Shown here: positions 1 through 43,297 of the stretch, piece after piece
How positions within the stretch are numbered: the stretch's first letter is position 1
Layout of the letters: each line of letters begins with the position of its first letter
From: a virus
Length of the DNA: 43,297 nucleotides
Strand: one strand, 5' to 3'
Virus record (IMG/VR): IMGVR_UViG_3300009079_000036
Coordinates: 1-43,297 of that record
Translations under genes and position numbers: made by a program
Notes under the pieces: model-generated
The model's database searches: none
Seen by the model: only the letters and a program-made list of their open reading frames with translations
Told to the model about the DNA's origin: nothing

Positions 1-2
1 CA

Positions 3-89
3 AAACCACATCAATACTCTAATGAATCTCAAAAAAATCATTTATTTAAACTAAAATCTAAATTGGATAGTTTAAATTCACCAGCTTAA
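3..89 (+). CDS. C-terminal end of an upstream gene (partial)
   Basis: Frame 3 is open from the left edge to a TAA at 87-89, giving 28 codons that end in LKSKLDSLNSPA. The other two + frames close early: one at base 21, the other near base 54. The remnant is Lys/Ser/Asn-rich like its neighbours, but too short to identify. It lies 17 bases before the homing endonuclease start. It could also be non-coding. Confidence 0.45.
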   Translation, partial: KPHQYSNESQKNHLFKLKSKLDSLNSPA

Positions 90-94
90 TGTGA

Positions 95-107
95 GATATA
101 TAATATG
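95..107 (+). promoter_or_regulatory. GATATATA late-type promoter motif before the homing endonuclease
   Basis: The element GATATATAATATG runs into the GTG start at 107. It matches the GATATATA motif found before head and tail genes at 8990, 11960, 16265, 20115, 24477 and 37688. The role as a promoter is inferred from recurrence only. Confidence 0.35.
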
Positions 108-796
108 TGAACGGATACATCTACATATTAACAGACACTCGCAACGGTAAGCAATACATTGGCAAACACAATGGTCTTAAAGAAGACTATTGGTGCTCAG
201 GTCTTGTACCAAATAGAATAGCTAATAAACATGGTCGTGAAATCTTCACAAGAGATATACTAGAAGACGGTATAAAATCTGAAGAACTACTAAACGAGCG
301 TGAGGTATTTTATATTGAAAAGCACAACACGTTTAAAAACGGTTATAACGCCACATGTGGGGGTGAAGGTGGTAACTCATGGACAAACCTTAAAACAGAA
401 GAAGAGCTTGCCAAGATAGCCCATACCAAATCTAAGAAGATGAAAAACAGAAAGTTCTCAAAAGAAACTATTGCTAAGATGAAAGCATCACACAAAGGCA
501 AGAAGCTTACTGAAGAACATAAAAAGAACATAGCAAAAGCGGTTAGACTTAGAGGTGGAATTCCACATACCGAAGAAACAAAGCGCAAGTTATCAGAATT
601 AAAAAAAGGCGTACCTAATCCTAAACTTTCTGAAATTATGAAGTATAATGTATGGAACTTACAAAAAGTTTCTATAGATGGTGTTGAATATATTTCAATT
701 GCAGGCGCAGCTAGAGAACTAAATATAAGTAAGGCCGTAGTACGATATCGCACAAAAGAAACAACAACTAATTATCCAACTTGGAAAAGACTATGA
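107..796 (+). CDS. GIY-YIG homing endonuclease with NUMOD3-type repeats
   Basis: This 229-residue protein begins with a GIY-YIG nuclease core (GYIYILTD at 3-10, then YIGK at 17-20), followed by YWCSG and a conserved-looking LNERE segment that supplies the arginine region. Residues about 113-175 hold short Lys-rich helices typical of NUMOD3 DNA-binding repeats. The C-terminus (SIAGAARELNIS near 200) resembles a NUMOD1/helix-turn-helix. Free-standing enzymes of this type make a break in a related genome and are copied by repair. The start is GTG at 107, because the ATG two bases upstream is followed at once by TGA. The stop overlaps the clpP-like ATG at 793 as ATGA. Family assignment is confident; the target site cannot be read from this window. 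Confidence 0.9.
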   Translation: MNGYIYILTDTRNGKQYIGKHNGLKEDYWCSGLVPNRIANKHGREIFTRDILEDGIKSEELLNEREVFYIEKHNTFKNGYNATCGGEGGNSWTNLKTEEELAKIAHTKSKKMKNRKFSKETIAKMKASHKGKKLTEEHKKNIAKAVRLRGGIPHTEETKRKLSELKKGVPNPKLSEIMKYNVWNLQKVSIDGVEYISIAGAARELNISKAVVRYRTKETTTNYPTWKRL

Positions 797-1458
797 ATTA
801 CGATAACGAATTTAAAAAGTATGCCATGAGTGATTGGAACGTGAGTTCATCAAACATGGATTATTACCAGAAGCAGATTGAAGCTTCTATGACACCATAC
901 ATCCTTGAAGAGCGCGAAATGCGTATGACACAGCTCGATATCTTCAGCCGACTTATGCGCGATCGCATCCTATGGGTTGCTGGTCCTGTAAATGACAATA
1001 TGTCTACTGTAGTTCAAGCTCAGTTGATGTTCTTAGATAATACAAGTAAGGACGATATCACAATGCACATCGATAGTCCAGGTGGTTCTGTAAAATCAGG
1101 TTTGTCTATGGTTGACGTAATGGAATACATCAAGTGTGATATCCGCACGGTTAATACTGGGATGGCAGCATCTATGGGTTCGGTACTTCTTGGCGCAGGT
1201 ACTAAAGGAAAGCGTGCATCGCTAAGACACTCTCGTACTATGTTACACCAATCTTCTGGTGGTTTCTCTGGAAACATTCAGGATGCGGAAGTTGATTGGA
1301 TCGAATGGCAGAAGATTAACAAAGAGCTGTTTGAATTGCTTGGCGCTTACTGCGGTAAGACTGCCACCAAAGTTGCTAAAGATGCAACTCGTGATTTTTG
1401 GTTGACCGCTGATGAAGCAGTTAAGTACGGAATCATTGATGAGGTAATCAGACGATAA
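793..1458 (+). CDS. clpP: ClpP-family serine protease
   Basis: The 221-residue protein has the ClpP fold signature. The nucleophile motif GMAASMGS places the catalytic serine at S127, MLHQ gives H152, and the RDFWLTADEAVKYG segment gives D201, so the triad is complete. IDSPGGSV at 93-100 is the substrate-binding strand motif. I chose ATG 793 over an in-frame TTG at 781 because it forms an ATGA overlap with the preceding stop. A tail of about 45 residues precedes the core. Phage ClpP proteins may act as prohead proteases or work with host ClpX-type unfoldases. The capsid-tag cassette at 9-13 kb needs a maturation protease, and this is the only serine protease in the window, but that link is inference. 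A strong terminator follows. Confidence 0.9.
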   Translation: MNYDNEFKKYAMSDWNVSSSNMDYYQKQIEASMTPYILEEREMRMTQLDIFSRLMRDRILWVAGPVNDNMSTVVQAQLMFLDNTSKDDITMHIDSPGGSVKSGLSMVDVMEYIKCDIRTVNTGMAASMGSVLLGAGTKGKRASLRHSRTMLHQSSGGFSGNIQDAEVDWIEWQKINKELFELLGAYCGKTATKVAKDATRDFWLTADEAVKYGIIDEVIRR

Positions 1459-1461
1459 CAT

Positions 1462-1534
1462 ACTCTAACACTATAAAAGCCCGGGGAGACCTGGGCTTTT
1501 TGTTATGAAACAATATTACACTCTAATACTATAA
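1462..1534 (+). repeat. Direct repeat ACTCTAAyACTATAA, two copies around the terminator
   Basis: ACTCTAACACTATAA at 1462-1476 and ACTCTAATACTATAA at 1520-1534 differ at one base of 15. The first overlaps the 5' arm of the terminator and the second lies before the gene at 1552. A shorter copy (ACTCTAAT) occurs near base 16. Function unknown. Confidence 0.5.
1475..1504 (+). terminator. Rho-independent terminator after the ClpP-like gene
   Basis: An 11-bp stem (AAAAGCCCGGG with CCTGGGCTTTT, one G-T pair) closes a GAGA tetraloop and runs directly into a T-rich tail. It ends the homing endonuclease/clpP-like transcript. Confidence 0.9.
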
Positions 1535-1551
1535 TATTAAAATAATATCAT

Positions 1552-1854
1552 ATGAACATTCTAGAAGAAGCTAACAAAATTATCAATCATCGCTCAGAAG
1601 AAAAGGAGCGCATGTATGGTCCATTTGAAGAAGGCATGCAGCGTGCAGCCATGATTGCATCCGGTATGACGGGTAAAGACTTTACAGGACCTGATATGTA
1701 TGCAGCTCTTATTGCTCTTAAGTTTAGTCGTCATTCTTATAATTATAAAGAGGACAATCTACTTGATGCCGCGGCATATATTGGTGGTCTAGATAACTAT
1801 ATTAAAAAATATGGTTACGGCAAAGAGACCAACGATACTCGCACTGAAGAATGA
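1552..1854 (+). CDS. DUF6378-like phage protein
   Basis: This 100-residue soluble protein follows the pattern of the small phage family DUF6378: an N-terminal helix with NHRSEEKERMYGPFEEG, a middle helix with MYAALIALKFSRHSYNYKEDNLLDAAAYIGGLDNYI, and a charged tail. Family members have no firmly known biochemical role; they often sit near nucleotide or DNA-metabolism genes, as here. The stop overlaps the methylase start as ATGA at 1851, so the two are probably translated together. Assignment is by recall of the conserved pattern, not a search. Confidence 0.7.
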   Translation: MNILEEANKIINHRSEEKERMYGPFEEGMQRAAMIASGMTGKDFTGPDMYAALIALKFSRHSYNYKEDNLLDAAAYIGGLDNYIKKYGYGKETNDTRTEE

Positions 1855-2744
1855 TCAAAGGACCGTTTTCATATAGCGGTAATAAGTACCGAATTTGGAA
1901 TAAGTATCTGAAGCCCGTAATGCACAAATATCAGTGTGTGCATGAGCCCTTTATCGGATCGGGCGTTTGTATCTATAATTCAAATGGAGGCGGTCAGGGT
2001 CGCGATATCAACCCACATGTGGTTGTATTGCACAATGTTCTGAAAGACCCTGGTTTAATGGACAGAGTATTAAGCACTTATGCCGAATATTTCCCGGAGG
2101 GTTGTAATGCTAAGGATAGTTATAATAAGTTGCGAGACGACTTAAATGTTCTCTATATGCAGCATGGTTTGAATAATGAAAATGCACACATGTTGTATAT
2201 TCTTATTCAGATGTCATTCAATTCTTTATTTAGATTTAGTTCAAAGGGATTCAATGCAGCGTATGTTGAAAAGCCATTTGATCCAGGTCGTATTGAACAA
2301 CATATCAAAATAGCGCAAGATAAAAACATTGATGTGGTATATGGTTCATATGAAACCCTGGACCTATCAAAGGTTGACAAGCAAAAAGATATCATATACT
2401 TTGACCCGCCATATGTGGCATCTAAGTTTCAGTATGGTGGATGGACAGACCAAGACGAACATACACTATTAGCGTATATTACCATGCTTGATAAAGAGGG
2501 TTATTCATTTATCCTATCAAACACATTTGCTCACCGCGGTGAAACCAATGACTATCTTATTGAATGGTCAAAGGCGTTCAACACATATTTGATTGATATG
2601 AGTTATAATGCGTGGGCTGCCAGGGTTAAAGCTGTTGAACGTGAGGACACAACGGTTGAAGTTATTGTCACTAATATTAATGGCGCATTCCCAGAACTTG
2701 TAAATGCGCACGATACTAAATACAAAACAGATCCAATTTTTTAA
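1851..2744 (+). CDS. dam: DNA adenine N6-methyltransferase, Dam (D12) class
   Basis: The 297-residue protein has the D12-class order. An N-terminal FSYSGNKYRIW segment and PFIGSG (33-38) bind S-adenosylmethionine, a central variable domain would contact the target, and the catalytic FDPPY motif lies at 184-188. Such enzymes transfer a methyl group to adenine N6 in a short target (GATC for Dam), and phages use them to evade restriction. The target here cannot be told from sequence. It overlaps the preceding DUF6378-like gene by 4 bases. No partner restriction enzyme is present, so this looks like an orphan methylase. Confidence 0.9.
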   Translation: MIKGPFSYSGNKYRIWNKYLKPVMHKYQCVHEPFIGSGVCIYNSNGGGQGRDINPHVVVLHNVLKDPGLMDRVLSTYAEYFPEGCNAKDSYNKLRDDLNVLYMQHGLNNENAHMLYILIQMSFNSLFRFSSKGFNAAYVEKPFDPGRIEQHIKIAQDKNIDVVYGSYETLDLSKVDKQKDIIYFDPPYVASKFQYGGWTDQDEHTLLAYITMLDKEGYSFILSNTFAHRGETNDYLIEWSKAFNTYLIDMSYNAWAARVKAVEREDTTVEVIVTNINGAFPELVNAHDTKYKTDPIF

Positions 2745-2752
2745 GGCATATA

Positions 2753-2784
2753 TTTTTTTATGTCGCCGGGATTTGCTATATTTG
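2753..2784 (+). promoter_or_regulatory. Early-type promoter P1 (T-run/ATGTCG ... TATATTTG)
   Basis: Seven T at 2753-2759, ATGTCG at 2760-2765, an 11-base spacer and TATATTTG at 2777-2784. This fits the Bacteroidota -7 consensus TAnnTTTG. Only six bases separate it from the ATG at 2791, so the transcript should be almost leaderless. Confidence 0.75.
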
Positions 2785-2790
2785 TAGTGT

Positions 2791-3210
2791 ATGAATAAGA
2801 TTAATGTTTCTGGCTTTAGCCATCAACAACGCAAAGTGCGTAGTGCAGCAGAACGGGTGGCCAAACACCTTGGCCTTACTGTCGATATTAATGTGCGTAA
2901 GCTTAAAGAAACGCGAAGCGACAAGTATGCATTTGCATATTATTTCATGGGCAACCATGGTGTATGTGTATTTGAGGATTGCCCAGATGATATGTTGCCG
3001 CTTGTGATTTCACACGAGCTTGTTCACGTACATCAAGTAAGTCGCGGCGATATGGTGTTTGACCATGAGAGTCAGACGTTTTACTGGAAAGGCGAAAAGT
3101 ATGATCTAGAAAAGTTAAATACAATATCATATTACGATAGGCCTTGGGAAGCTGAGGCAAAGGGACTTGAAAAAGACCTTGCTAAAATATACATCAACAA
3201 GAATATATAA
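2791..3210 (+). CDS. Zinc metallopeptidase-like protein (HELVH)
   Basis: The 139-residue protein carries the zincin signature SHELVHVHQ, with zinc ligands H75 and H79 and catalytic E76. A later PWEAEA segment (119-124) offers a glutamate as third ligand, the arrangement of small gluzincin-type peptidases. No signal peptide or membrane segment is visible, so it should act in the cytoplasm. The substrate is unknown. It is the first gene after promoter P1, with almost no leader, which suggests early expression on infection. It resembles other small phage peptidases in length, but I cannot name a specific family. Confidence 0.75.
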   Translation: MNKINVSGFSHQQRKVRSAAERVAKHLGLTVDINVRKLKETRSDKYAFAYYFMGNHGVCVFEDCPDDMLPLVISHELVHVHQVSRGDMVFDHESQTFYWKGEKYDLEKLNTISYYDRPWEAEAKGLEKDLAKIYINKNI

Positions 3211-3229
3211 TTAAACAAAGTAATTTAAC

Positions 3230-3469
3230 ATGGCTAAGAAAAAGATTTCAGACCAAGACTTGATTGACGCACTTAATGGGCTTGATAGTGTTTATGATAG
3301 AATGAGCACATCAGGTCAACAAACACTTGATGCTTTTTTTGTAAAGGCGGAGAAGACAATAAATCAACGTGATCTAGACAAATTAGTAGATGACCTTCAA
3401 TGGGACATTGACAGAATTGGTAGTGACGGCGTTTACTACCTTGACATTCTTGCAAACGCAAAGTTATAA
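3230..3469 (+). CDS. Small unknown protein
   Basis: A 79-residue protein starting MAKKKISDQDL with an acidic, helix-rich body (KLVDDLQWDIDRIGSDG). No motif, signal or membrane segment is seen. It follows the metallopeptidase by 19 bases and is followed by a terminator, so the two probably form one transcript from P1. Confidence 0.7.
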   Translation: MAKKKISDQDLIDALNGLDSVYDRMSTSGQQTLDAFFVKAEKTINQRDLDKLVDDLQWDIDRIGSDGVYYLDILANAKL

Positions 3470-3473
3470 TAGT

Positions 3474-3500
3474 GGGGCTTCGGTCCCCTTTATTTTTTTT
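3474..3500 (+). terminator. Rho-independent terminator with UUCG loop
   Basis: GGGGC pairs with GTCCC (one G-T pair) around a TTCG tetraloop, followed by TTTATTTTTTTT. It ends the P1 transcript. Confidence 0.8.
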
Positions 3501-3520
3501 GAAACTTTTTTCAAAAAAGC

Positions 3521-3551
3521 TTTTTTATGTCGAAAACTTTTTGTATATTTA
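3521..3551 (+). promoter_or_regulatory. Early-type promoter P2
   Basis: T-run at 3521-3526, ATGTCG at 3527-3532, an 11-base spacer, TATATTTA at 3544-3551. It is preceded by an A/T palindrome (CTTTTTT C AAAAAAG) at 3505-3519. It leaves a leader of roughly 40 bases before ATG 3596. Confidence 0.75.
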
Positions 3552-3595
3552 CTGTATAATCAAAGGACAATAAAGTCTAATTAATAAATTAAAAC

Positions 3596-4738
3596 ATGGT
3601 AGCAACACTATCTTCCAACGCAATCGAGTCGCGCAAGCTCGAAACCCTGAACGCACAAGCCCTACGCAAAACCGTATTGGCGCGTGAAATTGAAATCATT
3701 GACGAGAAGACTATTCTCTACAATGGCAAACAGATTAGCATTACTCCTAATGCTTTTAAATCTCTAATGAAAATGGTTGGCATGAGCCAAACCTTCATTA
3801 AGAAGTTCGAACAACTTTTCAATCCCAAGACTAAAGCTCAATTCATCAACACGATGAAAAATGCAATGGCAACCAACGCTGGTGGCACATCAAGCTTGAC
3901 TATGGTTTTGAATCCTGTGAACCGCGTTATTGTGGCTTTCACAAAACAATCAAACGAACTTATCTCTAATACAAACTTTGTTGACCAAGCAGAACGCATT
4001 TTGAATGGCGGAAACTTTGGTGTAACCCAATGGACTACTGACCCATTGACCGGCATTGTCACTATCAACGCAATCAACAATAGCGGTTCTGCGTTTTCAG
4101 TTGCTGGCGATGAGAAAGACGTTTTCACAACGGGTATCTCTTTAAAGAATTCACCACTTACGGGCTTTCAAGTATCGCCTTATGTAAATCGTCTATGGTG
4201 TACTAATGGTCTTACTACTGCGTTTGCAGAAGACAAGTGGAACATGACAAACCTGAGTACTGATTCTCTTAATAAGTTTAACGACTATTTGCAGAATCTT
4301 ACGCGACGTAATTTCATGCCGACTGAATTTGATTCAATCGTTCAAAAGGCACGTACAACCCCAGCTTCTTTGTATGAACTTTCAGAAGCAACTAAGGCAA
4401 TCAAGAATGCAGGTGCAGGTGATCGTGCAACTAGTTGGATTCCTTTGAATGAAAACTTGCTTGAGTATTCACGTGCTGGTATTGATGCTAATGAATTCAA
4501 TGTAGCTCAATTGAAGAATGCACAATCTGACCAATCAGTGTGGTCTGTTGTAAATTCAATGACGCACTTTGCATCACATGGCCAAGACCACGTTGATGGT
4601 TTCCAATCACACGACGGTACCGCGCTTATGGTTAAAGCTGGTAATCTACTTGGCAAGAAAGGTTGGGACCTTGGTAATCAAGTACCTTCGCCTTTCAAAG
4701 GTTTGAATTCATACCAACATGGTGAAGTTTTGAACTAA
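3596..4738 (+). CDS. DUF932-like phage protein
   Basis: The 380-residue protein has the layout of the DUF932 phage/plasmid family: an N-terminal helical region, a β-rich middle with TTGISLKNSPLTGFQVSPYVNRLWCTNGL (near 176-205; the CTNGL element is typical), and a helical C-terminus. Family members are abundant early proteins of unknown function in many phages. This gene has its own promoter (P2) with a leader of about 40 bases and its own terminator, which suggests strong independent expression. Assignment is by pattern recall. Confidence 0.65.
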   Translation: MVATLSSNAIESRKLETLNAQALRKTVLAREIEIIDEKTILYNGKQISITPNAFKSLMKMVGMSQTFIKKFEQLFNPKTKAQFINTMKNAMATNAGGTSSLTMVLNPVNRVIVAFTKQSNELISNTNFVDQAERILNGGNFGVTQWTTDPLTGIVTINAINNSGSAFSVAGDEKDVFTTGISLKNSPLTGFQVSPYVNRLWCTNGLTTAFAEDKWNMTNLSTDSLNKFNDYLQNLTRRNFMPTEFDSIVQKARTTPASLYELSEATKAIKNAGAGDRATSWIPLNENLLEYSRAGIDANEFNVAQLKNAQSDQSVWSVVNSMTHFASHGQDHVDGFQSHDGTALMVKAGNLLGKKGWDLGNQVPSPFKGLNSYQHGEVLN

Positions 4739-4761
4739 TCAAAACTTTTTTGAAAAAAACG

Positions 4762-4793
4762 AGTCCGGCATTTTTTTATGTCGGACTTTTTTT
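4762..4793 (+). terminator. Terminator overlapping promoter P3
   Basis: AGTCCGGCAT (4762-4771) pairs with ATGTCGGACT (4778-4787, one G-T pair) around a T6 loop. It is followed by a T-run to 4793 and preceded by an A-run, so it may work in both directions. Its loop and 3' arm are also the T-run and ATGTCG of promoter P3. Confidence 0.75.
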
Positions 4794-4802
4794 GTATATT
4801 TG
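4771..4802 (+). promoter_or_regulatory. Early-type promoter P3
   Basis: T-run at 4771-4777, ATGTCG at 4778-4783, an 11-base spacer, TATATTTG at 4795-4802. It lies 25 bases before ATG 4828. Confidence 0.75.
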
Positions 4803-4827
4803 TATAAACGTAATATTGACTTAGGTA

Positions 4828-5205
4828 ATGAATAAAATCAAAGTTCCCATGCACCATCACTTTGGTACAGTGTTTGGTATTGCTAGAACCCTTAGTGGTA
4901 CTTATGTAACCCCAGGGTGGCACCCTGTACCGGAGGATACAACACGAGATCAAATAGAGTTTGATGAATCTCTACCATTGTGGTACCCACCTGATATGGA
5001 TCCAAATAAGGTTGCTAAAAAAATGGAGGAGGCAAAGATAGAACAGCCCGCTACAAATAAAAGTAACTGGAAAATTGAAGCATCAAAACCTGGTACATTT
5101 TATAATGTGACTTTCAACGGTACATATTGGAAATGTACATGTCCTGCAAATTCATTTCGCAGAGGTGATTGTAAGCACATCACAAAAGTGAAATCGAAAC
5201 TATGA
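4828..5205 (+). CDS. SWIM zinc-finger protein
   Basis: The 125-residue protein ends in a SWIM-type zinc finger, CxC-x9-CxH, with C103, C105, C115 and H117 (WKCTCPANSFRRGDCKH). SWIM fingers bind nucleic acid or protein. The N-terminal 60 residues are rich in His, Pro and aromatic residues (HHFGTVFG near 10, GWHPVPED near 30) and are not recognised. It is transcribed from P3 and its stop lies one base from the stop of the convergent small gene on the - strand. Its role is unknown; regulation of DNA-related host functions is possible. Confidence 0.75.
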   Translation: MNKIKVPMHHHFGTVFGIARTLSGTYVTPGWHPVPEDTTRDQIEFDESLPLWYPPDMDPNKVAKKMEEAKIEQPATNKSNWKIEASKPGTFYNVTFNGTYWKCTCPANSFRRGDCKHITKVKSKL

Positions 5206-5206
5206 G

Positions 5207-5353
5207 TTAACGTTTCCTACCTTGACCTACGTTCTTCTTTTGATAATTCTTACCGTTCTTATGAACTGAATTCTTCTTCTTAGAATGAACTCCTGGTCTT
5301 CTTCTTTTTGGTGTTGCTTTCCAATTAGAAGATGATGTACCTACTTTAGCCAT
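5207..5353 (-). CDS. Small, highly basic protein; the only - strand gene
   Basis: On the - strand an ATG at 5353-5351 opens 48 codons: MAKVGTSSSNWKATPKRRRP, then a Lys/His/Asn-rich stretch (GVHSKKKNS, KNYQKKN) and GQGRKR at the end. There are roughly 17 Lys/Arg and no acidic residue. I believe similar short proteins with RRPG(V/I)H and GQGR elements occur in other Bacteroidota phages, but cannot check. It is convergent with the SWIM gene, with one base between the stops. It could bind nucleic acid or be a ribosome-associated peptide. The clean composition and exact fit into a 220-base gap support a real gene. Confidence 0.7.
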   Translation of the reverse strand: MAKVGTSSSNWKATPKRRRPGVHSKKKNSVHKNGKNYQKKNVGQGRKR

Positions 5354-5391
5354 TGATTATTTAAAACTTTTTTAAATTTCTGTATATATTA

Positions 5392-5423
5392 TTTTTTTAT
5401 GTCGAATTTTTTTAGTATATTAG
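5392..5423 (+). promoter_or_regulatory. Early-type promoter P4
   Basis: T-run at 5392-5398, ATGTCG at 5399-5404, an 11-base spacer, TATATTAG at 5416-5423. The ATG at 5428 follows after four bases, so a leaderless transcript is expected. Confidence 0.7.
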
Positions 5424-5427
5424 CAAT

Positions 5428-5628
5428 ATGAAAAACAATATTAACAAGTACTATTTTCAAGGAACTCGATTTGTTCCAGGATACAATGACTTTGACTTTG
5501 ACGATTTTGAAGTTGAAGCTATGAATGAAGAAGAAGCGTGGGTGTTATTGGATAAATACACAAAGCGCTTTACGTGGTCACGTGTTAGTTTAACACATGT
5601 AAATGATAAAAAGGTTGAACATGTCTAA
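5428..5628 (+). CDS. Small unknown protein
   Basis: A 66-residue acidic/aromatic protein (GYNDFDFDDFEVEAMNEEEAW in the middle) with no recognised domain. It begins a run of four short overlapping genes under promoter P4. Its end overlaps the next start at 5621. Confidence 0.65.
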   Translation: MKNNINKYYFQGTRFVPGYNDFDFDDFEVEAMNEEEAWVLLDKYTKRFTWSRVSLTHVNDKKVEHV

Positions 5629-5794
5629 GAAGAATATTCTACCAGACGACTTTGATGAAGTTAACGGATATAGCCGTCGACACCTTTCTCAATTAATTAG
5701 ACGTCGCATGATGCAAAAAGATCATGGCGACCTGTCTAAATATTCTCGTAAACGTAAACATAGAAAAGATAATGGCGAAGAAGACTGGAAGTAA
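5621..5794 (+). CDS. Small basic unknown protein
   Basis: A 57-residue protein (MSKKNILPDDFDEVNGYSRR) ending in a strongly basic segment, YSRKRKHRKD. I chose ATG 5621 over an in-frame ATG at 5603 because it gives the short overlap seen across this run. Nucleic-acid binding is plausible from charge alone. Confidence 0.6.
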   Translation: MSKKNILPDDFDEVNGYSRRHLSQLIRRRMMQKDHGDLSKYSRKRKHRKDNGEEDWK

Positions 5795-5963
5795 GCAAAT
5801 TGTGTTATGTGCACATTGCTTAAAAGAATCTGAAATACGTTCACTAATACCTATTGACATTGAGATGCATAAGGGCCATCCACACCATGGCTACTATACA
5901 ACTTTTGTTTGTGAAAAATGTGAACCTAAATTTCAATTAGACCGACGTAAACCAATTGAATAA
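5772..5963 (+). CDS. Small zinc-ribbon-like protein
   Basis: A 63-residue protein with two CxxC pairs: CAHC near residue 12 and CEKC near residue 47, a likely four-cysteine zinc site. The start at 5772 (MAKKTGSKQIV) overlaps the previous gene by 23 bases. A longer open frame from 5724 would add an unnatural leader. The stop and next start overlap as TAATG at 5961-5965. Confidence 0.65.
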   Translation: MAKKTGSKQIVLCAHCLKESEIRSLIPIDIEMHKGHPHHGYYTTFVCEKCEPKFQLDRRKPIE

Positions 5964-6169
5964 TGCCACATAAAAAAAAGAAGAAAGCAAATAGCTTTAA
6001 CGTATATGTACACGAAGGCGTTGCATATACACCTATTCATAAAAACCTCGAGCATGCTTGGGTAGTCCCATTTGATATGAAGCGAAAAAATGTTGGTGGG
6101 GGCGTAAAAAAAGTATCGATTGATTTTTTTAATTCACAAAAATTTGCTATATTTGTAAGTAATGATTAA
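5963..6169 (+). CDS. Small unknown protein
   Basis: A 68-residue protein with a Lys-rich start (MPHKKKKKANSF) and a β-rich body. Its last 15 codons also contain promoter P5 of the next gene, and it overlaps that gene by 8 bases. No family recognised. Confidence 0.6.
   Translation: MPHKKKKKANSFNVYVHEGVAYTPIHKNLEHAWVVPFDMKRKNVGGGVKKVSIDFFNSQKFAIFVSND
6124..6155 (+). promoter_or_regulatory. Early-type promoter P5, inside the preceding gene
   Basis: T7 at 6124-6130, TATATTTG at 6148-6155, with the same 17-base gap from T-run to TATATTTG as P1 to P4; ATGTCG is replaced by AATTCA. Six bases separate it from ATG 6162, so a leaderless transcript is expected. Confidence 0.65.
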
Positions 6170-6629
6170 TAATAAAATAGTTTACATAGATCTTGATGGC
6201 GTTATTGTTGACATCGAGCACTATATCCACGAAACATTCAGCCCAGAGTATATTGCCAAAAATGGTATTGGCAAAATTATAGATATGCATCCGCAGATCT
6301 TTTACGATGCACCACCAATTCCTGGGGCAATAGTTGGATTTAGACAACTTTGTGAAAAGTATAATGTCTATATCTTATCTACGGCGCCATGGGATAATCC
6401 AGAAGCATGGAAAGCCAAGCGTATTTGGGTTGAAAAGCATTTGGGTAGCGAGGCGTATAAGCGTCTTATTCTATCCCATAACAAAGGACTATTACGCGGG
6501 GACTATTTGATTGATGATCGTATTGCAAATGGCGTAGATGAATTTGATGGTATTCACATTCATTTTGGTACCTATGATATTCCAAATTGGAACACAGTAC
6601 TTGAATTCTTTAAAATTGCAGAAGATTGA
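6162..6629 (+). CDS. 5'(3')-deoxyribonucleotidase, HAD superfamily (NT5C type)
   Basis: The 155-residue protein starts with the HAD nucleophile motif YIDLDGVIVD (D10 and D12). Motif II is in ILSTAPW (around 71-77), the motif III lysine is in LSHNKGLL, and motif IV is LIDDR. This is the compact NT5C pattern found in many phages. It removes phosphate from deoxynucleoside monophosphates and so adjusts nucleotide pools, consistent with the dCMP deaminase at 13298. It has its own promoter (P5) with almost no leader. The final TGA overlaps the next gene's TTG start. Confidence 0.85.
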   Translation: MINNKIVYIDLDGVIVDIEHYIHETFSPEYIAKNGIGKIIDMHPQIFYDAPPIPGAIVGFRQLCEKYNVYILSTAPWDNPEAWKAKRIWVEKHLGSEAYKRLILSHNKGLLRGDYLIDDRIANGVDEFDGIHIHFGTYDIPNWNTVLEFFKIAED

Positions 6630-6856
6630 TTATAGTCGTATATCGTAAAAAGACAGGTATTCAAAAGCATCTTGCTGTATTCACAAAACCTGGGTTATTG
6701 TGTGATGATATCATTACAACAACCAAACGTAAACCCCTTATACCACACGATTGGCATATTGAAGAACTTGGTATGGGTGGTGAAAAGATGATAGAAGGTT
6801 GGGCTAAAAAACATTCTATAAAAATAACTCAAAAAATTTACAATCCGATTTTTTAA
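6626..6856 (+). CDS. Small unknown protein with TTG start
   Basis: A 76-residue protein beginning at TTG 6626, overlapping the nucleotidase stop as TTGA. β-strand start (MIIVVYRKKTG) and several His/Trp residues (PHDWHIEELGMGGEK). No family recognised. Its last codons overlap the T-run of promoter P6. Confidence 0.55.
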   Translation: MIIVVYRKKTGIQKHLAVFTKPGLLCDDIITTTKRKPLIPHDWHIEELGMGGEKMIEGWAKKHSIKITQKIYNPIF

Positions 6857-6880
6857 TCTCAACTTTTTTTGCTATATTTA
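6849..6880 (+). promoter_or_regulatory. Early-type promoter P6
   Basis: T6 at 6849-6854 and TATATTTA at 6873-6880 (18-base gap, one more than the others), preceded by TTTTTTTGC. It lies 22 bases before ATG 6903. Confidence 0.6.
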
Positions 6881-6902
6881 CTTTATAATTAAAAAATAAC
6901 AA

Positions 6903-7313
6903 ATGACTAAATCAGCTCCCAAGTTCAATGTGAACGAAATCAAGTGTAACGGATGGTCCAGCACTTCTTCTATGATTGGCCCAAATTCACGCGCGACCAT
7001 TGAAACTTATATTTCAGTATATCGCACCATGGAAAACTTTGAAGATATTGTATCTGAGATTGCAAAAAATACACACGATGTATATTATGGTTCTAGATGT
7101 AGTAATAACAACGATATTGCTGGGCGTATTTATTCCGCACTTAGTGAGTATGCCTTGAATAAATGGGAAAACGTTGAAGCACTTGCTGAACTTTGGATCA
7201 ATGCACAAGTACAAATGTTAAGCGGTGCTGCGATGTCTACTTTGGTTAAGGAAGCTTTACGCGATTGTGCCGGTGCCGATCATTGGTACGCCTTTGAAAA
7301 AGATTGGAATTAA
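6903..7313 (+). CDS. Unknown protein
   Basis: A 136-residue soluble protein, mostly helical, with several Cys (CNGW, SRCSNN, DCAGADHW) but no regular metal motif. It begins a three-gene unit under P6 that ends with the UvdE-type endonuclease. Its stop overlaps the next start as TAATG. Confidence 0.65.
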   Translation: MTKSAPKFNVNEIKCNGWSSTSSMIGPNSRATIETYISVYRTMENFEDIVSEIAKNTHDVYYGSRCSNNNDIAGRIYSALSEYALNKWENVEALAELWINAQVQMLSGAAMSTLVKEALRDCAGADHWYAFEKDWN

Positions 7314-7552
7314 TGCTTGAATTTGAAGATCGCTTAGCGCGAATTTCAAACACATCGCATATTGTGTGTATTGATGATATGACCATACATAAGGTGTCGT
7401 CTGTTCATTCTGTATGCGATGATATTTATGTGCAAGCCACTGATGGACTAGTATTTGCAGACCTACAAGTTTATACACTTGAAGAAGCTGCAAATATAGA
7501 ACGTAAGATGATAAACATTTGTAGAATTAACGGTATAAAGTATAATGACTAA
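7313..7552 (+). CDS. Small unknown protein
   Basis: A 79-residue protein (MLEFEDRLARIS) with a β-rich body and a final helix. ATG 7313 was preferred to the TTG at 7304 because it forms a TAATG stop/start overlap. It overlaps the UvdE start by 8 bases. No family recognised. Confidence 0.6.
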   Translation: MLEFEDRLARISNTSHIVCIDDMTIHKVSSVHSVCDDIYVQATDGLVFADLQVYTLEEAANIERKMINICRINGIKYND

Positions 7553-8465
7553 TTACGGATATTGTTGTATCAATACAACCCTTAAGAAGAAATCTAATAC
7601 ATACATTGGACGCTCAATGATTAAGAAGACGTTCCTTGAACGTGGCATCCAATATGCAGGTGAATTGGCTGAAGCTAATTGTCGTGATATGATTAAGATC
7701 ATTGAATGGAATGAAGCCAATGGCATCAAGCTCTACCGCATGTCAAGTGATATGTTCCCGTGGATGTCTGAGTATGAGCTAAGTGACTTGCCAAACTTTA
7801 GTGTTATTGCAGAGCTTCTAGCAGAAGCTGGATCGTTGGCACAAAGTTATGGACAACGTTTAACATTCCATCCCGGGCCGTTTTCAGTCTTGGCATCATC
7901 AACACCACATGTTGTTAAGAATACAATTAAAGACTTAAATCAACACGGTGAAATTATGGACTTAATGGGATTACCACGCACACCACATGCAGCCATTAAT
8001 ATCCACGTTAACACTACAGCTCCAAACAAAGAGGATGCCATGACACGTTTCTGTGCTAACTTCTGGCTTTTGAATCCAGCAGTTCGTACTCGATTGGTGG
8101 TTGAGAACGACGATAAAGAAAAACAGTATACTGTTGAAGATCTTCACGGTACCGTCTATGCCAAAATAGGCATTCCAATCACGTTCGATTACCACCACCA
8201 TTGGTGTCACCCTGGAGAACTAACACAAGAAGAAGCACTTAAGCTGGCAGCTACAACTTGGCGAAGTGCCAAGCAGCTTGTGCACTTCTCTTCATGTAAA
8301 CAAATTCACGAAGACGCTTCGCAAACCAATAAGCGGGCACACGCTGATTATATTTATGAATATATTAATGACTATGGTTTAGATCTTGATGTTGAGGTTG
8401 AAGCCAAGGCAAAAGAATTAGCGGTACAAAAGTACCTTGAACAATATGTTATGCATACAGTATAA
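7545..8465 (+). CDS. uvsE: UV damage endonuclease (UvdE/UvsE family)
   Basis: The 306-residue TIM-barrel protein carries the family's hallmarks in order: GYCCINTTL at the N-terminus, a KLYRMSSDMFPW strand (about 62-73), LTFHPGPFSVL (about 105-115), NIHVN, LVVENDD (about 186-192), FDYHHHWCHPG (about 217-227) and VHFSS (about 246-250). These supply metal-binding His, Glu and Asp residues. The enzyme nicks DNA 5' of UV photoproducts and starts excision repair. It is the last gene of the P6 unit. A phage copy would repair virion DNA damage, useful in a sunlit habitat; that ecological point is inference. Confidence 0.9.
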   Translation: MTNYGYCCINTTLKKKSNTYIGRSMIKKTFLERGIQYAGELAEANCRDMIKIIEWNEANGIKLYRMSSDMFPWMSEYELSDLPNFSVIAELLAEAGSLAQSYGQRLTFHPGPFSVLASSTPHVVKNTIKDLNQHGEIMDLMGLPRTPHAAINIHVNTTAPNKEDAMTRFCANFWLLNPAVRTRLVVENDDKEKQYTVEDLHGTVYAKIGIPITFDYHHHWCHPGELTQEEALKLAATTWRSAKQLVHFSSCKQIHEDASQTNKRAHADYIYEYINDYGLDLDVEVEAKAKELAVQKYLEQYVMHTV

Positions 8466-8494
8466 CTTTTATTAATCCATAAAAAATAAAAATC

Positions 8495-8716
8495 ATGAAA
8501 AACTTTTTAGAAAACGCAATCGATTATGCTAAGAATGTTGGTATGTTCTTACTTGAAATTATAACAACCCCAAAATATTGGGCGCCATTCCTTGCAATTA
8601 CTTGGATGATTAGTGGTGTGTTTGGTGTTATTTTTGGAGTAGGCAGTATTGATGTTGCTGAGGTACTTGTAGTAGGTATGGTCACATCACTCTATATGGA
8701 CAGCATTGACAAGTGA
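8495..8716 (+). CDS. Small membrane protein
   Basis: A 73-residue protein with two likely membrane segments, about 30-48 (APFLAITWMISGVFGVIFG) and 52-68, separated by a short turn. Residues 1-27 are amphipathic. The size could fit a holin-like or superinfection protein, but no lysis gene is adjacent, so no function is assigned. Confidence 0.65.
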   Translation: MKNFLENAIDYAKNVGMFLLEIITTPKYWAPFLAITWMISGVFGVIFGVGSIDVAEVLVVGMVTSLYMDSIDK

Positions 8717-8759
8717 AACATTTTTAAAGTTTAGCATATAATTATTAAATCACCCGATT

Positions 8760-8942
8760 ATGGCAAATGATAAATTGAAATCTCTCGGATACAAAGAGCT
8801 CCTTTGTATTAATGCCGACCCAGAAACCAGCAAGTACTGGAAAGTTGCACCTAAGGGTGGTTGCAATGAAGTGGTGCGGGTCGACATAAACACCAGCAAA
8901 GTGTTATGCCATAGATGTACGATGCGTTTAGCATCAAAATAG
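8760..8942 (+). CDS. Small cysteine-containing protein
   Basis: A 60-residue protein with four Cys: C16, C35, and CHRC near 50-53. The spacing could form a zinc ribbon. No further domain. A strong terminator follows at once, closing the left half of the window. Confidence 0.6.
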   Translation: MANDKLKSLGYKELLCINADPETSKYWKVAPKGGCNEVVRVDINTSKVLCHRCTMRLASK

Positions 8943-8954
8943 GATTAATCCTAA

Positions 8955-8988
8955 TGAGGGGGAACTGGTTTCCCCCTCACTCTTTTTA
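8955..8988 (+). terminator. Strong rho-independent terminator
   Basis: A perfect 10-bp stem, TGAGGGGGAA with TTCCCCCTCA, closes a 5-base loop, followed by CTCTTTTTA. It separates early-type genes from the head-protein cassette. Confidence 0.95.
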
Positions 8989-8989
8989 T

Positions 8990-9004
8990 GATATATAGTA
9001 TAAT
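8990..9004 (+). promoter_or_regulatory. GATATATA late-type promoter motif
   Basis: GATATATAGTATAATG directly after the terminator and 25-39 bases before ATG 9029. The first 14 bases are identical to those at 16265. It is the best candidate promoter for the capsid-tag cassette. Confidence 0.6.
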
Positions 9005-9028
9005 GCAATAAAAATATATTATTATAAA

Positions 9029-9433
9029 ATGAAACATTTTGAAACTTTTGAAAGCTTTGTATTTGAGGCAAAAGTTGGCGCAAAAATTACTGCTAAAGTT
9101 CCAGCTCCTATGAAGAAGTTTATTCTTGGAGAACTTCAGAATGCATCAGGATGGTCGCATGAATTATATGATTTAATGAATGACATTATCAACATGCATA
9201 GAGAATATGATTTAGATCTTACACGCAATGATAGTACAGGTCCACAACCAATTACTTGGGATGAATTAAAGTTGGCAAGTGCAAATGGCACCTTTGCTGA
9301 GCGTGCTATTCAAGTGCTTAATGATGTTTGGGCTAATATGGGTGATTGGGCTAAGGAACACGTATATGCAGATTACAACGAATGGTTTAGAGTTAGCAAG
9401 AAGGATAGACCGATGTATGGCGAAACTGAATAA
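9029..9433 (+). CDS. Capsid-tagged unknown protein
   Basis: The 134-residue protein begins MKHFETFESFVFEAKVG, the first of five N-termini here matching MKxIxxFExFxxE. T4 internal head proteins start with a comparable targeting peptide (MKTYQEFIAEA) that is cut after Glu by the prohead protease; here VFE|A would be the cut. The rest is helical with Trp-rich segments (NDVWANMGDWAKEHVYADYNEW) and is not recognised. It is the first gene after the terminator and late motif. Inference: a minor protein carried inside the head. Confidence 0.7.
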   Translation: MKHFETFESFVFEAKVGAKITAKVPAPMKKFILGELQNASGWSHELYDLMNDIINMHREYDLDLTRNDSTGPQPITWDELKLASANGTFAERAIQVLNDVWANMGDWAKEHVYADYNEWFRVSKKDRPMYGETE

Positions 9434-9441
9434 TTAACAAT

Positions 9442-10137
9442 ATGAAATACATAAATACATTTGAATCATTTATTAATGAAGGTAGAAGCAGTCTTGACGG
9501 ATTGTCTTCTAAACTTACATCTGATGTATTTAAGTATTGGGTAAAAAACTATGTGGGTGGTGAAGCCAAAATTGAATATGAAACTGACGTTGATGGTCAG
9601 CTTGCGTTTGATTTAATTTGTACACTACATGTTAGTAATAAAGTTAAGGGTTTTGAAATCCTAGATTCTACAGGTGCTGATGGTCGTGCATTCGATGACG
9701 ATGGTGATGAGCAAACGCCTTATATCATTATTGATTTCGGCATTAATCCAGAGTGGTTACCGGGTGAATGGTCAACAATGTACATGTATCTTTCTGATAC
9801 AATGCGCCATGAAATTGAACACATCACACAAGACGGTCAAGAGGTTGGCAACTACAGACCTGGTAAACCGTCTGATGATGATAGCCAAGTAAGATTACTT
9901 ATTAAAATGGGCATCCTTCCACAGTCACAATATCTTATGCTTCCAAAAGAAGTTGATGCAAACCTACAGGGTTTAAGATATGAATCAAAGAAGAGAAGAG
10001 AGAGCATGTCCGATGCTGTAAATAGATACTTAGATACTCAAGAGCAAGCGGGTGTTATCGATGGTAATGAACGTGAAGCCGTACTTGATTTATGGAGAAG
10101 ACGTGCTAAAAAAATCGGGGGTATCCCACAATTCTAA
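9442..10137 (+). CDS. Capsid-tagged zinc metalloprotease-like protein
   Basis: The 231-residue protein joins a capsid-targeting-like N-terminus (MKYINTFESFINEG, predicted cut INE|G) to a zincin domain. HEIEH at 123-127 gives two His ligands and the catalytic Glu; LPKEVDAN near 167-174 offers E170 as third ligand. A β-rich region with PYIIIDFG precedes it. If it is packaged, a protease would travel in the capsid, to act during maturation or after injection; this is inference. Stop and next start overlap as TAATG at 10135-10139. A non-packaged assembly protease is the alternative. Confidence 0.75.
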   Translation: MKYINTFESFINEGRSSLDGLSSKLTSDVFKYWVKNYVGGEAKIEYETDVDGQLAFDLICTLHVSNKVKGFEILDSTGADGRAFDDDGDEQTPYIIIDFGINPEWLPGEWSTMYMYLSDTMRHEIEHITQDGQEVGNYRPGKPSDDDSQVRLLIKMGILPQSQYLMLPKEVDANLQGLRYESKKRRESMSDAVNRYLDTQEQAGVIDGNEREAVLDLWRRRAKKIGGIPQF

Positions 10138-10772
10138 TGAAACACATAAAACTTTTTGAAGCATTTAATAACGCTGAATTATATGAGTGTATAAATTCTA
10201 TCATGGATACAAATCTTTCGGACGTTGAAATTGATGCAATGCTTGACGAGGGATTATTTTCTTGGCTTAAGGGTTTATTTAAGAATCCTAAAATTAAAAG
10301 AGAACTTGATAAATTAGCTAAACAGCTTGTTGAGACTCGCGTTAGTATTGCCAAGATTGATATGGAAGAAAACAACATTGAAGAATTCGAGAATGAGCTT
10401 GAAGCACAAGATGATTTTGATCCATACTCAACTTCAACTAAAGATAAACGTCCAGGTGCTGCGATGAAATCATACAGGCCGTCTAAATCTGGTTTTGATG
10501 ATAATGATCCAACCCAAATAAAAAAGCAAGTTCTTAAGGATTTGGAAACTAATATTATTGAGCGTATGGATGAAATTGGTGAGGTCGAACCGCAATTGAA
10601 AACATATGTGAATAAAGTAAAGCTTGAATCTAGAATTCAATCAACTGAACATATCATGCGTATGGCTGATAATGATATTAAGCGTGTATTGAGTAAGATG
10701 GTTGCAAAAGATAAATCAACTGATAAAGAGCTTTCAAAAGAATTACAAAAACAATTGAATACAAATGACTAA
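10137..10772 (+). CDS. Capsid-tagged helical protein
   Basis: The 211-residue protein starts MKHIKLFEAFNNAE, close to the gene at 10896 but lacking the INE cut residues, so it may be targeted without being trimmed. It is highly charged and mostly helical, with coiled-coil-like stretches around 55-95 and 125-210 and a central Gly/Asp/Ser linker. Nothing else is recognised. It overlaps the basic 41-codon gene by 8 bases. A core or internal head role is inferred from the tag and neighbours. Confidence 0.65.
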   Translation: MKHIKLFEAFNNAELYECINSIMDTNLSDVEIDAMLDEGLFSWLKGLFKNPKIKRELDKLAKQLVETRVSIAKIDMEENNIEEFENELEAQDDFDPYSTSTKDKRPGAAMKSYRPSKSGFDDNDPTQIKKQVLKDLETNIIERMDEIGEVEPQLKTYVNKVKLESRIQSTEHIMRMADNDIKRVLSKMVAKDKSTDKELSKELQKQLNTND

Positions 10773-10890
10773 GAAGGAAATCCATAAGGCAAAATTTAGA
10801 GGCGGTCTAAGAAGCACACGTTCAAGTAAGAAAGCTTGTTTACGTATGCAATCTAATGAAGCTATCTTGAAAAAAACATTGACTAAATAA
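10765..10890 (+). CDS. 41-residue highly basic protein
   Basis: ATG 10765 opens 41 codons (MTKKEIHKAKFRGGLRSTRS, then SKKACLRMQSNEAILKKTLTK) ending at TAA 10888-10890. Lys and Arg make up about a third of residues with only two acidic ones. It overlaps the end of the previous gene by 8 bases and ends 5 bases before the next start, filling the gap exactly. A DNA-binding internal head peptide is a reasonable guess from charge and location. Confidence 0.65.
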   Translation: MTKKEIHKAKFRGGLRSTRSSKKACLRMQSNEAILKKTLTK

Positions 10891-10895
10891 TAATC

Positions 10896-11939
10896 ATGAA
10901 GCACATAAAATTATTTGAGCATTTTATAAATGAAGAACAGCCAAAATGGCATGATTCAGATGCACCGGATGCTAATGGTAAATTTAAGGAACTGAGTCCA
11001 AAAGATTTGGCGGCTTGGCTTATTGACACACGTGATGGTGATGTTCAAAGAATTTCAGGTGCACTTACACAGCAAATTGTATTCAACAGAAATGAAGATC
11101 CAGAATACGCAAGCAAAATGGAAGATACTCGTAAAGAGGTCTATAAACAATTAGGCCGTGAAGATCTACTCGAAGCTTATAATATTAATAAGTATTCTCC
11201 ATCATCTTATGCGAAACTTGTAGCTAGTGGCGGTATGTCATTTGAAGACGCTATGAAAGAATCTGGCTTGCCTTTTACGATTCTTATGAAGCTTGTGAAA
11301 AAGTATGACAAATCGTTTGCTTTATCTTTTGAAGCTGAAGCTAAGCCAGGGCCAGACGAGTATATGACAGGTCTTGATAAGGAAGAAGAAGAGGATAAGG
11401 AAGACCAGATTGCAAAGCAACGCGATATGGACGATGACGATGCTTCTGCTTATAAGGAAATGCCGGGTGATGAAGAAGCTAGAGAGAAAGGTAAGGTTAA
11501 AACATCCAAGCATGTTAAATCATACCATGAGCTTTATGGTGATAAGACAGATGAAGAGCTTTCTGATTATGAGGAGGACGATGTAGATTACGATAAGATT
11601 TACAAAAAGTATAAATATCGCAAAAGAAATGAATCTGTAGTTAATGAAGAAAAAGCAGAAGGCGATAGGGGTCCAATTGATAATCCAGATATTGAAAAAG
11701 CACTTAAGAAAAAAGAAGAAGAAACCGGTGTACCGATTGAATTTCTAAGACTTGTCATGCGAAGAGGTATGGCAGCTTGGAAGACAGGTCACAGACCAGG
11801 CGCCGGTCAAGAACAATGGGGCTATGCTAGAGTTAATTCATTTTTAACTAAGCAAGAAGGCACATGGGGTGGTGCTGATTCTGACATTGCTAAAGAGGTT
11901 CGTGATGGTGGCCACGACAATAAATTGAAATCCGCTTAA
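10896..11939 (+). CDS. Capsid-tagged DUF5824-like protein
   Basis: The 347-residue protein has three parts. The N-terminus MKHIKLFEHFINEEQ is the clearest capsid-tag copy (cut expected after INE). A long middle region (about 140-250) is very rich in Asp, Glu and Lys. The C-terminal domain near 258-345 contains FLRLVMRRGMAAWKTGHRPG and QWGYARVNSFL, the pattern I recall as DUF5824, shared by phages and large eukaryotic DNA viruses, function unknown. A second site-like string, SVVNEEK, near 244-250 precedes that domain and might release it. Inference: a scaffold or cargo protein of the head. Confidence 0.7.
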   Translation: MKHIKLFEHFINEEQPKWHDSDAPDANGKFKELSPKDLAAWLIDTRDGDVQRISGALTQQIVFNRNEDPEYASKMEDTRKEVYKQLGREDLLEAYNINKYSPSSYAKLVASGGMSFEDAMKESGLPFTILMKLVKKYDKSFALSFEAEAKPGPDEYMTGLDKEEEEDKEDQIAKQRDMDDDDASAYKEMPGDEEAREKGKVKTSKHVKSYHELYGDKTDEELSDYEEDDVDYDKIYKKYKYRKRNESVVNEEKAEGDRGPIDNPDIEKALKKKEEETGVPIEFLRLVMRRGMAAWKTGHRPGAGQEQWGYARVNSFLTKQEGTWGGADSDIAKEVRDGGHDNKLKSA

Positions 11940-11959
11940 TAAAAGCGTATAATATTAAC

Positions 11960-11977
11960 GATATATAACTAATAAAG
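11960..11977 (+). promoter_or_regulatory. GATATATA late-type promoter motif
   Basis: GATATATAACTAATAAAG lies about 20-37 bases before ATG 11997 in the 57-base gap before the acidic scaffold-like gene. Confidence 0.5.
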
Positions 11978-11996
11978 TTAAAAAAATACTTATACA

Positions 11997-13217
11997 ATGA
12001 CTAAGTTAAAATCATTTGAAGAGTATGTTGCTGATATCGATTCTGCTGAAGAGATTGAAAACACTGAGCTGGAGATGGGTGAACCAACCGAAGCTGAAGG
12101 TGAAGAAGAAGTGATTACTCAAGACCAAGAAGATGGCGGGGATTTAAGCCCAGCCGAAGTTGAAGGCGATGAGGCCGGAGAGGAGGTTGAAGATATGGAT
12201 GATACTGTTCCTTCTGATGAACAGGATGTTCTAGTAAATGGCGAAGAAGTTGACGAGGAGCCAAAAGATATCTCTGACGAAATTGAGGGTGCTGAATCTG
12301 ACGACGAAGATGAATCAGACAATGAGGACGAATCTGACGACGAGGACGAATCTGATGACGATGAAGATGTTGAAGAATCATTTGGATTTGATTTTCTTGA
12401 TGAAGCCATGAGTGATGATATCTTTATCTCTGAAGCAACAGACGACTTTGCAGGTTGGATTGCTTTTTTCAATGGTAAAAAAGTTGAAATCACAAAAGAT
12501 GAAGCTAAAGATCTTTGGGGTGCAAAGAAACTTGCTATTGCAAAAATGAAAGTGCCTAAATCAAAAGAATATATGGTAGCTATTGCACCGGCGGTTGAAG
12601 AGATGTTTATCTCTGAAGCTGAGGTTGATATTATCCCAGAAATCAATGGTGAATTCATGCAGCTTTATTCTAAGCTACATGACCTAGGCGAGGAAACTAC
12701 AGATTCTAATTGGAGAAAAGCTATTGATTCAATCATTAAAAATCTTGAAAACGTAGAGGGTAAGATTGAAGGATACGCAAAGAAATTGGGTATTGTTCCA
12801 GTACACGAGGATTCAACTATTGTAGAATCTTGTGATAAGTGCAACGAAGATCCATGTGTATGCGAATCTGAAGAGACTAAAGAAGAGGTTGCTAAAGAAG
12901 TTGCTGAAATGCTTAAAGAGTGTTATGACGCTGCTAAGAACGAAGCAAAAGCTTGGGAAGCTGATATGCACGACGAGCATACTATTGAATCTTACTTAAA
13001 AGAGAATGCGGTGCTGGTTGCTGCGTTAGCGGTCAATGCATTGAAAGAATGCAAAGAAGAAATGACGCTTGAAACATATGAAGGTGTTTGCAATGAACTA
13101 AAAGAATCTTATGCTAAGAAAATCGAAGAGCTTAAAGAATCTTTTAGTGCTGACGGCGATGAGATTGAGGTTGAAGTCAAAGCTGACAAGACACCAGAAG
13201 CTAGCGACGAAGAATAA
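11997..13217 (+). CDS. Acidic scaffold-like head protein with internal cleavage-type sites
   Basis: The 406-residue protein starts MTKLKSFEEYVAD, the most diverged capsid tag. Residues 15-128 are almost wholly acidic. Three strings then fit the T4 prohead protease rule (I/L)-x-E|A: LDE|A at 134-137, and identical FISE|A at 143-147 and 204-208. The last two flank a compact domain of about 60 residues (AGWIAFFNGKK, then AIAKMKVPKSKEYMVAIAPA), which I have the impression of seeing in other T4-like phages. A Cys cluster (CDKCNEDPCVCE at 279-290) and a long charged helical C-terminus follow. Composition suits a prohead core scaffold cut to peptides on maturation. No major capsid gene is in view to confirm this. 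Confidence 0.65.
   Translation: MTKLKSFEEYVADIDSAEEIENTELEMGEPTEAEGEEEVITQDQEDGGDLSPAEVEGDEAGEEVEDMDDTVPSDEQDVLVNGEEVDEEPKDISDEIEGAESDDEDESDNEDESDDEDESDDDEDVEESFGFDFLDEAMSDDIFISEATDDFAGWIAFFNGKKVEITKDEAKDLWGAKKLAIAKMKVPKSKEYMVAIAPAVEEMFISEAEVDIIPEINGEFMQLYSKLHDLGEETTDSNWRKAIDSIIKNLENVEGKIEGYAKKLGIVPVHEDSTIVESCDKCNEDPCVCESEETKEEVAKEVAEMLKECYDAAKNEAKAWEADMHDEHTIESYLKENAVLVAALAVNALKECKEEMTLETYEGVCNELKESYAKKIEELKESFSADGDEIEVEVKADKTPEASDEE
12297..12368 (+). repeat. Tandem 18-base repeat coding EDESDD
   Basis: Three imperfect 18-base units coding EDESD(N/D) lie within the acidic gene (residues about 101-124). They create a Ser-rich open frame on the opposite strand that is only a shadow. Confidence 0.7.
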
Positions 13218-13237
13218 GCGATAACACAAATTCGCAC

Positions 13238-13295
13238 GATTGTTACGAAACAATCAATAGAGGTCCGTGTATAATACATGGACCTTTTATTTTTT
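13238..13295 (+). terminator. Terminator after the head cassette
   Basis: A first hairpin (GATTGTT with AACAATC, 13238-13255) is followed by the main one: AGGTCCGTGTA with TACATGGACCT (13261-13285, 11 bp with one G-T pair, 3-base loop) and a TTTTATTTTTT tail. It ends the capsid-tag cassette. Confidence 0.9.
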
Positions 13296-13297
13296 AT

Positions 13298-13816
13298 ATG
13301 CCAAGAATTGACATACATACCGTTTATATGAATATTGCTTATTCAGTTTCTGAACTTAGTTATGCTGAGAGACGGAAGGTTGGATGTGTTATTATTAAGG
13401 ATAATCAAATTGTTTCATTTGGATATAATGGAACCCCAGTTGGTTTTGAAAATGCATGTGAAGATAATGTAATTACTAAGATTGATGTAGATTACGCAAC
13501 GTCACCGGATATTGTTAATGATCTAGAAGATAATGGCTTTAATTGCATGGATGGATGTTGTGTAAAAACAGAACATACAACTAAGCGTGAAGTACTCCAT
13601 GCAGAATCAAATGCTATAACTAAAATTGCTAAATCAACTCTATCATCTGATGGTGCAATTTTATATACTACCACAGCGCCATGTTTTGAATGTTCAAAAT
13701 TGATTATTCAATCAGGTATTAAAGAAGTATTCTATAATGAAACATATCGTGATATGAGTGGTATAGATTTATTAAATAAAGCAAATATTAATGTAACCCA
13801 AACACATGTCATTTAA
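13298..13816 (+). CDS. dCMP deaminase
   Basis: The 172-residue protein has the zinc deaminase signatures: HAE at 101-103 (zinc-binding His and proton-shuttling Glu) and PCFEC at 128-132 (two Cys ligands), plus the GYNGTPVGF substrate loop at 42-50. It converts dCMP to dUMP for thymidylate synthesis. The Cys-rich insert (NCMDGCCVK, 82-90) resembles the extra zinc site of T4-type enzymes. It follows a terminator directly, so a promoter must lie within 13218-13297 or transcription reads through. Stop overlaps the next start. Confidence 0.9.
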   Translation: MPRIDIHTVYMNIAYSVSELSYAERRKVGCVIIKDNQIVSFGYNGTPVGFENACEDNVITKIDVDYATSPDIVNDLEDNGFNCMDGCCVKTEHTTKREVLHAESNAITKIAKSTLSSDGAILYTTTAPCFECSKLIIQSGIKEVFYNETYRDMSGIDLLNKANINVTQTHVI

Positions 13817-14015
13817 TAAAGCATTTATCCCAGACCTAGAATATTTAATTAGTTGTATTGATGCAAATCCAAAGCAAGTATTTGATCAATATAAAAAAAC
13901 AGATGCATTCATGGGCCCATCAGATTCAATGATATTAATAATAGCTTTTCTAGAAACATATGAAAAAACTAATGGATCTATTCCTGAAAAGTTCACAGAA
14001 AAATACAAAAAGTAA
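13806..14015 (+). CDS. Small unknown protein
   Basis: A 69-residue helical protein (MSFNKAFIPDLEYLISCIDA) that overlaps the deaminase end by 11 bases. No motif recognised. Confidence 0.6.
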   Translation: MSFNKAFIPDLEYLISCIDANPKQVFDQYKKTDAFMGPSDSMILIIAFLETYEKTNGSIPEKFTEKYKK

Positions 14016-14016
14016 A

Positions 14017-14562
14017 ATGGAACAGGTAGAAGTTATGGAGGATAAGCAAGTTGTACGATACCAATGGATCAAGGGCGAGAAATTTGGTAATATTCAAATA
14101 GTTGCCGATGAACAACCGGAAGCACAATTTATTTACTTCACGGACGGTACACGTATTTTTAAAAATGTTTTACCAGAATTCTTGATTGAAGTTAAGAGTG
14201 ATAAAGAAGTTTTAAAAACTGATGGTGCATTGATGGCTGATGATGCACAGAATCAAACGCCAACTGTTGTAACAAATACCTCAACACCGGTTGCGGTAGA
14301 AACAGTGGTTGAGACACCCACAGTTATGGGTAATATGATTATGAAAATGAGCAAGAAAAATGTTGTTCAAATTCCAATCAATATTAATATCAATATTCCA
14401 ACGCCATCTATTTATGGCATGCTTTTGGAAGGTATGGAAGAGCAAGACTTGCAGGATGAAATTACAAAAGTGGCCCTCCAACAAATTGAGATAAATAAAT
14501 TACAGGATTACATTAAGGAAAATGTAAATACTTTTTTATCAGATTATTATTCAGACAATTAA
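14017..14562 (+). CDS. Unknown protein
   Basis: A 181-residue protein. The start at 14017 (MEQVEVMEDKQVV) sits 2 bases after the previous stop; a longer frame from 13960 is less likely. An N-terminal β-rich domain (FIYFTDGTRIFKNVLPEFLIEV, about 40-61) is followed by a Thr/Val-rich linker (about 77-103), a segment of Asn/Ile/Pro (INININIPTPS, about 125-135) and a helical C-terminus. No family recognised; the layout suggests two domains on a flexible linker. Confidence 0.6.
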   Translation: MEQVEVMEDKQVVRYQWIKGEKFGNIQIVADEQPEAQFIYFTDGTRIFKNVLPEFLIEVKSDKEVLKTDGALMADDAQNQTPTVVTNTSTPVAVETVVETPTVMGNMIMKMSKKNVVQIPINININIPTPSIYGMLLEGMEEQDLQDEITKVALQQIEINKLQDYIKENVNTFLSDYYSDN

Positions 14563-14573
14563 TTTAAACACAA

Positions 14574-14927
14574 ATGGCAAATCGTAAAGAGCGCAGATGG
14601 CAACTAAGAGTTGCAAAGATGTTACGTATTAAAAATATGTACGGACCATTCACAGAGGTCGGCCAACTATGGTATGGCAAAACCCGCGAAGAAGGCAAAA
14701 AACTATTTGAAGCAAACCGCGAGCGTGATGAGAAAAGACTTGAACTTTATTTGGCTGACAAAGAAGCTTCAATGAAATCTAATTATGAGAGTCTTGGTTA
14801 TTCCGAGGCAAAGGTTGAAAAACTGCTTGAGGGTTGGAGACTTCTTACTGTTAAGTTTGATGACACATACCGTGCTGACCGTAAGGCGGCAACCCAGCTT
14901 TTCCGCGAGGCAAGCAAAATGAATTAA
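14574..14927 (+). CDS. Unknown basic helical protein
   Basis: A 117-residue, strongly charged, helical protein (MANRKERRWQLRVAKMLRIK at the start) with long Glu/Lys/Arg helices. No recognised domain. Independent start 11 bases after the previous gene. Confidence 0.6.
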   Translation: MANRKERRWQLRVAKMLRIKNMYGPFTEVGQLWYGKTREEGKKLFEANRERDEKRLELYLADKEASMKSNYESLGYSEAKVEKLLEGWRLLTVKFDDTYRADRKAATQLFREASKMN

Positions 14928-14936
14928 TATTTTATT

Positions 14937-15263
14937 ATGCAGATTATTACACTTGAGATTGCCGACAATGGCATCATTAAAACTATTGTTGATGATAATA
15001 TCAACGGAGCCGGTGAGACTTTTGAATCAAAGGTTGTATATGACTTGGAACGTCACGATACAATTGATACTAAGATTGAAATGTTGTTTACGTTGGCTGA
15101 GGATATGGGTGTTGATCTGGGTAATTCAAAGCAAGCCGATCAAATTAAAATTATCAGCGAGTGGGGCGAGCATTATAAACCATCCGATGATGAAATTAAA
15201 GAAGCAATCAACGAGCTAAAAGCTAAGCTTGATTACTTCGAAAAATTACTACAAACTAAGTAA
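14937..15263 (+). CDS. Unknown acidic protein
   Basis: A 108-residue acidic protein with a β-rich start (MQIITLEIADNGIIKTIVDD) and a C-terminal coiled-coil-like helix (EIKEAINELKAKLDYFEKLL). Stop overlaps the next start as TAATG. An assembly or tail-linked role is possible from position only. Confidence 0.6.
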   Translation: MQIITLEIADNGIIKTIVDDNINGAGETFESKVVYDLERHDTIDTKIEMLFTLAEDMGVDLGNSKQADQIKIISEWGEHYKPSDDEIKEAINELKAKLDYFEKLLQTK

Positions 15264-15673
15264 TGAACATTATAGTTGAGTGCATTTGGTGTAATACTAA
15301 AATGGAATTTAATCGTTTTGTGAGAAATCACGACGAAAATTCTTATGTAATCAACTATATCGACATTTCTAATAAACTCATGAAGGCCGATGTGTCCTGT
15401 AAGAAACCCTCTGACAGGATGATCGGCCTTCATATTCATAATCAGCTTAAGATGTATAATTCAAAGCTGAATAAATTTGATAATCATCCTAAGACTATAG
15501 TATACCTAATTAAGCGTTTAAATAAAGAAACGATTAATGGTCTTAAAAGTACATTGGTTGATATTTTAGAAGATTGTGAAATCACCATGAATCTTACAAT
15601 CATTAGTCGTACTGATTATCCGACACGTGGTGTATTAAGCCAATTTGAAGCTGTTAAATTTATTGACAAATGA
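15263..15673 (+). CDS. Unknown protein
   Basis: A 136-residue protein with a CIWC pair near the N-terminus and alternating strands and helices. It is joined to its neighbours by TAATG (15261-15265) and ATGA (15670-15673) overlaps, so the three genes are probably co-translated. In T4-like phages, small tail-tape or baseplate chaperones are often found in such places; this one is not recognised. Confidence 0.6.
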   Translation: MNIIVECIWCNTKMEFNRFVRNHDENSYVINYIDISNKLMKADVSCKKPSDRMIGLHIHNQLKMYNSKLNKFDNHPKTIVYLIKRLNKETINGLKSTLVDILEDCEITMNLTIISRTDYPTRGVLSQFEAVKFIDK

Positions 15674-16266
15674 TACATCATAGAATATTTCCAAAAGGGG
15701 AATATTGTCATGCGTTAATATCCAGCCGATCAAACCCCAACGTTTTATTTCAAGTACGTGGCCTTATTTATGATGTGGCCATGGACCCATATAATCCACA
15801 ATATCTTATTAAGATAATCAGGTTCTATGATGATATCAATTTCATTAAACGCTATATGTTTAACCAAAAGTTTCAACGAGACTTTTTAGGACACGATACA
15901 ACATTTGCATTTAATAGAAATTCATTCAATACAAGAGAAGACTTTGAACAGCATTTACAAAATCATAAGAGTGTTGAAAAATACATGGTGGTTGTTGATT
16001 CTGTTATGTGCACAAAGACGCTTGCCGATTCAACAAAATTATATAATGAAATTGAATCCTTTCTTATTGAAAAATCCATAAGAGATATTTTTGATGCAGT
16101 TACTCGTACACAGTATAGAAGCGGTAAATATGCATTTAATAACCGGGATGAATTTAGAACAGCGCTCAAGCGATTTTTAAAAGATAAGATAGATGTTACC
16201 GAGGAATATCTTGATGATATTTTAAGCAGACCAACCTTTGAAGATTTAGATGATATAGGTGCTTGA
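15670..16266 (+). CDS. Unknown protein before the tail genes
   Basis: A 198-residue protein, β-rich at the start (GLIYDVAMDPYNPQYLIKIIRFYDD) and helical and charged after residue 80. Its stop lies at the edge of the GATATATA motif at 16265. The last gene before the baseplate block; an assembly factor is possible but unsupported. Confidence 0.55.
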   Translation: MIHHRIFPKGEYCHALISSRSNPNVLFQVRGLIYDVAMDPYNPQYLIKIIRFYDDINFIKRYMFNQKFQRDFLGHDTTFAFNRNSFNTREDFEQHLQNHKSVEKYMVVVDSVMCTKTLADSTKLYNEIESFLIEKSIRDIFDAVTRTQYRSGKYAFNNRDEFRTALKRFLKDKIDVTEEYLDDILSRPTFEDLDDIGA

Positions 16267-16295
16267 TATATAGTATAAATAATAAAGCTATATAT
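16265..16295 (+). promoter_or_regulatory. Late-type promoter inside an inverted repeat over the start codon
   Basis: GATATATAGTATAA matches the motif at 8990. TATAAATA at 16274-16281 is the T4 late -10 sequence. ATATATAG (16266-16273) and CTATATAT (16288-16295) form a perfect 8-bp inverted repeat whose right arm covers the AT of the ATG at 16294. Confidence 0.65.
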
Positions 16296-18144
16296 GGGCG
16301 TAATTGATTCAGTTGGCGGCTGGTTATATGATGAAGCTGGATCCCTTAAAAAATGGGGTACTACACAGTATTACGATGCTAAAGCGTGGGCACAACGAAA
16401 GAAGGACGAGGCCGAAGCATCTAAAGATGGCCAAACCATTACCAAGTCTTTTGATCATTTTATAGAGCAATCAGAAGGTGGTGTAAGTATTTTTTTTAAT
16501 AAATTAACCGGCGAAAGAATTACGGGGGCTGCCGCTATTAAGCTAAGGGCTGAAATCGCCGCGGCCGGTGGTATACCAACAAACACAACATTTATTAGTC
16601 CAGGTTCTGTTGAGCCGGGTTTTGCTGATACACGCGCCGTGTACTCTGCGACTGCGCCGTCTGAATCTTATAAGGTTGAAACGCCGGGTAAGGCAAATGG
16701 CGGTAATGGTACAGATAGTGCTGGTACGACTATTCCTGGTAAACCAGACGTACCATTTTCTCTGTTCAACCATTGGTCACTTATGAATTATGTTGGTGGG
16801 CCACTTGATACAATCTCAAATGCCGACTACAATAAACCACTTAATGCTGGTCAAGATCTAACTGATTATAGAAACCCAAGCGCAACAAGAATTATTGATT
16901 GGGCCAAAGAGAAGAATAACCCAGGATACCAATGGTCATTTGCGGATTTTGCTATGGCTAAATACTATGGTAAGGTATCTAATAATTATATGGTTACGTT
17001 GAGAAGATTCCCTATGCCGGTTGAAGATAATATTATTAATCCAATGGTTATTGGACCAGGTGGAGAAACTGTTAACAATGGCATGCCAGATATTGCACGT
17101 GCTGTAACGTGGATGGACGAAACTATTGGCAATAAACTTGAAGATATTTTAAAGTTTGATGTGAGCACTGTATGGGAAGAGGTTAAATCTGAAATCCAAG
17201 AAATACAGGGTGGCGAAAAGAAAGGTGGTAAGCTTGGTGAAATGATTGGTGGTAACTTCTTTGCATCTGCTGCTTTAGGCGCTGCGAATGGAATGGATGC
17301 TAGTCAAATACAGGCGGCAAATAGCGGCTATGATGCTACAAAGGGTACATATCCAAACCACGTATTTGGTCCTATCAACATTATTGATAAGGTAATGGTT
17401 AGAAAAGCTGGTCTTGATTTTACGGGCGACATGTCCCTAACGTTTCATTATAGCTTAAGACAACTTGATGGTGTATCGCCGAAAATTGCATTCTTAGATT
17501 TACTGGCAAACATGTTAGTGCTTACATATAATAATGGTAACTTCTGGGGTGGATCAACTAGATATACTGGTGGTGCGCAAGGTATGAATCAACCATTTGG
17601 TGACTTTAGTAAATTAAAGTCTGGTGACTTTGGTGGTTTCTTGGGTTCTATTGTTGGTGACGTATTTGGTAAGGTTGGTAATATTGTTGCTGATATCAAA
17701 GAGAATGGTATTATGGGTAATAAGTTTACACAGAATATAATCGGCGGCGGACTTATGGATTTATTTGGTACTCCACAAGGTGGTGAAGCTATTAAAGCAT
17801 TTTTGACTGGTGATCCTACTGGTCAATACCATGTAACTATTGGTAATCCAATGGCGCCTATCGCTACGATTGGTAACTTATATTGTGATAAGGCGGACTT
17901 TAAGTTTGGCGGTGAAATGTCATACGAGGGTTTCCCGACTGAATTAACTGTTGTTGTTTCGCTAAAGCCAGCTAGACCGAGAGATAAGGCGGACATTGAA
18001 AGAATGTTTAATGGTGGTAGAGAACGTATGTACCTAACACCGGAAGGCGGCGTTAATACTAATAACAGTACAAACAATTCAGTTTATGGTAATGCAGATA
18101 CACCGCATCAAGCTGGTATCTATAGAAAAATGGCTAACGGATAA
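16294..18144 (+). CDS. Virion (tail/baseplate) structural protein
   Basis: A 616-residue protein with an N-terminal helical region, a Gly/Ser-rich linker (about 95-145) and a long mixed domain. Residues about 511-575 contain YHVTIGNPMAPIATIGNLYC, then FPTELTVVVSLKPARPRDKADIERMF, a pattern I associate with tail-tube or baseplate-tube proteins of large myophages. It is the first gene of the baseplate block, just before the gp53-like gene, with its own late-type promoter. A gp48/gp54-like role is a guess. Stop overlaps the next start as TAATG. Confidence 0.65.
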   Translation: MGVIDSVGGWLYDEAGSLKKWGTTQYYDAKAWAQRKKDEAEASKDGQTITKSFDHFIEQSEGGVSIFFNKLTGERITGAAAIKLRAEIAAAGGIPTNTTFISPGSVEPGFADTRAVYSATAPSESYKVETPGKANGGNGTDSAGTTIPGKPDVPFSLFNHWSLMNYVGGPLDTISNADYNKPLNAGQDLTDYRNPSATRIIDWAKEKNNPGYQWSFADFAMAKYYGKVSNNYMVTLRRFPMPVEDNIINPMVIGPGGETVNNGMPDIARAVTWMDETIGNKLEDILKFDVSTVWEEVKSEIQEIQGGEKKGGKLGEMIGGNFFASAALGAANGMDASQIQAANSGYDATKGTYPNHVFGPINIIDKVMVRKAGLDFTGDMSLTFHYSLRQLDGVSPKIAFLDLLANMLVLTYNNGNFWGGSTRYTGGAQGMNQPFGDFSKLKSGDFGGFLGSIVGDVFGKVGNIVADIKENGIMGNKFTQNIIGGGLMDLFGTPQGGEAIKAFLTGDPTGQYHVTIGNPMAPIATIGNLYCDKADFKFGGEMSYEGFPTELTVVVSLKPARPRDKADIERMFNGGRERMYLTPEGGVNTNNSTNNSVYGNADTPHQAGIYRKMANG

Positions 18145-18629
18145 TGGACTTTCGTACACTAAAAGATAAAAGAATTGTTGATGGTAAAGTTGTAATGACT
18201 GAACCTACAACGGTATTTTTTAATATGAACCCGGATACTCTTATTGAGCACGAGGTTTCATTACATGAACTAGATAGACCTGATCTAATTGCTTTAAAAT
18301 ATTATTCAACAGATAAGATGCTTGATATCCTATTAAAGTTTAATGGTATTTCAAATCCATTTTCCATTAATGAAGGCGACACTCTTTTTATTCCCGTAAA
18401 TATTACTTCATTTAAAAAGTTTATTAAGCCAAGCCGTTCGTCAAAAGAAACTCAAAAAGAAAAGTTCTTAAAGCAACGTAGAATGACTGAAAAAGATATT
18501 AAGCGATTTGAATACCTTCAGTCAATTGCACAGGTAGAAGCGCTACCACCAAATAGACTTAAGACCGGTCAAGTAAATAAAGATGCTACATCTGGTCCTA
18601 TCACGGACTTAAATCCTAGCCAAGTTTAA
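18144..18629 (+). CDS. gp53-like baseplate wedge protein with LysM-like domain
   Basis: The 161-residue protein carries a LysM-like fold at about 43-87: LHELDRPDLIALKYYSTDKM, then FNGISNPFSINEGDTLFIP. This is the form seen in baseplate wedge protein gp53 of T4-like phages, where the domain helps join wedges rather than bind peptidoglycan. A basic linker (KPSRSSKETQKEKFLKQRR) and a Pro/Thr-rich tail follow. Position, between a structural protein and the hub gene, supports the call. Confidence 0.75.
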   Translation: MDFRTLKDKRIVDGKVVMTEPTTVFFNMNPDTLIEHEVSLHELDRPDLIALKYYSTDKMLDILLKFNGISNPFSINEGDTLFIPVNITSFKKFIKPSRSSKETQKEKFLKQRRMTEKDIKRFEYLQSIAQVEALPPNRLKTGQVNKDATSGPITDLNPSQV

Positions 18630-18631
18630 TT

Positions 18632-20116
18632 ATGGCATTAGATAGTCATATTTATACAATACTAGAACCTAGTATAAAACTAGAACCTATGCAAATGCCT
18701 AATATTGGCGAGCGTGCAACGGGTGATGGTATATCGGATACTCAAGGTGGGGCTGCGCCGTATATTAAAATTAATGAGTATGTTTTTACACAAGGTGATA
18801 TTGAAGACTTTACTCTAGACTTAAATGGCAAGTACCCAGAAATCCGTGCAAGGATTTCAGATAGACAGGGATTGTTGTCTGTTGACAAGTTTCCAAGAGA
18901 TGGTGACATTCTTAGTTTAAGAATACAGCTTGATGAAGCCGGTACATATAAAGATATTAGAATGGACTTTAACATTCTTGAATTTAAAGGGTTTCCAACA
19001 AATGCAACTGAAATAACTAATGGTTCCGGTTCTGTATATAGGGTTCGAGCTATTGCTAGGATACCTGGAATGTATACGGATGAATGTAAATCATACGGTG
19101 AAAATACATCACTTGAACATATCAAATTAATTGCACAAGACCTACAGCTTGGACTAGCAACAAACATCGGTGCAACTGATGATAAGATGCGTAGATTTTG
19201 TGCATACCAATCTAAGCTTGAACTTATTTCAGACACTGTATTACATTCGTATGTCTCAGATAATGCATTTCAAACTTATTCAATTGATCCATATTACTAT
19301 ATTAATTACGTAGATTTACAGACAGTATTCAATGCGCCAAATGACATTGAAATACATGAAATGATTTCGGCAAAGGTTTTTAATGAAAGGGGTACTGATC
19401 CAAAAGAGGGCGCCGGTAAGAGCGATGTGCAATTGATACTTTCAAACCATCACTTAGTTAATGGTACAAATCAATACATTGAAAGCTACAACCTTCTTAA
19501 TAATGCAACTCAAGTAGCTTTGGAGAATGGATACAAGCGTAAGATGCAGTTTTTTGATTTGGCTAATACAAATACACTGGTTGAATTTGATGTTGAATCA
19601 TTGGTCAGTAGTACGATTGCGGATAATGAGGAGCCACTAAAAGGTCGTCGTAATAATGACAATGATGAATGGGCTTCGCATTATAAACAAAAGTATGTTG
19701 GTATTCAATCTGATGCTACTCATTTGAATTACAATTTTGCGGCAGTTAATAATATTCAGAATATGGTAGAGCTAGATAAGTTACAGCTTGAGGTTGAATT
19801 GGCCGTGGCAAACCCAGCGCTTTATAAGTATATGAAAGTGCCTGTAACTATTTACAATTATAAGATATCTACCGCAGCACTTCAAGACGACCAGAATAAA
19901 AAAGCAATTGAGGATGGTTTCACAACAAAGGAATCTGAACTACAAGCTGAATCTGTGAAGCAAGACGGTGATTACAGTACTTTTACATTGGATGAATTCT
20001 TAAGTGGTCACTATGTTATTATTGGCATTCAGTACAAGTATAATCAAGACGACCAATACCGTCAGGTCCTTAAGCTAGCTCGTAGAGAGTGGCCGGCCCA
20101 GATGGGAAATATGTGA
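18632..20116 (+). CDS. Baseplate hub protein, gp27/gpD-like
   Basis: The 494-residue protein resembles the baseplate hub family that includes T4 gp27 and P2 gpD. β-barrel segments at about 50-160 (EDFTLDLNGKYPEIRARISD, then GDILSLRIQLDE) are followed by a long insertion and a second β-domain at about 240-430. The hub forms the trimer that carries the central spike. The gp5-like spike gene two genes downstream fits this. The C-terminus (LKLARREWPAQ) ends at the GATATATA motif at 20115. No lysozyme domain is fused. The call rests on pattern and gene order. Confidence 0.7.
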   Translation: MALDSHIYTILEPSIKLEPMQMPNIGERATGDGISDTQGGAAPYIKINEYVFTQGDIEDFTLDLNGKYPEIRARISDRQGLLSVDKFPRDGDILSLRIQLDEAGTYKDIRMDFNILEFKGFPTNATEITNGSGSVYRVRAIARIPGMYTDECKSYGENTSLEHIKLIAQDLQLGLATNIGATDDKMRRFCAYQSKLELISDTVLHSYVSDNAFQTYSIDPYYYINYVDLQTVFNAPNDIEIHEMISAKVFNERGTDPKEGAGKSDVQLILSNHHLVNGTNQYIESYNLLNNATQVALENGYKRKMQFFDLANTNTLVEFDVESLVSSTIADNEEPLKGRRNNDNDEWASHYKQKYVGIQSDATHLNYNFAAVNNIQNMVELDKLQLEVELAVANPALYKYMKVPVTIYNYKISTAALQDDQNKKAIEDGFTTKESELQAESVKQDGDYSTFTLDEFLSGHYVIIGIQYKYNQDDQYRQVLKLARREWPAQMGNM

Positions 20117-20126
20117 TATATAAACA
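20115..20126 (+). promoter_or_regulatory. GATATATA late-type promoter motif
   Basis: GATATATAAACA overlaps the stop of the hub gene and ends immediately before ATG 20127. If active, its transcript would start inside the next gene, so it may only be a degenerate copy. Confidence 0.3.
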
Positions 20127-21089
20127 ATGGCAGATCAAACTAAATATCAGTTCTTAAAAGGACACCTTAATAAAAATGCAAAGAATCCATACCAGGATCC
20201 TACATTTTTGACATTTACATTAATGTTTGATGTAACAAGTCCATTATTTAATAAGGATGTTGCGGTGAAGTCACTAAGAGAACAATATGGTGAAGACCGT
20301 AGAGCTGACAAGCTTAGTGCTTTTATTGACACTATGCTCTTAATCAACCAAGAGATGCCATGGTATTTTAATTCAATTACTGGTGTTGATCGTGCTCTTG
20401 ATTTTGATATGACAAAACCTTATTGGGGTGGTGATGATGCAAAACTTGAAATTGAATGTAATGAAACTATCAACCTACCAATATCTGGTTTGATGGACCT
20501 TTACCGTGAAGCTGTTTATAATTTAAAGGGTTGGACACAAGTATTGCCAGAGAATTATAAAAGATTCAACATGTATGTGATTGTGTCTGAGGTTAGAAAC
20601 ATCCAGACATCAATAGGTAATACAAATATTAATACTAATATTACTGCTGATTTTAAACCTCACTTTATGTTTAAGTTTGGTGCTTGTAAGTTTGATATTA
20701 CATCTGGTAAAGAAGTCCTTGAAAATCTTAATAGTGCAGCGCCTGAAAATCCAAAGCCAAAGATTAGGATTAAATATGAAACTATAGAAAAGATTTCAGC
20801 ACAATATTTAAATGGTATGCTGGGTGAAACTATTGATGATAATCCAGGTGTTGGTCTAGAGGTACCGGGTAACACGACGTATGCATCACGTGCCGGTCAG
20901 GCCGTTAATGATGCACTAAATACTGCAATGGGTGGTTTAAACAATTTAAATCCTATTCAAAATATTACAAGACCAAACAATGTATATGGTTCTGTGTTGA
21001 TGTTGCATTTGAGAGGGCTGTTAATCAACTTGACAATCTTGCAGGTGGTGTTTCAAGAATACCTGAAAACATATTTAAAAATAATGTAA
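20127..21089 (+). CDS. Baseplate/tail-tube-like protein, reading frame broken near its end
   Basis: The open frame codes 320 residues; up to about residue 289 (ITRPNNVYGSV) they look like a normal virion protein (FLTFTLMFDVTSPLFN near 26-41; LINQEMPWYFNSITGVDRA near 72-90). After that the frame gives a Leu-rich string unlike the rest, while the -1 frame continues with DVAFERAVNQLDNLAGG and runs to a TAA at 21263-21265 that overlaps the next ATG. One extra base near 20996-20999 would join them into about 379 residues. Position between hub and spike suggests a tube or hub component. Confidence 0.7.
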   Translation: MADQTKYQFLKGHLNKNAKNPYQDPTFLTFTLMFDVTSPLFNKDVAVKSLREQYGEDRRADKLSAFIDTMLLINQEMPWYFNSITGVDRALDFDMTKPYWGGDDAKLEIECNETINLPISGLMDLYREAVYNLKGWTQVLPENYKRFNMYVIVSEVRNIQTSIGNTNINTNITADFKPHFMFKFGACKFDITSGKEVLENLNSAAPENPKPKIRIKYETIEKISAQYLNGMLGETIDDNPGVGLEVPGNTTYASRAGQAVNDALNTAMGGLNNLNPIQNITRPNNVYGSVLMLHLRGLLINLTILQVVFQEYLKTYLKIM

Positions 21090-21265
21090 CGGCGGCTAAA
21101 GCCGAAACCAATAATATTTTAAAGAATGCCAGGGAGAATATCTTTGGTGTACGTAGTGGTACAACATTGGGTACCGCGTTGAGAGCAGGTTCAATTAACT
21201 CAATTTTGCCGACGATAAATAATATAAGTAGCCAGAGGCAAAATTTAGGTAATGTTAATGAATAA
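20999..21265 (+). other. Out-of-frame C-terminal continuation of the 20127 gene
   Basis: The frame starting GAT at 20999 codes about 88 residues (DVAFERAVNQLD, then GGVSRIPENIFKNN and ending NISSQRQNLGNVNE). It has no good start of its own, and its stop/start overlap (TAATG) with the spike gene shows it is the natural gene end. The break may be an assembly error, a real mutation, or a programmed frameshift. Confidence 0.8.
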
Positions 21266-21933
21266 TGAACCAACGAGAATTATTTACAGATAATCTTAGG
21301 GACTCGCATTGGATTGGAGAAGTTGTTGATAATAAAGATCCACAACAACTCGGTCGATGCAAAGTCAAAGTATTTGGTAAGTTCGACTTACTAGATGCTG
21401 AGGATATCCCATGGGCATTGGCTGCCAATAATACACACGGTTCATATAATGTACCTAAGGTTGGCGATATAGTTGCAATTATATTTGACAACGGTAATAT
21501 CTATACACCTCTTTATAAATATAACATTAATAACAATACGGCTTTAAAAGACGACGTATTAAGTGGTTCAATAGAACCGGAAAATGTTATTTCTTTAATG
21601 TATGATGGTGAAAAAAACGCAAAGGTTTTTTATTCACCGGGTGAAGGTATTATTATCTCAACAGGCAACGGCGCAGCTGGCGCGCCAATGGTTAGACTAT
21701 CGGAGGATGGTAAAGTTTATATCAATGCTGATGATATTTTTATAGCATCAAGTTATAATGATGAAAGTGAGCCAGCAGTAAAGGGTGAAACACTATCAAA
21801 GATACTTGAAGAAATTGTTGATGCTATTAGCAATCATAAACATATTCCATATGGCGGTCCAGTATTACCGAATACAACTATTCAGCTTGGATTGACTAAA
21901 GCTAAGTTTAAAACTTTTAAGCAAAAGAGATAA
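21265..21933 (+). CDS. gp5-like baseplate spike (OB-fold, no lysozyme)
   Basis: The 222-residue protein opens with the OB-fold typical of gp5/gpV spikes: HWIGEVVDNKDPQQLGRCKV (15-34), then VPKVGDIVAIIFDNGN (63-78). A β-rich middle (VFYSPGEGIIISTGNG, about 114-129) would form the needle, and the C-terminal PAVKGETLSKILEEIVDAI is common in spike proteins. It caps the hub and pierces the outer membrane. T4 gp5 has a lysozyme domain; here it is absent, so any lytic activity must be elsewhere. Confidence 0.8.
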   Translation: MNQRELFTDNLRDSHWIGEVVDNKDPQQLGRCKVKVFGKFDLLDAEDIPWALAANNTHGSYNVPKVGDIVAIIFDNGNIYTPLYKYNINNNTALKDDVLSGSIEPENVISLMYDGEKNAKVFYSPGEGIIISTGNGAAGAPMVRLSEDGKVYINADDIFIASSYNDESEPAVKGETLSKILEEIVDAISNHKHIPYGGPVLPNTTIQLGLTKAKFKTFKQKR

Positions 21934-21936
21934 AAC

Positions 21937-23040
21937 ATGCCAGAAAGAATAGTAGCCCCAAATAGTGGTGTACCGATGTCTAATAGCAATGGTGGTACAC
22001 AGGAGACCGGTGGTGATCAAACACAGGGCGGCGGTGCCGCAAATCCAGGTGTTGGTTCGGTTGGTACTTCAGGTACTTCTAATGCCCCTAGTTCATCTAG
22101 TGCTTCAAATGATTTAATGCTTGCCGAACTTACAAGTGCTATTACGGCTTATTTAGCAGTTGGTGCTATCTTACCGGGTGATGATTTTATCATGGACTTG
22201 TATATGGATAATAAGCTTGGTTTTAAAACAATTGAAAAAGACTTAGAGGAAGCTAATCCTGAAGTTGATAAAAAGACTATTAAAGATTTAGTAAAAGCTG
22301 AGAAAGAAAAGACTAAGGCATTTTTACAGGGACCTGGTAAGGCAGCATTTAAGGATAAGCTTGATCAATTAAAGATTGAGATTAAAGATATGCAAAGTAC
22401 TATGGGTAGTGTTGCACAAGAGGTAACTATGTCTATCACGGATGCCTTCATGCCACCGGTTGTTGGACCAGTAGCTCCAAACCCACTAAGTAGTGTTTTG
22501 AAAATTAGTCTTAAGATTATTGCAATTAAAACTAAGATTGATATTGTACTTGCCGGTGTATTAGTTGTATTAAAACTTATGGATGAGCTTGGACTTGGTG
22601 AACATAGGGCTGTAACAGATATAGTTCAACTTGCAGCACCTATTGTAAGAGTACAGCAATCATTAAAAGATGCTTTTGCTAAAGCTGAAAAAGAAGCTAA
22701 GAATTCAGATGATGGTTATAAAACCGAACACCCTGAAGCCGGCGGTGGTAATATTGAAGAGGGTGCTACAATAACAGGTCAAGAAATTCAGATTGAAGCA
22801 CAGTCAAGATATAGCGTTAATGGTGAATGGCCACTTAAGAAAAAGAACCGTAAAGCTGTTAAGAAATTAGTAAATAGCTCTGACGAGATTGAAGCGGAAT
22901 GGGGTGAATTATTCCAGAGCTATAACGAATGGCTAAAGGTTCCGCAACCACAAATCGTTTCATCTGGCAATCGGGCATTTGCCGCGGGTAGTTATAACCC
23001 CGATAATGTAGGACAAATTGGCGGTCGCCCGGGTTCTTAA
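21937..23040 (+). CDS. Unknown virion-associated protein
   Basis: The 367-residue protein has a Gly/Ser/Thr/Asn-rich disordered N-terminus (about 1-58), a helical, charged middle, a hydrophobic stretch near 188-215 (VLKISLKIIAIKTKIDIVLA, then GVLVVLKLMDELGLG) that might contact membrane or pack in a helical bundle, and another Gly-rich tail. It follows the spike by 3 bases. No family is recognised; the position suggests a hub or membrane-contact role. Confidence 0.6.
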   Translation: MPERIVAPNSGVPMSNSNGGTQETGGDQTQGGGAANPGVGSVGTSGTSNAPSSSSASNDLMLAELTSAITAYLAVGAILPGDDFIMDLYMDNKLGFKTIEKDLEEANPEVDKKTIKDLVKAEKEKTKAFLQGPGKAAFKDKLDQLKIEIKDMQSTMGSVAQEVTMSITDAFMPPVVGPVAPNPLSSVLKISLKIIAIKTKIDIVLAGVLVVLKLMDELGLGEHRAVTDIVQLAAPIVRVQQSLKDAFAKAEKEAKNSDDGYKTEHPEAGGGNIEEGATITGQEIQIEAQSRYSVNGEWPLKKKNRKAVKKLVNSSDEIEAEWGELFQSYNEWLKVPQPQIVSSGNRAFAAGSYNPDNVGQIGGRPGS

Positions 23041-23053
23041 CTTTAAAAAATTG

Positions 23054-23071
23054 ACCCTATAAAAATAGGGT
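23054..23071 (+). terminator. Hairpin, possible terminator
   Basis: ACCCTAT and ATAGGGT form a perfect 7-bp stem with an AAAA loop, in an 87-base gap. The + side is AT-rich but lacks an immediate T-run; the - side has TTTTTT close by. It may be a weak or reverse terminator, or an mRNA structure before the S1-like gene. Confidence 0.45.
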
Positions 23072-23127
23072 ATATAATGTATAATTTATTATTTATTTTT
23101 ATTCACCTTTTTATTTAAACCAAAAAA

Positions 23128-24450
23128 ATGGAAAACAAAAAAAGAGAACGTATCAGCAAAAGAAAAGTTGAAGTTCAAACAGAGGATGTACAACTCTTAA
23201 ACGAAGTACAAGAAGACGATTTCGAACTAACCCTGGAAGGTAACCATGATGAGTATAACTTCATCCTTCCTAATGGTGAATTTGATTGGGACGGTTACGA
23301 AGCGCATCACAACCACAAGCTAAAACCTAATCATAAGGTTAAGACGCTAAACCACAAACACATTGTTTATTCACACGCATCAAATGCACAGGAGATGTAC
23401 AACATGTACAACAATGCTTCATTCCATTTGGATGAAATCTGTGAACTTGTTGAAGGGTCTATTATGACTGGTAAGCTTCATTCTATGTCTACTAGATGGG
23501 CAACGGTTGATGTAAACTATAGAGAAATGTTGTATATCGACTTGTCTCGTGAAGACCGTGATGTTATTGCGGATTACAGACCAGGTGATGAAGTATCTGT
23601 AAAGGTTCTTAGTGATAAGACTCAAGCACGTGAATATGCACTTGCATCAATTACTGAAGGTGCTAAGCAAGTTATATTTGCTGAACTTAGAATGGCAGCT
23701 GACGAAGGTGGTACTGCATTTATGGGTAAGGTTACTTCAATGATTCCAGGCGGTGGTTACATTGTTAAGGTTCAAGGTATTGAATGTTTCATGCCAGGTT
23801 CACTAGCAGGTATCAATAAGCTGGCTGATTTTGAATCAATCGTCGGTACTGAAATGTATGTTGTGCCTGATTCATTCTCTGCTAAGCGTGGTACTATTGT
23901 GGTCTCACACAGAGCTTATCTACAAGCTATGATTCCAAAAATGATTGGTGAGCTTGAAAACAATTTGGACGCAGTACAGAAGGGTTTTGTGACCGGTACG
24001 GCTAAGTTTGGTGTCTTCTGTGAATTCAATAACTGTTTGACAGGTATGATCCACATTAATGACCTAAGTCCAGAATGGTCTGCCAAGCATAAGAATAATT
24101 CAATCGAACCAGGTGATGAAATTGAATTTAAGATTAAGGAGATTGTTAATAACAAGAAGATTATCCTTACTCAAATTGAACAGGTAGAAGTTAAGGAAGA
24201 CAACTCTTGGGAAGAGTTCACAAAAGATTTGCAAATTCCATCTGTAGTTACAGGTAAGATTAGATCTGTAAAAGACTACGGCGTATTTGTTGGTTTACAT
24301 GGAACTATCACTGGTATGGCACACGTATCTAACTTTGAAAAGAATATTTCATTGACTGAAAGATTTACAAAGGGTGACGAGGTTGCTGTCGAAATTACCA
24401 AGATTGACAATGATACGAAGAAGGTTTTCTTAAAGGTGGTTGGGGCTTAA
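23128..24450 (+). CDS. Ribosomal protein S1-like protein with four S1 domains
   Basis: The 440-residue protein carries four S1 (OB-fold) RNA-binding repeats, at about 108-176, 195-262, 284-352 and 371-437. The last two are classical (GFVTGTAKFGVFCEFNNCLTG and GKIRSVKDYGVFVGLHGTITG). The first 105 residues are not S1-like: a basic start (KKRERISKRK), an acidic stretch and a His-rich segment (EAHHNHKLKPNHK). Bacterial bS1 helps the small subunit bind mRNA, above all where Shine-Dalgarno sequences are weak, as in Bacteroidota and this phage. A viral S1-like protein could favour phage mRNA; that is inference. It sits between tail genes after an 87-base gap, so it is probably expressed late. Confidence 0.85.
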   Translation: MENKKRERISKRKVEVQTEDVQLLNEVQEDDFELTLEGNHDEYNFILPNGEFDWDGYEAHHNHKLKPNHKVKTLNHKHIVYSHASNAQEMYNMYNNASFHLDEICELVEGSIMTGKLHSMSTRWATVDVNYREMLYIDLSREDRDVIADYRPGDEVSVKVLSDKTQAREYALASITEGAKQVIFAELRMAADEGGTAFMGKVTSMIPGGGYIVKVQGIECFMPGSLAGINKLADFESIVGTEMYVVPDSFSAKRGTIVVSHRAYLQAMIPKMIGELENNLDAVQKGFVTGTAKFGVFCEFNNCLTGMIHINDLSPEWSAKHKNNSIEPGDEIEFKIKEIVNNKKIILTQIEQVEVKEDNSWEEFTKDLQIPSVVTGKIRSVKDYGVFVGLHGTITGMAHVSNFEKNISLTERFTKGDEVAVEITKIDNDTKKVFLKVVGA

Positions 24451-24471
24451 GCTCCAACTAACCTTTATGTG

Positions 24472-24507
24472 AGGTGGATATATACTTAAACAAGATAGAT
24501 TCCACCT
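24472..24507 (+). promoter_or_regulatory. Start-masking hairpin with a late-type promoter inside
   Basis: AGGTGGA (24472-24478) and TCCACCT (24501-24507) form a perfect 7-bp stem whose right arm touches ATG 24508. GATATATACTTAAACAAG starts at 24477, inside the hairpin. Read-through mRNA could fold; mRNA begun at the inner promoter could not. Confidence 0.65.
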
Positions 24508-25812
24508 ATGTTAAACCAACACAATAAAGATGTTCTTCTAAATTCACAAGTTGGATTTGAATTTGAATTTTATTCAAATACTTCTGTAGAAGAAACTGCA
24601 AAATCGGTAGGCGAACTATTGGGTCGAAAGATCCAAATAGAAAAGAAAGCACACTCGGATTTTCAGCCATCTGATAAGGTATTTAAAATGGAACCCGACA
24701 TGTCGGGCGGGGCCGGGCTAATTGAATTAGTTACTGGCCCTTTGCCATATACGGACGCTAGATTGATTGCTATCAAGATGCTTAAGTGGATTGATACTAA
24801 TGGTTACACAAATGACCGTTGTGGTTTACACTTAAATATTTCATTTCAATCAGGAACTTATGGCAAGTATTTTATAACACATATGAATACTCTTAAATTT
24901 GTACTTGAATTTAAAGAGGATCAAGTCTATAAATACTTCCCACAAAGAGAGAATCTTGTATATGCAAAATCTATTAAATACATCCTACCAAAAAATGGTA
25001 TGTATTTATTCAATGAGAATACTGTAAATAAGACACAGTTTAAATATCCAGACACCAAGTATTATGGTGTAAATTTCTTGAAGCAAGAAAAGGGTTATCT
25101 TGAATTCAGATACTTGGGTGGTACTGATTATCAAAAACGCACGGTTGACATCCTACAATTGATGGACCTATTTATTACACAGCTTCATGATGTATGTTCT
25201 GATTCAAGCTTGTCTGAATTGAATAGACTTGAGTTACGTAAAATTATGCGTAACATGCAACCAATACTTGACTTGTATAGAGACCATAGAAACTTTAAAC
25301 AATTTGATGATATCAGATTTACATTTGACCTTAGTGAAGATGGTGGTAACAGGGGTGAGACCATTGATATGTACTGGGACCAAATCAAGGAGCGTGTTAT
25401 TAAATTGATATCAGAGGGTGGCATGACAAAGGGTCATATTAACTACGACTCAGATAGGTCTAAGATTCAAATCAAGGATGGTGTATTTAAGGGTGCGCAC
25501 GGTCTTGAGTTTTATGAATTTGTAGATTGTGAAATTGCAGGTGAGGTAAAATATAGTGACTTTTATAAATGTAAATTAGATGGTTGTGATATTGAGACTT
25601 GTAATTTATATCAGTCAACTGTTATTAAAAATTCAAAACTAAAGTCTTCATATGTTCACCAAACATCTTCTGCTGAAAACTGCTATGTATTTGGCACAGA
25701 CGGTGTATTTAAAGGTTCAATGAAGGACGGCATTTTTAGGGAGGGTAAGTACTCCGCAAAAACAGCAAAATTTGATGGCACTGAAATTGTGCAATCAAAA
25801 AAAATAGATTAA
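24508..25812 (+). CDS. Amidoligase-like enzyme with pentapeptide-like C-terminal repeats
   Basis: The 434-residue protein resembles the amidoligase family (glutamine-synthetase-like COOH-NH2 ligases): VGFEFEFYS at 15-23, MEPDMSGGAGLIELVTGPLP at 61-80 and DRCGLHLNISF at 103-113 provide the Glu/Asp/His metal- and ATP-binding pattern. A helical region follows, and from about 310 to 434 short repeats (YSDFYKCKLDGCDIETCNLY, then KNSKLKSSYV) look like a pentapeptide-type β-helix. Such ligases join amino groups to carboxylates, in peptide tags or cell-wall-type amides. Placement between tail genes suggests it modifies a virion protein or host surface component; the substrate is unknown. Confidence 0.7.
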   Translation: MLNQHNKDVLLNSQVGFEFEFYSNTSVEETAKSVGELLGRKIQIEKKAHSDFQPSDKVFKMEPDMSGGAGLIELVTGPLPYTDARLIAIKMLKWIDTNGYTNDRCGLHLNISFQSGTYGKYFITHMNTLKFVLEFKEDQVYKYFPQRENLVYAKSIKYILPKNGMYLFNENTVNKTQFKYPDTKYYGVNFLKQEKGYLEFRYLGGTDYQKRTVDILQLMDLFITQLHDVCSDSSLSELNRLELRKIMRNMQPILDLYRDHRNFKQFDDIRFTFDLSEDGGNRGETIDMYWDQIKERVIKLISEGGMTKGHINYDSDRSKIQIKDGVFKGAHGLEFYEFVDCEIAGEVKYSDFYKCKLDGCDIETCNLYQSTVIKNSKLKSSYVHQTSSAENCYVFGTDGVFKGSMKDGIFREGKYSAKTAKFDGTEIVQSKKID

Positions 25813-25819
25813 TAAAAAA

Positions 25820-26653
25820 ATGGGCGATATTTTTGTAGGAGATCTAAATGACTTAACAACTCCACCATCGTATGATCCAAATTGTTTAAATGACTTTTTA
25901 AACGAGATTGGTTCATATGTAACTGGTGCTTGTATGATTCCAATGAATCTACCACAGTCAGAGATCTACAATATTATTAAAAGAGCTAAACAATGGTTCT
26001 ATAAGAACTATGAATACTCTATGGTTGAAAACTTCTTATACATCCCAAAGGAAGTATTTGAAACTGATCACTTTAAAAGAAGAAGAGCACTAACAATGCC
26101 TGGACCATCTAGCATTACAGGCGGTGGTGAAGTTTATTCTGTATACGGTGTTTTTGAAACTGGTAGCGGTAGCTTTGGTACTTCAATTGCGTTTCAAACT
26201 GGTGACTTTGATATTGAGCGTATGATTTACGGTTCTTTTTCAAATGAAGGTGCTGGTATGGTTAATGCCATGGAAAACTTACAGTACTATGTAATCAACC
26301 AATCTGGTATGGAAATGTCTAGACAGATTCTTGAGAATCCGCTTTCATTCCACTACTCACAACAAACACATGAGCTAAAGTTCACAGGACAGACACCGAA
26401 GAAAGGCGTATTCCTAGAAGTTTATGAAACTATTCCGGACTGTGCATTGTTTGCAGATGAAATCTTTTTTAGATATGTTGTTGCTAAGGTTATGGTTGCG
26501 TTTGGTCAAAAGCTTGCAATCTTTAGTTACAACCTACCGGGTGGTATTACTATCAATGCCGATATTATCCAGGGTATGGGTCAAGACGAGCTTGATAAGA
26601 TTATTGAAGAGATTAAATCGGACGAAGGCACTGATTGGATGATGCACTCATAA
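25820..26653 (+). CDS. Virion structural protein (neck or tail)
   Basis: The 277-residue protein is soluble, aromatic-rich and mixed α/β, with an N-terminal helix (IYNIIKRAKQWFYKNYEYSM), a Gly/Pro/Ser loop (MPGPSSITGGGE, about 92-103) and a C-terminal helix-strand region (FFRYVVAKVMVAFGQKLAIF). It lies 7 bases after the amidoligase and 20 bases before gp25. The pattern recalls neck or tail-connector proteins of large myophages, but I cannot assign a family with confidence. Confidence 0.55.
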   Translation: MGDIFVGDLNDLTTPPSYDPNCLNDFLNEIGSYVTGACMIPMNLPQSEIYNIIKRAKQWFYKNYEYSMVENFLYIPKEVFETDHFKRRRALTMPGPSSITGGGEVYSVYGVFETGSGSFGTSIAFQTGDFDIERMIYGSFSNEGAGMVNAMENLQYYVINQSGMEMSRQILENPLSFHYSQQTHELKFTGQTPKKGVFLEVYETIPDCALFADEIFFRYVVAKVMVAFGQKLAIFSYNLPGGITINADIIQGMGQDELDKIIEEIKSDEGTDWMMHS

Positions 26654-26673
26654 GATGAATATATAATATTACT

Positions 26674-27030
26674 ATGGACTTCTATGTTAAAACAATTGGT
26701 GATCCTAATTATGATCCGTATAAAGTACATTCTGAGAGTGAGGTAGCCCAACTCATTGGACAGATTGAGACGACTTTGTTTACAAATAGAGGTGAAGTAC
26801 TTGGCGAACCTGATTTTGGTTGCAACCTGGAAGACCTAGTTTATTCATTAGGTTATAATGAGGTTCAAATTCAGGGTATTGTCAATGAACAATTTAAACG
26901 TTTTGTACCATTGGCTGCAAAATTTAATGTTGAGGTTCTTGTTTCTTTCTATAGAGGTGAGGTCAGAGACATTGCGCAAATAGACGTTACAATTGATAGC
27001 AAATATCAAGTTGGTGTCTACATAAATTAA
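26674..27030 (+). CDS. gp25-like baseplate wedge protein
   Basis: The 118-residue protein has the gp25/gpW signature: TLFTNRGEVLGEPDFGCNLE at about 34-53, the conserved stretch that anchors the wedge and helps start sheath assembly, followed by a helix (VQIQGIVNEQFKRFVPLAAK) and β-strands. Length fits the family. Its place just before the gp6-like gene is the usual myophage order. Confidence 0.9.
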   Translation: MDFYVKTIGDPNYDPYKVHSESEVAQLIGQIETTLFTNRGEVLGEPDFGCNLEDLVYSLGYNEVQIQGIVNEQFKRFVPLAAKFNVEVLVSFYRGEVRDIAQIDVTIDSKYQVGVYIN

Positions 27031-27042
27031 TGAACTAAATAA

Positions 27043-28872
27043 ATGGCTGAATTTAAATTTTTACAAGCTGCTAGAATCAAGGCATCTGAAATTAAAGAGG
27101 ACGCAAGACAGTACGTAAGTAGGGTCTATGGTAGAGCTGGTAATTTATTTACGGCAGCTTCGCCATTTGCGCAAATTATCCAGGTAATGTCTGAATTAAC
27201 TGAGATGATCTTTTATTACATTGAAGATTCAACAGTTGAACAGAATATTATGACTGCTCAACAACCAGAATCAGTTTATGGTCTGGCAAGATTAACTGGA
27301 CACGATCCATCAAGAGGTTTTTCATCTATTGGTGAAATACAGATTAGATGGAAACCAGGTACACAAAATGATATTGCAGGAAGTGCTTTATACATTCCAG
27401 CCAATAGCCAAATCCGTTCAGATCTAAACGGTCATGTTTATTTAATGCGTACTTCTTCTGATATTATTTCATTGAGCAAATCAGAATTTAATTATATTAA
27501 AATACCTATTATTCAGGGTCAAATTGAAAACCAAACAGTCACGGGTACTGGTGAAGCTTTTCAAACTTTCAATATCCAGACTGGTGGACCTACAGCACAC
27601 GACCAGGTAAAGGTTGCAGTTAACGGTGAATCGTGGACAATTTACAATTCATTATATGACATGAATGCATCCACTCGCGGCGTTATTGTAAAGACTGGTA
27701 TCTTGGGTGGTATTGACCTGTTCTTTGGTAATGGTAACTTTGGTATGATTCCAAATAACGGTGCTCTTATTACTGTTGAATATATTAAGACAAAGGGTGC
27801 CGCGGGTAATCTTGGTGAATCGAAAGATGTGACCTTTAAGTTTGTTGACACTGGCTACGATGGTGTTAAGAACGAATATGACTTAAATGAACTACTTGAA
27901 ATGCAGGTGACTTCATCACCTAAAATGGGTGCGGACGCTGAATCAATTGAATTTACAAAGCTAATTGCGCCAATGCAATCAAAGTCATTTGTACTGGCTA
28001 CACCGGATAACTACGAACACTTCTTGGCTAGATACAATATGTTCTCTTATATAGATGCATACAACTTGACAGATGATCAATACTTAGATGATGACAATGT
28101 TATCTACCTATTCCTTCTACCTGAGGTTGCATCTAAGACAACATCTTCACAGGATTACTTCTCATTGCCTGTTGAAGAATTCTTCTTTATGCCTTCTGAG
28201 CTTGATGCGATCCGTACGGCTATCGAAACATCTGGCCAGCAAATGGTGACTACAGAAATTAAGTTTGTTGAACCAAAGCAAAAGCTATATGCAATGAACG
28301 TTTCTGTAAGACACTTTGAGGGTTTTGATGAAATTCAACTTATGAATAATATTAGAGCAAAAGTATCTGAGTATCTTCTTAAGATTACAAGAAGAGATAG
28401 ACTTCCTAAATCGGATATTGTAGCTCTTATTGAAAATATTGATGGTATCGATTCTGTTAACGTACAGTTCCTTTCAAAGTCTCAAGAGGATGCTCTTAGG
28501 ACTGGTTCATATACAGTGACTCAGACTACCATCACACCTCAAGCTCCGGTTCTTGAAGATGTTGGTAACGGTAAGAACCGTATCCTATTCTTCAAAAAGA
28601 CTGTGACGTCTAACACGGTTACATTTAATCCATCAAATGGTATTCCAGCTGATGTCAGGGAGTACGTTACGGGTCTTGATGAATTCGGTGACATTATTCT
28701 TGATAAAGAAGAAGTTGCTATGTTCAGAGGTGGATGGCAAGATAGATCTGGTGGTATTGTTGTTGACCAGCCAAAGGTTGGACAAATGGCATCACTGTCT
28801 GTTAGCTTCTCGAAGCCGGTTCCAAGAACTGTATATACAAAAATTCAATCTGCAAATAGAAAATCATTGTAA
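27043..28872 (+). CDS. gp6/gpJ-like baseplate wedge protein
   Basis: The 609-residue protein fits the gp6/gpJ baseplate family: an N-terminal helical domain (AASPFAQIIQVMSELTEMIF at about 38-57; ARLTGHDPSRGFSSIGEIQI at about 82-101), a central β-domain with DLFFGNGNFGMIPNNGALIT (about 226-245) and a C-terminal domain near 400-480 (MNVSVRHFEGFDEI, then ISEYLL-like helix and RDRLPKSDIVALIENIDGID). In T4, gp6 dimers link the wedges and control sheath contraction. Gene order after gp25 supports the call. Stop/start overlap TAATG with the next gene. Confidence 0.85.
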   Translation: MAEFKFLQAARIKASEIKEDARQYVSRVYGRAGNLFTAASPFAQIIQVMSELTEMIFYYIEDSTVEQNIMTAQQPESVYGLARLTGHDPSRGFSSIGEIQIRWKPGTQNDIAGSALYIPANSQIRSDLNGHVYLMRTSSDIISLSKSEFNYIKIPIIQGQIENQTVTGTGEAFQTFNIQTGGPTAHDQVKVAVNGESWTIYNSLYDMNASTRGVIVKTGILGGIDLFFGNGNFGMIPNNGALITVEYIKTKGAAGNLGESKDVTFKFVDTGYDGVKNEYDLNELLEMQVTSSPKMGADAESIEFTKLIAPMQSKSFVLATPDNYEHFLARYNMFSYIDAYNLTDDQYLDDDNVIYLFLLPEVASKTTSSQDYFSLPVEEFFFMPSELDAIRTAIETSGQQMVTTEIKFVEPKQKLYAMNVSVRHFEGFDEIQLMNNIRAKVSEYLLKITRRDRLPKSDIVALIENIDGIDSVNVQFLSKSQEDALRTGSYTVTQTTITPQAPVLEDVGNGKNRILFFKKTVTSNTVTFNPSNGIPADVREYVTGLDEFGDIILDKEEVAMFRGGWQDRSGGIVVDQPKVGQMASLSVSFSKPVPRTVYTKIQSANRKSL

Positions 28873-29141
28873 TGAATTTATACGAAGGTCTTTATAGATA
28901 TAAGATTATTAAGAAGTACAGTCTGACTAAGACTATGAATGATCAGCGCAAAAATCAAGGTCGCGATTATTCAAAGAGTATTCTTAGAAATGCGCTATCA
29001 AAGCACATTCAAAGAAATGACACTCTTACCGACTTTATTTCTTTTATTCAAGACCTGTTTGTAGAAAATATTAAAACTGTTTCAAGACTAAAAGTGTTCA
29101 AAGCTTTTAGCGTAAATAAGGACGAGTGGAGGGTTAAGTAA
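28872..29141 (+). CDS. Small basic protein between baseplate genes
   Basis: An 89-residue basic, helical protein (MNLYEGLYRYKIIKKYSLTK) joined by TAATG overlaps to the gp6-like gene before and the large wedge gene after. No family recognised. Tight coupling suggests a small baseplate part or assembly helper. Its last codons hold GGAGGG, 7 bases before the next ATG, the best Shine-Dalgarno-like string noticed in the window. Confidence 0.6.
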   Translation: MNLYEGLYRYKIIKKYSLTKTMNDQRKNQGRDYSKSILRNALSKHIQRNDTLTDFISFIQDLFVENIKTVSRLKVFKAFSVNKDEWRVK

Positions 29142-31795
29142 TGCGTTATTCAGGTATTAGATTATTTAATGGTAATGCATCGGAGATTGAATTGGTTTAT
29201 GATTCTAATGACGGTGTATTTAAGGGTAGCTTGCACTTAAAGGAGGTATCGACTGGTCTTTATGAAACTGCAACTATTTTCATGCTTGAAGAAGCATACA
29301 ATCAATATGGCGCGCCAATTATTGTCAAGCCAATTGGTAGTAATGTAGGTTCTCAGTTTAAGGCAGAATTTATAAATGCCAAGAATACATCTAGAGACAT
29401 TAATCTTATTACAACAAACCTAGTTGATGATGAGTTTATTGTGTCTAATGTTGATTCATTATTATTTGAACCACAACCTAGTACACTACCAACAAGTACA
29501 ACAGACGGCATCCATACACTTGGTGATTCATATTCAAAAGAAGCTATTCAGTTTACATTGGCCATCAACTCACAGGATGAAGCTGGTCACTATAGATACC
29601 TACGTATTTATGATACGGTTGATAACTATCTTATTGCAGAGATTTATGTATATGGTGAAACAGTAGGTGAAGACGAAAGACTTGAAATACTTTTATCAAA
29701 TTTCGGCGCAACACTTACTGCAAAGGACCAATTCCTTTTTAAGGACCATGATATTAATGAGGTTGGTACCGACTGGATGCTAATCAATAGAAAACGTAAG
29801 GAGCTTTTATTAGAATTATCAAACATTAAACCGTTTGTCGGTACATACAAAGCCCTTATTAATGCTATTAAATTCTTTGGCTATAATAATCTTACGCTTA
29901 AAGAATACTGGTTAATGATTGATGACCGCTCGCCAATGTTTGGTAAGATGAAAGCGGTTGAAGTGCCATCGGCAACAAATGGTTTTGTTTCTAAACTAAA
30001 GCAGGTTGCGCTACCATCTTCTTCATACAAAAAGACTTCAAGGTTTGGTTTATTCTATAAGCTTAATACACCTACGGGTTCATTTGATGAATGGGATATG
30101 CCAACAGTTGAAGAGGCATTTGACTTTACACCAGACGAAGTTATTGTAAAGCTATATGGTCTGAAGAATAAGCTTCAGCGTGAATACTTACCACTTCAAG
30201 CTAAGATTATCGATATTATCGGTGAAGGCGACTTCTACAATCTGTATAATACAAATGTATGGAATAACCAGAATGAAATCACATCTATCAATGCGGGTGT
30301 TGAACCTTCTATCAAGATCCATCAAGACATTATTTTTATTGAAGATTTAGAAAAAGTTTCAACAATCCTTGAAGGTAAATCACAAGACTTCTCAAAGGTG
30401 GATGGTACAGATATGGCGACACTATATACTGATGTTGAAGCTTTCTATACTGATTACTATAATTTAGATAGAAGTACTTTCAAGGATAGTGGTATTGACC
30501 TCAAGATTGGTGCACCACTTATGCTTGAGTGCACTTCATTTGCCAATACATGGAATGATGCTGAATTCACATGGGACGATGCTGAATCATTTATTACATG
30601 GGACAACTGGTGGAAGAGAAACGTATATGAATTACGTTGGACTATTACTGGTCCAAAGAACTGGTCTGTTCAAATTGTCGGTTCAATTGATGATTACCTA
30701 AAAGTTGCCCTAGCACTTCCATATACTGGTAAGTATTCTATCAAGTTTGAACAGGTTGATTTGTTTAACAATGTAACTGTTCTTAGATACCCAGACGCGG
30801 TTGAGGTTAAAATGAAATCTATTGAAATTTACGGTATCACTAAGTGGAAAGATGTTGACAATGTTCTTTGGGGTAATTCAACATATAAATGGGAAGATGC
30901 CGGTGGTGATTGGGTTTTCCCACAGCAGAATACAGAAGATGTTGATGCTGAAATTGGTACACTGTACTTAACTCTTGACAGAGCAAACTATTTACATGAT
31001 GAATCACAGGGTGTTAACTTTTCAATGGTTCGTAGATATAAAGACACTGCACAACCTGGAGGTTATGGTGAAACTACTGGACCATACTTTTGGAAAAACC
31101 TTTCAAAGCATACATGGAATGACGGTAAGCACACTTGGTGGGATGCGACTTATGTTGGTATGGACCAAACATCTTCGTTCAAAATCATAAGCGGTGATAT
31201 CGGTTCTGAACTTAAGGTTAACTATTTTAATGTAGCTAATAATACGACTTACAGTGGCATTATTACACTACTCGATGATCTAACCGACCCACTAGATACA
31301 GCTGCATTTCAAAATACTGCAGATCTATTAAATGCTTCAACGGATTACGTGTTATCTAAGTTTAACTATAATCCAATTTTCAAAGCGGGTTCACCTACAA
31401 TTTGTGAAGGCATTCTTGTGGTTGGTAAACAGTATTCGCATGTTTATGATTATAGCTCGCTTGAAGTATTGGTTGGTTCAATTCAAATTGAAGACCAGGT
31501 TCACTATAAATCATACAATCCAACGTACAATGACATCAAAATTATTGATGATCATACAGACTTAGAACTTCTATCACACGTTACTTTCTCGGTTGATAAA
31601 TCTAAAATACCGGGTAAGGTCGCTTATTCATGGACTATTCAGAATAACAGTCAAAACGTTGAAGATATATACTACAATAATAAGTGGTTAACATATCTCT
31701 TTGAGCATAAGGGTGATTACACAATTAAGCTCAAAGTTACTGATGTTAATGGTAACACTAATGAAATAAGCAAAAACGCACTAACAATTAAATAA
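29141..31795 (+). CDS. Large baseplate wedge protein, gpI/gp7-like, with PKD-like end
   Basis: The 884-residue protein contains near 225-250 LLLELSNIKPFVGTYKALIN and FFGYNNLTLKEYW, the helical pattern of P2 gpI-like tail proteins that join gp6/gpJ. T4 gp7 holds the same place. Three Trp-rich units follow at about residues 471, 577 and 659 (TWNDAEFTWDDA, LWGNSTYKWEDA, TWNDGKHTWWDA). The C-terminus (about 815-884; VAYSWTIQNNSQ, then GDYTIKLKVTDVNGN) resembles a PKD/Ig-like domain, a common surface-exposed binding module. Function as a wedge part with outward domains is inferred. Confidence 0.75.
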   Translation: MRYSGIRLFNGNASEIELVYDSNDGVFKGSLHLKEVSTGLYETATIFMLEEAYNQYGAPIIVKPIGSNVGSQFKAEFINAKNTSRDINLITTNLVDDEFIVSNVDSLLFEPQPSTLPTSTTDGIHTLGDSYSKEAIQFTLAINSQDEAGHYRYLRIYDTVDNYLIAEIYVYGETVGEDERLEILLSNFGATLTAKDQFLFKDHDINEVGTDWMLINRKRKELLLELSNIKPFVGTYKALINAIKFFGYNNLTLKEYWLMIDDRSPMFGKMKAVEVPSATNGFVSKLKQVALPSSSYKKTSRFGLFYKLNTPTGSFDEWDMPTVEEAFDFTPDEVIVKLYGLKNKLQREYLPLQAKIIDIIGEGDFYNLYNTNVWNNQNEITSINAGVEPSIKIHQDIIFIEDLEKVSTILEGKSQDFSKVDGTDMATLYTDVEAFYTDYYNLDRSTFKDSGIDLKIGAPLMLECTSFANTWNDAEFTWDDAESFITWDNWWKRNVYELRWTITGPKNWSVQIVGSIDDYLKVALALPYTGKYSIKFEQVDLFNNVTVLRYPDAVEVKMKSIEIYGITKWKDVDNVLWGNSTYKWEDAGGDWVFPQQNTEDVDAEIGTLYLTLDRANYLHDESQGVNFSMVRRYKDTAQPGGYGETTGPYFWKNLSKHTWNDGKHTWWDATYVGMDQTSSFKIISGDIGSELKVNYFNVANNTTYSGIITLLDDLTDPLDTAAFQNTADLLNASTDYVLSKFNYNPIFKAGSPTICEGILVVGKQYSHVYDYSSLEVLVGSIQIEDQVHYKSYNPTYNDIKIIDDHTDLELLSHVTFSVDKSKIPGKVAYSWTIQNNSQNVEDIYYNNKWLTYLFEHKGDYTIKLKVTDVNGNTNEISKNALTIK

Positions 31796-31806
31796 AAAAA
31801 CGTAAA

Positions 31807-32358
31807 ATGGCAATCATTTCACTAATTCAGGGTACAGATAGCTTATCAAGTTCTAGAGTAACTTTAAATGATAATTTCACTGCTATTAATGACGAGCTTA
31901 CATCGGTAACGTCACTTCTAGACCCAACAACAACAAACCTAACTGGCGTAAATAATATTGAAGCTACTGCGATTTCTGTTGCTGGCGGTGATATTGCACT
32001 TGGTGCTTCTGCAGTAACTATTGATGTTGCTACTGAGGTTTCTAAACTGCTTACTGCAAGTGCTGGTGTTGTATATGGTTCTGTTGCAGTTTCAACAAGC
32101 ATGCCAGGTGCTTTGGGTTATACAAGTTCAACATATGTTGTTGATGGTAACTCAGCGCCTTCTGTAAGCTTGGCACAAGCTGAAGATGGTCAAGAAATTA
32201 CAATCATTGCAACTAATGCAATGGTTACTGTAGACGCTTCGCTTGTTGCTGGTGTTTCTACAATTGAACTTGACCCAGCTGGTACAATTACTCTAAGATA
32301 TGTTGGTTCAGATTGGTATGTAATCGCTGCATCACCAATTAATATTAACATCGCTTAA
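31807..32358 (+). CDS. Short fibre or decoration protein
   Basis: A 183-residue β-rich protein, Thr/Ser/Ala/Val-rich with few charges. The N-terminal SLIQGTDSLSSSRVTLNDNF, then TAINDELTSV, resembles fibre N-termini that attach to the baseplate; the C-terminal half (ITIIATNAMVTVDASL, then GTITLRYVGSDWYVIAAS) looks like a compact β-domain. A trimeric short fibre or decoration protein is the likeliest role. Confidence 0.6.
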   Translation: MAIISLIQGTDSLSSSRVTLNDNFTAINDELTSVTSLLDPTTTNLTGVNNIEATAISVAGGDIALGASAVTIDVATEVSKLLTASAGVVYGSVAVSTSMPGALGYTSSTYVVDGNSAPSVSLAQAEDGQEITIIATNAMVTVDASLVAGVSTIELDPAGTITLRYVGSDWYVIAASPININIA

Positions 32359-32363
32359 TAAAA

Positions 32364-32371
32364 TATAAATA
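32364..32371 (+). promoter_or_regulatory. TATAAATA late-type promoter candidate
   Basis: TATAAATA in the 18-base gap before ATG 32377 equals the T4 late -10 sequence, but the short distance to the ATG (5 bases) makes it doubtful. Confidence 0.3.
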
Positions 32372-32376
32372 TATCC

Positions 32377-34272
32377 ATGGCAACACCATTAGTAAGAACC
32401 GTGCAAGAGCAGGGTGGTACAATGTACGCCTTTGCTTCCGCTGCAAGAGATTTAACAAGAGCACAAGGAGATCCAGACTTAAAGTTTGAATTCTCTCAAT
32501 ATGCCCTACTTGATCTTCCAGAGGTTACTGCTCAGGTTAACGGTCTTAATACAATCGAATTTGAAAGACTTGAGGATGTTGCGGGTAATAACTATGTGCC
32601 AAGCCTAGACACTAACAGGTCTTGGGCTGAAACACTGCAGAATTATGCATTAAACCTGGAAGAAATCATTAGAAATGATGATGATTTTGATCCAATCCTA
32701 TATAAATCTGATGCTGAAAAGATCTTCTTTAAGTATCTACAATCTATTGGTGCGTTTAGATTGAGAACGGCGACTTCTGGTGAAGCCGTTTCTACATTAG
32801 GTAGATACACAGAGGAGGACAATGCAAGTGGCACAGGTAATGATTATGAGCGTATCATTAAATATCTTGGAACTATTGATGTAATCAATGACAAGAATTA
32901 TGCTGCAAATACATACCAGGAAATCTTTATTAATGTACCTTCATCTGTTGGTTATACGCCAGTTGTTCTTTTTGAAAACGATACGTATAATACAACAAGC
33001 TTAACACTTACAGCTAACACAAAGATTGAAGGTAGAGCTACAACAACACACCCTGAAGTTGGTTTTAGCTTAGATACACTAGTTGATACAAATGGTGAAT
33101 ATGATGTCAACACAAATCTAAACCCAGCTGTTGGTATTGATTTTAATGAAAGTAGTTACTATGCTGTTAGCGTTAACTCTTCAATCAATACACTGCATGA
33201 TTTTTCACAAAAGGGCGGTAACTTTAAGTTTAATGCTGTTCTAGTTTATTACGATTTATATTCACAATCAAACCCAGGCAATAGAGCTACAAACCTATAT
33301 GGTATCTTATTGCTTGATAACTTTAAGGATAACACGATTAGAGAATTTGTAAAATTCAAGCCAAACTCAATTACTGGTTTGAACGGTAATGCTTATTCAC
33401 TAAAGCTTAATATCAAATACAATACTTCACTTGACAATGTTGGCGTTGAAAATTCTATCAACGATTTTACAACGTTCTCAATGGATCTTTTCTTTGACAC
33501 TACATCAGTTCTTGAGAACGCAGCAAAGCTTCTAATGCAGGCAAACAGTAGATATGATGCCATTGCTAATAGACTTGATGTTATGGAGAATATGGTCCTA
33601 TCATCTGAGGACGCTGATTTGATGAAGCAACAAATTGTTACTTTACAAACTCAGCTTGAAAATGCGGCACTTAACTTTGCCGATGAGACTTCACTTCTAC
33701 AAATGATTACTGAAATCAATAGACGCATCAATCAGATTGTTGATGGTACTATTCCAACAGAAGTGCAATACAATACAAATGTTATTCACGACGGTCTAGG
33801 TACTACAGTTGATAAATCTGTGCCTAATAAGATTAAGATTAACAATAACGTATACGGATACAAGCTTCTAACTCTATTTGATTGGGACAATCTTACATCT
33901 ACATCTGGTCTACAGGTTACTGCATATGATGCATCTAATGCATTAAATAAAGGTATCTTTGCAAGACTTAAGCCATTTGAGAATATGATGAGAGTTAATA
34001 TTAAGAGTGGTGGAAGCGTGGCAAATAATGATGTTAATATATACATTGATGATAGCACTGCATCATGGAAAGATGGTCAAACACTAAAGCTAGTTTTTGA
34101 TAACATTATTGAAATGAACGGTTACAACATCAACATTTATACAGACAAGAAAAATGGTTGGTCACAAGTTGCTCAAATTGTAAATGGCGATTTGAGAAAT
34201 GGCAAACCTTATATTGAGATTGTTTGTACAAATCAAGCAACACTAACGTTTGTAGCAGACGTACTAAGATAA
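32377..34272 (+). CDS. Large tail/baseplate structural protein
   Basis: A 631-residue protein with an N-terminal mixed domain, a long β-rich middle (about 180-370) and a coiled-coil region at about 379-457 (MENMVLSSEDADLMKQQIVT, then LQTQLENAALNFADE), then a β-rich end. Coiled coils of this kind trimerise fibres or baseplate arms. It is 2 bases from the next gene. No family recognised. Confidence 0.65.
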   Translation: MATPLVRTVQEQGGTMYAFASAARDLTRAQGDPDLKFEFSQYALLDLPEVTAQVNGLNTIEFERLEDVAGNNYVPSLDTNRSWAETLQNYALNLEEIIRNDDDFDPILYKSDAEKIFFKYLQSIGAFRLRTATSGEAVSTLGRYTEEDNASGTGNDYERIIKYLGTIDVINDKNYAANTYQEIFINVPSSVGYTPVVLFENDTYNTTSLTLTANTKIEGRATTTHPEVGFSLDTLVDTNGEYDVNTNLNPAVGIDFNESSYYAVSVNSSINTLHDFSQKGGNFKFNAVLVYYDLYSQSNPGNRATNLYGILLLDNFKDNTIREFVKFKPNSITGLNGNAYSLKLNIKYNTSLDNVGVENSINDFTTFSMDLFFDTTSVLENAAKLLMQANSRYDAIANRLDVMENMVLSSEDADLMKQQIVTLQTQLENAALNFADETSLLQMITEINRRINQIVDGTIPTEVQYNTNVIHDGLGTTVDKSVPNKIKINNNVYGYKLLTLFDWDNLTSTSGLQVTAYDASNALNKGIFARLKPFENMMRVNIKSGGSVANNDVNIYIDDSTASWKDGQTLKLVFDNIIEMNGYNINIYTDKKNGWSQVAQIVNGDLRNGKPYIEIVCTNQATLTFVADVLR

Positions 34273-34273
34273 G

Positions 34274-37200
34274 ATGGCAAATAACAGTATTTCGCAAATT
34301 ATTAGACAGTTTCTGGAAATGAACCAGAACTCTTTGGAGAACTTTGAAAAGATCTCTGAAGCCATTACTACTGATAAAAAAACAGTATCACTGGATCTAT
34401 TTGATGAACAGGGCAATCTTAAGACTGTTCAAGTTCCAGCTTTTGGTTACTTGAAGCGTGAGATTGAAAGACTTGATCTAAACTTCAAATCACTATCTGG
34501 CCTAAATACTGGCGACGCCACTGTGAAGATGGCTGATGGTACATTTAGACAAATTAATAAATCTAAGCTAAAGACCCCAGCAAAATCTGTTACTTCAATT
34601 TCAGCTCCAAGAGAATTTATTACTAAGACTAATAACTTCTTTGAAGCATTCTTAAACCCATTATTACAGGTTCAACTAAATGTTAACGGTCAAGTACCAG
34701 CTGACACTGAAAAAATCAAGCTGAGAAGGTATTTAATCGATTCTAATGACACTAACTCTACTGAATGGTTCGATGATAACCTTAAGGGCCTAGATGTCTT
34801 AGAAGTCAATACATTAGTCTCAAATCTTGCAACTAACTCTATCAAGTATATTGTTGACGAGGAAATTATTGATGCTCCTGTAAGATCATCTCAATACTCC
34901 GGTGCATTCTCTGTGTCTAATGTTAGAACAACACAGCGTAACATTATTGTTGATGGTATTACTCAAGTAAAAACTATCAAGCTTTATACACTCAATAAGT
35001 TCACATACAGCGATTCGTCTAAAACAATGTCGGATACGGAATCACTAAAGATTGGTGATGAACTACTTGTTAACTCTGGTAATGCTTCAACTAAGTATAG
35101 AATTGTTTCTCTTAACACGGATACTCTTGAAGTTGAACTACTATTACTTGAAGGTTATGAATCAATCATGGTTGGTGTTGACCAACTAAAAATCTACAAG
35201 GGCAAAGAAGCTTATAATAGCATTGAGGTTAATGTTGGCTTTGATGAAAGACAAGTTGTATTCATTAAGCCAGTTGATCCAGATTCAAATCTTGAAGCTG
35301 AGAATTGGTCACCTGGTACGGCGTTCTATTCCAATGAACTTCTTATTACAAGAGACAATGGCGAGGTTCAAAACCTTGCTACTTATTATAAGGCAGAGGT
35401 TGCTGACTTTGGTCAAATGATCAAAGCACTTAAGGATGATTCTATTCCACCATCAACACTTGGTGTTAAGCCAAATGCTCCAGTACTTGATGTAAATAAC
35501 TTCAAGGTTGTTCAGGTTAATTCACACCTTACAAAGAACTCGGCGTTCCAATCAATTAAGAAGCTTAACGGTAATAAAGTTTCTGTTGAGGAAACTATTA
35601 AGAGTATTGATTCAGCAATCTCACAAAAGCGTGGAGAAATTGCTACGAAGAAATACACATCAGCTATTGAAAAAGATAGAGACCGTAACGAGCTTACGTC
35701 TATCCTTAATCAAAGAACAGCTGAATCTCAGATGTATTCATCTTTGGTTAATCAAATTAAATCAGTAGCTGATAATAGTTCAGTGTCTAATATCTCTGCG
35801 AAATACAGAGTGCGCGGTTTCTGGACAATGCCAACAGCAAAGCTTGCTGCTGATACACTACCACAAGAGGTTGTACAATTTAAAGTACAATATAGATACC
35901 TATCATCTGACGGTACGCCTGCGGGTGTTGAACAGATTGATGTTGTAGATGGCACATCAAAGAAGACAGCTTCGTTCTCAAACTGGGTAGAGGTTGCATC
36001 TAAGCCAAGAAAGAGAATCAAGGATGAAGTCACTGGTAAGTATATCTGGGCAACTGAAAGTATTGAAGATGGTCAAGCTGTAAATATTAATCAGCTGGAT
36101 ATTCCTATTCAAGCGGGTGAGGTTGTTGAATTCAGAGTAAAGTCAGTATCTGAAGCTGGATGGCCAGCAAACCCAATCGAATCAGATTGGTCTGACATCA
36201 CAAGAATTGAATTCCCAGCAGGTTCACAAACTGATGAATCAGTACTCAACCTAATCAATGAGAATTCTAAAGAAGTTGCAAGAGTAAAACTTATTGACGA
36301 ATTGAACAGCACTGGTGTTTACCAACACGTGTCTGATTCATTCACAATCAATGATAAGTATTTCTCACACGATGCACAATCAATTGCATCTGGCTTTTTA
36401 ACAGATGCACAAAGTCCAATCACATTGTACGAAAAGCTTCTTGCAATGCAAATTGAGATCAATGCACTTAAAGAACAAATCAACGGTACAATTGGCGAGC
36501 TTATTGTTAAGCTTCAAAAAGAAGATGGTACTGTTGAGGTTATTCAAAACAATTCAACTAAGCAGATATTTGCTGGATACTATACAGATGAGGTTGCAAA
36601 CCTTCAAATTAAGAAAGGTCATATTGTAACTAAGACATTTAAGATTATTCTTGAAAATTCAAAAGCAACCCCGCTTGAACTTATCTCAAGACTATATGGT
36701 GATAGAAAACAACCAGCATACCATTCAACTGCAAACCTAAGCTTTGGTCCAACAGCAAACCAAACATCTGTAAGCTCAGCGGTATCTGACGATGCATACT
36801 ATCTATCATCTGGCAAGTATGACCTGGTTCCTGTATTATATCAAAATACTACAGCACCTGAATTTACATCAACATTATTCTTAAATGATGCACCATATCA
36901 ATCTACACAGCTGAGAGGTCAATTCATTTATTCTAGATTCAAAAATCTAGCAAATGATGCAAACCTATACGCAACTACAAACGTTGATAACTCTGATACG
37001 GATGCTGCAATTCAATTTGAATATTCAATGTTTGATATTCTTTCAGAGGGCCTAGGTGGAAACGGTGCGCCAGGTAGCGGTAACTTTATTTGGAATGGTA
37101 CTTATAATAACGTAAGTGGTGATGTTATTTATGTTAATACATTACAATCTGTCAAGGATTACGACAGCGGTATTTTCTTGCACTACAAACATCCAGATGT

Positions 37201-37678
37201 TATAGATCAAATTGCATATTCAACAATCTATAATAATGGTGCTGGCGTTGTTCAACCAAAAACATTAGGTTCAAACAACATTCAAACGGCGTTCTATTAC
37301 GATGGTACTCAAAACCGTACTATTAAAATGGGCTTTGATTCAAAAGACCAATACCTATTGGGTGGTAAATCATGTGGTGCATACCTATTTATGTCTCCAC
37401 TTTCAATTGATTCATTGGTTGTAAATTCAGATAACACTGAAGGTAAATCAATTATCAATACTGGTGAAAACAATGCAATTGCACTTGATGTTATCTTCCA
37501 ATACAGAATGACTGACTACTCTGGTGTATCTGATGCATCACTTGGTTACATTGCGGGTGAATACAGTCAAACTAAGACAAACCTAACTTACTCTAAGAGA
37601 ATTGGTCTAGATATCCTGGATTCACAAAACAAGAAGTTTTCATTTGATCTAGAAGTATTTGCAAAGTATAAGGCCTAA
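34274..37678 (+). CDS. Very large tail protein with coiled coils and FN3-like domain
   Basis: A 1,134-residue protein. The N-terminus is helical (ISQIIRQFLEMNQNSLENFE). Coiled-coil-like stretches lie at about 416-505 and 710-750, separated by a fibronectin-III-like β-domain at about 509-649 (FKVQYRYLSSDG, then VEFRVKSVSEAGWPANP). The C-terminal 350 residues are β-rich. Such proteins build the periphery of the baseplate or tail fibres and may bind host surface. No specific family is recognised; it follows another structural gene by 2 bases. Confidence 0.65.
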   Translation: MANNSISQIIRQFLEMNQNSLENFEKISEAITTDKKTVSLDLFDEQGNLKTVQVPAFGYLKREIERLDLNFKSLSGLNTGDATVKMADGTFRQINKSKLKTPAKSVTSISAPREFITKTNNFFEAFLNPLLQVQLNVNGQVPADTEKIKLRRYLIDSNDTNSTEWFDDNLKGLDVLEVNTLVSNLATNSIKYIVDEEIIDAPVRSSQYSGAFSVSNVRTTQRNIIVDGITQVKTIKLYTLNKFTYSDSSKTMSDTESLKIGDELLVNSGNASTKYRIVSLNTDTLEVELLLLEGYESIMVGVDQLKIYKGKEAYNSIEVNVGFDERQVVFIKPVDPDSNLEAENWSPGTAFYSNELLITRDNGEVQNLATYYKAEVADFGQMIKALKDDSIPPSTLGVKPNAPVLDVNNFKVVQVNSHLTKNSAFQSIKKLNGNKVSVEETIKSIDSAISQKRGEIATKKYTSAIEKDRDRNELTSILNQRTAESQMYSSLVNQIKSVADNSSVSNISAKYRVRGFWTMPTAKLAADTLPQEVVQFKVQYRYLSSDGTPAGVEQIDVVDGTSKKTASFSNWVEVASKPRKRIKDEVTGKYIWATESIEDGQAVNINQLDIPIQAGEVVEFRVKSVSEAGWPANPIESDWSDITRIEFPAGSQTDESVLNLINENSKEVARVKLIDELNSTGVYQHVSDSFTINDKYFSHDAQSIASGFLTDAQSPITLYEKLLAMQIEINALKEQINGTIGELIVKLQKEDGTVEVIQNNSTKQIFAGYYTDEVANLQIKKGHIVTKTFKIILENSKATPLELISRLYGDRKQPAYHSTANLSFGPTANQTSVSSAVSDDAYYLSSGKYDLVPVLYQNTTAPEFTSTLFLNDAPYQSTQLRGQFIYSRFKNLANDANLYATTNVDNSDTDAAIQFEYSMFDILSEGLGGNGAPGSGNFIWNGTYNNVSGDVIYVNTLQSVKDYDSGIFLHYKHPDVIDQIAYSTIYNNGAGVVQPKTLGSNNIQTAFYYDGTQNRTIKMGFDSKDQYLLGGKSCGAYLFMSPLSIDSLVVNSDNTEGKSIINTGENNAIALDVIFQYRMTDYSGVSDASLGYIAGEYSQTKTNLTYSKRIGLDILDSQNKKFSFDLEVFAKYKA

Positions 37679-37687
37679 ATTTACTGG

Positions 37688-37714
37688 GATATATAGTTAA
37701 GCGCTAAATATATC
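37688..37714 (+). promoter_or_regulatory. Late-type promoter motif with inverted repeat
   Basis: GATATATAGTTAA shares the late motif. GATATAT (37688-37694) and ATATATC (37708-37714) form a perfect 7-bp inverted repeat 8 bases before ATG 37723. Confidence 0.55.
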
Positions 37715-37722
37715 ACAGGTTA

Positions 37723-40700
37723 ATGGCTAGCATAAACTTTGAGGTCAACTCTAATTCAATCGACAATAAGAGCCAGGTTATTCTAAGGACTAACCCGCTA
37801 TTGACATCTAATGTCAAATTAGTAACTGATTCATCAGGAGAACTATATCTTGATAGTATTAGTGCTAATAAGACGTTGAGTGATCAACGCTATAAAAAGT
37901 TTGCAATTGATAGCACTGGGCATCTTGCCTATGACATTGCTAAGTTTTACGATAAGACTCCATTAAAAGCCGCGTATGGCGTCCTACGCAAGGATTCAGA
38001 TACGTCAGTGTATAGAGAATATCAAAAACAATATGAAGAGCAATACCACTACGGCGCGACTCTAAATAGCTATAAAGAATTTAGCGAGAACATCAGATTC
38101 ATGGCGCCGCTATGGATTGATGAAAAGTTACCCGAGTATTTTGTTGTATACAGAATTGAAGAACCTGTTTCTACAATGCCACTTACAAACGATTTGTATG
38201 GCATCAATGACAGGATTATGACAATGCTTTCAAACGCAACGATTGTGAAGGCGTTTGATATGAGACCTGGTAGCAAGCTTGGTAACTACCTACACAGATT
38301 TGCAAATGACCCGGATAGGCCGCTAGCCCCACTCACAGCATCATTTGAAAAAGATGGCAAAACATCTTGGAATGGTATTGACCTTATTAAGGGTGGATTC
38401 ACACAAAAGTCTGAATTTATTTATAACGCATTTGTTAATAATGACAGACCTGAGATACTTAATAATGCTTTTATTACTGAAGGTTTTGGCAGAAACAATT
38501 TAGTCAGTGCTAATCTTATTAATCTTGAATTCTTATTTGAAGATTTTGATAATCCATATGAGGTTAACAGGTACATCGGTATTTATGTAAACGCACATGA
38601 AGAGGGTTCGTTTAAGCATACTAAATACGATGGTACTTATTTAACTATTAACCCATCTACAGTTGATACAAATTTTGATTTAACTGGAACATCATTGGTT
38701 GCTACTGATATGTTGCCTACGCTTGATTTGGTTGATCCAGTTTTACAGTGGGTGAAATCAGGGGATTCATTTGCACATATAAAAAATAATGCAGAAGGTA
38801 AGGTACTTGATCCTTATAAATTGAAAGTAAATGCATTTGATATCACGGCTGACAAATATGTAAAAAAGCTGGATACTCTTCAAATCTATAACTTACTCGA
38901 TGATAGCCGAGACTATTTAACAATTACTGTTAATGGTAATCCAAACATTGGAGATACTTATATTCTTGGTGTACTTACAGAAGTTATAATTTCTGGTGAT
39001 ACAACACCATTTAAGATTGTAGCAGAACCTGTTTTACCAGCAGGAACTTATGAAGATCACAAGTTTTCAAATAAAGGTACCGTCGAGCAAGTTACATTTG
39101 CAATGATGGGCGCCATTAAAAATATAGAAGACCTTTCTGTTTCTGTTTCCGCAGTTGGTAATGTTATTACTATTAATAACTATAGAAGTGGCAACAGAAT
39201 GTATAACTTCTTTTTTGCACAAGATGCACTAAATGGTTCGGCAGTTTCTGTTGAGGGTCTTTCAGATAATGTGTTAAAGCACATGAAACTTGATGCTGTT
39301 ACTGGTGATGTAAACTTTTATACGGATTGGAATGTATGGTCTGGTCGTGGTGGTTCAGCCGTTGGTTCTGGATTTTTGGTTACACAAAATGAAATTGGAG
39401 ACATTGATGAAAATACCTGGGTCAGGAATGGTAATAAATTTATTCGTATTGTTGAGATTATAAAAGACGACACATATACTGATTTATACCGCGTTTGTTT
39501 GGATGGTCCAATTGACAAGTTAGAAATTAATGATAATAGCGTAAACCTCTGGGTTGAAAATAAGATTAAGTTTGGTAAGTTTGAAGCATTTGATTTTTAT
39601 GACTTTGACTTCAACTTTTATTCAACTGCTAATTCAGATTTAGGTGAACTAGTATATGAGGATTATATTGTAGATATTCAACAAGACCAACTCGAGGATA
39701 TTGTTAAATACAGTGAAAGTGCACAAACTTATTTTAATAATTTAATTAGCGTTAATACTGGAATTACAAAAACAGGATCTGGCGTTACTAAAATAGCTAA
39801 TGAATACGACAGACTTCAAGAGAATAATAATACTGACTTTGCTCTTTATTCTAGGGTTGTACCTACTGTAAATAAATGGAAATACTTCGAAGGTGTAAAC
39901 TGTAGAGAAAATCCATATATGCTTTCAATGAGTGAAGCGTTTGGTAAAACTAACTTTGCACCTGATATTACGGTTGATGGTAGAAACATTAATGGAATGA
40001 CGCACGAGTGGTTCTATTTATACCAACACCCAACTTATAATATACCCGACGGCACGCAGTACGGTCAGCAGATGACATCATCTGATGTTGCAGAAATGGT
40101 TACAAAACTAAAAAGTTATATTCAGCCAGAACTTAATATTGAACTTACAGAAGCTAATCTAAAAGATATCAATAATAATTGGTTCGATAGATTATTTGTT
40201 TATGATGGTTTTGATTATACTGGGGTTGGATTTGCACCGGCAACGCCAACACCTAAGTATGTAAGACTCAGAAAAGGTAGTGATGCAGCACCAGCTGAAG
40301 CCCTATTTAGAGGACTTAAAGTTAAGATATATGGTCGTAAAGAATTCTTATTAGCAAATCCACAGAATCTTATTACATCAACTGAATTTAATGATTATAA
40401 ATTTACAGCCGTATTAGACTATAAATACGATAATGATTTTGATAATGTGCAAATAAAAGCCATTCAAAATAAAGTATTTAAAACTATTACATTATACATT
40501 AATGTTAACTCGTCTGAGCGCAACCTAAGCTTTTTAAATAGAAAGCTATTGTATAACTTACAAGATTTTGTTGATTATTCTGGAACACCGGTAGATACAA
40601 ACATTAATGGCTACCTAGATTTTGATATCCCACAAGCTGGTCAAGATAATTACATTGATGCGGTTGGTGTTGATACAAAACTACTTAGGGAGATTCAATT

Positions 40701-42165
40701 GAATGAAGATGGTGGATACAATAATATTAAATTCGATTATGCTGGTACAACATGGTTACTACCGGTAAGTGAGGTTTATAATAACAATTCTATTAGAATC
40801 AATACAACATCGTTTGGTATTGTATACGATGAGCTTGGTGTTAATACATTAAATATTTCTTTATTACCAAGTACGGTCTGGTCTACAACATCATTCAAAT
40901 ATGTAGACGGCGGTTACAAGCTTGCAAAATCTACATTTGAAAGTATTTCTGCTAAAGCTATTGCTGACCTATTAAATAATAACGATACCAGAACTATCAA
41001 GTATATTACTATTGATGAAAATGGTAATGAATTACTAAATAGATTCATCATCAACATTGAAGATGGTCATGAGATTGTAAGAACATCTGATTTGATTACA
41101 AGTCCAGATCCTAATAAACCAAACAGCTATAAAGTAAGTTCTGGTAAGGTTGGTGATATTATTATTGAAAGAAATGACCCATACCAGGTTAAGTTAATTA
41201 GAATGTCTGGTGATTACACACCACTTGCAAGACCTGTTGTTACATTCACAGATATTCATAGACCATATAAAACAACTCAAATCATAGCGCCAGACGCTCG
41301 CGAGAAATTATTGTACAATAGATACAATAGACTTGGGGTTGCATTTGGTTCTTATATGAATCAGGGTCAATACAAATACGGTCTAATTGAGGATATGTTT
41401 TATCATAAGATTAATCCTGAAAAAGCTGACGGTATTTTAAAGCTTTCAAATAGTACAAGTGAACTACCATTGTATCCACTTATAGGCGAGATTGCTATTG
41501 ACCGTAGAGATATAAATGTATTCCGTTCTTCTTGGGAGCCTGAATTCTATGCAAAGAATGACAGTAACAAGCAGGTTAATTATGTGTATGGTACACTGTC
41601 ACCGTATGAAGAAGGTGCATTCCTTGCATCAACATTGAATCTACCAAAGAATCAATACGATATTACTGCTTATCCACAAATTAGCTGGGCTAATTCATTA
41701 GATGACATGAAGACTAGAAAAGCTGCAAATAACTTTAAGGGTAGCGCCGTAGTCTTTGAAGATGATGATAAGTTTTACATGGACCTATACATTGGTAATG
41801 TACTCACTGATTTATTAATTTCAGATAATGCAGGTATTAGTATTAAAAAGTATGTAAATACATCTGAATCTTATGGTGATAAGACAACGCTTGATGATGA
41901 TATCAAGAAATACATTGAGGTAAATCTACTTCAGCTTATGAACATAACTGATGTTAGACTTTTTGTAAATGAATCTAAGGATATTAAAGTAAGCCAAATC
42001 TTAAATGCTAACTCTCTTAGCGACATTCTTTATACACCATTCCTTGAAAATAAGAATTTCATTTTAGAGTATGATAATATCAATCCTCTAAATATAAGAG
42101 TAATATATAATAAAAGACCTGGATTTAGACAAGAGATCTATATCTATACAAAAATAAATAGCTAA
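37723..42165 (+). CDS. Giant virion structural protein
   Basis: A 1,480-residue protein with no membrane segments, β-rich and Asn/Asp/Thr/Tyr-rich, without long coiled coils. The N-terminus (VILRTNPLLTSNVKLVTDSS, then FAIDSTGHLAYDIAKFYDKT) and a Pro-rich segment near 129-150 (APLWIDEKLPEYFVVYRIEE) are distinctive but not assigned to a family. It has its own late-type promoter. Size and place between tail genes and a receptor-type fibre suggest a peripheral baseplate or fibre-attachment protein. It could also be a long tail fibre. Confidence 0.65.
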   Translation: MASINFEVNSNSIDNKSQVILRTNPLLTSNVKLVTDSSGELYLDSISANKTLSDQRYKKFAIDSTGHLAYDIAKFYDKTPLKAAYGVLRKDSDTSVYREYQKQYEEQYHYGATLNSYKEFSENIRFMAPLWIDEKLPEYFVVYRIEEPVSTMPLTNDLYGINDRIMTMLSNATIVKAFDMRPGSKLGNYLHRFANDPDRPLAPLTASFEKDGKTSWNGIDLIKGGFTQKSEFIYNAFVNNDRPEILNNAFITEGFGRNNLVSANLINLEFLFEDFDNPYEVNRYIGIYVNAHEEGSFKHTKYDGTYLTINPSTVDTNFDLTGTSLVATDMLPTLDLVDPVLQWVKSGDSFAHIKNNAEGKVLDPYKLKVNAFDITADKYVKKLDTLQIYNLLDDSRDYLTITVNGNPNIGDTYILGVLTEVIISGDTTPFKIVAEPVLPAGTYEDHKFSNKGTVEQVTFAMMGAIKNIEDLSVSVSAVGNVITINNYRSGNRMYNFFFAQDALNGSAVSVEGLSDNVLKHMKLDAVTGDVNFYTDWNVWSGRGGSAVGSGFLVTQNEIGDIDENTWVRNGNKFIRIVEIIKDDTYTDLYRVCLDGPIDKLEINDNSVNLWVENKIKFGKFEAFDFYDFDFNFYSTANSDLGELVYEDYIVDIQQDQLEDIVKYSESAQTYFNNLISVNTGITKTGSGVTKIANEYDRLQENNNTDFALYSRVVPTVNKWKYFEGVNCRENPYMLSMSEAFGKTNFAPDITVDGRNINGMTHEWFYLYQHPTYNIPDGTQYGQQMTSSDVAEMVTKLKSYIQPELNIELTEANLKDINNNWFDRLFVYDGFDYTGVGFAPATPTPKYVRLRKGSDAAPAEALFRGLKVKIYGRKEFLLANPQNLITSTEFNDYKFTAVLDYKYDNDFDNVQIKAIQNKVFKTITLYINVNSSERNLSFLNRKLLYNLQDFVDYSGTPVDTNINGYLDFDIPQAGQDNYIDAVGVDTKLLREIQLNEDGGYNNIKFDYAGTTWLLPVSEVYNNNSIRINTTSFGIVYDELGVNTLNISLLPSTVWSTTSFKYVDGGYKLAKSTFESISAKAIADLLNNNDTRTIKYITIDENGNELLNRFIINIEDGHEIVRTSDLITSPDPNKPNSYKVSSGKVGDIIIERNDPYQVKLIRMSGDYTPLARPVVTFTDIHRPYKTTQIIAPDAREKLLYNRYNRLGVAFGSYMNQGQYKYGLIEDMFYHKINPEKADGILKLSNSTSELPLYPLIGEIAIDRRDINVFRSSWEPEFYAKNDSNKQVNYVYGTLSPYEEGAFLASTLNLPKNQYDITAYPQISWANSLDDMKTRKAANNFKGSAVVFEDDDKFYMDLYIGNVLTDLLISDNAGISIKKYVNTSESYGDKTTLDDDIKKYIEVNLLQLMNITDVRLFVNESKDIKVSQILNANSLSDILYTPFLENKNFILEYDNINPLNIRVIYNKRPGFRQEIYIYTKINS

Positions 42166-42167
42166 TC

Positions 42168-43297
42168 ATGGCGATTAATATACAAGAAATTCTTGATAAT
42201 GATTCATTAGCACAAAGAATTGATAAAATTAATTATAACTTTGACCAGATTGTGGCCAATGGCGGTGGTCCAATTGGTCTAACTGGATCTAAGGGTGCTT
42301 CTGGTGCAACTGGCCCACAAGGCGCTCAAGGTCCTGTTGGTCCACAAGGTGCAACTGGCGCACAGGGCGCATACACTGATTTCTTTGTTGTTGATGATTT
42401 TGTGGAACAGGATTCAGTATATCTTAAGAATGATCCAGCTACCACACACGTATCTACTCTAACACTTGGTGAGGCAAATGCCGATACTAACGGCAGTCCA
42501 AGTGTTGTAGATTATAAGGATTCAACTTTGCGTATTATTACAAATCAAGATTTATTTGACACAGCTCTTAGAATTCAATCAAGTGATAGTACTACAAAGT
42601 TTATTGATGTTGCATTTAATGATGATGGCGCTGATAGAATCCTTAGTTTTAAAACTTCGGCGATTGGTGCCTTAAATACAGTATATGATTTTACAGGTTC
42701 TAGTCTTACACTTTCATCTGGTGCTGGTGTTAAGGTTAAATTAGATGTAACTGAATCTGTATTTACTTCAAATACTAAATTCAACGGTGCTGTTAAAATG
42801 CCATCAGGTGCAGCAGCAAATAAGGTACTTAAATCATCAGATGCTCAAGGTACATTTACTTGGGGTGATCCAGGTGTTGTGCCGATTGGTACAATTGTAA
42901 TGGCACCTGCTTTCATAATTAATAATGCTACTAAAATTCAATGGACATCATCTGGTGATGCGGCATTTGATTATATTGGTAGAGGTAAAGATGATTGGGC
43001 TGGTTGGTACTGGTGTAATGGTCAAACTTGGGGTACATATGTAACTCCAGATCTTAGAGACCGTTTTGCACTTGGTTACAGTAAATCTGTTGCTGACTCT
43101 ACACCATCTCTGACTGGTAATACACTACATGGTAATAAGAATGTTACTCAACTAACAAATGTTTCTGTAAATATTCCACTAACAGACCACACGCATACTA
43201 CAAATATTGGTAATATGTTTATTGACGCATCAACATCTGGATTTGGTACAGCCGTTCTTCAACCACAGACGGGTGGTTCTTCAGACTTTATTTCTGG
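42168..43297 (+). CDS. Collagen-like tail fibre with tail-collar domain (cut by window end)
   Basis: ATG 42168 opens a frame with no stop through the right edge (about 376 codons). Residues 1-30 form a helical attachment segment (NIQEILDNDSLAQRIDKI); residues about 34-69 are 12 Gly-x-y collagen-like triplets (GPQGAQGPVGPQGATG); a β-rich region follows. About 240-305 matches the phage tail-collar pattern (VPIGTIVMAP, YWCNGQTWG, PDLRDRFALGYS), found in T4 gp12-like short fibres. It likely binds the host receptor. The C-terminus lies outside the window. Confidence 0.8.
   Translation, partial: MAINIQEILDNDSLAQRIDKINYNFDQIVANGGGPIGLTGSKGASGATGPQGAQGPVGPQGATGAQGAYTDFFVVDDFVEQDSVYLKNDPATTHVSTLTLGEANADTNGSPSVVDYKDSTLRIITNQDLFDTALRIQSSDSTTKFIDVAFNDDGADRILSFKTSAIGALNTVYDFTGSSLTLSSGAGVKVKLDVTESVFTSNTKFNGAVKMPSGAAANKVLKSSDAQGTFTWGDPGVVPIGTIVMAPAFIINNATKIQWTSSGDAAFDYIGRGKDDWAGWYWCNGQTWGTYVTPDLRDRFALGYSKSVADSTPSLTGNTLHGNKNVTQLTNVSVNIPLTDHTHTTNIGNMFIDASTSGFGTAVLQPQTGGSSDFIS

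Follow-up and report, generated by a model that had tools for sequence, protein, structure and literature searches.

Phage T4 carries a short capsid-targeting sequence on IPI, IPII, IPIII and Alt (Mullaney and Black, 1996; reviewed in PMC9026906 and PMC3012670). In the tag of IPIII, MKTYQEFIAE, residues 4 and 7 control targeting and residues 8 and 10 processing, and Asp at residue 10 blocks processing while targeting is unaffected (PMC9026906). Cleavage by the T4 protease gp21 takes place after L/I-x-E, and the T4 core proteins are cleaved to pieces by the same enzyme. Two other systems resemble the locus described here in part. In SPN3US and phiKZ a gp21 homologue removes N-terminal propeptides of head proteins after Glu and there are many ejection proteins, but the propeptides are mainly longer than 100 residues and have no common short tag (PMC5694885). 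In P1 an N-terminal signal packages the anti-defence Dar proteins, 30 residues of DarB being enough for a reporter, although the N-termini of the Dar proteins are without consensus (PMC9024508).

The tagged cassette

The window, by which we mean the whole stretch of DNA that was analysed, is a fragment, 43,297 bases long, of the genome of an uncultured T4-like phage. It encodes T4-type baseplate wedge, hub and head-tail adaptor proteins, and is colinear with 12.7-54.8 kb of a 125-kb contig, G004 (41 gene matches, median identity 67%). Among named records, the baseplate protein was closest to LR756500, an uncultured 462-kb phage, and to Prevotella Lak phages, and further matches include Tenacibaculum and Chryseobacterium phages; from these relatives, Bacteroidota are the likely host group. 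The initial annotation had described five consecutive open reading frames at 9029-13217 in which a common N-terminal tag precedes bodies that are unrelated. All five were found in place with ATG starts, and the bodies, taken without the first 13 residues, gave no mutual match with E<0.5. The features are as follows:

9029-9433, plus strand: protein 1, tagged, 134 aa, pI 5.1
9029-9067, plus strand: tag of protein 1, MKHFETFESFVFE, then A; predicted cut after Glu13; PSSM score 19.3
9442-10137, plus strand: protein 2, tagged putative zinc metallopeptidase, 231 aa, pI 4.7
9442-9480, plus strand: tag of protein 2, MKYINTFESFINE, then G; predicted cut after Glu13
10137-10772, plus strand: protein 3, tagged, start MKHIKLFEAFNNA, 211 aa, pI 5.0
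10137-10187, plus strand: tag of protein 3, MKHIKLFEAFNNAELYE; cut site absent at positions 11-13, displaced candidate LYE with cut after residue 17
10896-11939, plus strand: protein 4, tagged, C-terminal DUF5824 domain (residues 272-328), 347 aa, pI 5.0
10896-10934, plus strand: tag of protein 4, MKHIKLFEHFINE, then E; predicted cut after Glu13; PSSM score 32.1
11631-11648, plus strand: tag-like internal site ESVVNE in protein 4; candidate cut after residue 251, directly before the DUF5824 domain
11997-13217, plus strand: protein 5, tagged, acidic, 406 aa, pI 4.1; Asp replaces the cut-site Glu
11997-12035, plus strand: tag of protein 5, MTKLKSFEEYVAD; targeting half kept, predicted uncut

The tags were scored with a profile (PSSM) built from other phages, the window's own population being excluded. 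The five scores were 32.1, 25.4, 21.8, 19.3 and 15.2 bits, the best of 263 internal methionines in the window reached 8.6, and every other gene stayed below 6. Chance is excluded as the origin of the tags, since they far outscore both controls. Two aromatics three residues apart, F7 and F10 or Y10, are present in all five tags with the spacing of Y4 and F7 in T4, and the layout F7, F10, I/V11 and E13 corresponds to the mutationally mapped positions of IPIII. The likeness to T4 comprises a short N-terminal tag ahead of unrelated bodies, the spaced aromatics, followed in three of the five tags by I/V-x-E, and a gp21-type protease and gp23 in relatives. The tag sequence itself is different. Moreover, T4 internal proteins are basic, whereas the cargo here is acidic, with pI 4.1-5.1 in all five proteins; the window proteins do not share the basic, DNA-associated character of IPI-III and, being acidic, would not be retainable through DNA association.

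Cutting after Glu had also been proposed. The canonical site, [I/V]-x-Glu, closes the tags of proteins 1, 2 and 4, but not that of protein 3, where positions 11-13 are N-N-A, nor that of protein 5, where they are V-A-D. The orthologue of protein 3 in G004 (22570-23160, 56% identity, start MKHIKLFEQFELNPLYE) retains LYE. Asp is likewise found in the G004 orthologue of protein 5, which starts MAKLKSFEEYVADID; because Asp at the cut position blocks processing in T4 but not targeting, protein 5 is predicted to be packaged uncut. It has candidate internal sites at 12404 (FLDE before A), 12434 (FISE before A) and 12617 (FISE before A). At the counterpart locus of G004 there are orthologues of the metallopeptidase and of proteins 4, 3 and 5 in altered order, and protein 1 is missing, with no homologue found in that contig. 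The five-gene cassette is variable content within a stable neighbourhood. Pfam and PHROG scans of proteins 1, 3 and 5 gave chance-level matches only, and protein 4 matched PF19141 (3.6e-15) and phrog_3041 (3.5e-18).

The initial annotation counted a protease among the five, and for protein 2 this stands as far as its HExxH motif, HEIEH at 9808-9822. In an alignment of 17 members of the metallopeptidase group H123, E124 and H127 were invariant, and so was Glu13. The AlphaFold model (pLDDT 79) places HExxH within a predicted helix. Known families gave no Pfam hit and no PDB fold match with E<0.05, and for lack of a fold match no peptidase family is claimed; by its HExxH motif, protein 2 is a putative zinc metallopeptidase. 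One orthologue, at L166, is without tag. In fused forms the tag is replaced by an upstream domain and the Glu with its cut site is retained at the junction. Thus, in L041/L042 the metallopeptidase domain is C-terminal in a 984-residue protein and follows DESLNE, with GRYDT directly after, and in Flavobacterium phage immuto GRYDT is preceded by VMAE.

The junctions bear on the thought that the destination of tagged proteins is not the head but, for example, the membrane, the tail or a compartment resembling the phage nucleus. Very large phages are among the tagged ones, and special compartments can occur in jumbo phages. However, a site of prohead-protease type ends the tag and persists at the junction of proteins that have lost the remainder of it, and the tag is found on a gene of the head module; for sorting by itself, such a site would be superfluous. 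We regard another destination as highly unlikely.

The tag in other phages

A DNA pattern search of IMG/VR, with only MKHIKLFExF fixed and the later positions left free, matched at least 120 stretches and gave at least 121 distinct N-termini, nearly all of them true starts. Among the matches listed, position 11 was I, V or L in 83 of 121, and position 13 was Glu in 89 and Asp in 13 of the 121. [ILVM]xE occupied positions 11-13 in 75 of 118 of the matches listed, against 3.3 on average and at most 11 in 500 shuffles. Where the site was missing there, it reappeared a few residues later (SSLNE, SKLNE, LNE) in 11 of 42 listed, with 2.4 expected. Since the displaced site recurs downstream when it is not adjacent, the two halves of the tag, one for targeting and one for cutting, can be separated. 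The plain motif [VIL]xE was not enriched inside tagged proteins, and its density was dropped as evidence.

Altogether 278 tagged proteins were collected and fell into 130 sequence clusters (families), including 85 singletons. An alignment of 68 cluster representatives had the consensus MKxxKxFExFxxE and hardly any conservation beyond; MKHIKLFEQFINE is a tag sequence with F7, F10 and E13. Single lineages have tags of their own. More than 20 genes of LR756500 (loci L302-L321) start like MKYIKEYEEFLLEA or MKYIKEYEEFLLE, in the form MKYI(K/L/Q)xYEEFLLE, while a similar pattern occurs at 2 of 1,517 internal methionines. In L060, a separate phage, gene series at 198-3061 and 13315-18046 start MK[APS]LNEFLNES or similar, e.g., MKPLNEFLNE. 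Such uniformity within a genome suits a tag that would be read by the phage's own core. The numbers also differ from T4 with its few tagged proteins: five in 43 kb here, 18 in 110 kb in G003 and the more than 20 of LR756500. Separately, several genes in immuto, L001 (9149-9697 and 22974-24274), and in L333 (1803-2318) have a common start, FDLKKFLVENKLT, perhaps another type of tag.

Tags are more similar within genomes than between genomes, which could also be expected if the common start were a by-product of recombination or translation initiation, i.e., copied 5' ends with no sorting role. Synonymous codons inside the tag vary freely, however: among the matches listed His is CAC in 59 and CAT in 54, and Leu is CTA in 50 and TTA in 48. 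Selection is therefore at the protein level. In addition, the key residues of the tag are those important in T4, and the Glu is retained in fused proteins far from start codons. Copied 5' ends are accordingly an exceedingly improbable explanation.

Head genes and the proposed fate of the tagged proteins

No prohead protease gene was found within the 43-kb window, itself a fragment. An S77 (T4-type) prohead protease and gp23 are encoded in the four largest protease-bearing relatives, G001, G002, G004 and G008. The protease is the N-terminal portion of a protein of 670-820 residues, the remainder being scaffold-like with repeated [VIL]AE, and the counterpart in PTm1 is annotated as scaffold-and-protease. 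The fusions of the protease with this apparent scaffold are located as follows:

G001, 111307-113367: protease-scaffold fusion
G002, 147160-149622: protease-scaffold fusion
G004, 96060-98207: protease-scaffold fusion
G008, 75099-77120: protease-scaffold fusion

A conserved internal Met in these fusions (NMAEFVKSEDFNKYS) is a possible start of a scaffold-only product. The protease on contigs L365-L368 is closely similar to the one in G004, and these contigs may be the absent head region of the window's phage population; no overlap between them and the window was found. The MCPs (gp23) of the relatives have a conserved KLYE before (E/D)A as a candidate cut site.

The tag was sought among the head genes of related phages, as the initial annotation had suggested, and is present on a small acidic ORF between portal and protease. 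This ORF starts with the tag (MKIIKTFEDFITED etc.) in almost every one of some 36 distinct relatives; with one common body the ORFs are orthologues, and are to be counted as one gene, not 36. In L363/L364 a tagged cargo gene (MKHVKLFEQFLNEG) lies between protease and MCP. PTm1 and HTVC008M were scanned as possible cultured members of the tagged group, and no tag was found above background. As both have a T4-type protease, a head of this type does not automatically come with the tag.

The first reading of the tags as capsid-targeting sequences gains support from the T4-mapped residues, from protease and gp23 in relatives, from the tag on the core gene next to the protease, from the kept cut-site Glu and from the lineage-specific tags. 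On this comparative evidence we consider it highly probable that the common N-terminus is a T4-type capsid-targeting sequence, for core docking, cutting by the prohead protease and ejection with the DNA. Docking, packaging, cutting, ejection and early action are the steps that we infer. The spaced aromatics, F7 and F10 or Y10, would dock the proteins on the scaffolding core, and docking would lead to incorporation of unrelated proteins in the prohead. The prohead protease, a gp21 homologue which is scaffold-fused in relatives, would cut behind the Glu of the terminal [I/V/L]-x-E of the tag. The cargo, freed inside the head, would be ejected with the DNA and take effect as infection begins. Cuts after Glu13 are expected in proteins 1, 2 and 4, with an additional one at ESVVNE (residue 251) in protein 4; in protein 3 the probable cut is after LYE (residue 17). 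Protein 5 would be packaged with its tag retained, or be a core protein.

The last case leads to a broader possibility, namely that the tag binds the assembly core and that tagged proteins are core or scaffold parts consumed in maturation, not cargo. Indeed, among tagged genes conservation is highest for the small acidic ORF next to the protease, all five window proteins are acidic with protein 5 (pI 4.1) scaffold-like, and fragmentation of core proteins by gp21 is known from T4. Core proteins should be conserved, yet the 130 families vary among near relatives, and content and order of the cassette differ between the window and the colinear G004. Many enzymes and anti-defence proteins are found among the tagged, which is consistent with delivery. 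We find a general role as consumed core parts unlikely, though some of the tagged proteins may be such parts. Most likely, the tag serves to load the phage head with unrelated proteins that are then delivered to the next host cell, because five neighbouring genes of the window start with it and it recurs in related phages on many proteins of unrelated sequence, anti-defence proteins among them.

Probable cargo and possible polyproteins

Tagged proteins include DUF5824, cytidylyltransferase, zeta-like kinase, ATP-grasp, GNAT, Tad3 and 2H phosphodiesterase. In G003 the tag is present on each of five adjacent genes at 69478-71644 (loci L167 and L172). Two of them encode Tad3 and an Acb1-like 2H phosphodiesterase; the remaining three are candidate counter-defence genes. 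The G003 copy of Tad3 consists of the tag and a stretch ending ESLNE right before the Tad3 domain, and the copy in G001 is untagged. The model of the 2H protein matches 2H phosphodiesterases, including phage Acb1 and a poxvirus cGAMP phosphodiesterase. Its score against the Acb1 Pfam is modest (1.5e-6), and "Acb1-like" denotes resemblance. The anti-defence proteins among the tagged recall T4 IPI*, which acts against a host defence nuclease; inhibitors of Thoeris and CBASS type, present here in a few genomes, are a difference from T4.

A further difference is the occurrence of fused cargo proteins with multiple sites, along with a protease fused to scaffold. Two proteins, at G002 56186-60199 (1,337 residues) and G004 70382-73609 (1,075 residues), have several ES[FVK][VI][NT]E sites each. 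In six genomes all 18 internal occurrences of this motif were in tagged genes or adjoining ORFs, the neighbour criterion having been set post hoc, and the reversed motif occurred 6 times. Repeats of the wider form ES[FVK][VI][NTSG]E were likewise confined to tagged genes and the ORFs that adjoin them.

For a large group of T4-like and huge phages, mostly related to Bacteroidota phages, we see an even chance of a modular first-strike delivery, in which a lineage tag would admit almost any gene, with payload of anti-Thoeris and anti-CBASS type, and in which several effectors could travel as a single polyprotein, to be separated in the head by the prohead protease. That T4 carries such tagged internal proteins is known already; our literature search found no report of such scale, lineage tuning or polyprotein link. 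A virion-cargo tag would gather many unknown phage genes into one defined class, with products that are delivered along with the DNA. Exact mature N-termini can be predicted from it, and it offers a packaging handle for phages distant from T4. It is also a lead to new counter-defence proteins, with several tagged genes adjoining Tad3 and the Acb1-like enzyme.

Some minor observations can be added. A putative amidoligase (PF12224) lies amid the baseplate genes of the window at 24508-25812, and relatives have the tagged ATP-grasp proteins. Two cargo ORFs of great length, at L055 9512-13525 and L032 11092-13695, contain repeated ESVVNE/ESVVTE sites; the former also has internal MKYVKPLNE/MKYVKPLYE, resembling fused tagged genes.
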